The notes beneath the pieces were generated by a model. The model was not told where the DNA came from. It made no database searches and saw nothing but the letters and a program-made list of their open reading frames with translations. Positions 1 through 41,659 of a stretch of 41,659 nt of DNA are shown in pieces (position 1 is the stretch's first letter; every line of letters starts with the position of its first letter). Position numbers and translations under genes: made by a program. The DNA is from a virus, in IMG/VR virus record IMGVR_UViG_3300030101_002401, positions 1 through 41,659 of that record; one strand, given 5' to 3'.

Positions 1-1617
1 TTCTTGTATTGAATCTGCTGTTTCTTTTACTGGAGTAACTCTTATAACAAGACTATCTAATACTGTTAAGTCATCAGGAGCTTTTGCTCCTACTTGTTGT
101 TTCATAATTTTTGATATATTACCTTTACCCTCATCCGATAATATTGGAAAAAATTGACCTGTGTTACCATCTAACATTTCAACTTTTAAATTTTTATTTG
201 CTTGTGCATGTTTTATAAAATTACCTATTGGTCTCATGTGCATTGGTTCTTTTAAAGCAATATCAAATACACTTGAATAATTATCTACACCCACAGATTC
301 TTTAAGATTAGCTATAACTTCTGTTTTTAAATCAAATATATTTCTATCAAATGTTGAACCTGTTGTTAAATCATTTCTTGTTTTGACAAACATATCTTCA
401 TAAGCTATTGGCACACCCATAGTTTTTATAGCTGCATCTGAGTTAGACATTAATCTAATATCTATATCATCCAAATCATTTACACCTGGAACATATTTAC
501 TATCTTTAAGTGTTTTAATGGTATCAAAAAATGTTGAACTTGCAGCAGGAGAATCAACTATAAACTGTTCATTTAAATTTTTAAAAATACCAAGAAATCT
601 TCTATCTATTTCGTTTAATTCTTTCCCATATAATTCAAATAATTCATCATTATTTGATTGCATTGCCTCAGTTAATTTTTCTATCGACTCTTCGAAATTT
701 CTATTTATCTTATTGTTTCTTATTGCAAAGTCTGTATTTTCATATAAGTCATCAAAAGTTCCTGTAATGTAATTTAAAAAACTATCTCTAAATTCTTTCA
801 TATAAATCTCTGTCATTTTTTTTATGCCATAATATACATCATCACTTTTGAATTCGACATAATCTACAACAGACCCAGTAAAATCTGTACGAAATGTCGG
901 AGCATCAATAACATTTGTAAATTCAACATCATTTAAAAATTGTTCTAAATATTTTCCCTCAACAGAATCATCTAAAGAATTGTATACCTCTACTAATAAT
1001 CTATGTCCAAGGCTTTCTTGTAAAAATGAACGAGTAAGTTCTGCTTGATTAGATATGTATTTAAAAATTATACTATCTGCTCTAGCAGGAATATTTACTG
1101 TTTTATTTTCTAAAAACCCATGTGGAGTATTTTGTAAAGCTGATAGTTTTACATCTTCAGGAAGTTTATTAAATATATTTAATGCCTCATCAAAACTAGG
1201 TTGATTATTGTCAATAACAAGTTTTAAATTATCATCTAATTCACTAGCAGATTCAATTACAGTCTGCATAAATCCACCAATATCATTTCTCATTACTTTG
1301 TCAAAATCAACAAATGATTCAACTAAACCAATACCCTCAGCTTTACGAACACGATAAAAGTTTTCATCTAAATCTAAATCTCCATAATTACCAACAACTT
1401 CAAAAATATCAAGAATAAAATCTGCAGGATTTTCAATCCTTCCAAATTTTTTCAAATCATACATTTCTTGAACAGTATTTACTGCAGTTGTGTGTATTGC
1501 ATCTAATGCTAATAAATCTTGTACCAACATCTCTCTTATATTTTGAGGATTTAAATTATGTTTTGTAAGAATATTATCTATAGATTGTAAATAATCCTTA
1601 TACCTTTGATTACTCAT
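1..1617 (-). CDS. Large internal virion protein, N-terminal 539 codons, variant of the 728-residue protein (partial)
   Basis: The frame is open from the start at 1617 (MSNQRYKDYL) to the left edge. It aligns along its whole length with the first 544 residues of the 728-residue protein at 39230-41416. Some blocks are identical (SFDEALNIFNKLPEDVKLSA; RSFLQESLGHRLLVE; LMSNSDAAIKTMGVPIA) and others differ strongly with small indels. Its start overlaps the end of the 61-residue gene by 8 bases, the same arrangement as at the right end. If the map is circular, this version would continue into the C-terminal sequence at 39784 downwards. The role is inferred from position among virion genes between lysozyme and scaffold; I recognise no enzyme motif. 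Confidence 0.8.
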   Translation of the reverse strand, partial: MSNQRYKDYLQSIDNILTKHNLNPQNIREMLVQDLLALDAIHTTAVNTVQEMYDLKKFGRIENPADFILDIFEVVGNYGDLDLDENFYRVRKAEGIGLVESFVDFDKVMRNDIGGFMQTVIESASELDDNLKLVIDNNQPSFDEALNIFNKLPEDVKLSALQNTPHGFLENKTVNIPARADSIIFKYISNQAELTRSFLQESLGHRLLVEVYNSLDDSVEGKYLEQFLNDVEFTNVIDAPTFRTDFTGSVVDYVEFKSDDVYYGIKKMTEIYMKEFRDSFLNYITGTFDDLYENTDFAIRNNKINRNFEESIEKLTEAMQSNNDELFELYGKELNEIDRRFLGIFKNLNEQFIVDSPAASSTFFDTIKTLKDSKYVPGVNDLDDIDIRLMSNSDAAIKTMGVPIAYEDMFVKTRNDLTTGSTFDRNIFDLKTEVIANLKESVGVDNYSSVFDIALKEPMHMRPIGNFIKHAQANKNLKVEMLDGNTGQFFPILSDEGKGNISKIMKQQVGAKAPDDLTVLDSLVIRVTPVKETADSIQE

Positions 1618-1795
1618 CTTTTAATTCTCTCAAGATACTTGCTGCTTTGTGATTGATTTCATTAAGTTCTACAATAGTTTCTTCATCATTTCTATTTTGT
1701 AGAATATTAGAATTATTTTCCATCAACCATTCTTTGTAATATTCAGGATTTCTAAAAAGTTTTTTATAATCAAAAGATGTTAGTTTACTTGCCAT
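1610..1795 (-). CDS. Small conserved phage protein, 61 residues (variant A)
   Basis: A 61-residue protein, MASKLTSFDYKKLFRNPEYY at the start, rich in Asn and Glu with a charged, probably helical C-terminus. It is an allele of the protein at 41409-41594: lengths are equal and most residues are shared, with scattered differences. Its start overlaps the 3' end of the lysozyme gene by 11 bases and its stop overlaps the next gene by 8, so the three are translationally coupled. Function unknown. Conservation of reading frame and length between two diverged alleles is good evidence that it is a real gene. Confidence 0.8.
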   Translation of the reverse strand: MASKLTSFDYKKLFRNPEYYKEWLMENNSNILQNRNDEETIVELNEINHKAASILRELKDE

Positions 1796-2651
1796 ACAAT
1801 CCCCTTAATATATCTAATGCAACTTTTTGGTCATCAGATAGTGTCTCTCTTTTTCTATCCATACTCATGTCGTTAGATATATCAGGTAGATTCTTTGCTC
1901 TTCTCTGATTGTTTATTGCTGCTTGTAATAGTGCAACTACTTGACTTTCTGATTTAGCTACTGCATTTGTAAAATCAACACCTTGACTCCATACATTATC
2001 TTGTGGTGGAGTGCCATACATATTTGTTATACCTTCACTTCTTAATGGCATTTGTGTATTTTCAGGTGGAGGTCCTATTTGTATAGGTTTCATTTTCTCA
2101 GGTTTTGGAGGTTCTTCACCCTTTGGAAATTTTACGACAGGTTTAAATTTTGTTCCTGCTGAAGGGTCAAATCCTTCTTCAGGTTCAGGTATTCCTCGGT
2201 CTTGGTCTAACATTGCCAATTCAATCTCCAATCTTTCTACAAGTCCAGGAAAGTTTTTTCTATCTTGTTCAGTTAAAGATGTTTCCCAAACTTTTTGTAT
2301 TTTATCTTCATCATTTAACAGTAAAGCATCATAGAATTTTTTACTAGATACTTTGCTCGGTCTGTTAAAAGTAGCTATTACCATAGTATCAAATTGTTCT
2401 TGAGTAAATGTAAGATTATAATTTTTTAACCTTTGGTTTACAATACGAACAATCTCTTTTAAATCTTCTTTTAGTAATTGTTCTGCTTTATCCTCTGTGA
2501 TTACATCACCCATATCAAACTGTTCACCACCTGATAAATTACTGTGTCCATATCCAATAGATACTGATGCGCCATCTTCATACGCCTCAAGCTGTAAAGT
2601 CTCAAGCTCTTTTATAATTACTATCGCAGGAGGCGATACATCCATTTCCAT
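1785..2651 (-). CDS. Virion-associated lysozyme-domain protein (T4-type, GH24-like)
   Basis: 288 residues. Residues about 10-150 look like a T4-type muramidase (glycoside hydrolase family 24), which cuts the MurNAc-GlcNAc bond of peptidoglycan. Glu17 and Asp26 have the E-x8-D spacing of T4 lysozyme E11/D20, followed by SIGYGH at 31-36, matching T4 TIGIGH. The usual catalytic Thr is Ser31 here. The remaining half is Pro/Glu-rich linker and a charged tail that is probably virion-binding. The gene lies between internal virion protein genes and away from the holin cassette at 23-26 kb. I therefore infer that it travels in the particle and opens the wall during DNA entry; a normal endolysin role is the alternative. 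Its start meets the stop of the 310-residue gene at 2651. Confidence 0.75.
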   Translation of the reverse strand: MEMDVSPPAIVIIKELETLQLEAYEDGASVSIGYGHSNLSGGEQFDMGDVITEDKAEQLLKEDLKEIVRIVNQRLKNYNLTFTQEQFDTMVIATFNRPSKVSSKKFYDALLLNDEDKIQKVWETSLTEQDRKNFPGLVERLEIELAMLDQDRGIPEPEEGFDPSAGTKFKPVVKFPKGEEPPKPEKMKPIQIGPPPENTQMPLRSEGITNMYGTPPQDNVWSQGVDFTNAVAKSESQVVALLQAAINNQRRAKNLPDISNDMSMDRKRETLSDDQKVALDILRGLYGK

Positions 2652-3583
2652 TATCTCTTGACACCTGCTCTAAATAGATTTGTAAGATTAGAAACTGTCC
2701 TTGCACCTCTTGACCTTATCTGCTCACCAACCTCTTGTTGTCTTGCTGCCTCTTCTCTTGGTGCAAATACTTCTTCTTCTATATCAGATAAGTCTTCTGC
2801 AAGTTGTTCTGTATCAGGTTGTTCTCCTGGTTCAGGAGGTAAGTATGTTCCTTGTAAAGGATTTGTAGGGTCAAATACTAAATTACCTGAGGTAGCAGGT
2901 TTGAGTCCTTCTATCTCTGTGTTAAACATATCTAATCTCTGCTGTATCTTATTAGATATGTAGTTTCTTTCTTCTGCATTCAAAGGAGCGCCTTTTCTAC
3001 TTTTTGCTTTTGTAAGTAAATCATCAACAATGTCATCCATTTGTTCATTGTCTATTTTTGGAGATGTAGTTTTTACAGCTTTCCTTACACTGAAGTTTGT
3101 GCGTAGTACACCAAGACTTTGTAACCAATCTAATTTACCACCATTATTCATAGAAAACTCCATAAGTCTTCTTATGCCTTTTACAAATTCTTCATCTACC
3201 ATAGCACCTTGTGTTTTTGTAAGGTCAAGTAAACCAACACTTGCCATTTGATTTTTAAGTAAAACACGAACTGCAGGTTCTATATCTCTTGCCGCCTCTC
3301 CTGCTTGATATGGAAAATACACAAAGTCGTAACCTTGTGCAGTCAAGTATTGTTCTGCAGATACATCTCTTTCTGCACCATCTACTTCAACTTTATACTT
3401 ACTTTGAAATCCATCACCTAGTGGTTTTCCTGATGGGTCTAAACCTCCTAGTACATCTAAAACAAACTGTGTAGCATCATCATTTTGTACTACATCTGAT
3501 ACATTAGGGTCAATGTCAATAACATCTTGTTTATCTCCATCACCTCTAGGTATTGTATAGCCTTCTAACTCTCCATTACTCAT
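2651..3583 (-). CDS. Putative internal virion protein, 310 residues
   Basis: A soluble, acidic 310-residue protein with no signal peptide or membrane segment. The N-terminus is Asp-rich, the middle (about 150-235) is charged and helical, a Pro/Glu stretch sits near 240-275, and the tail is basic (about 285-310). It is packed between the 2,070-residue protein (8-base overlap at its start) and the lysozyme gene (shared base at its stop). That places it in a cassette of probable core or ejection proteins. No family was recognised; the structural role is inferred from position only. Confidence 0.65.
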   Translation of the reverse strand: MSNGELEGYTIPRGDGDKQDVIDIDPNVSDVVQNDDATQFVLDVLGGLDPSGKPLGDGFQSKYKVEVDGAERDVSAEQYLTAQGYDFVYFPYQAGEAARDIEPAVRVLLKNQMASVGLLDLTKTQGAMVDEEFVKGIRRLMEFSMNNGGKLDWLQSLGVLRTNFSVRKAVKTTSPKIDNEQMDDIVDDLLTKAKSRKGAPLNAEERNYISNKIQQRLDMFNTEIEGLKPATSGNLVFDPTNPLQGTYLPPEPGEQPDTEQLAEDLSDIEEEVFAPREEAARQQEVGEQIRSRGARTVSNLTNLFRAGVKR

Positions 3584-6500
3584 CTGATAAATCTCCTATT
3601 CCATACTTGGTAACTTCATTATAAAACACATCTTGGAAGACTGGAAGAAACTCAGGAGTTTCTTGTGATAGCAAAGAACCTTTTTTATACAGCAAATCAC
3701 GAACTTGTTGTGCCTCTTCTGTATTTGTTGTTCTTATCCAGTTAACAGCATCTTCTTTTATTGCAAAGTTCTTGCCTTTTTGTACACCAATAATTACTTG
3801 ATTCCTAAAGTCAAGATAATCTTTCATCTCTTTATATAAATCTAAGTTTGCAGCTCTTGGGTCTTCAATAGCCTGTTCTAATATTGGTATAACTAAATCC
3901 CAATCAAATGTTCTTGGTATCTCTTTTCCTGGAAGTTTTGTTGCTACTTCAGCAGGATTTATTTCATAAGCAAGAGGAAACATTTGTTTAAGTGTAAGTT
4001 CTAATTGTGCCATCTCTTTTTTCTGTTCTGATGCTGTATATTGTTGTGTATCCCATTTAGCTCTGTATCTTTCTTTCATTGCTCTTTCGACTATTGATGC
4101 TGCATAGGTAGCTGACCTCCAGTAAAACTCTTCTTTATTTAGTGGTGTAATGTTTCCAAGTCCTTTTTGTATTCCATAAGATGTATAATCAACATCACCA
4201 CTTCCAAGACCACCAAAGAAATAAATTATACTTCCCCCATAATCTCCATATAGTTCTTCATTGTTCATCAAGAAATCATATTCAGGTTTTGTTCTTGCCA
4301 TAGGTCCTGATTCAGATATGCTCTTACCTTTCAGTTGTAATTGTGCAGATGTAAAAGCAGAATCTATATCGTATATATCAAGACCTAGTAATCTTACAAC
4401 CTCTAATGTTGCCTCATAGTCAGCTTGTTTCTGACCCATAGTAAGTGCATAGTGTTCTCTCAGGTCTTGATAGAAACCATGTAGAATGGATAGTTCTACA
4501 AAACTATTCCAGGCTACACCTGAAGTTTCTTCTTGTGTTCCATACCACTCATTAAATGTACTGTTTTCTGCATCAATTCGATATAAAACATTTACTTTTG
4601 GAACTAATGGATTTATGTTTCTATCCCATGCTTTCAACCAATAAATATTGTCTCTAATTGTTGCAGCAGTGTCAAACAAAAACTCAGGGTCATCTGCTCT
4701 ATCAGGATGTAGTATTGCTGCTATCTGTACAGATTGTGTTGTTGCACTAAGGTATAAATCTTCATCAAGTCCTTGTAAGTCTAATTTACTTGCTATAGCG
4801 TTAAAAGCATTTTTTGCTGTAGCAGGTAATATCTCTTCAGTAAGAACTTCTCCTATGATACCTTTTAAGTCCCCATTTCCCATAGATTCAAAAGGTAATC
4901 CAAATTGAAATATTGTTCTTTCTAATAATCTTCTTGTCTTTGGATTATCCCTTGTTGCAAAACCTGTAGGTATAGCAACCACTGGACCTAATGGTGGGAA
5001 CAAGCCACCACCTGCAACTCCTAGTGCAGATATTGGAAAACTTCTTTTGATAATTATATTGCTTTCTTCAATACTTACATCATCTGTCCATGTACCTCTA
5101 CCTTCAGATTTGACATAATCTTCTAACGCAGTGCCTCCAACAGGAAGTATTAAATATTTTTCTCCGAACTTGTCTGTATAAATATAATTATTTTCAACAC
5201 CTTTTCTATATGCAAAACCAACTTGAGCAACCGCTCTAGGATTAGCTACAGACAACTGTGTCCATCTACCAAGAACTTCTCTATATGCCTCAAAGAAAGG
5301 TAATCCAACTTTATAAGCCTCTGCTACATAACCTCTTTCTAATAAGTTATATAACAAACGATTATGAAGTTCAAAAGCGTATGCAGATGCAGTTTTATTT
5401 AAATCATTGAATGTCATATTTCTTGTTGTTGTTTGTCTTATACCATCTAGGTCTAACATTGTGTGATAATCTATTTCTGTAAATTCAGAAACAATACCTG
5501 ATTTCTTTGGATTGTTTAAAACTAATTTACCTGATTTAGAATCTACCATTGCAAGAAGTCCACTTCTTTGCATAAACTCTGCTACATCATCATACTTTGT
5601 ATTACCCATCTGTAATACTTTTCTTAATTCTTTTATTGTTGGTGTAGGATTTTCTTTGATAAGAGCCTTAAAATTAGTTGCAATATCAAAAGTATTTTTA
5701 TCTGTTCCTGCATGAAATTCTTTCAAAACTTTTACAAACTGTCTATCTTGTGAAGAATCAAGCACACCATCAACTAAAACATTTCTTCTAGGTAAAGTAG
5801 AGTGATAAGTTCCAATCTTAGTATTTTCATCACCTAACCTAATACCACCTGCTGTTTCAATAGAATATGCTTTACCCTCTGCGTTTGCTAGATTTAAATC
5901 TAATTCAAGTTGTTGTTTACTTGTTGCTTGTAATACCCTTGGTGCATATTTGTTATCAGCGTTGTATGCCACAAAAGTTACCGCATCATCAGTTACTTGT
6001 AGTCTTTGTTTTACGACTTTTTTCATAACTTTTTCTATATCTTCAAAAGGTATATCAGCATCATTTAAATTTCTTTTGACAGTAGAAATTAAATTTTGTG
6101 GAAGGTTTATAACATTATCAGGGTCATAATGTGCATCAAGTATATCTTGTAATGCTTTTCTTGTACCAAATATTGCATTGCTTTCTAAGAAGTGATAGTA
6201 AGCCTGTTTAAATGTTGGTATTCTGTTAAGAGTTGCCTCAGACTGTCCAACTGCAAAAAACAAAGCATCTATAAAATTAGCATACCCATCTCTCCAACTT
6301 CTACCTGATACTTTTTTAAGACCTGGTACTGTAGAAGGTAAATCCTCTAATACCTCTAACATTATTGGTCTAATAGTTTTTTTAAGACTTTCTTTGTTAA
6401 TCTGTTTTGCTACATCAAGACTTCTTATATTTACTCTTCCTACTTGTCCTTGTGCAATCATGTCAATCAAATCAGGTTGATTTGCAGTAAAATTAGATAT

Positions 6501-9500
6501 TGTCATTTTATGATGTCTTACAAAATCGATATAATCTTGGTCTGTTTTTAATACTGGTATAACCTCTGAACCTTTATCTACACTTCTTACTGATAAAATC
6601 TTTCTATTCAATTCAGTAATCTCATCCATAAGATAAGGAGTTCTTTGAATTAAATCTACAATCTCTTCATCAGGTAGATTCTTTTTCATTGCCTGTGCAA
6701 TAACAGGCATGAATGGGTCATGTGCAAATTGTGTTACCAAAAAATCTATGTAAGATTCTACATAATCATCTTGAACATCTAATCTTGTAGCTCCTGGAAC
6801 TACCTCTTCTTCAGTTGCATATTTAAATACATCTTCATACTCACCTTTGGTTTTTCTAAATACAGATGTAAACCTTGGGTCTCTTGCATATAAATCTTGT
6901 ACTTCAGGTAAACCAAACTTAGAATTATTTTCTTTTAATGCTCCTAATCCCTTTCTAATAAAATCAGGATATTTTTCACTAAGAACTTTTCCTGAAGTTC
7001 TAAATGGTCCAGTCAAAGCAGTGTAAGGTTTAAAATCAGGATTCTGTGATTGAATTAATTTAACCATTGCAGCATTTGGGTCATTCCAAATAAGTTTTAA
7101 ATATTCCCATGGACTTCTAAATATAGATGCAAGACCTCTTGCAGACATTCGCAAAGCTCCATCTGTAGTAATCTTTAGTGGAAAAGCAACCCTGGTAATA
7201 AGTTGTAAAGGCATCCATGCTCTACTAATAAAAGTAAAAGCAAAATCTGTAGCTCTGAAAGGTATTTTTTCTGCACCATACTTAAATAATAGAGATGGGT
7301 CTTCTAATCCATCTTTAACAACTCCTTGCAGTTCTCTTCCAATAGGAGTTGATTTATCATAAAATGTACCTGGTAATCCTTCATCAAATTGTTTTCTAAC
7401 AGCATCCATACTGGTTTCAAAGTTTTTTGTTCCAAATACTTTGTTTCTCAATCTTCTTCGTAGACCTGTGTATCTTAAGATTGCTTTCATATCAGGTATG
7501 TTGATTGTCAAATCCATTGCCTGACCTGCCATTGCTAATGCGTGTTCACTAGCATATATTTTGTCTGTCTCTGACAAAAGAGTATTGTGGTATTGCGCTC
7601 TAGCAATAGGGTCTAAACCTTCTTGTAGTAATGTTCTGTCATAAAATTGTGGTGATTGTGATGGTCTGTACGCTCTACCTTTTTCACTAAAACCTCTAAC
7701 ATCATCTAATGAAGACTCCATAAGTTCTTTGATTTCATTATCAGACAAACCAAAAGTATATCTAAGTTGTAAAGCACCTTCACCTTTTACTAATCTGTCA
7801 TAAAAAACATTTTGTGCGCCTCTATAATCTTTTCTATAAATAGCATCATAAAACTCTCTTACTAATTCATCTATTTTATTTTCAGGTATTGACATCATGT
7901 AACCTGTTTTAATAAATGTATCTACTGCTCTATCTGTTTCACCAAGATATGCCCATGGTCTTGAAGGTAATCTTACATCTGTACCACCAAAAATATCTTT
8001 CATACTTGACTGTAAAGTTCTTACTGCATTCTTTGATTTTCTACCTCCACCTCTCATGTAAGTTGCTGTGTAGTTACCATCTGTCATTGCAGCATAAAGG
8101 TTATCTAAAAAGTTATCATTCAATACTTTTGCTTGTATGTGAAAATCATTAGCTTGTGTAAGATTATTACCTTTGAATCTTACATCTGAAATAAGTCCAC
8201 CAGTCAAACTATCTTTTATAATATCAAAAGTTTTTTCAGGATTATCTACAACTTCTTTTGCCATAGAAGGACTAAATCCATTTCTAGCTAAATATGTAAA
8301 AACAGGAGCATCTTTGACTACTGCTTGTTGTATTTCATTTGCCATAAGAGAAATGGTTTCATCTTTGTCTGCCCAAAAATCTACTGCTCTTCCACCTGCT
8401 TTGACATATTCATCTAAATCCTTGCCAACAGCAGTCAAAGTTTTACTTGTCTGTGCAGACCTACCACCTATACCGACACCAGGCAAAACCATTGTTGGGT
8501 CTGTAACAACCATCAGTCCAAGGTTTGACATAAAACCAATCCAAGAAAACCATCCATGTTTTGGGTCAAAGTTTAAATCTGCAATTTCTTCTGTTTCAGC
8601 AGATAACAACGCAGTAAATTTTGTTTCAAACTCATTATCTGTCATAGATGTAGATTGATAAGTTTGTACAAGATTAGCTATCTCACCTTCTGTTTTTTGT
8701 TTAATATCAAAAATTACATTGTTAAGAGGAGAATACTCTCCACCTAATGTTCCTGTAAGTGTATATCTAATTTGGTCTCCAGGAGTTGCAGGAATAGCAT
8801 ATTTCTTAAAACCTTCTCTACTTCTTTGTGCTTTTGCAAAATAATCATTTGTACCAAAAAATTGTTCTATACCTTGTTTGTTTGCAGAACCTATAAGTTG
8901 ATTGTAAGTGTCAAGGTATACATCTAATTTTTCATTCAGTGTAAGTTCTCTGTTTATTCCATCTTCTTTTATTTTTAAGTTTTCTTGATAAACACTTGGG
9001 AAGTATTCTTTTATGACATCTATATCAGTTTGTGCAAATTTAAAATCTGTTTGTGTATCTAAAAAAGTTGTTGCATCTGCAATAGCCAATGGTGCAATAT
9101 TTAAAACTTGTTCAGGTATATCCATGTTTAAATTTCTTGATGTTTCTTCTAAAACATATCTAGCACCAAATGCTTGTAAACCTTTAAGAAAAGATTGTAT
9201 TCTCCAGGTTATAGGTAGTCTATTACCTTTTGTTCCTGGGTCTCCTGCAAACTCAGAGTAATCTCTATCAAGTTCTTTACCTTGTTCAGCAGCTAATTTA
9301 TTCAATTCATCTTTAGCAGCAACTCCAAATGAGTTCATAAAAAATACTTGATAATCTTGAAATATAGAGTTAAGACCAATCAAGGCAGAATTTAAAAGTG
9401 TGCTTTTTCTTAGCTGTACATCACCAAATAATTCTGCTTGTGTATCTTGATATGCTTGTCTTCCATAAGCTCTTGCATCTTTTATCTTTTCCCAAAAACT

Positions 9501-9788
9501 TATACTTCTTTTTTTTACATCATCATCATTTCTATTAGGAACAACTGTATTTGTTTGTGTCCATAGGTTGTAATACTGTGAGCCAGTTAAACCTAATGAT
9601 GCAGCAGCTATAGGTAAATCACTTTGTTCATCAGGAGTCATAGATTGAAAACTAAGAGCAGCTCCACCAAGAGCGTCTACATCAGCATCAGATAAAGAAT
9701 TTTTAGCTGCATTAAAATTTTGTTCATCAATAGCTTTATCTTTTTGAGATTTAATCCACTCTTGACCCCAGTTTATAAAGAAAGACAT
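3576..9788 (-). CDS. Giant internal virion (ejection) protein, 2,070 residues
   Basis: The largest gene in the genome, about 16 percent of it. The product is a 2,070-residue, largely helical soluble protein beginning MSFFINWGQEWIKSQKDKAI. A few hydrophobic stretches occur, near 415-435 (WIGFMSNLGLMVVTDPTMVL) and in a Gly/Pro-rich segment near 1575-1600 (ISALGVAGGGLFPPLGPVVA); these could insert into membrane. I see no polymerase, protease or methylase motif. Podoviruses commonly encode one very long inner-core protein that leaves the capsid ahead of the DNA, and this gene's place downstream of the portal and next to a lysozyme-domain gene fits that. A packaged multi-domain effector protein is an alternative. 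It starts exactly at the stop of the preceding gene. Confidence 0.7.
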   Translation of the reverse strand: MSFFINWGQEWIKSQKDKAIDEQNFNAAKNSLSDADVDALGGAALSFQSMTPDEQSDLPIAAASLGLTGSQYYNLWTQTNTVVPNRNDDDVKKRSISFWEKIKDARAYGRQAYQDTQAELFGDVQLRKSTLLNSALIGLNSIFQDYQVFFMNSFGVAAKDELNKLAAEQGKELDRDYSEFAGDPGTKGNRLPITWRIQSFLKGLQAFGARYVLEETSRNLNMDIPEQVLNIAPLAIADATTFLDTQTDFKFAQTDIDVIKEYFPSVYQENLKIKEDGINRELTLNEKLDVYLDTYNQLIGSANKQGIEQFFGTNDYFAKAQRSREGFKKYAIPATPGDQIRYTLTGTLGGEYSPLNNVIFDIKQKTEGEIANLVQTYQSTSMTDNEFETKFTALLSAETEEIADLNFDPKHGWFSWIGFMSNLGLMVVTDPTMVLPGVGIGGRSAQTSKTLTAVGKDLDEYVKAGGRAVDFWADKDETISLMANEIQQAVVKDAPVFTYLARNGFSPSMAKEVVDNPEKTFDIIKDSLTGGLISDVRFKGNNLTQANDFHIQAKVLNDNFLDNLYAAMTDGNYTATYMRGGGRKSKNAVRTLQSSMKDIFGGTDVRLPSRPWAYLGETDRAVDTFIKTGYMMSIPENKIDELVREFYDAIYRKDYRGAQNVFYDRLVKGEGALQLRYTFGLSDNEIKELMESSLDDVRGFSEKGRAYRPSQSPQFYDRTLLQEGLDPIARAQYHNTLLSETDKIYASEHALAMAGQAMDLTINIPDMKAILRYTGLRRRLRNKVFGTKNFETSMDAVRKQFDEGLPGTFYDKSTPIGRELQGVVKDGLEDPSLLFKYGAEKIPFRATDFAFTFISRAWMPLQLITRVAFPLKITTDGALRMSARGLASIFRSPWEYLKLIWNDPNAAMVKLIQSQNPDFKPYTALTGPFRTSGKVLSEKYPDFIRKGLGALKENNSKFGLPEVQDLYARDPRFTSVFRKTKGEYEDVFKYATEEEVVPGATRLDVQDDYVESYIDFLVTQFAHDPFMPVIAQAMKKNLPDEEIVDLIQRTPYLMDEITELNRKILSVRSVDKGSEVIPVLKTDQDYIDFVRHHKMTISNFTANQPDLIDMIAQGQVGRVNIRSLDVAKQINKESLKKTIRPIMLEVLEDLPSTVPGLKKVSGRSWRDGYANFIDALFFAVGQSEATLNRIPTFKQAYYHFLESNAIFGTRKALQDILDAHYDPDNVINLPQNLISTVKRNLNDADIPFEDIEKVMKKVVKQRLQVTDDAVTFVAYNADNKYAPRVLQATSKQQLELDLNLANAEGKAYSIETAGGIRLGDENTKIGTYHSTLPRRNVLVDGVLDSSQDRQFVKVLKEFHAGTDKNTFDIATNFKALIKENPTPTIKELRKVLQMGNTKYDDVAEFMQRSGLLAMVDSKSGKLVLNNPKKSGIVSEFTEIDYHTMLDLDGIRQTTTRNMTFNDLNKTASAYAFELHNRLLYNLLERGYVAEAYKVGLPFFEAYREVLGRWTQLSVANPRAVAQVGFAYRKGVENNYIYTDKFGEKYLILPVGGTALEDYVKSEGRGTWTDDVSIEESNIIIKRSFPISALGVAGGGLFPPLGPVVAIPTGFATRDNPKTRRLLERTIFQFGLPFESMGNGDLKGIIGEVLTEEILPATAKNAFNAIASKLDLQGLDEDLYLSATTQSVQIAAILHPDRADDPEFLFDTAATIRDNIYWLKAWDRNINPLVPKVNVLYRIDAENSTFNEWYGTQEETSGVAWNSFVELSILHGFYQDLREHYALTMGQKQADYEATLEVVRLLGLDIYDIDSAFTSAQLQLKGKSISESGPMARTKPEYDFLMNNEELYGDYGGSIIYFFGGLGSGDVDYTSYGIQKGLGNITPLNKEEFYWRSATYAASIVERAMKERYRAKWDTQQYTASEQKKEMAQLELTLKQMFPLAYEINPAEVATKLPGKEIPRTFDWDLVIPILEQAIEDPRAANLDLYKEMKDYLDFRNQVIIGVQKGKNFAIKEDAVNWIRTTNTEEAQQVRDLLYKKGSLLSQETPEFLPVFQDVFYNEVTKYGIGDLSDE

Positions 9789-10141
9789 TATCTGAACCTA
9801 TACGCTAGTTCAGGAAACTTCTCCAGTATTATCTGTTTTGTTATTTGTGTTTGATTAGCAGGAACTGCTATATCTGTTTGTTCAGGTATGTAACCTGGTT
9901 CATTTGGAAATTCTGTCGGTGTAGAAAAAACATCAGGTTGAGGTTGACCTTGTATGACAGGTCTTGCCTGATTTATTATTTCTGATTGTTGTGGTGCTGA
10001 TACTGACTCTGCTTGACCTTCCAACATTGTAGTCTGCCCTGTTGGGTCGCCTTCTTTCCTTGGAGGAGCAACTATATCAGCATACGCACCTGCTTGTGTT
10101 AAATCTGTAGCCTCACGCATTGACCTACTTTTTCTTACCAT
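9788..10141 (-). CDS. Small Pro/Gln-rich protein, 117 residues, probable virion component
   Basis: 117 residues with a basic N-terminus (MVRKSRSMRE) and a long low-complexity middle rich in Pro, Gln, Thr and Glu that is probably disordered, ending in a short helix (IILEKFPELAYRFR). It overlaps the upstream 73-residue gene by 7 bases and shares a base with the giant protein gene. The composition resembles small phage linker or core proteins, but no family was recognised. Confidence 0.6.
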   Translation of the reverse strand: MVRKSRSMREATDLTQAGAYADIVAPPRKEGDPTGQTTMLEGQAESVSAPQQSEIINQARPVIQGQPQPDVFSTPTEFPNEPGYIPEQTDIAVPANQTQITKQIILEKFPELAYRFR

Positions 10142-10356
10142 GATTCATCTCTTTTATCAAAGTCAATAGATATACCTATAAACAATCCAGGTATCTGTGT
10201 TGGTATTAGATAACTTGTAGTAGGTTCATTTTCATCTAAAAATATTGGTGTTGTTTGTATTACTGTCTCAGTAAAATCAAATTGTGGTTTATCGATAAAG
10301 TTAGCATTAACTATATCTATAAACATCTCGTTTATTTCTTCTTCGTTGTATTCCAT
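10135..10356 (-). CDS. Conserved-position hypothetical protein, 73 residues
   Basis: A 73-residue acidic protein (MEYNEEEINEMFIDIVNANF) located directly downstream of the portal gene, sharing a single base with it (TAATG-type junction). It ends 7 bases inside the next gene. There is no membrane segment or recognisable domain. The tight coupling between portal and internal protein genes suggests a small head-assembly or connector accessory, by position only. Confidence 0.6.
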   Translation of the reverse strand: MEYNEEEINEMFIDIVNANFIDKPQFDFTETVIQTTPIFLDENEPTTSYLIPTQIPGLFIGISIDFDKRDESW

Positions 10357-12083
10357 TATGCTCCTGGAGGCGGACCACCAAGTTGTGCTAGAAATGATGC
10401 TATATCAGGTTCTGCTGCTTGTTGTCCTGGTAGTTGTTGTTCTGCAGGTTGCTCTTCTTCTTCATAAAAATCTTCTAATATGCTTGTCATTCGAGATGGA
10501 TTTTTCTTTATAGCAATAGCTGCTTGTGTTGCTTTTACATTACCTTGTGCAGCTTGTGCCATTAATGATTCAAACAATACTGTTTCTGCTTTTTCAGATA
10601 CAATTCTTTGTTGTATTTTGCTTATATTATCTAATCCATCCATATTTTCTTGTAATGTCTGTGTATCTATAATTCCTTGTTGTTTTAATTGTAAACCTGT
10701 AATAATTTTTTGTGGCTCATCAAATCCTGCCATAACACCATACACTCTTCTTGTTGTATGATATTCTGCAATATCGCTATTAGGAACATAAGTTTCTTTA
10801 TAAGCTGTTCCTTTATGAAATCCTGCAATAGGTTTTCGTTGCCCACCAAACATTTCCTCATCATATTCTAATCTTTTTGCATCTAGTTCTTGCAAGGCAT
10901 CTGCTAATACAGATTGATACTCTCTCACATGCAGTGATGCAGATTGACCAAGTTCTTCTAATCCTCTACCAGTAACAAATGCGTTTGGAGATTGTCCATC
11001 ATCTGATACAGGATAAGCTGCACCTAGTCGTAAGTGTCGTTCTAATCTATCTACTTGTTGAAATAGTTGATATGGTAAATTATTTACAGGTTTTGATACT
11101 GATGAACCAGGCGCAAGGTAGTTAACAGCAAACCTACCTTTTCTATATTTGCCTGATTCAATTTCACCTGTAATATTTGTTTCAGTAAATACAGCATCTT
11201 CCATAGCAATAGTTCCAAGAATATTTATCTTTGCCATGTTTGACATAAGACCTGTGATGTGTTGAAACTGACTTTGCATTTGGTCAAAAGAAAATCTTTT
11301 TGCGATAACAAAACATGGACCTGAACTTAATGGGTTGGGCATATAATCTATTATTTTTTTGTTTTCAGGTAAAAATACATAAGTACCTTCACCATCTTTA
11401 TATTCAACAACAACTTTGCCATTGCCATTAGAGTTAGACCAACTAGCTGCCTTACTTGAATAATCAAGCATTGCACTGTAAGGTTCTTGTTCTGATTCCT
11501 CAGGACTACCATATATAAATTTTTTGGCATCAGGATATTGTTGAGCTAATATCTTGTGAGGAACTCTTGTTATTATTGCTAACTCTTTAGGTTGTTGGTC
11601 ATTGCCAAAGTAACCAGGATAACAAGTAAAAGGGTCTCTTAATTCTGCGTAGGGATATGGAACACCATTCTTATCTCTTTTGTGTGATATAGTCCAAACA
11701 ACAAAACCATAGCCTGGTAACCATCTACCAACTTGTGGTAATTGCATACCAAGTTTTTGAAACTTATCATAAGACATAACAATTCTCTCAAGTTTCTCTG
11801 ATTTTTTCTTAGCTCTTTCTGAATCCTTTTCGTTCAATATATCAACTTTTAAATCAGGACTTCTACCTAATTTTTGTGCAAATCTATCTAAAGCAGTCAA
11901 AAATAAATTAGGTGCAGGTAACTCGTGATACTCTACATTTATTGAATTACCCAGTAAAGCACGAACTGCTGCCTGACCACCATTCATAATATCTCTTATT
12001 CTTGACCTATCAACAAGTGAATCCTGGTTCGTAACCCTTAAGTAATCTATCTTGTTAAATAATTGTTCGCTATCTAAAGGCAT
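10356..12083 (-). CDS. Portal protein
   Basis: 575 residues. The portal forms the dodecameric ring at one capsid vertex through which DNA is packed and ejected. The order (terminase immediately upstream, one base apart), the length, and a portal-like middle (MQLPQVGRWLPGYGFVVWTI; AELRDPFTCYPGYF; a later FVTGRGLEELGQSASLHVRE segment) support the call. The C-terminal about 60 residues are Gln/Glu/Pro-rich and probably disordered. There is no protease fusion. The resemblance is to portals of marine and actinobacterial podoviruses and siphoviruses, recalled from family knowledge rather than searched. Confidence 0.85.
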   Translation of the reverse strand: MPLDSEQLFNKIDYLRVTNQDSLVDRSRIRDIMNGGQAAVRALLGNSINVEYHELPAPNLFLTALDRFAQKLGRSPDLKVDILNEKDSERAKKKSEKLERIVMSYDKFQKLGMQLPQVGRWLPGYGFVVWTISHKRDKNGVPYPYAELRDPFTCYPGYFGNDQQPKELAIITRVPHKILAQQYPDAKKFIYGSPEESEQEPYSAMLDYSSKAASWSNSNGNGKVVVEYKDGEGTYVFLPENKKIIDYMPNPLSSGPCFVIAKRFSFDQMQSQFQHITGLMSNMAKINILGTIAMEDAVFTETNITGEIESGKYRKGRFAVNYLAPGSSVSKPVNNLPYQLFQQVDRLERHLRLGAAYPVSDDGQSPNAFVTGRGLEELGQSASLHVREYQSVLADALQELDAKRLEYDEEMFGGQRKPIAGFHKGTAYKETYVPNSDIAEYHTTRRVYGVMAGFDEPQKIITGLQLKQQGIIDTQTLQENMDGLDNISKIQQRIVSEKAETVLFESLMAQAAQGNVKATQAAIAIKKNPSRMTSILEDFYEEEEQPAEQQLPGQQAAEPDIASFLAQLGGPPPGA

Positions 12084-14006
12084 TTATCTCCATGTGTCTA
12101 CATCCATATTACTAGGTTCGTACCCAGTAAAGCTAGGTTCATACTCATAACCAAGCTCTGCAAATCTTTCTTTCTGCATTCGCCTAATTGCTCTCATAGG
12201 AAACCAACTAGCCATAACTATATCAGTCTTTGTACCTACTGTCTTGCTTTTGTTTTTAGCAGAACTAAAATACACTAACTGACTTGTATATAAGTTTACC
12301 TTTTCTTGTGCCTCATAGCTAAGATATGGTAAAGAAATTTTTTCTTCTTGGAATAATGGTCTCATAGCAGTTACACCATACAAAGGGTCAAATTTATTTT
12401 TATTTGTTTCATGTCCTTCTAAATGAACACCATGTACACTTGCAAATTCTCTGATGCTTTTATCTTGTCGTATTGCTTTCTGAAAACCATTTTCCTCAAT
12501 GACCCAATGTGAACAATCGTATTTCTTCCACCAATCTTTAATGACCTCTAAGGCTTGTGGTATTCCTCCACCAAGACTGTTATTCATATCAACCATAAAT
12601 AATTTATTCTGTATATTATCGTATGCCCAAAGAAAAGCTGCTTGATAACCTGTGGATGCAGGGTCTAATCCTGCAATCAATCTTGTGCCTGGAGGAATAT
12701 GACCAATGTCTCTTTTTTGCTCACGACAGCTTTCTATCTCGACTCTATCAAACAATGCAAGACCCTCAGGCATTGCAATATTCAGGTAAACCATTTCATA
12801 TATGGCTCTACCACCTGTAGTTTCTGCTGCTCGTTTTCTATCCATCAACCATTTAAAACTTCTCTTACTAGCCCACAACATACAATCAATATGTTCTTGT
12901 TCTTCGAAATCAGGTTTACTACATGCAGCATCATGTGCCTCCTCCACTATAGTTTTCCAAGATTCATTATCTAATAAATGAGAATACAAGTCATCATAGT
13001 GTTGTCTTGAACCTATAACTACCATTGCAGTATGTTCCTCTTTACGACTTGACAATGTTGTAGTCCACCAGTTTCTTGTGTTTTCTCTTGAGGATGGTTG
13101 CATGGTAGAAGTGTGGTCTTCAATGTCATCTGCAATAATCAAATCACAATCCCTTGACAATATTTTCCCACCTCTACCTATGCCTACCATTGTTGGACTT
13201 TTGATTCCAGTAACTGTCCTCGTACCAACTGTAAAACCATTTTGAGACCAAGACTTACTTGATTTTGTCTTAGGTTTAAATTTTGCTCCTGGTCCACATA
13301 TTTCTTCTATTAGCAACTCGTTGTTTTCTAACTGGTCCATAACAGATAGCAAAGAGTTTTTTGCAATGTCTTCATTTCCACCAACCCACATAATTCTTAT
13401 GTTTGGATTGTTGCATATCAACCACACTACAAAATGTATCAATAGTTCTGTTTTACCATGTCTAGGCGGAGATAGAATCATCTGTTGTTCACCCTCATCA
13501 ATGGTGTCCATAATCGATTCAATCCATTTTTGATGAAACTCAGGTGTCTCGAATTTTTTTCCTTGTTCTGTTCTAAAATACCTTGTTCTAAATTTTCCAA
13601 AATCCTGTAAAGAGGTTTTGGCAACTTTTGGCAAACTCCAGTTTTTTTGTTCTTTCTCTTGTTGTAAATCTTCTAGGTATGCCTGGTATGCCATAGACAC
13701 TGCAGCAGCAGTGGTGTTTAAAATTTTTGCAACCTCTGTGAGATTTATTTTCTTTTCGTATAAATCTAAGGCAAGTCCTGATTCTTTTATATCCTCGTAA
13801 ACCTGTCCTCTACGACTTGCTACATTTGTTTTTTGACTAGGTATGTTTAGTGTATCTTCTTCTTGAGACCATTCAACCCCTGCTTTCCTGGCTCTCTTCT
13901 TTTGCATGTTGATTCTGTTAGAACATTTATCAGAACAATATTTTCTTTTACCTTTTGGTAAAGGTCTATGACATCCTGCTGCATAACATATTTTTTTATT
14001 TTCCAT
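12084..14006 (-). CDS. terL: Terminase large subunit with N-terminal zinc-finger and HTH extension
   Basis: 640 residues. The ATPase half has Walker A SPPRHGKT at 179-186 and Walker B with catalytic acid DLIIADDIED at 288-297. The RNase H-like nuclease half has AGLDPASTG with Asp448, Glu504/505 (HWVIEENG) and Asp595 (KTDIVMASW). Unusually, residues 1-30 carry four cysteines (C7, C12, C24, C28) typical of a treble-clef or zinc-ribbon, and 81-112 read as a helix-turn-helix (KINLTEVAKILNTTAAAVSM). No separate small terminase was recognised, so this extension may supply DNA-end recognition; that is inference. It acts at the portal during packaging. Confidence 0.93.
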   Translation of the reverse strand: MENKKICYAAGCHRPLPKGKRKYCSDKCSNRINMQKKRARKAGVEWSQEEDTLNIPSQKTNVASRRGQVYEDIKESGLALDLYEKKINLTEVAKILNTTAAAVSMAYQAYLEDLQQEKEQKNWSLPKVAKTSLQDFGKFRTRYFRTEQGKKFETPEFHQKWIESIMDTIDEGEQQMILSPPRHGKTELLIHFVVWLICNNPNIRIMWVGGNEDIAKNSLLSVMDQLENNELLIEEICGPGAKFKPKTKSSKSWSQNGFTVGTRTVTGIKSPTMVGIGRGGKILSRDCDLIIADDIEDHTSTMQPSSRENTRNWWTTTLSSRKEEHTAMVVIGSRQHYDDLYSHLLDNESWKTIVEEAHDAACSKPDFEEQEHIDCMLWASKRSFKWLMDRKRAAETTGGRAIYEMVYLNIAMPEGLALFDRVEIESCREQKRDIGHIPPGTRLIAGLDPASTGYQAAFLWAYDNIQNKLFMVDMNNSLGGGIPQALEVIKDWWKKYDCSHWVIEENGFQKAIRQDKSIREFASVHGVHLEGHETNKNKFDPLYGVTAMRPLFQEEKISLPYLSYEAQEKVNLYTSQLVYFSSAKNKSKTVGTKTDIVMASWFPMRAIRRMQKERFAELGYEYEPSFTGYEPSNMDVDTWR

Positions 14007-14088
14007 AGTTTTTACATTTTGTGTTTTGACATTTCATGTCTTTTTTAGGAAGTAAAGGTTTTCTGCACCTTGGGCAAGAGATTATCAA
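13996..14088 (-). CDS. Zinc-ribbon micro-protein, 30 residues (TTG start)
   Basis: A 30-codon frame whose product has two CxxC-like pairs, CPRC at 5-8 and CQNTKC at 20-25, the layout of a small zinc ribbon. The only start giving the full ribbon is TTG at 14088, overlapping the TGA stop of the upstream gene. Its end overlaps the terminase start by 11 bases. The paired cysteines and the head-to-tail overlaps argue that it is real; the weak start codon and short length argue for caution. It may act with the zinc N-terminus of the terminase. Confidence 0.45.
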   Translation of the reverse strand: MIISCPRCRKPLLPKKDMKCQNTKCKNYGK

Positions 14089-14279
14089 GTGCGTTTCTTT
14101 TTTCGACCTGCCTCCACTCTTGATTTTTGTATTGCCTTCAGATTTACTTTACGACCTTCTTTGTATGCCTTAGCTGTTCTTTTTATCTCTGCCGCTCTTT
14201 TTTTTGCAGCAGCATCAGATAAACCACTTACATACTTTGCAGGTACGCCATATCTATAGGGTTGTGTCCTCTTACTCAT
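14085..14279 (-). CDS. Small basic protein, 64 residues
   Basis: 64 residues, strongly basic, beginning MSKRTQPYRYGVPAKYVSGL with a Lys/Arg-rich tail ending GRKKKRT. Similar small proteins with a GVPxKYxSGLS motif are familiar from marine phages, where their role is unknown. It probably binds nucleic acid or packs against DNA in the head. Its start overlaps the stop of the 39-residue gene by an ATGA-type junction, which fixes the start. Confidence 0.7.
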   Translation of the reverse strand: MSKRTQPYRYGVPAKYVSGLSDAAAKKRAAEIKRTAKAYKEGRKVNLKAIQKSRVEAGRKKKRT

Positions 14280-14395
14280 TTTTTAATCTTCTTAATTTTA
14301 CCATTTTTTGTTCGAGCAAACTTGTGTGTTTTAGTTTCTCGAATCAAAGTACCATAGTGTCTTTTGCCACCCCACATCCAACTAACCTGTGCCAT
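14276..14395 (-). CDS. Small basic protein, 39 residues
   Basis: A 39-codon gene whose product begins MAQVSWMWGGKRHYGTLIRE and ends in a Lys-rich tail. It starts on the TAATG junction with the 79-residue gene and ends on an ATGA junction with the 64-residue gene, so both ends are set by coupling. It contributes to the run of tiny basic proteins ahead of the terminase. Function unknown. Confidence 0.65.
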   Translation of the reverse strand: MAQVSWMWGGKRHYGTLIRETKTHKFARTKNGKIKKIKK

Positions 14396-14634
14396 TACAT
14401 CTTCTTTTTAGTTTTTTTGACACCACGCTTTATATCATTGTCTTGTGAGTGTCCACCACGAATAAATGAATTTACTCTACCCATTGACCACGCTGCCATG
14501 GATGTACCTCTTGAACCTGATGATACATAAGCACCTTGTCCTCTACGATATACTTGTGCTAATTGTCCATAAGTATATTTAGAACTCTGAGCTTTTTTTC
14601 GTAATGTTTTTTTTGCGTTCTCAGGTATTGCCAT
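14395..14634 (-). CDS. Small basic phage protein, 79 residues (RVNSFI motif)
   Basis: 79 residues: basic N-terminus, then YTYGQLAQVYRRGQGAY and SMGRVNSFIRGGHSQDNDI (about residues 20-68), then a KKTKKKM tail. The pattern of a YxYG segment, an RRGxGA segment, a Trp and RVNSFI resembles a family of uncharacterised small proteins in marine phages and large DNA viruses; I believe this is DUF5824, from memory. Function unknown. TAATG junctions lie at both ends. Confidence 0.7.
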   Translation of the reverse strand: MAIPENAKKTLRKKAQSSKYTYGQLAQVYRRGQGAYVSSGSRGTSMAAWSMGRVNSFIRGGHSQDNDIKRGVKKTKKKM

Positions 14635-14690
14635 TACTCCTCCTCTTGTTTTGCTAAAGCATACTCAATAGATAAATCAGGTCCACCCAT
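14634..14690 (-). CDS. Micro-gene, 18 residues, acidic
   Basis: An 18-codon frame (product MGGPDLSIEYALAKQEEE) whose ATG overlaps the TAA of the 57-residue gene and whose TAA overlaps the next ATG. Its last codons contain GAGGAGG, which is also the ribosome binding site of the 79-residue gene. It may be a real peptide or simply a translated spacer that carries ribosomes to the next start. Confidence 0.45.
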   Translation of the reverse strand: MGGPDLSIEYALAKQEEE

Positions 14691-14863
14691 TACTTACCAA
14701 CTTTCTTTTGCGCATTTTTATGTGCTTTGGTAAATGATGTTCCTCTAGCCATAGAGTTTGTCATATATTGAATATGTTTTTTTGTATGATGCTTTGAATG
14801 TTTTTTCATTGTGCTTTGTTGTCTTTTTGTCAACTTACTAACATCAACGCCTTTTACTTTCAT
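14690..14863 (-). CDS. Small basic protein, 57 residues, His/Lys-rich
   Basis: I place the start at 14863 (MKVKGVDVSKLTKRQQSTMK), because AAGGAG lies a few bases upstream; an in-frame ATG 30 bases further upstream has no such site. The product is 57 residues, rich in Lys and His (SKHHTKKHIQYMTNSMARG), with a helical, DNA-binding look. It follows the 85-residue gene by 8 bases. Function unknown; a DNA-condensing or head-associated role is a guess. Confidence 0.65.
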   Translation of the reverse strand: MKVKGVDVSKLTKRQQSTMKKHSKHHTKKHIQYMTNSMARGTSFTKAHKNAQKKVGK

Positions 14864-14871
14864 ATTTCTCC

Positions 14872-15129
14872 TTACCACATTTTGCAAGACCAATATCTTG
14901 CGGTTGTCTTATCTTTAGCGGTATCACATCTGTGTCTTGCTCTAAATGATTTTCTAGCTGCAGGATTGTCTTTGCGTATCTCCATGTTTGGGTCGCCAAA
15001 CATTACTTTTTTAATTTTACCATTATCGTTTACATAAACCTTAAATTTTTTTCTACCATGACCAGGTTCGCCTTTGCTTATCCTGGATGGTTTGTTTAAT
15101 GTAACCGATTTACCTTGGTATGTCGCCAT
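14872..15129 (-). CDS. Conserved marine-phage protein, 85 residues (FGDPNMEI / ARYWSCKMW)
   Basis: 85 residues, basic. It contains a KKFKVYVNDNGKIKKVMFGD segment, then DPNMEIRKDNPAARKSFRAR at about 46-65, and ends TTARYWSCKMW. This signature, with two cysteines and a conserved C-terminal W-CKMW, is common in cyanophage, pelagiphage and large virus genomes as a protein of unknown function, often near head genes (family knowledge, not searched). The start at 15129 follows the stop of the 40-residue gene by two bases. Confidence 0.75.
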   Translation of the reverse strand: MATYQGKSVTLNKPSRISKGEPGHGRKKFKVYVNDNGKIKKVMFGDPNMEIRKDNPAARKSFRARHRCDTAKDKTTARYWSCKMW

Positions 15130-15131
15130 AA

Positions 15132-15254
15132 TTACATCTTAGGTCTTCGTTTACTATCGCGTAGTTTTTTCAAATCTGCGGCAGTAATCTTATCGAAGGG
15201 TGCTGCAACTCGTGCAAGTTTTTTTTGTTTCGGACTGTAATCTTTAAAAGGCAT
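15132..15254 (-). CDS. Small basic protein, 40 residues
   Basis: A 40-codon gene whose product begins MPFKDYSPKQKKLARVAAPF and ends in a basic tail (KKLRDSKRRPKM). The start overlaps the stop of the 15-codon gene as TAATG. Proteins starting MPFKDYSPKQKKLARVA are familiar from marine phages; function unknown. It is second in the late transcript. Confidence 0.65.
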   Translation of the reverse strand: MPFKDYSPKQKKLARVAAPFDKITAADLKKLRDSKRRPKM

Positions 15255-15301
15255 TAGTAACCTCTTCTAGGCATTCTTTTCTTTTTTTTCTTACCTGGCA
15301 T
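15254..15301 (-). CDS. 15-residue micro-gene at the head of the late operon
   Basis: A 15-codon frame (product MPGKKKKKRMPRRGY) with a strong GGAGG site 6 bases ahead of its ATG, the best Shine-Dalgarno in this cluster. Its stop overlaps the next start. Nine of its 15 residues are Lys or Arg. It may be a leader peptide that loads ribosomes into the micro-gene chain, or a functional basic peptide. Confidence 0.5.
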   Translation of the reverse strand: MPGKKKKKRMPRRGY

Positions 15302-15320
15302 TTCGCCTCCTTTTGTTTTT

Positions 15321-15336
15321 ACTATACCACATTATA
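15321..15336 (-). promoter_or_regulatory. Candidate late promoter, -10 elements
   Basis: On the minus strand TATAAT (15331-15336) and TATAGT (15321-15326) lie 20-35 bases ahead of the first late start at 15301. No good -35 box is seen; the hairpin 15342-15370 occupies that place, so an activator or overlapping operator is possible. Confidence 0.45.
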
Positions 15337-15341
15337 ACAAA

Positions 15342-15370
15342 ACCCTCGGTCAGTTGCCTGGTCCAAGGGT
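15342..15370. promoter_or_regulatory. Hairpin beside the late promoter
   Basis: ACCCTCGG (15342-15349) pairs with CCAAGGGT (15363-15370) with one mismatch across a 13-base loop. It directly abuts the late -10 region on the minus strand. It could be an operator or an RNA stem; it has only a short T-run (TTTTGTT) on the minus-strand side. Confidence 0.4.
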
Positions 15371-15400
15371 CTTGTCATCAATCTAAACAAAGAAAGGGGT

Positions 15401-15460
15401 ATGAACAAAAAATTACGAAACTTTTTGTGTACCTGTATTTATTATAACAACACTTGTTGA
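15401..15460 (+). CDS. Possible 19-codon leader peptide
   Basis: ATG at 15401 is preceded by AGAAAGGGGT, nearly the same site used by the early genes, and by ATCTAAACAAAG, which resembles the end of the early promoter motif. The 19-codon product contains three cysteines and shows no similarity I know. No upstream TGTAAC is present. It may be a leader peptide or a relic of a lost first early gene. Confidence 0.25.
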   Translation: MNKKLRNFLCTCIYYNNTC

Positions 15461-15489
15461 ATATGTGTAAAAAATTTTTTTTAAAACTT

Positions 15490-15545
15490 GGGGGATGTAA
15501 AGACAGGGTGTAGTGAAAGGGAGAACAACTACAAAAACATCCCCC
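15490..15545 (+). ncRNA. Nested stem-loop presenting an early-gene ribosome site
   Basis: GGGGGATGT (15490-15498) pairs perfectly with ACATCCCCC (15537-15545). Inside, TGTAGT (15509-15514) pairs with ACTACA (15528-15533) around the loop GAAAGGGAGAACA. That loop contains AAAGGGAGAACA, found directly ahead of the starts at 17328 and 19066, but here no start codon follows. An A/T run (AAAAAATTTTTTTTAAAA) precedes it. Strand is assigned because the ribosome-site match reads on plus. The role is inferred: a structured regulatory RNA, or a decoy or competitor for ribosome binding. Confidence 0.45.
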
Positions 15546-15571
15546 ATAAAATCCTACCATAAATAGAAATA

Positions 15572-15657
15572 CCTGCTAGGCTCTAAGTAAACATTTTGAT
15601 TCTCTTGCTTTTAGAAAGAATCTTAAGATAAAACTCTAAACAAAGTGGACTAGCAGG
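15572..15657 (+). ncRNA. 86-nt inverted-repeat element with internal stem
   Basis: CCTGCTAG (15572-15579) and CTAGCAGG (15650-15657) form a perfect 8-bp closing stem. Inside, GATTCT (15598-15603) and AGAATC (15617-15622) form a 6-bp stem with a 13-base loop. Two CTCTAAG/CTCTAAA words flank the inner stem. It could fold as a structured RNA together with 15490-15545, or act as a DNA element. Strand is uncertain. Confidence 0.35.
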
Positions 15658-15905
15658 ACCATATTCGCAGGTTATAGCTGCTTTGCTCAAATATTTAAAT
15701 TAGGTGGTCATAAACTTAGTCATTGGTTGGGAGGGTTGACACAGGGTTAGCTGTATTCAATTAGATACAATTCAAGTAAAGTACCTACATATAGAGTACC
15801 CTTTAGATTACACTACATATAGTGGGTCAAACTTAACAGATATTCTTTAGATACTACACACTACACTACACAGTACCCCACATTAAACCCCCCTATATCT
15901 AGTAT

Positions 15906-15971
15906 TGTTGTAATATATACAACATATTGTGTTGTGTAAATATCTGCATATATATTGGTAAATACTACCAA
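15906..15971. promoter_or_regulatory. Two operator-like palindromes
   Basis: TGTTGTA-ATATA-TACAACA (15906-15924) and TTGGTA-AATAC-TACCAA (15955-15971) are perfect dyads with the same 5-base spacer. Their centres are 48 bases apart, close to a whole number of helical turns. The shared T-TGxTA-N5-TAxCA-A plan suggests one dimeric protein binding both; the regulator is not identified. Confidence 0.5.
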
Positions 15972-15992
15972 CACACTGCACAAATATAACCA

Positions 15993-16028
15993 CCCCTGTA
16001 CCTGTTTTAAACTTTTCTTACACAGGGG
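15993..16028 (+). terminator. Hairpin CCCCTGT/ACAGGGG upstream of the early block
   Basis: A perfect 7-bp stem, GC-rich for this genome, with a 22-base AT-rich loop, about 50 bases before the first early promoter motif. No T-run follows on either strand, so it may be a structured RNA end, a protein site or an insulator rather than a classical terminator. Strand is uncertain. Confidence 0.3.
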
Positions 16029-16079
16029 ATGGGTGTTAATTTAATTGAGGTATCTCCACAAAAAAAAATATAAAAAACC

Positions 16080-16106
16080 TGTAACCTTTTCGTAACCTAT
16101 GCAGTC
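16080..16106 (+). promoter_or_regulatory. Early promoter motif 1 (TGTAAC-N17-AGTC)
   Basis: TGTAACCTTTT at 16080 and AGTCAAAGTA at 16103, ending 28 bases before the ATG at 16135. A partial second copy of the first box (CGTAACC) lies at 16091. It is one of five copies found only ahead of plus-strand genes. The AAC ... GTC pattern and spacing recall promoters of extracytoplasmic-function sigma factors. Confidence 0.6.
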
Positions 16107-16134
16107 AAAGTAGTACAAACAAGAAAGGGTAAAT

Positions 16135-16419
16135 ATGCCAAGAAGTTCAACAGTAACAATAGATGGAGAAACAATCCATATAGACCATTGGTCATCAGCT
16201 ATGAGCAGACTAATGAAAAGAAATAAGAAAGTTTTAGATTTTACAGACTTTCTAGCTTTCATTGGAACTTGTCAAACTGAGGAGGAGTGCGAGGCAGTCA
16301 AGAAAATATTTCTTTCTAACATGAGACATAGAAAAGCAGATATTAAGAAAGATAGGGAGTATAAGAATATGACCAATCAAGAATATATGCTCGAACAATA
16401 CAAGAAAGATAATAGCTAA
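16135..16419 (+). CDS. First early gene, 94-residue hypothetical protein
   Basis: 94 residues, soluble: a short beta-rich start (MPRSSTVTIDGETIHIDHWS) then a charged helical remainder ending YKKDNS. It starts 28 bases after promoter motif 1 with AGAAAGGG as ribosome site. No family recognised. As the first gene of the early block it may be a host-takeover or regulatory protein, but nothing in the sequence proves this. Confidence 0.65.
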   Translation: MPRSSTVTIDGETIHIDHWSSAMSRLMKRNKKVLDFTDFLAFIGTCQTEEECEAVKKIFLSNMRHRKADIKKDREYKNMTNQEYMLEQYKKDNS

Positions 16420-16435
16420 TTAAGAATAATTACCC

Positions 16436-16462
16436 TGTAACTATTTCAGTTGCAGGGTAGTC
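16436..16462 (+). promoter_or_regulatory. Early promoter motif 2 (TGTAAC-N17-AGTC)
   Basis: TGTAACTATTT at 16436 and AGTCAAAAGA at 16459, ending 22 bases before the ATG at 16485. CCCTGTAACTATTTCAGTTGCAGGG around it can also form a short CCCTG/CAGGG hairpin, which could end transcription from the preceding gene. Confidence 0.55.
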
Positions 16463-16484
16463 AAAAGATATAGAAAGGGTAAAT

Positions 16485-16625
16485 ATGAAAGAAAAATATT
16501 TAGTAGTCATAATAAAAGAAGATAACTTTGATGAAGTATGGGACAACATTAAAGATATTAAAGGTGTCAAAGATTCTTTAAGATTATCAACTTATGGTTA
16601 TCGAAAATTGGAAAGTCCATTTTAA
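16485..16625 (+). CDS. 46-residue hypothetical protein
   Basis: A 46-codon gene whose product begins MKEKYLVVIIKEDNFDEVWD. The alternating beta-strand, helix, beta-strand look resembles a tiny ferredoxin-like or ACT-type fold, but this is only a pattern impression. It has AGAAAGGG as ribosome site within a leader (AAAGATATAGAAAGGGTAAA) that recurs before the next gene. Confidence 0.6.
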   Translation: MKEKYLVVIIKEDNFDEVWDNIKDIKGVKDSLRLSTYGYRKLESPF

Positions 16626-16646
16626 AAGATATAGAAAGGGTAAACA

Positions 16647-16727
16647 ATGAATGCAAAAAAAAATAAAATAGATAAAGATATTAAAACACACAAGATAGAA
16701 AGGGTAAACAATGACAGAAGAATATAA
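16647..16727 (+). CDS. 26-residue micro-gene, Lys-rich
   Basis: A 26-codon frame starting at the second copy of the AAAGATATAGAAAGGGTAAA leader. The product is very Lys/Asn/Arg-rich. It overlaps the start of the next gene by 17 bases in another frame. The leader match supports translation, but it may be only a by-product of a duplicated ribosome-site cassette. Confidence 0.35.
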   Translation: MNAKKNKIDKDIKTHKIERVNNDRRI

Positions 16728-17082
16728 CAATATATATCAGGTGGACAATCTCAAGACAGAGAAGAGAGAGTGGAAAGAGGATATATGTATAGAGTTACAA
16801 GATATAGAAAGAACTTACATAGATGAGCAGTTCTATACTGCGGTTCACTACACTGCAAAAGGTTGGTGGGGAAGTAGTAACTTTAGACTACGCAGAGATA
16901 AACAAATAAATAAATACAATGATGGAGCTTGGGAAGTCGCATGGAGTAGTGGTGGTTTTGAGGCTACCATTGGTTTAGTTGATAGACTTGAGACAGTGCA
17001 ACAAATCATGGAGGATATGAAACACTTTCTAGAATATGGAGAGTTTTTATTCCAAGATGAAACAAAAGCAGAGGAGGAATAA
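16711..17082 (+). CDS. 123-residue hypothetical protein
   Basis: 123 residues, soluble, with Trp-rich central strands (HYTAKGWWGSSNFRLRRDKQ; GAWEVAWSSGGFEATIG) and an acidic helical C-terminus ending AEEE. It has a third copy of the AGATAGAAAGGGTAAACA ribosome site and ends on a TAATG junction with the next gene. No family recognised; the compact beta-sheet middle suggests a small binding domain. Confidence 0.65.
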   Translation: MTEEYNNIYQVDNLKTEKREWKEDICIELQDIERTYIDEQFYTAVHYTAKGWWGSSNFRLRRDKQINKYNDGAWEVAWSSGGFEATIGLVDRLETVQQIMEDMKHFLEYGEFLFQDETKAEEE

Positions 17083-17222
17083 TGACAATACAAATAGGAG
17101 AATACGAATTAGAATTAGGTAATAAAATTATTATCGAAACTGATGACTTAACCGAAGATGATATTAAACAAATCGAATACGCATTAGCTAACACTAGTGC
17201 AACTTATAGAGTGGAGGAATAA
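17082..17222 (+). CDS. 46-residue acidic protein
   Basis: A 46-codon gene whose product begins MTIQIGEYELELGNKIIIET, followed by an acidic helix. GAGGAGG in the end of the preceding gene is its ribosome site, and start and stop are both TAATG junctions. Its acidity could suit a DNA-mimic or inhibitor, but there is no direct evidence. Confidence 0.6.
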   Translation: MTIQIGEYELELGNKIIIETDDLTEDDIKQIEYALANTSATYRVEE

Positions 17223-17284
17223 TGAACACAGCAATGGCATATAGAAATAGAAGGGTAAACAAGAAAAGGTATAGAAACCTGTAA
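17222..17284 (+). CDS. 20-residue basic micro-gene
   Basis: A 20-codon frame (Arg/Lys/Asn-rich) starting at the TAATG junction with the preceding gene, with GGAGG as ribosome site. Its stop codon is part of the next TGTAAC box (17280-17285). It could be a real peptide or a read-out of spacer. Confidence 0.35.
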   Translation: MNTAMAYRNRRVNKKRYRNL

Positions 17285-17305
17285 CCTTTTACAAATTACA
17301 GAGTC
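17280..17305 (+). promoter_or_regulatory. Early promoter motif 3 (TGTAAC-N16-AGTC)
   Basis: TGTAACCTTTT at 17280 and AGTCTAAACA at 17302, ending 22 bases before the ATG at 17328, with AAAGGGAG between them. Confidence 0.6.
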
Positions 17306-17327
17306 TAAACAAACAAAGGGAGAACAA

Positions 17328-17681
17328 ATGAAAACAATATACAAAGAACCTAGATTAAGTAAGCCTGAACTAAATGTAGTTACAAAGGTAACAAATCTAG
17401 TAAGCACAGGGAACTTAAGAAGAGAAGAGGGAACTAGATACGATAGAATCATATCTTATAATACTCCAATCGCTTATGTGGTAGATGTTGAAAATGGTTC
17501 GTTCATAAATGAAACTAAAGTAATTTTATGTAATGAGTTTTATTCTATGACTACTGCAAAACACAAGAATATAATAAAGGACTTATATCAAGCATGTTCA
17601 ATAGGAGAGTTTGAATATGATGCCTTCGTTAAAAGAGCTGAAAGAGATGGGGTGGATGTCATTGGCGGTTGGAACAACTAA
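17328..17681 (+). CDS. 117-residue hypothetical protein
   Basis: 117 residues, soluble, basic N-terminal half (MKTIYKEPRLSKPELNVVTK), then a strand-rich middle (IISYNTPIAYVVDVENGSFI) and a helical C-terminus ending GGWNN. It is the first gene behind promoter motif 3, with AAAGGGAG as ribosome site. No family recognised; the layout suggests a small globular protein, function unknown. Confidence 0.65.
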   Translation: MKTIYKEPRLSKPELNVVTKVTNLVSTGNLRREEGTRYDRIISYNTPIAYVVDVENGSFINETKVILCNEFYSMTTAKHKNIIKDLYQACSIGEFEYDAFVKRAERDGVDVIGGWNN

Positions 17682-17928
17682 GACAAACATTAATCAAATA
17701 CTGATTGATGAGACCAAACTACATACTAGAAAATCAAATATGTGGGAGGTCAATAACCCAAGAGTAACTGCAATAGCAATTCATTTCTTAGATGGGATTG
17801 AGAGGTCCAAAGACTTTTCATACAATCAGTTGTTAGATATAAAACATTTGTTATATACCTGGATAGATGTACTGGGGAGACCTGATGCAGCTACTGATTT
17901 ATTACAAGAAATAAGGGAGGAAGAATAA
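17617..17928 (+). CDS. 103-residue hypothetical protein
   Basis: I choose ATG 17617 because AGGAG at 17603-17607 gives a 9-base spacing; this makes a 65-base overlap with the preceding gene. TTG 17611 and ATG 17647/17656 are alternatives. The C-terminal two thirds (VNNPRVTAIAIHFLDGIERS onwards) is helical and ends REEE at a TAATG junction. Function unknown. Confidence 0.6.
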   Translation: MMPSLKELKEMGWMSLAVGTTKTNINQILIDETKLHTRKSNMWEVNNPRVTAIAIHFLDGIERSKDFSYNQLLDIKHLLYTWIDVLGRPDAATDLLQEIREEE

Positions 17929-18065
17929 TGAAGTTAGATATTAAAAAACTAACAGAAATTTATTTGTATATACAAGAACAACTTTCAAACGAGAATGGAG
18001 AGTTTGATAACGAAACAAATTTATTAAGTGCTGTAGAACGAACAATAGAAATGATGGAGGAATAA
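17928..18065 (+). CDS. 45-residue hypothetical protein
   Basis: A 45-codon gene whose product begins MKLDIKKLTEIYLYIQEQLS, probably two short helices, acidic at the end (EMMEE). TAATG junctions lie on both sides and AGGGAGG in the preceding gene serves as ribosome site. Function unknown. Confidence 0.6.
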   Translation: MKLDIKKLTEIYLYIQEQLSNENGEFDNETNLLSAVERTIEMMEE

Positions 18066-18193
18066 TGATTTATATTTTTAGATGTCCTCCTATCAATCAT
18101 CTTATAGTAACAGAGGATGAGCCATACCAAGTTGCAGGAGTCTATCCTATTTGTGATGAGTGTTACTGGATTGCCAGGGATGGTAGTGAGTAA
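18065..18193 (+). CDS. 42-residue cysteine-containing protein
   Basis: A 42-codon gene whose product begins MIYIFRCPPINHLIVTEDEP. Cys7 with a CDEC pair (Cys30, Cys33) could bind a metal, though a fourth ligand is unclear (His12 is a candidate). It starts at a TAATG junction with GGAGG upstream. Function unknown. Confidence 0.6.
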   Translation: MIYIFRCPPINHLIVTEDEPYQVAGVYPICDECYWIARDGSE

Positions 18194-18235
18194 CAGTTGT
18201 TTACAAATAAAGACAACACAGGTAGAATTAAATAG

Positions 18236-18382
18236 ATGTTTATTTTAACTATTATACATCTAACAGGCGAACAGGAAGTCTTTGAATTTGAAACAGAGCA
18301 GGATGCACTGGTAAAAATTAGACAGTACAAAGACTTAGTGAGTTGCATTACTAGATTAGAATATAAACAAACAGTTAGTTAA
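18236..18382 (+). CDS. 48-residue hypothetical protein
   Basis: A 48-codon gene whose product begins MFILTIIHLTGEQEVFEFET then a charged helix. Its ribosome site is weak (AGGTAG), and 42 bases separate it from the previous gene, unlike the tight neighbours. The regular strand-strand-helix pattern supports coding. Function unknown. Confidence 0.5.
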   Translation: MFILTIIHLTGEQEVFEFETEQDALVKIRQYKDLVSCITRLEYKQTVS

Positions 18383-18410
18383 TAAAACTAATTCAAATAG
18401 AAAGGGAGTA

Positions 18411-18641
18411 ATGACAAATATTTTTGACAACCCCAAAAGTATTAAAACATGGGCAATCAAACTAGCTAACGCATGTGGAGGACAAAGAGTAGAGAAATCA
18501 CTTATCTACACGAAATTAAACACAGTAAGAATCGCAGAGCTATTGGATGAATTTGTAGCTGACCACAACGAAAACACAATGAGGATTGCAGAACAATTAG
18601 AGAAAGCAAAGGAAGAAAATGCAAATAAAGAGGAGGAGTAA
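18411..18641 (+). CDS. 76-residue hypothetical protein
   Basis: 76 residues beginning MTNIFDNPKSIKTWAIKLAN, mainly helical, with a highly charged C-terminal helix ending EEE. It has AGAAAGGGAG as ribosome site. It ends on a TAATG junction with a small membrane protein gene. It may be a helical adaptor; no family recognised. Confidence 0.6.
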   Translation: MTNIFDNPKSIKTWAIKLANACGGQRVEKSLIYTKLNTVRIAELLDEFVADHNENTMRIAEQLEKAKEENANKEEE

Positions 18642-18805
18642 TGTTTAGTATCGAAGGATTAATTATTGCAGCAATGTTCGGTTCATTGATGACAATATTA
18701 TTTATAGGATTAAAAGATTTATTTAGAGAGGCATTGAGAGATTTAGGAATGTTAATCACACATAGGAGAGAAGACAAGATGAGGAAAGATACATGGATGA
18801 ATTAA
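18641..18805 (+). CDS. Single-pass membrane micro-protein, 54 residues
   Basis: A 54-codon gene. Residues about 5-24 (EGLIIAAMFGSLMTILFIGL) form one membrane helix, followed by a basic, Arg-rich cytoplasmic tail. GAGGAGG lies upstream at a TAATG junction. Early membrane micro-proteins in phages often block superinfection or alter host transport; no evidence picks one here. Confidence 0.55.
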   Translation: MFSIEGLIIAAMFGSLMTILFIGLKDLFREALRDLGMLITHRREDKMRKDTWMN

Positions 18806-19014
18806 AAAATTGGAGGACCAATGAACTATTAAACAGATTGTATCTACAAAATATAATCGTGGACAAAGCCAAGACAACAACAGAGGCAGAAATAAAACAG
18901 AGAGATAAATTAATGTGTGAAACTTTTGCGCAGGGTATTCCTGTTCAAACAATAGCAAAGAAATTAAAATTGAGTAGGCAAAGAGTCTATAAAATTTTAT
19001 TAAAAAATATGTAA
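18793..19014 (+). CDS. Sigma-region-4-like HTH protein, 73 residues
   Basis: 73 residues. Residues about 46-71 (FAQGIPVQTIAKKLKLSRQR and following) match a helix-turn-helix of the sigma-70 region 4 or Hin recombinase type, with the typical G-IP--IA--L-LSR--VY--L pattern. There is no region 2, so it is not a full sigma factor. The first 40 residues are a charged helix. It overlaps the membrane micro-gene by 13 bases and its stop is part of the next TGTAAC box. I infer a DNA-binding regulator, possibly of that motif; a phage anti-sigma or activator partner is also possible. Confidence 0.7.
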   Translation: MDELKNWRTNELLNRLYLQNIIVDKAKTTTEAEIKQRDKLMCETFAQGIPVQTIAKKLKLSRQRVYKILLKNM

Positions 19015-19035
19015 CTTAATTACCAATGTGTAGTC
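19010..19035 (+). promoter_or_regulatory. Early promoter motif 4 (TGTAAC-N16-AGTC)
   Basis: TGTAACTTAAT at 19010 and AGTCTAAGTA at 19032, ending 30 bases before the ATG at 19066. It overlaps the stop codon of the HTH gene, so that gene's product could act on the motif at its own 3' end. Confidence 0.6.
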
Positions 19036-19065
19036 TAAGTAACAAAGATAAAAAAGGGAGAACAA

Positions 19066-19473
19066 ATGAAAGTAAAAAATAACCAACGAGTACAGCTCGA
19101 ATCTATATATATGAAAAGACCAATGATAATCATTGATACTTTTAATATAGGCACAGAGGAAGAACGAACAATAAGAACGCCTTATTATGGTGCATCAGGT
19201 TACATTGTAAATAACTTGCATGATGGTAAATTTGCCTATGATGTATTTTATGATGATGTTTTTGGTGGTGTAATTTATGCTGACAAAATAGAATTAGCTA
19301 AACCAATAGCATTAGAACATAAGGATAGCAAGTTTTATTTTTGCAATCTTAATGCAGAAGTAAGACTTCAAAGAAGAAACCATAATGAAGATAGAGATTA
19401 TGACAAATATGGAGTCCTTGTAAATTACAAACCAAGAAAAAGTGCTACCTTATGTAAAGCAGAGGAGGAATAA
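19066..19473 (+). CDS. 135-residue hypothetical protein, beta-rich
   Basis: 135 residues, beginning MKVKNNQRVQLESIYMKRPM. Two beta-rich parts (YYGASGYIVNNLHDGKFAYD; FYFCNLNAEVRLQRR) suggest small SH3-like barrels. It is the first gene behind promoter motif 4 and ends in AEEE on a TAATG junction with the Erf-like gene. Co-transcription points to a role in DNA metabolism, but no family was recognised. Confidence 0.65.
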   Translation: MKVKNNQRVQLESIYMKRPMIIIDTFNIGTEEERTIRTPYYGASGYIVNNLHDGKFAYDVFYDDVFGGVIYADKIELAKPIALEHKDSKFYFCNLNAEVRLQRRNHNEDRDYDKYGVLVNYKPRKSATLCKAEEE

Positions 19474-20306
19474 TGGCTAAGTTTAATTTAGATAATTACG
19501 AAACAGTAGAAGACAGACTTAAAAAGTTTTGGAAAGATTATCCAAAAGGTAGGATTGATTCAAATGTTGTACATATAACTGATGATGGTACATGTGTAAC
19601 TATTAGAACAGAAATCTACAAAGATATTAATGATGACAAACCAGTAACCACAGGTATAGCACAAGAGACCAAAGGACAAGGTGGATTCGCAAATGCAGAT
19701 GCCTGGATGGAGAACTGTGAAACATCTTCTATTGGTAGAGCATTAGCTAACTGGAACTATCAGGGCAGCACAAAACCTAGACCAAGCAGAGAAGAGATGT
19801 CAAAGGTTCAGGTAGAAAAGAAACCAGTAAAGAAACCTACTCAAGAAGAACAAGCAGCTATGGAGAAAGTAGTTGATGAGATGGTAGCTGAACCAAAATC
19901 TACAAAGAATGCTGACCAAGTAAATCATATTCTTAAAGAGATGATTCCTGACCAGGAGCAGAGAGACAACATGAAACGCAAGATATACAATGAGTTAGTT
20001 CCTGACCAATTAGATGAAGACATTGAGAAGTGGTCAATCAAACAGGTGGGATTATTTATAGATGTTGTAGAGAAAGAACTTGAAGTTGTTGATGAAATCT
20101 CTGCTGTGTTTGATACAGAGATTATAAAGGTATGTCCTGTATGTAACACATCAGGAAACATTGAAGACAATAGAGAAAAGAAAGCAGATGAACCTGAAAA
20201 GTTTGGTAAGATACCTGACTTTGCATGTAGTAACTATGGAGATAAAGATGGTTGCGGCAAGGGTTGGTGGATAGGTAATGAGGGATTACCTAAAGAGTGG
20301 CTTTAG
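19473..20306 (+). CDS. Erf/ssDNA-annealing-like protein with C-terminal zinc ribbon
   Basis: 277 residues. The N-terminal about 100 residues (YETVEDRLKKFWKDYPKGRI ... ENCETSSIGRALANWNY at 80-96, then KPRPSREEM) carry the S-IGRALA core shared by single-strand annealing/Erf-like phage proteins, and closely follow a version I know from actinophages. A charged linker leads to four cysteines (C221, C224, C252, C261) set as a zinc ribbon. I infer a role in recombination and end-joining of replicating phage DNA, perhaps with the nuclease at 20602-21069. GAGGAGG precedes the start. Confidence 0.75.
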   Translation: MAKFNLDNYETVEDRLKKFWKDYPKGRIDSNVVHITDDGTCVTIRTEIYKDINDDKPVTTGIAQETKGQGGFANADAWMENCETSSIGRALANWNYQGSTKPRPSREEMSKVQVEKKPVKKPTQEEQAAMEKVVDEMVAEPKSTKNADQVNHILKEMIPDQEQRDNMKRKIYNELVPDQLDEDIEKWSIKQVGLFIDVVEKELEVVDEISAVFDTEIIKVCPVCNTSGNIEDNREKKADEPEKFGKIPDFACSNYGDKDGCGKGWWIGNEGLPKEWL

Positions 20307-20593
20307 AACCTATAGGAAATGGTGGTATTGATAAACTATTGGAGAAGTTGCGAGTTCGATACCCTTCTCACGACTTCTCCATACCACCGAAACCTGATAC
20401 CAAATGTAAACAAGAGTATGAGTGTAAGAAATTATTTAATGTAACTTACAGCGACCAGGAGGGAAACATTTATTGTGGGAGACAATATAAAAAAACTAGC
20501 GAAGATAATCCTTACATGTGGGAGTATAGGGAGTGTCATGCTTTATTACAGAAAGCAACTCCAAAAGATAACAGAAGAGAACTACCTTTTTAA
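20297..20593 (+). CDS. 98-residue cysteine-containing protein (GTG start)
   Basis: 98 residues read from GTG 20297, overlapping the Erf-like gene by 10 bases; no in-frame ATG exists near the start. The middle has CKQEYECKK and later CGRQ and YRECH, which could make a zinc site. The tail RRELPF is short and basic. It lies between an Erf-like gene and a nuclease gene, so a DNA-repair partner is likely by context. Function unknown. Confidence 0.55.
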   Translation: MALEPIGNGGIDKLLEKLRVRYPSHDFSIPPKPDTKCKQEYECKKLFNVTYSDQEGNIYCGRQYKKTSEDNPYMWEYRECHALLQKATPKDNRRELPF

Positions 20594-20601
20594 GGATTGA
20601 T

Positions 20602-21069
20602 GTGAGATACACAAACACATACGCAGAAAGACAAGATGTTCCTGATGTAGCTGATATAAAAATGCAGAAGTATCTTAAACACAAAGGTCTTAAAGAATAT
20701 AAAGATTGGTTGAAGATTGGTACAGACCCAAAAGAAAATAAATTAAATTACTTTTGGTTGGTTACTGCAGTGATAAACATACCTGATTATTGTGTCGTGG
20801 TAAAGAAAAAAGTTTACCTGATAGAAGTAAAGGGAACTAAAAGAATAAAAGAATCTGATTACAAAAAACTAGAAGAGCTGCATAAGAAAGCAAAACCTTA
20901 TAATGAAGTCTTTGTAGGTATTATGTATTTTGGAACAGGTCTTAAAAAACCTATGTGGATTCCTTTCAGTGCATTGAAAGGTATGTGGGAAGATAAGAAT
21001 ACTATATGGGGTTACTATGAAAAAGATTTTTTAGGTAATCCAAAGTTGTATAAAATTCTACCTATATAA
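20602..21069 (+). CDS. PD-(D/E)XK-type nuclease, resolvase/exonuclease-like
   Basis: 155 residues from GTG 20602, with AAGGA 6 bases upstream. The core INIPDYCVVVKKKVYLIEVKG gives Pro61-Asp62 and Glu75-x-Lys77, the metal-binding pattern of PD-(D/E)XK nucleases. It is followed by a helix and two strands (FVGIMYFGT; MWIPFSALKGMW) as in small Holliday-junction resolvases and VRR-like enzymes. It probably cuts branched or damaged DNA during replication or packaging, paired with the Erf-like gene nearby. The exact substrate cannot be read from sequence. Confidence 0.7.
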   Translation: MRYTNTYAERQDVPDVADIKMQKYLKHKGLKEYKDWLKIGTDPKENKLNYFWLVTAVINIPDYCVVVKKKVYLIEVKGTKRIKESDYKKLEELHKKAKPYNEVFVGIMYFGTGLKKPMWIPFSALKGMWEDKNTIWGYYEKDFLGNPKLYKILPI

Positions 21070-21078
21070 GGAGGAAGT

Positions 21079-21171
21079 ATGATAAATAAAAATGGTTCAG
21101 GTCCATTAAGAAACTGGATATTAGATGACCCAATTATTGATGATTTGGATGAAGAGTTAGAAGAAGAATAA
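21079..21171 (+). CDS. 30-residue acidic micro-protein
   Basis: A 30-codon gene with a perfect AAGGAGG site 5 bases upstream. The product begins MINKNGSGPLRNWILDDPII and the last half is almost all Asp/Glu. No family known. An acidic tail of this kind is seen in DNA-mimic inhibitors and in single-strand binding protein tails; both are speculative here. Confidence 0.55.
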   Translation: MINKNGSGPLRNWILDDPIIDDLDEELEEE

Positions 21172-21189
21172 AAAAAATAAAAAAAAGTA

Positions 21190-21215
21190 TGTAACCTTTT
21201 TTTTGTTTAGGAGTC
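21190..21215 (+). promoter_or_regulatory. Early promoter motif 5 (TGTAAC-N16-AGTC)
   Basis: TGTAACCTTTT at 21190 and AGTCTAAGTA at 21212, ending 33 bases before the ATG at 21249. It drives only the last plus-strand gene. Confidence 0.6.
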
Positions 21216-21248
21216 TAAGTAGTGTACGCAAAAAAAAAAAGGGGTATT

Positions 21249-21662
21249 ATGCCAAAACATAAATCAATAACAAACGATACATTAGCTAATGAGATGTTAG
21301 CAAAACATCCTAAAATTAATGCAATGTACTCTAAAAGGTACAAATTAAAATTAGGAACAGAACAAGAATTAGCTAGAGTCAGAGTAGCTAGAAAAATAAA
21401 CAAAGATAAATTACATGGTCATACCATTGAAAGAAATGAAGATACAATTTCTATTTGGGATATGCGAGGTAATTATTCTGATGTTCTTAAAACTGATGAC
21501 CATTTTACAGGAGACACTAACTACCCATTTATTAAACTATCTGTAAGACGAAACAGAAAAGATTTTGGATTGCTTGTTGAGGATATTGATTATGCAATCA
21601 ATGTACTCAATCAAGTCAAAAATAATATTCAAAAAGAAATAGATAACCTTAAACAATCTTAA
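21249..21662 (+). CDS. 137-residue hypothetical protein, last early gene
   Basis: I use ATG 21249 (MPKHKSITNDTLANEMLAKH), behind AAAAAGGGG and motif 5, rather than GTG 21222, which lies within the motif's downstream region. The product is a 137-residue basic, soluble protein with helical ends and a strand-rich middle (HTIERNEDTISIWDMRGNYS). Its last 14 bases overlap the end of the metallophosphoesterase gene on the other strand. Function unknown. Having its own promoter copy suggests separate timing or dose. Confidence 0.65.
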   Translation: MPKHKSITNDTLANEMLAKHPKINAMYSKRYKLKLGTEQELARVRVARKINKDKLHGHTIERNEDTISIWDMRGNYSDVLKTDDHFTGDTNYPFIKLSVRRNRKDFGLLVEDIDYAINVLNQVKNNIQKEIDNLKQS

Positions 21663-21669
21663 GGTTATC
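21642..21669. terminator. Bidirectional hairpin inside overlapping convergent gene ends
   Basis: GATAACCTTA (21642-21651) and TAAGGTTATC (21660-21669) make a perfect 10-bp stem with an 8-base loop. The stem holds the stop codons of both the plus-strand gene and the minus-strand metallophosphoesterase gene. On the minus strand it is followed by CTATTTCTTTTT, so late transcripts probably end here; plus-strand termination is likely weaker. Confidence 0.7.
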
Positions 21670-22827
21670 CCATCCTTTCTTGTTGATTGTAAAAGTTAAC
21701 ACTCCAGGATGAGACCACAGTCCAGTTCTTGCAGTAAAGTCCAAAGACTTATCCAAACTCATAGCTTGAAACCAGGTTCTGTCTCCTTGTTGTTTTGCCC
21801 TGAAGTGATGATAGTGAGCAGTAACTAAAATCTTTGCCTGACCTGGTGGTAAGAATCCATACATCTGACCTTTCCACCAGTTCTCTATTTTGTTTTCAGG
21901 ATTTCCACTGCCACCACTCATGTGTCCATGTGTCCAGGCACAGGTCTGTTCTTTGATGGTCATTGTTTGATGATAACCTTCAGGAACAATTACCTTGACA
22001 CTTCCATATCTTTCTTTGTTTGCTTTCATAATCTCATCACAAATCTGCATGTGCATTGTGTCAGAGTTATCAAGTCTTGATGTAAGGACCTGACCTTTAC
22101 TACTCCTGGTCATCTCTCCATGATTACCTGGTATTCCACAAAGAACTTTCTTTTTTGCTAGTGGTAGAAATGTGTCAACAGTTTTCATCATCATTGCTCT
22201 TGCTAATTGATATTGCTCAGATAGTGAGAGACTTACATTATGCGGCATAGCATCATAGAAATTGAGACTGCACCCTTCTGTAAGGTCGCCCAATCCCACC
22301 ATATAAATTTCATCTATATCTACACCTTGCTTTCTCAGTTCTTTAATTCTTTGTACTGCATCCTGTAAAGCAATGTCGTATCTCTTTATAGTATTCTCTA
22401 CTCCATAGTCATCCTTACCCAACTGCCAGTCGCTCATAAAAAAACAAAAGGCGGTATCTCCGCCTTTGTTATAAATTTTAAGAGGTGGTTTCTTAACTGC
22501 ATGTTTGAGTAACTGCTTAAATCTTTTATCGTGTGCAGGATTCTTTCTTCTTACAAGTCCTTTGAAAGCATAGAAAGTTACTGGTTCTCCTCCTTTGAGT
22601 TGAGCATTCCAGGAACTGGCTCTTACTGTTCCTTCTATCTCGTATTCTTTAGGGTCAAATCCCCAGTCTTGTAATATAGAATCGTATTTGTTTTGATAGT
22701 TGGGGTCTGTTCCAACATGTGTGATTTCTCCCTGTCCAGTTTCTTCATTTATATCATAACCTGGTTGCCAACCTGATTTATAATAATTATTTCCTAACTG
22801 TTCAGGTGTTAGATTCTTTTTCTTCAT
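21649..22827 (-). CDS. Calcineurin-like metallophosphoesterase
   Basis: 392 residues. The dinuclear-metal motifs are in order: SDWQLGK with Asp133, GLGDLTEG with Asp181, GIPGNHGE with Asn235-His236, WTHGH with His300/302, and TAHYHHF with His338/340. The first motif has Gln where DxH usually stands, as in related actinophage proteins I remember. The substrate is unknown: a DNA end, nucleotide or RNA phosphodiester. It is the last late gene, after the lysis cassette, and has its own AGGAGATAG site. The N-terminal about 120 residues are an extra domain of unknown role. Confidence 0.85.
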   Translation of the reverse strand: MKKKNLTPEQLGNNYYKSGWQPGYDINEETGQGEITHVGTDPNYQNKYDSILQDWGFDPKEYEIEGTVRASSWNAQLKGGEPVTFYAFKGLVRRKNPAHDKRFKQLLKHAVKKPPLKIYNKGGDTAFCFFMSDWQLGKDDYGVENTIKRYDIALQDAVQRIKELRKQGVDIDEIYMVGLGDLTEGCSLNFYDAMPHNVSLSLSEQYQLARAMMMKTVDTFLPLAKKKVLCGIPGNHGEMTRSSKGQVLTSRLDNSDTMHMQICDEIMKANKERYGSVKVIVPEGYHQTMTIKEQTCAWTHGHMSGGSGNPENKIENWWKGQMYGFLPPGQAKILVTAHYHHFRAKQQGDRTWFQAMSLDKSLDFTARTGLWSHPGVLTFTINKKGWDNLKIV

Positions 22828-22841
22828 CTATCTCCTGTTCC

Positions 22842-22875
22842 CTGTTACTAACAGTTTACAGAATAAGTATGTCAA
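22842..22875 (-). promoter_or_regulatory. Possible promoter and palindrome ahead of the metallophosphoesterase
   Basis: On the minus strand a consensus TTGACA (22870-22875) lies just after the holin stop, and the palindrome CTGTTAGTAACAG (22842-22854) sits where a -10 box would be. No clear TATAAT-like box is visible, so this may be an operator-controlled or weak promoter. Confidence 0.3.
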
Positions 22876-22878
22876 AAA

Positions 22879-23169
22879 CTACTTACTGATTTGTTTTTTA
22901 GCGTATGTCTTTACTACTGCTAAAGCTGCACCACCACCTGCGATTGCTGCAAGTTGAACTGAGTTTGCATCAATTCCTGCCAAGGGAGCAACTACCAATG
23001 CACCAATAAATGCCTCGATAAATGTCCATAGGGTACGCTCTAACATGTCTTTTAAGTCATTACTCATCTTATAACTCCATGCCTCGTTCCAAGGAGTCCA
23101 CCCCACATCTTTCTTAAATGTGCCATCTTGGTTTCTTTTTCTATTATTTTTTTCAAATAAATCTGACAT
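22879..23169 (-). CDS. Holin, r1t-like, two membrane helices
   Basis: 96 residues: a charged 30-residue N-terminus, then membrane helices at about 47-65 (LWTFIEAFIGALVVAPLAG) and 71-89 (VQLAAIAGGGAALAVVKTYA) with a short loop and a basic end. The ERT-W-F-(Q/E)AF-----A helix and AGIDA-SV turn follow the r1t holin family. It would open the inner membrane at lysis so that a wall enzyme can reach peptidoglycan. It starts at the stop of the DUF5675 gene. Confidence 0.75.
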   Translation of the reverse strand: MSDLFEKNNRKRNQDGTFKKDVGWTPWNEAWSYKMSNDLKDMLERTLWTFIEAFIGALVVAPLAGIDANSVQLAAIAGGGAALAVVKTYAKKQISK

Positions 23170-23723
23170 TATGTAATATTCCTACCACTAAGTTTAGCAT
23201 TTAATACTTTGATTTCTCCGCTTATCTCTTGTAGTTTTTCATATACATCATTAGGTTCTTGAGGTTCTAGTTGTATTTTGCTGTACTCTATGGTTACTTC
23301 ATTACCTGCTAATAATTGTGCAGATACTTTTGGATATAGTTTTTTGTATGCGTTTGCAGAACTACCCACCATACCATTGAAGTTTACATCTAAATCTTGT
23401 TGACTATCTCCGACAATAAGGCAACCTGAAGTATGTTCATCAGTGTTTCCCTGGTGTATCAGTATGTATTCAAATCCTGGAACATCTTGAATCCACAACA
23501 TACCTCGGTGAAGTTCAGGATATTTGGCTTTGTACCTTTTATCGAATCCTCCAACTGTCCTAAGTTTTATAGGATATGTTCCTTCAGGTATGCAAGTTTC
23601 GTGCATAACTTTTACTGCTTGATACTGGTCCTCTAATGTATAACACTCAAACAACCCATCAATAAATAAAAGACCATTGGTCGCATCTTTGCCTAGCTGA
23701 GTTCTAACAACTTGTAATTTCAT
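23169..23723 (-). CDS. DUF5675-family protein, possible wall-lysis enzyme
   Basis: 184 residues. Residues about 1-105 follow the DUF5675 pattern: FIDGLFECYTLED (20-32), CIPEGTYPIKL (44-54), VPGFEYILIHQGN (81-93) and TSGCLIVG (98-105). His90 and Cys101 in IHxGN...TxGC resemble the His/Cys layout of L,D-transpeptidase-type catalytic sites, so a peptidoglycan role is plausible but unproven. The C-terminus is a helix (VYEKLQEISGEIKVLNAKLS). Its place directly before the holin makes it the best endolysin candidate of the cassette. Confidence 0.7.
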   Translation of the reverse strand: MKLQVVRTQLGKDATNGLLFIDGLFECYTLEDQYQAVKVMHETCIPEGTYPIKLRTVGGFDKRYKAKYPELHRGMLWIQDVPGFEYILIHQGNTDEHTSGCLIVGDSQQDLDVNFNGMVGSSANAYKKLYPKVSAQLLAGNEVTIEYSKIQLEPQEPNDVYEKLQEISGEIKVLNAKLSGRNIT

Positions 23724-23862
23724 CTTTAACCTTTTCTTTTACCCTTTTTTGTATTTCGGTATGTGAGTTTGTACCATATTTACAATTACAAATTGTAACC
23801 CATGTACCATTAATAAGTTTAGCTGTACATTTTTGTTCGTACAATCTTTTCATATAACTCAT
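23704..23862 (-). CDS. 52-residue basic cysteine-containing protein
   Basis: A 52-codon gene whose product begins MSYMKRLYEQKCTAKLINGT. It contains CNC at 25-27 and Cys12, and ends in a Lys-rich helix. The start is fixed by an ATGA overlap with the preceding gene's stop, and its end overlaps the DUF5675 start by 20 bases. Function unknown; position suggests a lysis accessory. Confidence 0.6.
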   Translation of the reverse strand: MSYMKRLYEQKCTAKLINGTWVTICNCKYGTNSHTEIQKRVKEKVKDEITSC

Positions 23863-24041
23863 TTTCTAAAACTTATAGTGAGTAACCAAATAGCTAATGT
23901 AATTAAGGTGGCTAATCCAGTAATCTGTCTTGCACTCCCAGTCAAAGTCAAAGTGGCAATAATCAAACCAACCAAAGTCCAACTAAGGTTAAGTGTTTCT
24001 TTTATAGCCTCCACAAACCATGACCATATTTTATTTATCAT
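23859..24041 (-). CDS. Two-helix membrane protein, second holin or antiholin candidate
   Basis: 60 residues with an amphipathic N-terminus (MINKIWSWFVEAIKETLNLS) and two probable membrane helices at about 19-34 and 40-57, ending FRK. Small size, two helices and location in the lysis cassette suggest a second holin or an antiholin. ATGA overlaps occur at both ends, coupling it to the Thr-rich gene and to the 52-residue gene. Confidence 0.6.
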   Translation of the reverse strand: MINKIWSWFVEAIKETLNLSWTLVGLIIATLTLTGSARQITGLATLITLAIWLLTISFRK

Positions 24042-25996
24042 ATTGTTTTCCTAAATACAAAAGCTGCCATAGTAGCTATTCTAGTCAAAATAACTGGCAC
24101 TACTACCTCTTGTGCTTTTTCTTTTTGGTCCTGTGTCATATCATCTCCTATGTTTGCTATGTTTATTTCTGTTAAATCTATATCTATAAATGTTTCTATT
24201 GGATTATCTAAGAATGTTTCAAACTGAACTTCTGTAACTACATCAGCTAATGTATAGTTTTCTACATCTGCATTTTCTACAGCTCTTTCAACATACTCTT
24301 CTACTGCCTCAGCAACTACCTCATCTTCTTTAACTGCCTCAGCTATAATCTCTACATCTTCAGCTTGTACTTGTAAAACTTCTGCAACAACTTCTACCTG
24401 TTCTTCTGTAAGTTCTGCTACATCTTCTATAGCCTCTTCAACTACAGCTTGTACAACTTCCTGGACTTCTTCTGTAGCCTGGTCTAAATTCTGTACACCT
24501 ATGTCATTGACTTCTTCAAGAACCTCTACAACTTCTTCGGTGTCGAGTTCTTGCACAAATACTTCGATTGCCTCTGCGACTTCCTCATCTGTTAAATCTT
24601 CCTCTATCTCTATAACTTCTTCTAGCTCTGCAACCTTTTCATCAACCATTTCTTCAGTAAGTATCTCTTCAACTTCTTCGGTAGTATCTTCCAGTGGTAA
24701 AACTTCAATGATGTTTTCATCCTCTATAACCTTTTCAATAATCTCGATATCTTCTTTAGGTTTAGATTTATCTTCTTCTATTTTAATGTCTTCTAAATCT
24801 ATTTCAATATCTTCAATTATTATAATTTGTACTTCTTCAAACTCCTCTAAAAACTCTTCTACTTCGAGGATTGTGTCATCAAATTCACGAACCTTGTCAT
24901 CAATATCTTCTTCTTCATCTTCTTGATATTTGGGTTCATCTTCATATCTATCTTCATCAACATCAGGTATATTAACATCATCAAAAAACTCTTCTCCGAG
25001 TTCTTCCATGTCAGTCTCTTCAATGATTTCAATATCATATTGTTCTAAATCTCCTCGTTCTATTTGTTCATCAGTTAATTCTACACCATAAATTTCTAAA
25101 TTCTTTTTGCGTTGATTATCTCTTTCTACTGTACCATCATCTATTTCGTGTTGTTGATACTCCGCCTCAGTGCCATCATCAAGCACAACAACAAATATTT
25201 CAGGTTCAGGTGGCGGAGGTGGAATAAAAGGTTCAGGCTCAGGTTCAGGTGGTGGAGGTAATGTTGTAGTAGTAGTTGTTGGTTGAATGTACTTGAATGA
25301 TATGTCATCAAGCAAAGACCAATCATTAATTGTAATTGTAAAACTTTCTATAAATGTTTCTAGTGTATCGTATATATTGTAAACAACATCCTCAAACATA
25401 TTTTCTATATCTGTATTGTCTTGACCCTCTAAAACATTTACTTGTGTTGTTTCATCAGTATGTGTGTATGTAACTGTGCCATCATTATTTAATGCACCAA
25501 TCCTAAAACCAACTTCGTATATATCTATTTCTAACTCCTCTTCATCTACTGTTGTAGTTTCAGGTAATGTAAATGTGTAGTCGTTACTATCGTTACCATG
25601 TTGAAAGTAATGTAGGTTCATGTGAAAGTCTGTCATACCACAGCAAGACCAGTTACCATTACTATGCTTGTCATCTATCTGTATGTTATTCTCTACCTCA
25701 TTACCTTGACTATTTAGCTCATCTTCAGGTAACTCTATATCTGTAGATTGTTCCCACTCAGGAATAGTTGTAGTAGTTGTGGTCGTTTCAGTAGTTTCTT
25801 CTTCTACCTCTTCCTCTAAAGGACCATCAAAAGTTTCTACTTCTTCGACTTCTCCTGGGATAGTAGTAGTAGTAGTATCAGGTACAGTAGTGGTAGTAGT
25901 AGTTGTAGTATTATCTGTATCATTTGCTAAAGCTGATAAAGGCACAGCGATAAGTGATAATACTAACCACCATTGCAGCAACCATGTCCGCAGCAT
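24038..25996 (-). CDS. Secreted, membrane-anchored Thr-rich acidic surface protein
   Basis: 652 residues. N-terminal signal peptide (LLQWWLVLSLIAVPLSALA, likely cut after Ala24); threonine tracts near 30-45, 70-77 and 240-246 with VPD and PPPPEPEPEP spacers; a folded Cys-containing part (about 95-235, with WSCCGMTD); a very acidic heptad-like region of Glu/Val/Ile repeats (about 300-600); and a C-terminal membrane helix with an RKTI end. Thr/Pro tracts like these are typical of actinobacterial cell-surface proteins. GGAGG lies 9 bases before ATG 25996. Sitting in the lysis cassette, it could bridge membrane and wall for lysis, or decorate the infected host surface. The function is not established. 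Confidence 0.7.
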   Translation of the reverse strand: MLRTWLLQWWLVLSLIAVPLSALANDTDNTTTTTTTTVPDTTTTTIPGEVEEVETFDGPLEEEVEEETTETTTTTTTIPEWEQSTDIELPEDELNSQGNEVENNIQIDDKHSNGNWSCCGMTDFHMNLHYFQHGNDSNDYTFTLPETTTVDEEELEIDIYEVGFRIGALNNDGTVTYTHTDETTQVNVLEGQDNTDIENMFEDVVYNIYDTLETFIESFTITINDWSLLDDISFKYIQPTTTTTTLPPPPEPEPEPFIPPPPPEPEIFVVVLDDGTEAEYQQHEIDDGTVERDNQRKKNLEIYGVELTDEQIERGDLEQYDIEIIEETDMEELGEEFFDDVNIPDVDEDRYEDEPKYQEDEEEDIDDKVREFDDTILEVEEFLEEFEEVQIIIIEDIEIDLEDIKIEEDKSKPKEDIEIIEKVIEDENIIEVLPLEDTTEEVEEILTEEMVDEKVAELEEVIEIEEDLTDEEVAEAIEVFVQELDTEEVVEVLEEVNDIGVQNLDQATEEVQEVVQAVVEEAIEDVAELTEEQVEVVAEVLQVQAEDVEIIAEAVKEDEVVAEAVEEYVERAVENADVENYTLADVVTEVQFETFLDNPIETFIDIDLTEINIANIGDDMTQDQKEKAQEVVVPVILTRIATMAAFVFRKTI

Positions 25997-26009
25997 TCCA
26001 TTATTCCTC

Positions 26010-26195
26010 CTACATTAGGGCGTTGACTAACACCACCAATGCAGACCCTGCTACAAGCCAACCGCTTAGTTCTTGTCTTGAAATTTTTGTGTTTACTTTT
26101 TCGTGAAGTAAATCTATTCTTTCGTTTGTCTTTTCTTGTGTTTCTATAATTATGTTTAGAAGTTCCTTATTGGTATAACCATTACCATTACTCAT
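26010..26195 (-). CDS. XhlA-like coiled-coil membrane protein
   Basis: I start at ATG 26195 (MSNGNGYTNKELLNIIIETQ), which overlaps the previous stop as ATGA; an ATG 15 bases upstream is the alternative. 61 residues: a coiled coil at about 10-40 followed by one membrane helix at 44-61. This matches the XhlA family of cell-surface lysis accessories that work with holins. It is part of the lysis cassette, directly before the Thr-rich protein. Confidence 0.65.
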   Translation of the reverse strand: MSNGNGYTNKELLNIIIETQEKTNERIDLLHEKVNTKISRQELSGWLVAGSALVVLVNALM

Positions 26196-26317
26196 AATAT
26201 CCAATCCCAATCTTCTTCTTGGTAGTTATCAGGTACTTTTGGCATGGCAAAATCATCTAACCACACTAAAAAGTTTTTTAAAAAATATCCTAATATAAAT
26301 CCAATTACATAATCCAT
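26192..26317 (-). CDS. 41-residue membrane micro-protein
   Basis: A 41-codon gene whose product begins MDYVIGFILGYFLKNFLVWL, one membrane helix, followed by an acidic Trp-containing tail (EEDWDWIL). Its stop overlaps the next ATG as ATGA. It may be the first lysis gene, transcribed from the -10 element at 26324. Function unknown. Confidence 0.55.
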   Translation of the reverse strand: MDYVIGFILGYFLKNFLVWLDDFAMPKVPDNYQEEDWDWIL

Positions 26318-26323
26318 CAAGGG

Positions 26324-26329
26324 ATTATA
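26324..26329 (-). promoter_or_regulatory. Candidate promoter of the lysis cassette (TATGATATAAT)
   Basis: On the minus strand TATGATATAATCCCTT reads just before the 41-residue gene. The same TATGATATAATnnCCTT word precedes the capsid leader at 36585. No good -35 box is seen. An extended -10 (TGATATAAT) may suffice. Confidence 0.45.
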
Positions 26330-26337
26330 TCATAGAT

Positions 26338-26640
26338 TTACTCAGGCTTTGGATTATCAGATTTAACTTTTGCTATAGCATCTTTCCAAGTAGTTGTTCC
26401 ATTGACTGCATCCCAATATTGTTGGTCGAGTTGGTCAGGTATACTTGCGTAAGCAGCTTGTCTTGCAGAAATGTAACCATACTGTTGTTCTTTCCATTTG
26501 GAGTTACCTAAATCAACCTTTGCTTGGTCATAATCTGCATCAGAAAATTCCAACCTATCATTGTTGACTTGTTTATATAAAGGCTTTGCTGCCTCTATCT
26601 CTGCATCCGCTTGTGCTTGTAGCTCTTCTTTTGTTGCCAT
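26338..26640 (-). CDS. Tail accessory or chaperone-like protein, 100 residues
   Basis: 100 residues, helical. The C-terminal half (SARQAAYASIPDQLDQQYWD onwards, to KVKSDNPKPE) follows the Y-SI-DQLD---WD---G---W---I--VK-----P pattern of small proteins encoded after tail fibre genes, such as XkdW-like or fibre-assembly proteins in many phages. It probably helps assemble or attach the receptor-binding proteins encoded just upstream. AGGAGA precedes the ATG. Confidence 0.65.
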   Translation of the reverse strand: MATKEELQAQADAEIEAAKPLYKQVNNDRLEFSDADYDQAKVDLGNSKWKEQQYGYISARQAAYASIPDQLDQQYWDAVNGTTTWKDAIAKVKSDNPKPE

Positions 26641-26666
26641 AATATCTCCTATATTACCATATTATT

Positions 26667-27185
26667 TTATTTTTTTAGTCCATAAAGTTTAAAGACACCA
26701 CTAGCTATATTATCACTAGCCATTTTAAATGTAACTGCTACATGACTTTCTGCAACAGTCAAAACTCCACCACCTTGATTGCCAAACAAATTGCCATTAT
26801 CATCAATACAACTTGCCTCAATAGTATAAAATGAAAACTCAGAAGAGTTAGTTGTGTTAAATAAATACATTACACCATTACCAACTTCGCCTGTTGCAGT
26901 ACCAAGTTCTTGGTCTGTTAAATCAAACGCTGATTGATTTGTTGCACTATCATTATCAAAGGATGATGCAGTTTTATAAACTTTGTGGGCAAAGTCATAA
27001 TCGCTAGAGGTTACATCTCCACTTGAATTTTGAAACCTCATTTGAAATTTTACATTATCAGTAGCAGGAACAACATTTTCAAAAACAACTTTATAAACAT
27101 CAAATGTGGTGTTCAAAGGATTTAAGGTTACAGTTGCACTAGAACTTGCAGTAACTTCTTCTATTAAAATTAAACTACCTGCCAT
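26667..27185 (-). CDS. Tandem tail paralog C' (172 residues)
   Basis: 172 residues, all beta. It shares with its five neighbours an SSDYD/SSEYD motif near residue 60, a YLFN-----EFSFYTIE block near 110-120, a GGGVL-----A--V segment and a C-terminal G-FKLYGLKK. It is closest to the 28349-28858 protein, so it is the third member of the second A-B-C set. It is a likely receptor-binding or tail-fibre head protein, inferred from position after tail genes. Confidence 0.65.
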   Translation of the reverse strand: MAGSLILIEEVTASSSATVTLNPLNTTFDVYKVVFENVVPATDNVKFQMRFQNSSGDVTSSDYDFAHKVYKTASSFDNDSATNQSAFDLTDQELGTATGEVGNGVMYLFNTTNSSEFSFYTIEASCIDDNGNLFGNQGGGVLTVAESHVAVTFKMASDNIASGVFKLYGLKK

Positions 27186-27706
27186 TATTTAACTCCATAT
27201 ACATTTACTGTTGCACTATTAATATTTCCTGTGTCCATGTGAAAACTAACACCAGAAATACTTTCAGCAGATTTGTGAACTGCTATCCCACGAAAACCAA
27301 TACCCCCTGAACTTGCTGCAAAACCAACCGATTGACTATTTGCAAATGTAAAACTAGAACTGTCAAATGGATTATAAACCATAATTGTAATACCAACACC
27401 TGTTGCAGAACTTTGATTAAAATTTAATCTATCAAGCATTAAATCAGATGTTGTTGTTCTTGTTTCCTCAAAAGAACTATAACTAGTCATTTGTAATTCT
27501 GCCCTATCGTACTCGCTATCAGATATTACATTTCCGCCACTGTCAACCAAACGCATATTTGTATATGTATTTGAAGTTGCTTGTACTAAAGAATTTATAC
27601 TAATCATATAAACATCATATTTTGCATTAAAACAATCAGTAACAGTAAAAATACTTGCACTAGATGTCAAAGATTGTGATTTAATAAATTCTAAATTAGT
27701 AGCCAT
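27185..27706 (-). CDS. Tandem tail paralog B' (173 residues)
   Basis: 173 residues, beta-rich. It carries SDSEYDRA, then MVYNPFDSSSFTF, GGIGFRGIAV and a final VNVYGVK. The NPF--S-FTF and GG----GI-V details are shared with 28858-29376 rather than with the others, marking it as the B type. It has a one-base overlap with the next gene. Likely part of the tail tip; receptor specificity unknown. Confidence 0.65.
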   Translation of the reverse strand: MATNLEFIKSQSLTSSASIFTVTDCFNAKYDVYMISINSLVQATSNTYTNMRLVDSGGNVISDSEYDRAELQMTSYSSFEETRTTTSDLMLDRLNFNQSSATGVGITIMVYNPFDSSSFTFANSQSVGFAASSGGIGFRGIAVHKSAESISGVSFHMDTGNINSATVNVYGVK

Positions 27707-28344
27707 TAAAAACTCCTTATTCCATAAAGAGATACAACACCTGCACTAAATCCACCACCACTATGACCTATTAATTGAATTGCATTTATAGTTTCTGTAA
27801 CAGTATAAACTGAACTTCCACTTCTAAACCTACCACCAACTGCTGATTGAAAAAGAAAGTTGTAATCAGTAACAAAACTAAATTTTGTACTATCGCCTAA
27901 GTTATAAAAATAAACATACCCATTAAGACTTGCATTAGTTTCATTGTCTAAATCAGGTGCTAACATAAATCTATTTTCACTTGTACTTTTAATTTCACTA
28001 AATGTTCCATCTGTCCTACCATCTTGATTAGCATGTGTATAATTAGAACTTTCATAAGTGCTACCACCATCATTTGAAACTCTTGCTCCTAAATCCTGTG
28101 CAGTTGTTGAATTTCCATGTATGTTGTTATAAGTCATAAAATGTACATTGTAAATATTTTCTTTGATAGAAGTAAAGTTAATCGTTGTCGGTGTGCCACT
28201 AATAGTTTGAGTTTCAATTAACTCCAACTGTCCAAACTTTGTAAATTTATTTTCATTATCTAATTCAATAATTTGATTAGGTGTAAGAACACCTTTATTA
28301 CTTTTGAAGGCTTGTGTTACTGCATCTTTAGGAATATAACTCAT
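27706..28344 (-). CDS. Tandem tail paralog A' (212 residues)
   Basis: 212 residues. About 40 extra N-terminal residues (MSYIPKDAVTQAFKSNKGVL), which may anchor it to the tail, lead into QLELIETQTISGTPTTINFT, NYTHANQDGR, VYFYNLGDSTKFSF and a final VVSLYGIRSF. It matches 29373-30014 in length, N-terminal extension and motif spacing, so these are the A type. It is the first gene of the second three-gene set. Confidence 0.65.
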   Translation of the reverse strand: MSYIPKDAVTQAFKSNKGVLTPNQIIELDNENKFTKFGQLELIETQTISGTPTTINFTSIKENIYNVHFMTYNNIHGNSTTAQDLGARVSNDGGSTYESSNYTHANQDGRTDGTFSEIKSTSENRFMLAPDLDNETNASLNGYVYFYNLGDSTKFSFVTDYNFLFQSAVGGRFRSGSSVYTVTETINAIQLIGHSGGGFSAGVVSLYGIRSF

Positions 28345-28348
28345 ATCT

Positions 28349-28858
28349 CTATACTACCTTATACAATGTAAATGTACCTGTTACATAAGTACCACTACCT
28401 GAACACACAAATTGAATACCATCACAAGCCTGTGCCTCAGTTTGTACAGCTCCGCCCATGTGTCCAGAAAAACCATTTGAGCCACTCCAATAAAAAGTAT
28501 GTTCCATTGTTATAAATGAAAATTCACTGCTGTTATTGAAGTTATATAAATATAATAATCCATTTGCACTTTTTCCTGTTGAAACTAGTTGTGGTTTGAA
28601 ATCCCAAACTCCACCATTTTCAATAGCAGTAGTTGAAAAACTTGCATCTGACCTAAAAAATTCAAAAGCATTATCATATTCACTTGAACTATCAGCAGTA
28701 CCACCAACAGTTACCTTTGCACTCATTTCAATTCCAGTGCTGCTTACAGTTACATTGTTATATGCAACTAAATATACGCTATCATCATTAATACCTGTAA
28801 GAGATACAGTTGTTGGTGTTCCTGTTACTGTACTTGTTGCTACTTGAAATAATCCCAT
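28349..28858 (-). CDS. Tandem tail paralog C (169 residues)
   Basis: 169 residues, beginning MGLFQVATSTVTGTPTTVSL. It has the shared SSSEYDNA, LLYLYNFNNSSEFSFITMEH, MGGAVQTEAQACDGIQFV and GTFTLYKVV blocks, and no N-terminal extension. It is most like 26667-27185. Third gene of the first set. A capsid- or tail-fibre tip domain is inferred; no enzyme motif is visible. Confidence 0.65.
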   Translation of the reverse strand: MGLFQVATSTVTGTPTTVSLTGINDDSVYLVAYNNVTVSSTGIEMSAKVTVGGTADSSSEYDNAFEFFRSDASFSTTAIENGGVWDFKPQLVSTGKSANGLLYLYNFNNSSEFSFITMEHTFYWSGSNGFSGHMGGAVQTEAQACDGIQFVCSGSGTYVTGTFTLYKVV

Positions 28859-29376
28859 TATGTATCAACCCTTAGTCCATAAACTCTTGCATTAATTTGT
28901 GTAAGATTATTTCCACTATCGCCTAGAAGTCTTATACCTGTAACACTTGATAATTGAGTTAAAACATTGATACCTTTATAATTTAATCCACCATTACCAT
29001 TATTAAAACTTGCAGTTTGTTGTAAACCAAATGTATAACAAGAACTTTTAAATGGATTAAATATATAATGTATTGACCCCATGTGTACATTTGTATTATT
29101 AAAACCAAAAAAATCAAAACTATCGTGATTAAGTTCACTTTTTTCAAGAAAACTTTGATATGAAGTTAGAAGATGAGTTGCTATATCATATTCTGAAGAT
29201 GTAATTACAGTACCATTTGCATTTATATATCTTAATCCCAATTCTTGTGCAGAAGCAGATTCATGTGTGTTTATTTCTAATTTGTATATATCAAAATCTG
29301 AACTGAAAACATCAGTAATATCTAAAGCTGATACTGAACTTCCTGTAACATCTGCCAATAATCTTAGGTTACTCAT
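28858..29376 (-). CDS. Tandem tail paralog B (172 residues)
   Basis: 172 residues. It has TSSEYDIA, IHYIFNPFKSSCYTFG, NGGLNYKGINV and ARVYGLRVDT, paired with 27185-27706 by the NPF and GG----GI-V features. It overlaps the preceding A gene by 4 bases (ATGA) and shares one base with the C gene, so the three are made together. Middle gene of the first set. Confidence 0.65.
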   Translation of the reverse strand: MSNLRLLADVTGSSVSALDITDVFSSDFDIYKLEINTHESASAQELGLRYINANGTVITSSEYDIATHLLTSYQSFLEKSELNHDSFDFFGFNNTNVHMGSIHYIFNPFKSSCYTFGLQQTASFNNGNGGLNYKGINVLTQLSSVTGIRLLGDSGNNLTQINARVYGLRVDT

Positions 29377-30014
29377 ATCTGTTTTACTCCATAAAGCTCA
29401 AAAGTGCCATCAAAATTAAAACCTGTACTTGTTGTTATTTGCAAAGCATTTACAGCACTTGCACTAGCAAGAACACCACCACCATAAAACATAACAAAAG
29501 TTGAATTATTAATTTGTGTTGCTGTGTGATAAGTTTGAAAACTGTATTTGTTAGAGTTTCCAAGATTATATAAATAACTATAACCATTTGCATTTGCATT
29601 ATTTGTTGCGTTATCACTTGTAAAAGTTAAGAAAAATTCTGTTGCACTTGTACTTCTATTCTCTGAAAAACTACCTGCTTGTGTTCCTGATTGACTTGCA
29701 TTGTCATAACCTACTGAAATATAACTAGAACCACCATTTGTTGAAACTCGTAATCTATAATCTGTGTTGCTTGTATTAGATGTTGTATGAACACTATGAA
29801 ATTTTATAAGATGTACATCATAAACATCTTCTTTTATGTTTGTAAATTCCAAACCTGCTGAACCTGTAACAGTTTGACTTTCTATAAGTTCTAAACTACC
29901 ACCAAGATGTCCTGCTTTTTGTAATTCATAATTTTCAGAAATAGATATGACACCTTGATTTTTAACTTGTTGTTTTATCTTGGTAGAAGTATCTCCCAAA
30001 TATCCAAATGACAT
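29373..30014 (-). CDS. Tandem tail paralog A (213 residues)
   Basis: 213 residues with an N-terminal extension (MSFGYLGDTSTKIKQQVKNQ) before GGSLELIESQTVTGS. It has VGYDNASQ, YSYLYNLGNSNKYSFQT, YGGGVLASASAVNALQI and FELYGVKQI. It is the partner of 27706-28344. As the first gene of the array and the type with an extension, it is the best candidate for the tail-attached subunit, with the B and C types as partners; this is inference. Confidence 0.65.
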   Translation of the reverse strand: MSFGYLGDTSTKIKQQVKNQGVISISENYELQKAGHLGGSLELIESQTVTGSAGLEFTNIKEDVYDVHLIKFHSVHTTSNTSNTDYRLRVSTNGGSSYISVGYDNASQSGTQAGSFSENRSTSATEFFLTFTSDNATNNANANGYSYLYNLGNSNKYSFQTYHTATQINNSTFVMFYGGGVLASASAVNALQITTSTGFNFDGTFELYGVKQI

Positions 30015-30023
30015 TGGTTACTC

Positions 30024-30356
30024 CTAATCTGTTATTTCAAGATAACTTGCAAAAAATTCTATATCTGATGCTGCTGATGCTTTTACTTGTATTTTATCAG
30101 TTGCCATCAAAACTAATTTTGATGTTCCTAATACATCTAATGATGTATCTGCAGGAACTGACATTTCAAAAGCAATATAAGCATCTCCTGAAGAACCATC
30201 TACGACTCTTACATCAACTGTTGCATCATTAGTTCCATCTACATTAGTTGCTCTAAGCATTAAGACTATTGCCTCATGGTTAGCATCTAATGCAGGAATT
30301 AAATCTGCAAGAGATGTAGTTCCATCATGATATGCGTTCTTAAATACATTTGCCAT
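30024..30356 (-). CDS. Small beta-rich virion protein, 110 residues
   Basis: 110 residues, Ala/Val/Asp-rich, beginning MANVFKNAYHDGTTSLADLI and ending DIEFFASYLEITD, a single beta-sandwich by pattern. Proteins of this kind are familiar in marine phage tail regions as unknown structural proteins. It sits between a fibre-like gene and the paralog array, suggesting an adaptor or a fibre component. Confidence 0.6.
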   Translation of the reverse strand: MANVFKNAYHDGTTSLADLIPALDANHEAIVLMLRATNVDGTNDATVDVRVVDGSSGDAYIAFEMSVPADTSLDVLGTSKLVLMATDKIQVKASAASDIEFFASYLEITD

Positions 30357-30366
30357 ATTATTCCTC

Positions 30367-31203
30367 TTATCCTAGTGCTATTATTAATCCAATATCTGCA
30401 AAGCCTTGTGCTGCTATTGTTGTGTCAACAAAGTCTTTGACTGCTGCTGATGTTGGAAGTGTTGTGTCATTATCGTTTGATGAAATTCCTTCTGACTCTG
30501 TAACAAGTGTTCCTGCTTTTATATTATCTACTTCTAAATTAGAAACAGTATTATTGTCCGCATCTATTGTCTTGTTAGTTAGAGTTGCTGTTTCAGCATC
30601 AGCATAATTTTTTACTGCTGCAGAAGTTGGTAAAGTAGTATCGTTATCATTTGAAGTGATTGATTCACTTTCAGTAACAAGTGTACCTGCAGCAATTTCT
30701 GATGCAGTTACTGATACAGTAAATGTTAAATCATATGGGTCGCCATCTGTACCATTGTCTGTATCTGTCCAATCAATATCGATTCCACCACCTTCAACAA
30801 ACTTTACTTCTCTTGCTGTATAAACTCCTGATGCGACAGCAGGGTTAATTGTAACCTCTGTACCATCACCATCTTCTAATACGAAACCTTGTTGTATGGC
30901 ATCATGTGTCTCATCAAAATGTTGTTTTACTACAGCTAATCTGACCTTTGTTCCTGCAGCATGTGTTGGGTCAGTTCCATGTTTTGAATCTATATCTCTA
31001 GTTACAGTAGCTGCAGTATGGTCTGCTCCTGATGACCATAACACTACCTCTCTGTTGCTGTCATTATCAGGGTCAATTACAAAATAAGCAGGTGAATCAA
31101 CTCCTGGGTCTGCTGCTAAATTCATTGATGAACCACCACTTGCTAATTGTGCTGCAAGTGTAGTTTCAAAAGCGTTTACTAAATTAGTCTCTCTTGCTAC
31201 CAT
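30367..31203 (-). CDS. Tail fibre-like protein with internal repeat, 278 residues
   Basis: 278 residues. Two near-identical 28-residue repeats (AGTLVTESE-I-SNDNDTTLP, at 172-199 and 230-257) are separated by TLTNKTIDADNNTVSNLEVD (207-226), a phrase common in marine phage tail fibre proteins. The N-terminal part (MVARETNLVNAFETTLAAQL; REVVLWSSGADHTAATVTRD) looks like the tail-binding domain of such fibres. It probably links the tail tube to the receptor-binding paralogs downstream. Confidence 0.7.
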   Translation of the reverse strand: MVARETNLVNAFETTLAAQLASGGSSMNLAADPGVDSPAYFVIDPDNDSNREVVLWSSGADHTAATVTRDIDSKHGTDPTHAAGTKVRLAVVKQHFDETHDAIQQGFVLEDGDGTEVTINPAVASGVYTAREVKFVEGGGIDIDWTDTDNGTDGDPYDLTFTVSVTASEIAAGTLVTESESITSNDNDTTLPTSAAVKNYADAETATLTNKTIDADNNTVSNLEVDNIKAGTLVTESEGISSNDNDTTLPTSAAVKDFVDTTIAAQGFADIGLIIALG

Positions 31204-31226
31204 ATCTCTCCATTATACACTTTTTT

Positions 31227-33152
31227 TTATCCGAATCTCATTATAGCAAAACCATTTACACCAAGAATATCGCCTGATGTTACCTGGCTAAATGTTTGCT
31301 GTCTTGTTCCTCTAACAGTGAGTATAGCATATTGTGTTACACTGCCAATGTTTGGATTACTTTGTATAGGATAACTTATTTTTTCTACAACACCTCTAAT
31401 TATTTCTGAAGGGTCAAACAATTCTAATGTAACAGCATCACCCTCTTTTTGTTTAAGTGATTGATAAATTGTTTCACCAAGGTTTTTTACTCTTATAGGT
31501 TTTCTATAAGGTCTTTCTACCCTATCAGAAATATTTACAGGTATTTGTACAACTACTAATTCAGGTCTTGCTAATGCTCTGATTTGTATAGATTTAAATT
31601 TTGGTGTGCTTGTTCCATTACCATTTAATTCTATCTTTGCTGTAACATATCTTGCAACTCTTTGTAGCTGTACCTCTTCACCACCAGTTCCTGATTGTTG
31701 ACTTAATTCAAGTTGCCAGGTGCTATCACTAGAATCATTTATAGATTCAAACTTGTTAGATATAAATACATCAACACTTTCTCCTGATGAAAGTTCCTCT
31801 GTTTCAATTTCAGCACCAACAAATTGTTTAGACTCTGCTGTAAAAAAATCTGCAGGTGGTGTAATCAGAAAACCTGTTTCTTCAAAGTTAGATGTTTGTA
31901 AAAATACACCACTACCACCAACAGTAAATATAAAGTTTTCATCTACTTTATTTATACTTTCTATTATTCCACCTGCAGCAGCTTTATAATATCTTGCTAT
32001 ACCTGCTGTAGGTAAATAGTATCTCCATAAAAAAGATGTACTTCCTGATTCTTTTATTCCAACATAAATAGAATCTCTTGTGTTGTATATTTCTTTTGGT
32101 GAATTATCAATACCATCTACATCCCATTCTTTAATCAGTTGATTATCTCCTAAAACATACAAGTCATCTGCTACTCTAAGATTAGCTCTATACAATCTAC
32201 CAATTTTTTTTGAACCTGTTTGCTCCTCTTTTGTTCCATAAAATATAATTCCATTAGATTCAGCAACGCAAGTAGGTATCTCATTTGTTATTTCTGTTTG
32301 TCCTTTTGGAGTAAATGTTCCTGATACATCTTTCAAAGAGTATATCCTACCATCTGTAGCTGTTGCTAATACAACAGCACCTACATCTGCTACATCAGTC
32401 CAGGTCTGACCTGAAGGTAAAGTAACAACTGCGGAACTAACAGTTGTAGCTCCATCATATTGATGTAGCCCTGTTCCTGCAGATACAAGAAACAAACCTT
32501 TTACAGACCATATACCATCAAAAACTTGAGCTGTAGATTTTTGTGTAGATGTGCCACCACTTGTAAGAGTTTCTATTTCTCCTGCTGAACCATTGTTTGC
32601 CACTATATATAGTAGGTCTCCATGTGCAGCTAAACCTTTTATGTGATAACCTGCAGTCAATCCTGTAGATTGTGTAGAAAAAGTTTGTCCACCATCTGTT
32701 GATTTATACAGGGTTGCATCATCTGACACATAAATTGTAGTTCCAACAACTGCCATATAATTATCATTATCTGAAGAAGATAAACTTCTATTATTGTCTG
32801 TGGTATTTAACAGTTGTATGTTATAAGATTCTCCTAAGTCTTTTCCAAATACATCTATACCTTGACTATCCCAAAATCTTATAACATCTTTTTCTGTGCC
32901 ATCTCTTCTGTGTGCTGTATCTAAATTAGAACCACCTGAAAAATTATTCCTGGAAAAAACTCTACCAAGATTAGATGTAAAGTCTTCAGGGTTCTGTCTT
33001 ACATTAACAGTAGCATCAGAAACATCAGATGATTGTATTGTCATTTGTTGATTGGAAGTTATTGCAGCTCTGTAAAGTTGATTGTCTATACGAAAATCAT
33101 ATCCTTTTCTTTTAGGATTAGAAACTTCTGCTTGTGTTGTAAGCCTAGGCAT
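31227..33152 (-). CDS. Large tail protein with propeller-like repeats, 641 residues
   Basis: 641 residues, beta-rich. STDGGQTF at 151-158 is an Asp-box (BNR) motif as found in beta-propellers, and repeated DxxxLYxx strands continue to about 420. The C-terminal part is a separate domain (ELVVVQIPVNISDRVERPYR). Likely a tail tube, nozzle or baseplate-type component of a short tail. It starts at the stop of the 336-residue gene (shared base). Confidence 0.65.
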   Translation of the reverse strand: MPRLTTQAEVSNPKRKGYDFRIDNQLYRAAITSNQQMTIQSSDVSDATVNVRQNPEDFTSNLGRVFSRNNFSGGSNLDTAHRRDGTEKDVIRFWDSQGIDVFGKDLGESYNIQLLNTTDNNRSLSSSDNDNYMAVVGTTIYVSDDATLYKSTDGGQTFSTQSTGLTAGYHIKGLAAHGDLLYIVANNGSAGEIETLTSGGTSTQKSTAQVFDGIWSVKGLFLVSAGTGLHQYDGATTVSSAVVTLPSGQTWTDVADVGAVVLATATDGRIYSLKDVSGTFTPKGQTEITNEIPTCVAESNGIIFYGTKEEQTGSKKIGRLYRANLRVADDLYVLGDNQLIKEWDVDGIDNSPKEIYNTRDSIYVGIKESGSTSFLWRYYLPTAGIARYYKAAAGGIIESINKVDENFIFTVGGSGVFLQTSNFEETGFLITPPADFFTAESKQFVGAEIETEELSSGESVDVFISNKFESINDSSDSTWQLELSQQSGTGGEEVQLQRVARYVTAKIELNGNGTSTPKFKSIQIRALARPELVVVQIPVNISDRVERPYRKPIRVKNLGETIYQSLKQKEGDAVTLELFDPSEIIRGVVEKISYPIQSNPNIGSVTQYAILTVRGTRQQTFSQVTSGDILGVNGFAIMRFG

Positions 33153-34162
33153 TATGCCTGTATTCCGAACACCTGACCATCAACTGATACTGCCTCAGGA
33201 TATTTAGCTCTTAAATATTTTCTAGCTTGATTTACTAAAAGCTGTTGATATTGCAGTAAAGAGTTTCTTACATTATTTGCACTGCCAACAGGGAAATTTG
33301 ATACAGCAAGTTGGTCTGATATATATTGAGAAGTTGATGTTGGTATATCCCTACTCGACATCATTTGTGCAGCAACTCCTGCCATAATAATTGGTTCATA
33401 TTCTGCCTCTAAACCTACAGTAGCTAAAGTATCAGACTCTAATGTAGGTTCTATAAATTTTTTCTTAAAGGTTACATGAGCTTGATGTCCTGATGCAATT
33501 CCATTAAATTGAACTGCGTGAACAACACTTGGACCTGTGGTATAAGTTATTGTTTTACTATCTCCATTTGCATCAGTAAAAGTAAAAGGATTGGGTAATT
33601 CAACTAATGAACATGTAACTGGTAAAAAGTTAACACCTGTTGAATCTGCACCTGATGAAAAGTCTGTGTATTGAGATATAGCACTAAGTATTGATACTAA
33701 ATAATTATGTGTTCCAGGAGTATCTTGTGAACCAAGAAGTGTATATCCTGTACCAGTTGTTATTGTTTGTGTTTCTACAGCAAAAAGTGTAGGAAATAAA
33801 TTATTTATTTGGTCTTTGACTGCATCAAATACTACTTTTCTAGGAAAAGGTGGAGTAATTTTAATTGTATCTCCTGCTGTATGGGTTGTTGCAGTTGTAC
33901 CTCTTACTCCTCTTACAACTTCTACTTGGTCGTTAACAGTATCAAGAGTTTTACAAAGCATAAGTTCTTGATTAATTTCAATAACAGAACCTGCCTCCAT
34001 GATGTCTTCTTCTTCTTGTGTAAGTAAATCACCATTAAAAGATATAGTTGTAGCAGAATCTGTAAGACCTGATGTTAATAATGAATAAGGTTGTAATTCA
34101 TCCATAGGTTCAAGATATTCTCTATAAACTCTATCTACTAATTCTCCTATATTTGCACTCAT
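33152..34162 (-). CDS. Head-tail connector or tail structural protein, 336 residues
   Basis: 336 residues beginning MSANIGELVDRVYREYLEPM. It has helical ends and a beta-rich centre (VEVVRGVRGTTATTHTAGDT). Proteins with this start and the VRGVRGTTA-AHTAG motif are frequent in marine phages between capsid and tail genes; I read it as a connector or adaptor protein. It is coupled to the 61-residue gene upstream by a shared base. Confidence 0.6.
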   Translation of the reverse strand: MSANIGELVDRVYREYLEPMDELQPYSLLTSGLTDSATTISFNGDLLTQEEEDIMEAGSVIEINQELMLCKTLDTVNDQVEVVRGVRGTTATTHTAGDTIKITPPFPRKVVFDAVKDQINNLFPTLFAVETQTITTGTGYTLLGSQDTPGTHNYLVSILSAISQYTDFSSGADSTGVNFLPVTCSLVELPNPFTFTDANGDSKTITYTTGPSVVHAVQFNGIASGHQAHVTFKKKFIEPTLESDTLATVGLEAEYEPIIMAGVAAQMMSSRDIPTSTSQYISDQLAVSNFPVGSANNVRNSLLQYQQLLVNQARKYLRAKYPEAVSVDGQVFGIQA

Positions 34163-34347
34163 TATGCTGCTCCCTCTTCAATTAATTCTGCTGCAAAAAT
34201 TGCTTGACCAAATGCACCTAACGCATATAAACCATCATTTGCATTATTGTTTGGGTCAACAATAGGAAATGAAGGTTCTAATGGTTGGTCAGGAATACTC
34301 TCTATATTTAGATTTCTTCCCTCTTTAAGTATTAAGAGCATCCCCAT
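34162..34347 (-). CDS. 61-residue hypothetical protein
   Basis: 61 residues: MGMLLILKEGRNLNIESIPD, a Pro/Asn-rich centre and an Ala-rich end (LGAFGQAIFAAELIEEGAA). TTAGGAG precedes its start. It lies between head proteins and ends on a junction with the connector gene. Function unknown; probably a minor virion or assembly component. Confidence 0.55.
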   Translation of the reverse strand: MGMLLILKEGRNLNIESIPDQPLEPSFPIVDPNNNANDGLYALGAFGQAIFAAELIEEGAA

Positions 34348-34355
34348 GATAACTC

Positions 34356-34688
34356 CTAACTATGTCTAAAATGTAAAATTATTTTTCTATCTGCTGCCTC
34401 GTTGCCATTTGATGTAACTCTTAGAAATCCATTACTTGCAAAAGCCCAACCTGAAGGGTCAACTCTTACAACATCTCCTGCTGAAACTGTGTAACTTACA
34501 TCACTTCCATCAGTTTCTTTAACATCAATAAATGTACTGTTATCCATTGAAAAATCAAATGTAATTGCAGAGCCTGTCATTGCTGCAGGAAACTGTACAC
34601 CACAAAGTAACATACCTTCAGTTTTTACTCCTAAAGAGTTGTTGTTATCTGCTGATATATCTATTAAGGCTTGTTTTGATTTAATCAT
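34356..34688 (-). CDS. Putative head decoration protein, 110 residues
   Basis: 110 residues, beta-rich, beginning MIKSKQALIDISADNNNSLG and ending RKIILHFRHS. It comes directly after the capsid gene and its terminator, the usual place of small cement proteins that stabilise capsids. Size and fold pattern fit, but no family was recognised, so the role is positional inference. Confidence 0.55.
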   Translation of the reverse strand: MIKSKQALIDISADNNNSLGVKTEGMLLCGVQFPAAMTGSAITFDFSMDNSTFIDVKETDGSDVSYTVSAGDVVRVDPSGWAFASNGFLRVTSNGNEAADRKIILHFRHS

Positions 34689-34713
34689 ATCTTCCTCACT
34701 ATAGCAGAAGAAA

Positions 34714-34737
34714 AGGGTGGAGGTGGAGTTCCACCCT
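34714..34737 (-). terminator. Rho-independent terminator after the major capsid gene
   Basis: On the minus strand AGGGTGGA and TCCACCCT form a perfect 8-bp stem with an 8-base loop, followed by TTTTCTTCT. It lies 17 bases after the capsid stop codon and probably trims read-through so that capsid is made in excess over tail proteins. Confidence 0.8.
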
Positions 34738-34753
34738 AATCTTCAATATTTAT

Positions 34754-35872
34754 TTAAGCTACTGCTTGAATTTTGCAGTGATATGAAGGAGGTCCATATT
34801 CGAATCCCATCTCCATATAAACAGCTTTTCCAATTCTAGCGTTTGCATCTTGGTCTATATCACGAACAAACACAGTACCAAATCCTGGGATATTGGTAAA
34901 CACTGGGTTGATGTGAGCTAGGTCTAAGATGAAAGCAGTATTGTCAGGCATGATATCAGGGTCAATTATCATCATTCCGATTGAACCGAATGGTGTAATT
35001 ACTGTATCAATGTCTATACCTGCAACATTTCTATCTCTAGGAATGATTGCTCCTGCTATATCAACTGTACCTTTTACAAGTTCATTGTTAAGGTCTAGTA
35101 ATTGTTTTGGTGTTACAGCTAACACAGGTTGATTCATTGGTGCATGGTTATCATACATTCTCTTTAACGCACCTGAAATAGTTGCGAAAGAAAGAACTTG
35201 TAATGAACCAGTACCATCTCCTGCTGTGTCATTGTAGAAACAGTTACCACCTAGTGGGTTAACTGCTGCATCATTATCTGCATTTTTATTAATGGTAATC
35301 CATGTGTCAAGACCATACATTTCTCTAGTTCCTGACCCAGGTGTTACATTTGCACCATCTGAGAAAGAGCCATTGAATGCAAACCACTCAACTTCTCTAG
35401 CTATTTTTTCCATGGTTTTTTCCATTTGTAATGCAAACTCATCATTTACTGGGTTACCACCAAATAATCCTAATTTATCTGCTGCTGTTGTAGTTCCATC
35501 TCCATCCGAACTATTAACAATATTTGCAGACAAATCTAAAGGATTTTGATTTCCAGTGGATGCTAAAGCTGTATAGGTCATTTGTACACCTTTATGGAAT
35601 ACCTGAGTTACATAAGTGTATGCAGCTCTGTCTCTTCCTAAAAATTCTGTAGGTGCAGCACCTTCTTGTCCTTTAGTTGGTTCAGCAGAAATTTTTGCAT
35701 TATCCTCTACTTGGACTTGCCAATAAGTAGAATTAATACTTCTTCCGCCATTTAAACCACCAACTGCAGAAAGTAAAGGTGTTCTTTGACCACCAACCTT
35801 AAACAATTCACCAGTAAAGTTATTGATATTTTGTGCATAAATCGTATTATTAGTTAACGATATGTCTGCCAT
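34754..35872 (-). CDS. Major capsid protein (SU10/HK97-fold type)
   Basis: 372 residues. The block FLGRDRAAYTYVTQVFHKGV (78-97) with MTYTALASTGNQNP, then a long acidic helix-rich middle and IDTVITPFGSIGMMIIDPDI near 290-310, fits the SU10-type major capsid family, whose subunits build the head by the HK97 fold. It is preceded by a scaffold-like gene and followed by a strong terminator. The 67-base gap upstream contains TTGTCA-N15-TAATAG on the minus strand, a possible extra promoter. AGGAGA is the ribosome site. Confidence 0.85.
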   Translation of the reverse strand: MADISLTNNTIYAQNINNFTGELFKVGGQRTPLLSAVGGLNGGRSINSTYWQVQVEDNAKISAEPTKGQEGAAPTEFLGRDRAAYTYVTQVFHKGVQMTYTALASTGNQNPLDLSANIVNSSDGDGTTTAADKLGLFGGNPVNDEFALQMEKTMEKIAREVEWFAFNGSFSDGANVTPGSGTREMYGLDTWITINKNADNDAAVNPLGGNCFYNDTAGDGTGSLQVLSFATISGALKRMYDNHAPMNQPVLAVTPKQLLDLNNELVKGTVDIAGAIIPRDRNVAGIDIDTVITPFGSIGMMIIDPDIMPDNTAFILDLAHINPVFTNIPGFGTVFVRDIDQDANARIGKAVYMEMGFEYGPPSYHCKIQAVA

Positions 35873-35939
35873 TTTTATCTTCTCCTATAAATTGTCTATT
35901 ATTACTTCTTTGGTTTTGACAATCAAGAAGATTTAAAAT

Positions 35940-36401
35940 TTACTTTTGTGCTTTTTTATCTTCTTCTATAGCATTAAGTTTTGCAGCAATTGAGTTTCTT
36001 ACATTTCCTGATTTTTCTATTTCACGAATCTGTGCAACTACATCTTCATCATAAATATCTACGACTGAATTGTTTTGAATAGTATTCAAGCGTTCTTGAC
36101 TTTGCTCTGTACTTTTTAAAGTATCTTGTATTCCGCCTTGTTGCCCAAACTCTACTCCAAATTCTTCAGATGCGTATGCCTGGATTCCTTCTACAGATAA
36201 ATCTCCTTCGTACATCATCTCAACAGCTTTACCAACTCCTTTTGAAGTATCAAGACCTGCTTTACTAAAAATATCAGTTCTTTCTTTTGCCTCAAAATCA
36301 GCAACTTTCTTTGCTAAAAGTTCATTTTCTTCCCTCATAGCCTTCCAGTTTTTTTCACTGTCGTTGGTTTTTTCTTCTGAGTTATTAAGCTCTTCTGCCA
36401 T
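35940..36401 (-). CDS. Scaffolding protein
   Basis: 153 residues, very acidic and helical. Residues 1-60 form a coiled coil rich in Glu/Lys/Asn; the middle has a Gly/Gln stretch (FGVEFGQQGGIQD); the end is a basic helix (IAAKLNAIEEDKKAQK), which in scaffolds contacts the capsid protein. Size, charge and place directly upstream of the capsid gene all fit. It would guide capsid assembly and then leave. No protease gene was seen nearby. Confidence 0.75.
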   Translation of the reverse strand: MAEELNNSEEKTNDSEKNWKAMREENELLAKKVADFEAKERTDIFSKAGLDTSKGVGKAVEMMYEGDLSVEGIQAYASEEFGVEFGQQGGIQDTLKSTEQSQERLNTIQNNSVVDIYDEDVVAQIREIEKSGNVRNSIAAKLNAIEEDKKAQK

Positions 36402-36583
36402 ATTTAATTGTCCTTACTTCACACGATATTTTTACAAGAGGTGTATGAGTTACCTCTGCCTATCTCCACATTATTTTTTACTCTACTTTTTTTATTTGAC
36501 AGGTCTTGTTAGTAGGCATCAAGACCGAATACAAAATCTAGGTCTATTTTTAATCTCGGACCTTAGTACAAGATAGCTAAGGT
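36402..36583 (-). promoter_or_regulatory. Structured leader of the capsid operon
   Basis: Three perfect hairpins lie ahead of the scaffold start: ACCTTAG/CTAAGGT (36560-36583, loop 10), GGTCTTG/CAAGACC (36502-36526, loop 11) and AGAGGT/ACCTCT (36437-36457, loop 9). The first touches the expected transcription start and could be an operator. The other two lie in the untranslated leader of about 170 bases. A role in timing or RNA stability is inferred. Confidence 0.5.
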
Positions 36584-36584
36584 T

Positions 36585-36611
36585 ATTATATCATAAATAT
36601 TTAAATGTAAA
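36585..36611 (-). promoter_or_regulatory. Promoter of the scaffold/capsid operon
   Basis: On the minus strand TTTACA (36606-36611), 15 bases, TATAAT (36585-36590). The -10 sits in TATGATATAATAACCTT, shared with the lysis promoter at 26324. The -35 box lies just downstream of the stop of the 287-residue gene. Confidence 0.6.
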
Positions 36612-36612
36612 G

Positions 36613-37476
36613 TTATTGTTCTTGCAATCCTACAACTTCACCAGTTCTAGCTCTTGCTGCTCCAAGTCTTGCTGCACTCTCTTGTTCAGATTGTCCTGCT
36701 ATTCTTCCTAATCTTACTTGTTGTTCTTGAATACCTAACTGTGTTGCCTCAACTACATCTGTCGCAGATACACCTGCTCTACCCTGTCTTCTAGCCATAG
36801 CTAAAAATGATGGTGCTGCTTGGAATCCTTGTCTTGCCTGTTGCCTCGATAAACCTTGTTGTCTTAATTGTTCTGCTTGTTGTACATCTATGTCAACCCC
36901 TGCTAACAAAGCCTCACCACCAATCTCTGCACGAAGAATGTTTTGTGATATTATATCTGCTCCTGTTATAGCACCAGTCTGTAAGTCTTGACTTATCTGT
37001 GGGTCTATTGCACTAGCTATAATCTCTGCATCTGTAAGTGTCTTACCAAAAGTTTCTTGATAAAATTGTTTTACTTCAGGTATAGCTGTAACTACCTGTT
37101 GATAAACTTGATTTATTCTTTTACCAAACTCTACATTACTAACGACATTTGTAATCAATGTTTCTATTCTGTCTTGTGTAAGAATTAAATCGGCATTCAA
37201 ACCTATTGATTCTATCTTTCTTTTGTAAGCATCTACTAAATTAAGATACTCTGATTCACTATATTTAACAGATACACCATCAGGATTTATGTTTCCAGGA
37301 AAGCTAGTTTGATATTCTGTTGATTGTCTCATAGCTATGATTGCCTCATTAGCATCTTGATTGTTTGCAATAAAAGCATCTATATAAATATCTATCAATG
37401 CACTTGGAAATGATGCGCCAAATTTTGTTTGAACATTAGTTCTTAATCTTGCTTTAGCTTGTTCTGTCAATGCCAT
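36613..37476 (-). CDS. Putative internal virion protein, 287 residues
   Basis: 287 residues, helical, beginning MALTEQAKARLRTNVQTKFG, with a Gln/Ala/Arg-rich C-terminal half (QAEQLRQQGLSRQQARQGFQ) that looks like a long coiled coil. It belongs to the series of large genes between lysozyme and scaffold and shares its first base region with the 584-residue gene's stop. Probably an inner core or ejection protein; no family recognised. Confidence 0.6.
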   Translation of the reverse strand: MALTEQAKARLRTNVQTKFGASFPSALIDIYIDAFIANNQDANEAIIAMRQSTEYQTSFPGNINPDGVSVKYSESEYLNLVDAYKRKIESIGLNADLILTQDRIETLITNVVSNVEFGKRINQVYQQVVTAIPEVKQFYQETFGKTLTDAEIIASAIDPQISQDLQTGAITGADIISQNILRAEIGGEALLAGVDIDVQQAEQLRQQGLSRQQARQGFQAAPSFLAMARRQGRAGVSATDVVEATQLGIQEQQVRLGRIAGQSEQESAARLGAARARTGEVVGLQEQ

Positions 37477-39230
37477 TATGTAGGTACTCCTCTAACTACT
37501 GATGAAGGAGCTATGCCTTCAATAATATTATCTTCTACTCTATCAAAGACTGTCTCAATATTATTATTCAAACCATACTCAAGAAGTATTGTATTTATTT
37601 CTTCCTGGTCATTTGACCTTAGTATATTTATAAACTCAGGTTTCTTTTCATCTATTCTCTCTCCTAAGAACTGAAATGAATAGTTACGCCATGGTGATGC
37701 AATGTCTTCGTATGTAAGATTTTCATCATACAAGTCTGTAGAAAACAATGCTTTTCTAATTGCTTTCAATCTTTCTTGTACTTGTGCCTCACCGATTTGA
37801 GGTGATTCTGCATTACGAATCATAGATGCAAACTCTGATATGTTTGCTGATTCAAACTCTGCAAAAGTAGGACCTAACCATTTCAATGCAAGTTCTTGTG
37901 CTTTAGCAAAACCTGCTTGAGTGGTTTCAGGTGCAACTCCACCGACTACACCTTCTAACCACCCTTTGAGTTGATTGTCGACACTTATACCTGCCATTGG
38001 GTCTCCAATAGCTTTGGCTTGATTTACTGTATGTAACTCTGTCCAGTTTCCATTAGATAGTTGCAATGCAAAAAACTCTATCAGACTTTCTCCATCAGGA
38101 TTAAATATTGAATCAGCATTTGTTACACCATTTTGTTGCAACAAAGTTTTTGCACGAATAATATTATTATCTAATAGAGCTTGTGCATCTGCAGGTAGTT
38201 CTCCTATACCTCTTCCTTGTGAAACTAATAACCAATCTCTTTGTTCTTTTGTATGCGTTCTCCACCAGTTAGTTCCTTGCCACTCATAATCTTCTATATC
38301 TCTGTCTTCTATTATTCCTTCTAACCATAATGTATAAAGTTCTTCATCCTCCATCCATGGTTGTACATTTTTAATTCTTTGAAAATTTGCTACTAACGAA
38401 TCAAAAGGATTAGCTAAACCTAATTTAATATTTGCATCTATCTCTGTGTAATCACCTAAGAATAAAGAGTTATACCACTCGTTAGAATCCGAGTCTACAC
38501 TTCTAACGCCTGGCATACCTGTTGTATAAAATGTTCCTAGTTGTTCATCACTTGCCTGGTATCTAACAAACATATCTGTACCAGGAATACCAAATACTAA
38601 AAACTTTTGTCCTGTTTCATCCTGCCAAATCTGTGAACTCATACGACCTATTTGTTCTCCTGATGTAGAACCTAAAAATGAGCCACCACCTGCTCCTGTG
38701 TTACCCTCAAACAAAGGTACAGAACTCAAAGAATATCCATCAGATAATGCTTTTTGTAAATCTGATTTACTAAAAACTCTTTCTCCGCCTGATGGAGCAT
38801 CACCTCTATATATTGCTATACCATTTTTATAATCATCTGCAGTAAATCCAAACTCATCTCTATCTCCTGATTCTGTAGGTGTTGATGTTGTTGCTCCTGA
38901 TAAAGCATTTTCAAAAGCATTTGATTCATCTACACCCATTTCATCTGTAGTTTGTATGGTTGAATCTTGTGTTCCTTGAGCGCCTTGTCTTGCTAGTTCT
39001 GTTTTAAAAGCAACTGCCTCTAATGAACCTGCTTGACTTGGTACTTGTGATTCAAAATCTGTTCTTGATGATTCTGCTCTTTCTGCAGCATCTGATAATT
39101 TTTGGTCAGCACTGACTGGAAGTGTAGCTCTAAGTGCAGCAATCCTTCTTTCATATCTTCTTTTTTCATACTCTTCCATGGTTATAGAACCATTTATTAA
39201 AGCAGTTACATCATTGTAATCTGTTGACAT
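37476..39230 (-). CDS. Putative internal virion protein, 584 residues
   Basis: 584 residues, soluble, with a charged helical N-terminus (MSTDYNDVTALINGSITMEE), a Ser/Thr/Gly-rich linker (about 95-200) and a folded, Trp-containing C-terminal half. No catalytic motif was seen. One-base junctions with both neighbours show that it is made together with the 728- and 287-residue proteins. An inner virion role is inferred from the neighbourhood. Confidence 0.6.
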   Translation of the reverse strand: MSTDYNDVTALINGSITMEEYEKRRYERRIAALRATLPVSADQKLSDAAERAESSRTDFESQVPSQAGSLEAVAFKTELARQGAQGTQDSTIQTTDEMGVDESNAFENALSGATTSTPTESGDRDEFGFTADDYKNGIAIYRGDAPSGGERVFSKSDLQKALSDGYSLSSVPLFEGNTGAGGGSFLGSTSGEQIGRMSSQIWQDETGQKFLVFGIPGTDMFVRYQASDEQLGTFYTTGMPGVRSVDSDSNEWYNSLFLGDYTEIDANIKLGLANPFDSLVANFQRIKNVQPWMEDEELYTLWLEGIIEDRDIEDYEWQGTNWWRTHTKEQRDWLLVSQGRGIGELPADAQALLDNNIIRAKTLLQQNGVTNADSIFNPDGESLIEFFALQLSNGNWTELHTVNQAKAIGDPMAGISVDNQLKGWLEGVVGGVAPETTQAGFAKAQELALKWLGPTFAEFESANISEFASMIRNAESPQIGEAQVQERLKAIRKALFSTDLYDENLTYEDIASPWRNYSFQFLGERIDEKKPEFINILRSNDQEEINTILLEYGLNNNIETVFDRVEDNIIEGIAPSSVVRGVPT

Positions 39231-41416
39231 CAGTCTTCACTTCCTGGTAAATATTCTTGTGCTATTCTACCATAGACATCTTGAAACAATGTTTCATGTA
39301 TTTCTTTAGTTAAAGCGTAACCTATTGAGTATTTATCTGAGTACGCATCTTCTGTAAATCCATCCCAAAATGCTGATTTAAAACTTTCTTCATCTCCTCT
39401 ATTCTTTGCCTCTGACAATCCTTTGCCTACATCTGCTGCAAGTAAAGCCATTTCATAAGCTGTATATGCTGCTAACGCAGGTGCAGATATAAAAGCTAAA
39501 CCTAGTTTTGGTAGTAATCTTTTTATACCTTGTTCTATAATTACATCTCCTGGTGCAACTGCAGTCATACCTGTACCAAAACCAACCTTTCCTGCTTTCT
39601 TAGCAAAATCTAAAGCTGTTCCTGATATGTGTCTTCCTACATCTGTATTTTTTAAAACATCTTCTGCTTGTGCTAATTTATTTTTATCAACAGACCTAGC
39701 AATATCTTCAGGTGTATCTGCAATCTTTCTAAATTCAGGAGGAGTAAAGTTTTCACTCGGCATATTTCTAACAAAGTTTTGCACTTCTTGTATTGAATCT
39801 GCTGTTTCTTTTACTGGAGTAACTCTTATAACAAGACTATCTAATACTGTTAAGTCATCAGGAGCTTTAATTCCTACCCTTTGTTTTAATATTTTTGATA
39901 TATTGCCTTTGCCATTATCTGATAATATTGGAAAAAATTTACCTGTGTTACCATCTAACATTTCAATTTTTAAATTTTTATTAGCTTGTGAATGTTTTAT
40001 AAAATTATTTATTGGTCTCATGTGCATTGGTTCTTTTAAAGCAATATCAAATACACTTGAATAATTATCTACACCCACAGTTTTTTTTAAATCAGCTATA
40101 GTTTTTGCCTTTAAATCAAATATATCTCTATCGAATGGTGTACCTGTAGTTAAATTATTTCTTATGTTAACAAACATATCTTCAAAAGCTATTGGAACAC
40201 CCATAGTTTTTATAGCTGCATCTGAGTTACTCATTAATCTAATATCAAAATCATCTAGCACCTCTGTGCTTGGTTTATAATCAGGATTTTTAAATTGTTT
40301 AATTGTATCAAAAAATGTTTCTGATTTAGAAGAAGTTACTTCTCCAAACTCTGTATCTAAATTATCAAATATTCCAAGAAGTCTTCTATCCATTTCATTT
40401 AATTCTTCACCAAATAATGGAAATATATCAGGGTCTTTACTTTGTAATGCCTCAGACAAATAACCTATTGCATTTTCAAATTGTCTATTTATTTTATTAT
40501 TTCTTTTTACTAAGTCTGTATTTTCATATAAGTCATCAAAAGTTCCAGTTATATAATTTAAAAAATTATTTCTAAATTCTTGCATGTACATTTCCAACAT
40601 GGCACTGACACCATAATAAACTTCATCAGTTAAAGTTTCAGTTATATCTACAACAGAACCAAAATGTTTTTGTTTTATAAATTCATCTCCTGATGGTGAA
40701 AGTACATCAATGTTAGATTGAAAATTTGCCTCATTTAAAAATTCTTCTAAATATTTTCCTTCAACAGAATCATCTAAAGAATTATATAACTCCACAAGTA
40801 ATCTATGACCAAGACTTTCTTGTAAAAATGAACGAGTAAGCTCTCCTTGATTAAGGAGATATTTATACACTATTGAATCAGCACGAAAAGAAATATTAAG
40901 TGGTTGACCTGTAAAACCTTTAGCATTATTTAAAGCTGATAATTTAACATCTTCAGGAAGTTTATTAAATATATTTAATGCCTCATCAAAACTAGGTTGA
41001 TTATTGTCAATAACAAGTTTTAAATTTTCATCTAATTCTGATGCAGCATCAATTACTTCATGTGCAAATTCTCCGACATCACTACCAAATACTCCATCAA
41101 AAGCAACACCTGATTCAACTAAACCAATACCTTGAGGTTCTTTAAGGACACGATAAAAGCTATCATTTAAATTTAAATCTCCATAATCACCAATCACTTG
41201 AAATATATCAAAAATAAAATCTTCAACATTTTCAATTTTTCCAAATACTCCCTTACTGTATAAATCATCAATATTTGTTGCTGCAGTATGATGGATTGCA
41301 TCTAATGCCATCAGTTCTTGAGCAAACATTGTTCTTATATTTTGAGTATTTATATTATGTTTTGTAAATATTTCATCTACAGATTGTAAATACTCTTTAT
41401 ATCTTTGATTACTCAT
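39230..41416 (-). CDS. Large internal virion protein, 728 residues (variant B)
   Basis: 728 residues beginning MSNQRYKEYLQSVDEIFTKH. It is mostly helical, with one hydrophobic segment near 637-664 (LGLAFISAPALAAYTAYEMA) that could cross a membrane, and an acidic tail. It is the complete version of the gene whose other allele opens the window (1-1617). Comparing them shows conserved blocks among strongly divergent ones, so parts of this protein are under diversifying pressure or recombination. Probable ejection protein; its start overlaps the 61-residue gene. Confidence 0.7.
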   Translation of the reverse strand: MSNQRYKEYLQSVDEIFTKHNINTQNIRTMFAQELMALDAIHHTAATNIDDLYSKGVFGKIENVEDFIFDIFQVIGDYGDLNLNDSFYRVLKEPQGIGLVESGVAFDGVFGSDVGEFAHEVIDAASELDENLKLVIDNNQPSFDEALNIFNKLPEDVKLSALNNAKGFTGQPLNISFRADSIVYKYLLNQGELTRSFLQESLGHRLLVELYNSLDDSVEGKYLEEFLNEANFQSNIDVLSPSGDEFIKQKHFGSVVDITETLTDEVYYGVSAMLEMYMQEFRNNFLNYITGTFDDLYENTDLVKRNNKINRQFENAIGYLSEALQSKDPDIFPLFGEELNEMDRRLLGIFDNLDTEFGEVTSSKSETFFDTIKQFKNPDYKPSTEVLDDFDIRLMSNSDAAIKTMGVPIAFEDMFVNIRNNLTTGTPFDRDIFDLKAKTIADLKKTVGVDNYSSVFDIALKEPMHMRPINNFIKHSQANKNLKIEMLDGNTGKFFPILSDNGKGNISKILKQRVGIKAPDDLTVLDSLVIRVTPVKETADSIQEVQNFVRNMPSENFTPPEFRKIADTPEDIARSVDKNKLAQAEDVLKNTDVGRHISGTALDFAKKAGKVGFGTGMTAVAPGDVIIEQGIKRLLPKLGLAFISAPALAAYTAYEMALLAADVGKGLSEAKNRGDEESFKSAFWDGFTEDAYSDKYSIGYALTKEIHETLFQDVYGRIAQEYLPGSED

Positions 41417-41594
41417 TTTCTAATTCTCTTATAATATTTCGTGCTTTATGATTTATTCTATTAAGTTCGCTGATAGTATCTTCATCATCTCTATTTTCAA
41501 GAATATTAGAATTATTTTCTATTAACCATTCTTTGTGATAGTCAGAATTTAATAAAAGTTTTTTGTAATTAAAAGGAGTAAGTTTACTTGCCAT
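41409..41594 (-). CDS. Small conserved phage protein, 61 residues (variant B)
   Basis: 61 residues, MASKLTPFNYKKLLLNSDYH at the start. It is an allele of the protein at 1610-1795, with the same length and many shared residues (KEWL-ENNSNIL-NR-DE-TI-ELN-INHKA). It has the same 8-base overlap with the large gene downstream. Function unknown. Confidence 0.8.
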   Translation of the reverse strand: MASKLTPFNYKKLLLNSDYHKEWLIENNSNILENRDDEDTISELNRINHKARNIIRELENE

Positions 41595-41659
41595 ACAATC
41601 CCCTTAATATATCTAATGCAACTTTTTGGTCATCAGATAGTGTCTCTCTTTTTCTATCC
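41584..41659 (-). CDS. C-terminal fragment of the lysozyme-domain protein (partial)
   Basis: The last 25 codons and stop of the lysozyme-domain gene, identical to 1785-1860 and cut by the window end. The full gene is at 1785-2651. This fragment is part of the exact 79-base shared run. Confidence 0.85.
   Translation of the reverse strand, partial: DRKRETLSDDQKVALDILRGLYGK

Follow-up and report, generated by a model that had tools for sequence, protein, structure and literature searches.

Six tandem hypervariable genes beside phage tail genes may encode two heterotrimeric receptor-binding heads

Results

The window analyzed here, from a marine phage, spans a complete virus record of 41,659 bp (IMG/VR IMGVR_UViG_3300030101_002401), in which PHROGs matches marked a portal protein, a large terminase, an endolysin, and a major head protein. 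Six adjoining open reading frames (ORFs) occupy positions 26667 to 30014 of its minus strand, 3' of tail-type genes, and are transcribed in the order A1-B1-C1-A2-B2-C2. A1 (29373 to 30014; 213 aa) combines a near-invariant N-terminal anchor of residues ~1 to 40 (29894 to 30014) with a variable head that AlphaFold2 (AF2) models as a beta-sandwich; the anchor is conserved like the virion backbone, unlike the head. B1 (28858 to 29376; 172 aa), the start of which overlaps the A1 stop by 4 nt, is a free-standing variable beta-sandwich head in its AF2 model, and C1 (28349 to 28858; 169 aa), also a free-standing head, shares a 1-nt overlap with B1. In the second set, A2 (27706 to 28344; 212 aa) is again an anchored head (anchor residues ~1 to 40, 28225 to 28344) and is followed by the heads B2 (27185 to 27706; 173 aa) and C2 (26667 to 27185; 172 aa), with 1-nt overlaps between A2 and B2 and between B2 and C2. 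We found no seventh member of the array among the other window genes tested, and promoter and terminator scans gave scores no better than those of shuffled sequence.

The flanking genes are on the same minus strand. Directly upstream of the array is a gene for a 110-aa protein (30024 to 30356) that is 84 to 100% identical in the nearest relatives, preceded by a gene for a 278-aa protein with TSAAVK-type repeats (30367 to 31203), plausibly a tail fiber shaft or adaptor. The gene directly downstream, encoding a 100-aa protein (26338 to 26640), lies beside the array in both podovirus- and siphovirus-like contigs; the two together were found behind podovirus-like tails and also behind tails of the tape-measure type (L015 and L151). 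Likewise, in pelagiphages and siphovirus-like contigs, the array position follows tail fiber or tail-tip genes. WhiB, sought as a host marker, was absent from the window.

All six array proteins were homologous in blastp comparisons among the six. The strongest pairs were A1-A2 (39% identity over 203 aa; E value, 1e-34), B1-B2 (33%; 1e-25), and C1-C2 (32%; 1e-17), and all remaining pairs were weaker (best E value, 3e-15). A sequence-only reading of this DNA had described six tandem paralogs in the arrangement A-B-C-A'-B'-C'; the ORFs, sizes, and coordinates were verified, and the best blastp partner of each protein lies three genes away. Shuffled-sequence z-scores backed the A pair (33.7) and the B pair (31.7), while the C pairing was the weakest, with a higher score for C1-A2 (25.7) than for C1-C2 (21.9). 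The tree of the six sequences joined B1 with B2 (98/98) and A1 with A2 (91/91) and left C1 and C2 unjoined, so that the alignments and tree which that reading had proposed as a check bore it out clearly for A and B and less clearly for C. When relatives were added and the A proteins were represented by their heads only, a B clade (100/100) and a C clade (99/94) were recovered, and a single A clade was not rejected (approximately unbiased [AU] test, p = 0.5). These trees support the view that a whole three-gene set was duplicated and has diverged. The clean A1 and A2 groups of whole-protein trees were dropped as a result, since the A1 and A2 heads intermix once the anchors are removed; the A1/A2 split in those trees thus owes much to the anchors.

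More than 100 related loci were retrieved by scanning IMG/VR together with contigs from bacterial genomes. After removal of duplicates and of arrays cut at contig ends, 41 distinct arrays remained, including that of the window; the intact arrays came from IMG/VR and from one Actinomarina contig (L151, from an uncultured "Candidatus Actinomarina" assembly, the host being as given in the record). The gene order was ABCABC in 34 of the 41 and ABC in 4 (L015, L090, L115, and L134). Each of the three exceptions can be understood as a six-gene array in which a single member is divergent, frameshifted, or interrupted: a divergent C1 that was missed in the initial search (L058), a split A2 (L069), and an A1 reduced to its tail end behind an opposite-strand ORF (L103). 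No intact array with one, two, four, or five members was found among the 41. The recurrence of the same gene order in 34 distinct intact arrays, window included, excludes chance, and the A-B-C-A'-B'-C' pattern is real. The cultured SAR11 phages HTVC010P, HTVC019P, and HTVC034P each encode exactly three tandem members of the same family.

The sequence-only reading had also put forward, as a check set beforehand, that strain-level variation should be concentrated in the array genes, and this is what we observed: hypervariable heads sit beside conserved flanks. The near relative L042, for example, has a capsid protein 93% identical to that of the window and neighboring proteins of 641 aa and 278 aa that are 97 to 98% identical (98% for a neighboring tail gene), but its six array proteins are only 34 to 46% identical. 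At the DNA level, the two genomes are 94% identical as far as roughly residue 52 of A1, beyond which identity collapses; inside the array, matches are confined to the gene junctions, and flank-level identity returns where C2 ends. Across relatives, the median identity to the window is 37 to 43% in all six slots. The first ~40 residues of A1 are almost invariant among relatives, and those of A2 occur in two types. Such a segment is confined to the A proteins and is missing from B and C. In the 34 arrays, distances among A1 anchors correlated with those of the 110-aa gene (0.55) and of a 652-aa gene (0.45), but correlated with those of the A1 head at only 0.11; the anchors track the flanking genes, not their own heads.

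Divergence was also structured by set. Over the 34 arrays, within-set distance correlations (rho) were 0.46 to 0.64 (Mantel p = 0.002 each, 500 permutations), versus about 0 across sets, including the physical neighbors C1 and A2 (-0.03); the bootstrap difference was 0.57 [0.32, 0.77]. Mean mutual information gave z-scores of 4.8 to 9.4 within sets and below 1.3 for cross-set pairs, except for A1-B2 (2.9) and A1-A2 (4.8), the latter presumably arising via their anchors. Once the divergence of each genome was removed, the pair-specific correlation was weak (0.06 to 0.21), and one cross-set pair, B1-B2, reached 0.14. The set-wise correlation therefore mainly reflects an extent of divergence that the genes of a genome have in common, and the case for strict pairwise co-inheritance within sets was weakened accordingly. 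Gene junctions followed the same division: overlaps occurred at A1/B1 in 34/34 arrays, at B1/C1 and A2/B2 in 33/34 each, and at B2/C2 in 28/34, while the C1/A2 border overlapped in just 4/34. The overlaps within sets would fit coupled translation of a putative stoichiometric trio.

Of 561 genome pairs, 33 had one slot or more in which identity reached 65%. Sharing mostly involved a single slot and sometimes two; a whole set was shared in two cases (L032/L010 and L074/L034) and both sets never. Judging from these identities, whole sets pass between phages less often than single genes do. The window itself provides examples: its A2 is 80 to 87% identical to the A2 of L074 and L031, the other set-2 genes of which are below 52%; its B1 is 90% identical to that of L031; and for B2 and C2 the identity to L018 is 72 to 80%, with the other partners near background in each case. 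In general, the partners of an exchanged single gene stay near 30 to 55% identity. The conserved joints between genes would permit such swaps of slots by homologous recombination. We found no RVT_1 match in the whole record that would indicate a reverse transcriptase, no extended, nearly identical repeat within the array that could be the template of a diversity-generating retroelement, and only imperfect inverted repeats in the array region (73 to 84%, at most 32 nt). With neither a reverse transcriptase nor a convincing flanking inverted repeat, a retroelement target or a phase-variable, invertible tail fiber cassette is unlikely.

AF2 single-chain models of A1 and B1 were built from alignments of ~110 relatives. 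The B1 model is an all-beta, beta-sandwich protein (pLDDT, 90.5). In A1, the beta-sandwich head is mostly above a pLDDT of 90, and residues 1 to 36 are modeled with low confidence, with a single short helix among them. Since all six proteins are homologous and both models are confident beta-sandwiches, the expectation of one fold family for A, B, and C held; the C fold would follow by homology. Pfam and PDB sequence searches of the array proteins returned no function. Against solved structures, the matches were weak, the best being galectins (TM, ~0.4), along with assorted carbohydrate-binding modules, and A1 had no match with an E value below 0.001; membership in the galectins or carbohydrate-binding modules was rejected on these grounds. 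Among predicted viral models (BFVD), B1 had many matches at TM 0.7 to 0.9, including tail fiber, side-tail-fiber (Stf) repeat, collagen triple helix repeat, and fibronectin type III proteins.

The same type of domain forms the C-terminal part of longer proteins, namely residues 180 to 357 of HTVC034P gp39 and residues 167 to 338 of a 338-aa protein of podovirus ct7QV12 (MW202713). These are fiber-type proteins, and A, B, and C are thus free-standing head domains of the tail fiber type. Collagen-type fibers are trimers, and we extend the expectation of a trimer to the array heads. C2 matched best to the unnamed family phrog_14820 (E value, 3e-16, full length), which also matches the pelagiphage proteins, and to the trio proteins of the pelagiphages themselves.

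Discussion

We postulate that the array encodes receptor-binding proteins. Tail fibers generally have a conserved end that fits the virion and a variable end that meets the host, and the location next to tail fiber and tail-tip genes, the fold matches of B1, and the hypervariability of the heads make receptor binding very probable.

Our preferred explanation, which we hold to be probable, is that the six genes specify two A+B+C heterotrimeric heads, each hung on its A protein. The A, B, and C proteins of each set would be paralogous beta-sandwich domains like those at the ends of trimeric tail fibers and would most likely assemble 1:1:1. The N-terminal anchor of A (~40 residues) alone would tie the head to the tail, with B and C joining via conserved ends and the rest of each protein free to vary. 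Duplication of an ancestral set may then have given one virion two heads, each with its own anchor and a distinct binding surface, and homologous recombination at the conserved anchors and junctions could swap slots, so that the six are reassorted combinatorially. The 1:1:1 heterotrimer itself, which we likewise judge to be somewhat favored, draws support from gene numbers of three or six, co-divergence by set, overlaps within sets, and an anchor present on A only. Several observations pull the other way. Exchange of single genes argues against a heterotrimer, as a demanding interface would resist it unless the interface residues are conserved, and the conserved anchors alone could turn the sets into units of recombination with no contact between the proteins. 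The weak pair-specific co-divergence, the weak matches to solved structures, and the N-terminal extensions on all pelagiphage proteins of the family also count against the explanation as a whole.

Some of the same evidence would suit three (or six) distinct homotrimeric tips, in which A, B, and C assemble only with copies of themselves and sit at different tail sites, the array being a repertoire of independent adhesins. Free-standing head domains with homologous folds, frequent exchange of single genes with partners unchanged, and weak pair-specific co-divergence would all be expected, as would a domain that is also fused C-terminally in single fiber-type proteins, such as HTVC034P gp39 (residues 180 to 357). 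We nevertheless consider this arrangement unlikely, as it does not explain why the genes come in threes or sixes in a fixed order, why the long anchor is confined to A, or why co-divergence is found within sets and not between the adjacent C1 and A2. A single hetero-hexameric or layered head built from all six proteins, to which the adjoining position of the six genes in 34/41 intact arrays might point, is improbable: sets 1 and 2 diverge independently, each has its own anchor, and ABC stands alone in four arrays (L015, L090, L115, and L134) and in pelagiphages. The restriction of the anchor to A and the overlaps within each set could also mean that A is the receptor-binding protein and that B and C are matching assembly factors or chaperones, but B and C are A homologs that are just as hypervariable, which makes this very improbable. 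Least credible is unequal crossing-over of a hypervariable, exposed decoy or decoration protein with no fixed complex and with anchors that make sets recombination units, since the conserved joints and the whole-set exchanges in L032/L010 and L074/L034 would fit it but no intact arrays of the expected 4, 5, 7, or more members were found, and the position beside tail fiber and tail-tip genes and the tail fiber fold matches speak against it.

If two heterotrimeric heads are indeed built, they could be used together or in alternation. The sequence-only reading, the interpretation of which is partly supported, had included a switch of host range between the two sets among its suggestions. Dozens of genomes carry both sets intact and next to each other, with no invertible element or reverse transcriptase found, so that simultaneous use is likelier than switching; whether both heads are in fact used at once we regard as evenly balanced.

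That reading had also stated that no three-protein cassette of this kind had been described, which no longer holds, as three-gene heterotrimers are known from Dishui Lake virophage 2 (DSLV2) (PMC12724248) and mycobacteriophage Mysterious (PMC13252515). In DSLV2, three consecutive related tail genes yield a 1:1:1 heterotrimer, with biochemical and electron microscopy (EM) support, and this tripartite tail binds lipopolysaccharide (LPS) (PMC12724248, 2025). It differs from the array in being a needle like the T4 gp37 tip rather than a beta-sandwich and in belonging to a virophage, and no duplicated set was described (PMC12724248). The consecutively numbered proteins gp35, gp36, and gp37 of Mysterious form a heterotrimer docked on the tail tip and share with the array a beta-sandwich fold (gp35, ~205 aa) with an N-terminal arm; they differ in being a single set termed baseplate accessory, and the paralogy of the chains is unstated (PMC13252515, preprint 2026). 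The window has in common with both systems three adjacent genes for comparable proteins.

The closest relatives in cultured phages are the trios of HTVC010P, HTVC019P, and HTVC034P, which are annotated as hypothetical and belong to the same family (profile E values, 1e-15 to 1e-21). Like a set of the window, they are three consecutive genes behind tail fiber and structural genes, and their members are positionally orthologous between the phages. Unlike the window, these phages have one set only, and all three proteins carry their own N-terminal extension of ~20 residues, which B and C of the window do not. The nine pelagiphage proteins form a separate clade (100/100), so the three-way differentiation there looks independent or homogenized. 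A tblastn search of a phage collection with four of the six array proteins gave matches limited to pelagiphages and one uncultured podovirus.

Pelagiphage metaviromic islands encode C1q-like and lectin-like receptor-binding proteins with hypervariable heads beside the tail fiber, which similarly have a conserved N terminus and sequences that differ greatly from strain to strain; the portion of that source considered here describes them singly and reports no three-gene set or duplication (PMC3909814). Searches for heterotrimeric tail fibers in the openly licensed literature turned up no duplicated set. As far as can be searched, the doubled, reassorting form appears to be undescribed; the arrangement itself is real and widespread. 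We tentatively suggest, while regarding it as somewhat doubtful, that a guild of marine phages, both podovirus- and siphovirus-like, keeps a constant virion backbone and equips it with two heterotrimeric heads made of six separately exchangeable chains, which would amount to combinatorial recognition.

Little is understood of how phages locate abundant ocean bacteria and keep up with them, as the genes responsible are for the most part labeled hypothetical. The array offers a concrete, widespread, and testable candidate in which the heads change and the virion stays constant. If the heterotrimer is true, three chains per head would multiply the binding surfaces available, and two heads would add a second specificity. 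Genes in threes with an anchor on the first could also serve as a rule for recognizing receptor-binding genes where marine viromes lack annotation.

Genes flanking the array and elsewhere in the window

Upstream of the six-gene tail array, a 278-aa gene (window 30367-31203) encodes TSAAVK-type repeats, the coding product of a 105-nt direct repeat within the gene (30412-30516 versus 30586-30690; 70% identity), and its protein is a plausible candidate for a fibre shaft or adaptor. Downstream of the array, in both podo- and siphovirus-like contigs, lies a 652-aa protein (24038-25996) whose sequence contains runs of threonine and long segments rich in glutamate. Judged by eye, a small membrane-type protein (26010-26210) is reminiscent of holin-like families. 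We also observed that the array in relatives is accompanied by a neighbourhood holding this small protein and a DUF5675 protein (23169-23723). The 2,070-aa protein at 3576-9788, for which there was no Pfam match, may reside inside the virion or serve as an ejection protein.

Variation of the array among related loci

In two related loci, L047 (6090-7713) and L065 (from 9696 onwards), all three set 2 genes are far more divergent than those of set 1, an example of a single set drifting as one unit. A third locus, L015 (2818-4423), encodes one ABC set, in which the A anchor (the N-terminal segment specific to A proteins) is very short; a tape-measure and tail-tip module precedes this set, and the same 100-aa, 63-aa, and 685-aa genes come after it. 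The A1 slot of L103 (474-1385) is interrupted, leaving only the last residues of A1 adjoining an opposite-strand ORF that looks, by eye, like a radical-SAM protein; this is either a true insertion or a chimeric contig.

All six array genes (8001-11332), together with siphovirus-like tail genes, were found on a contig (L151) belonging, according to its record title, to a "Candidatus Actinomarina" assembly. We regard this contig as a lead to the host of part of the array-bearing phage group.
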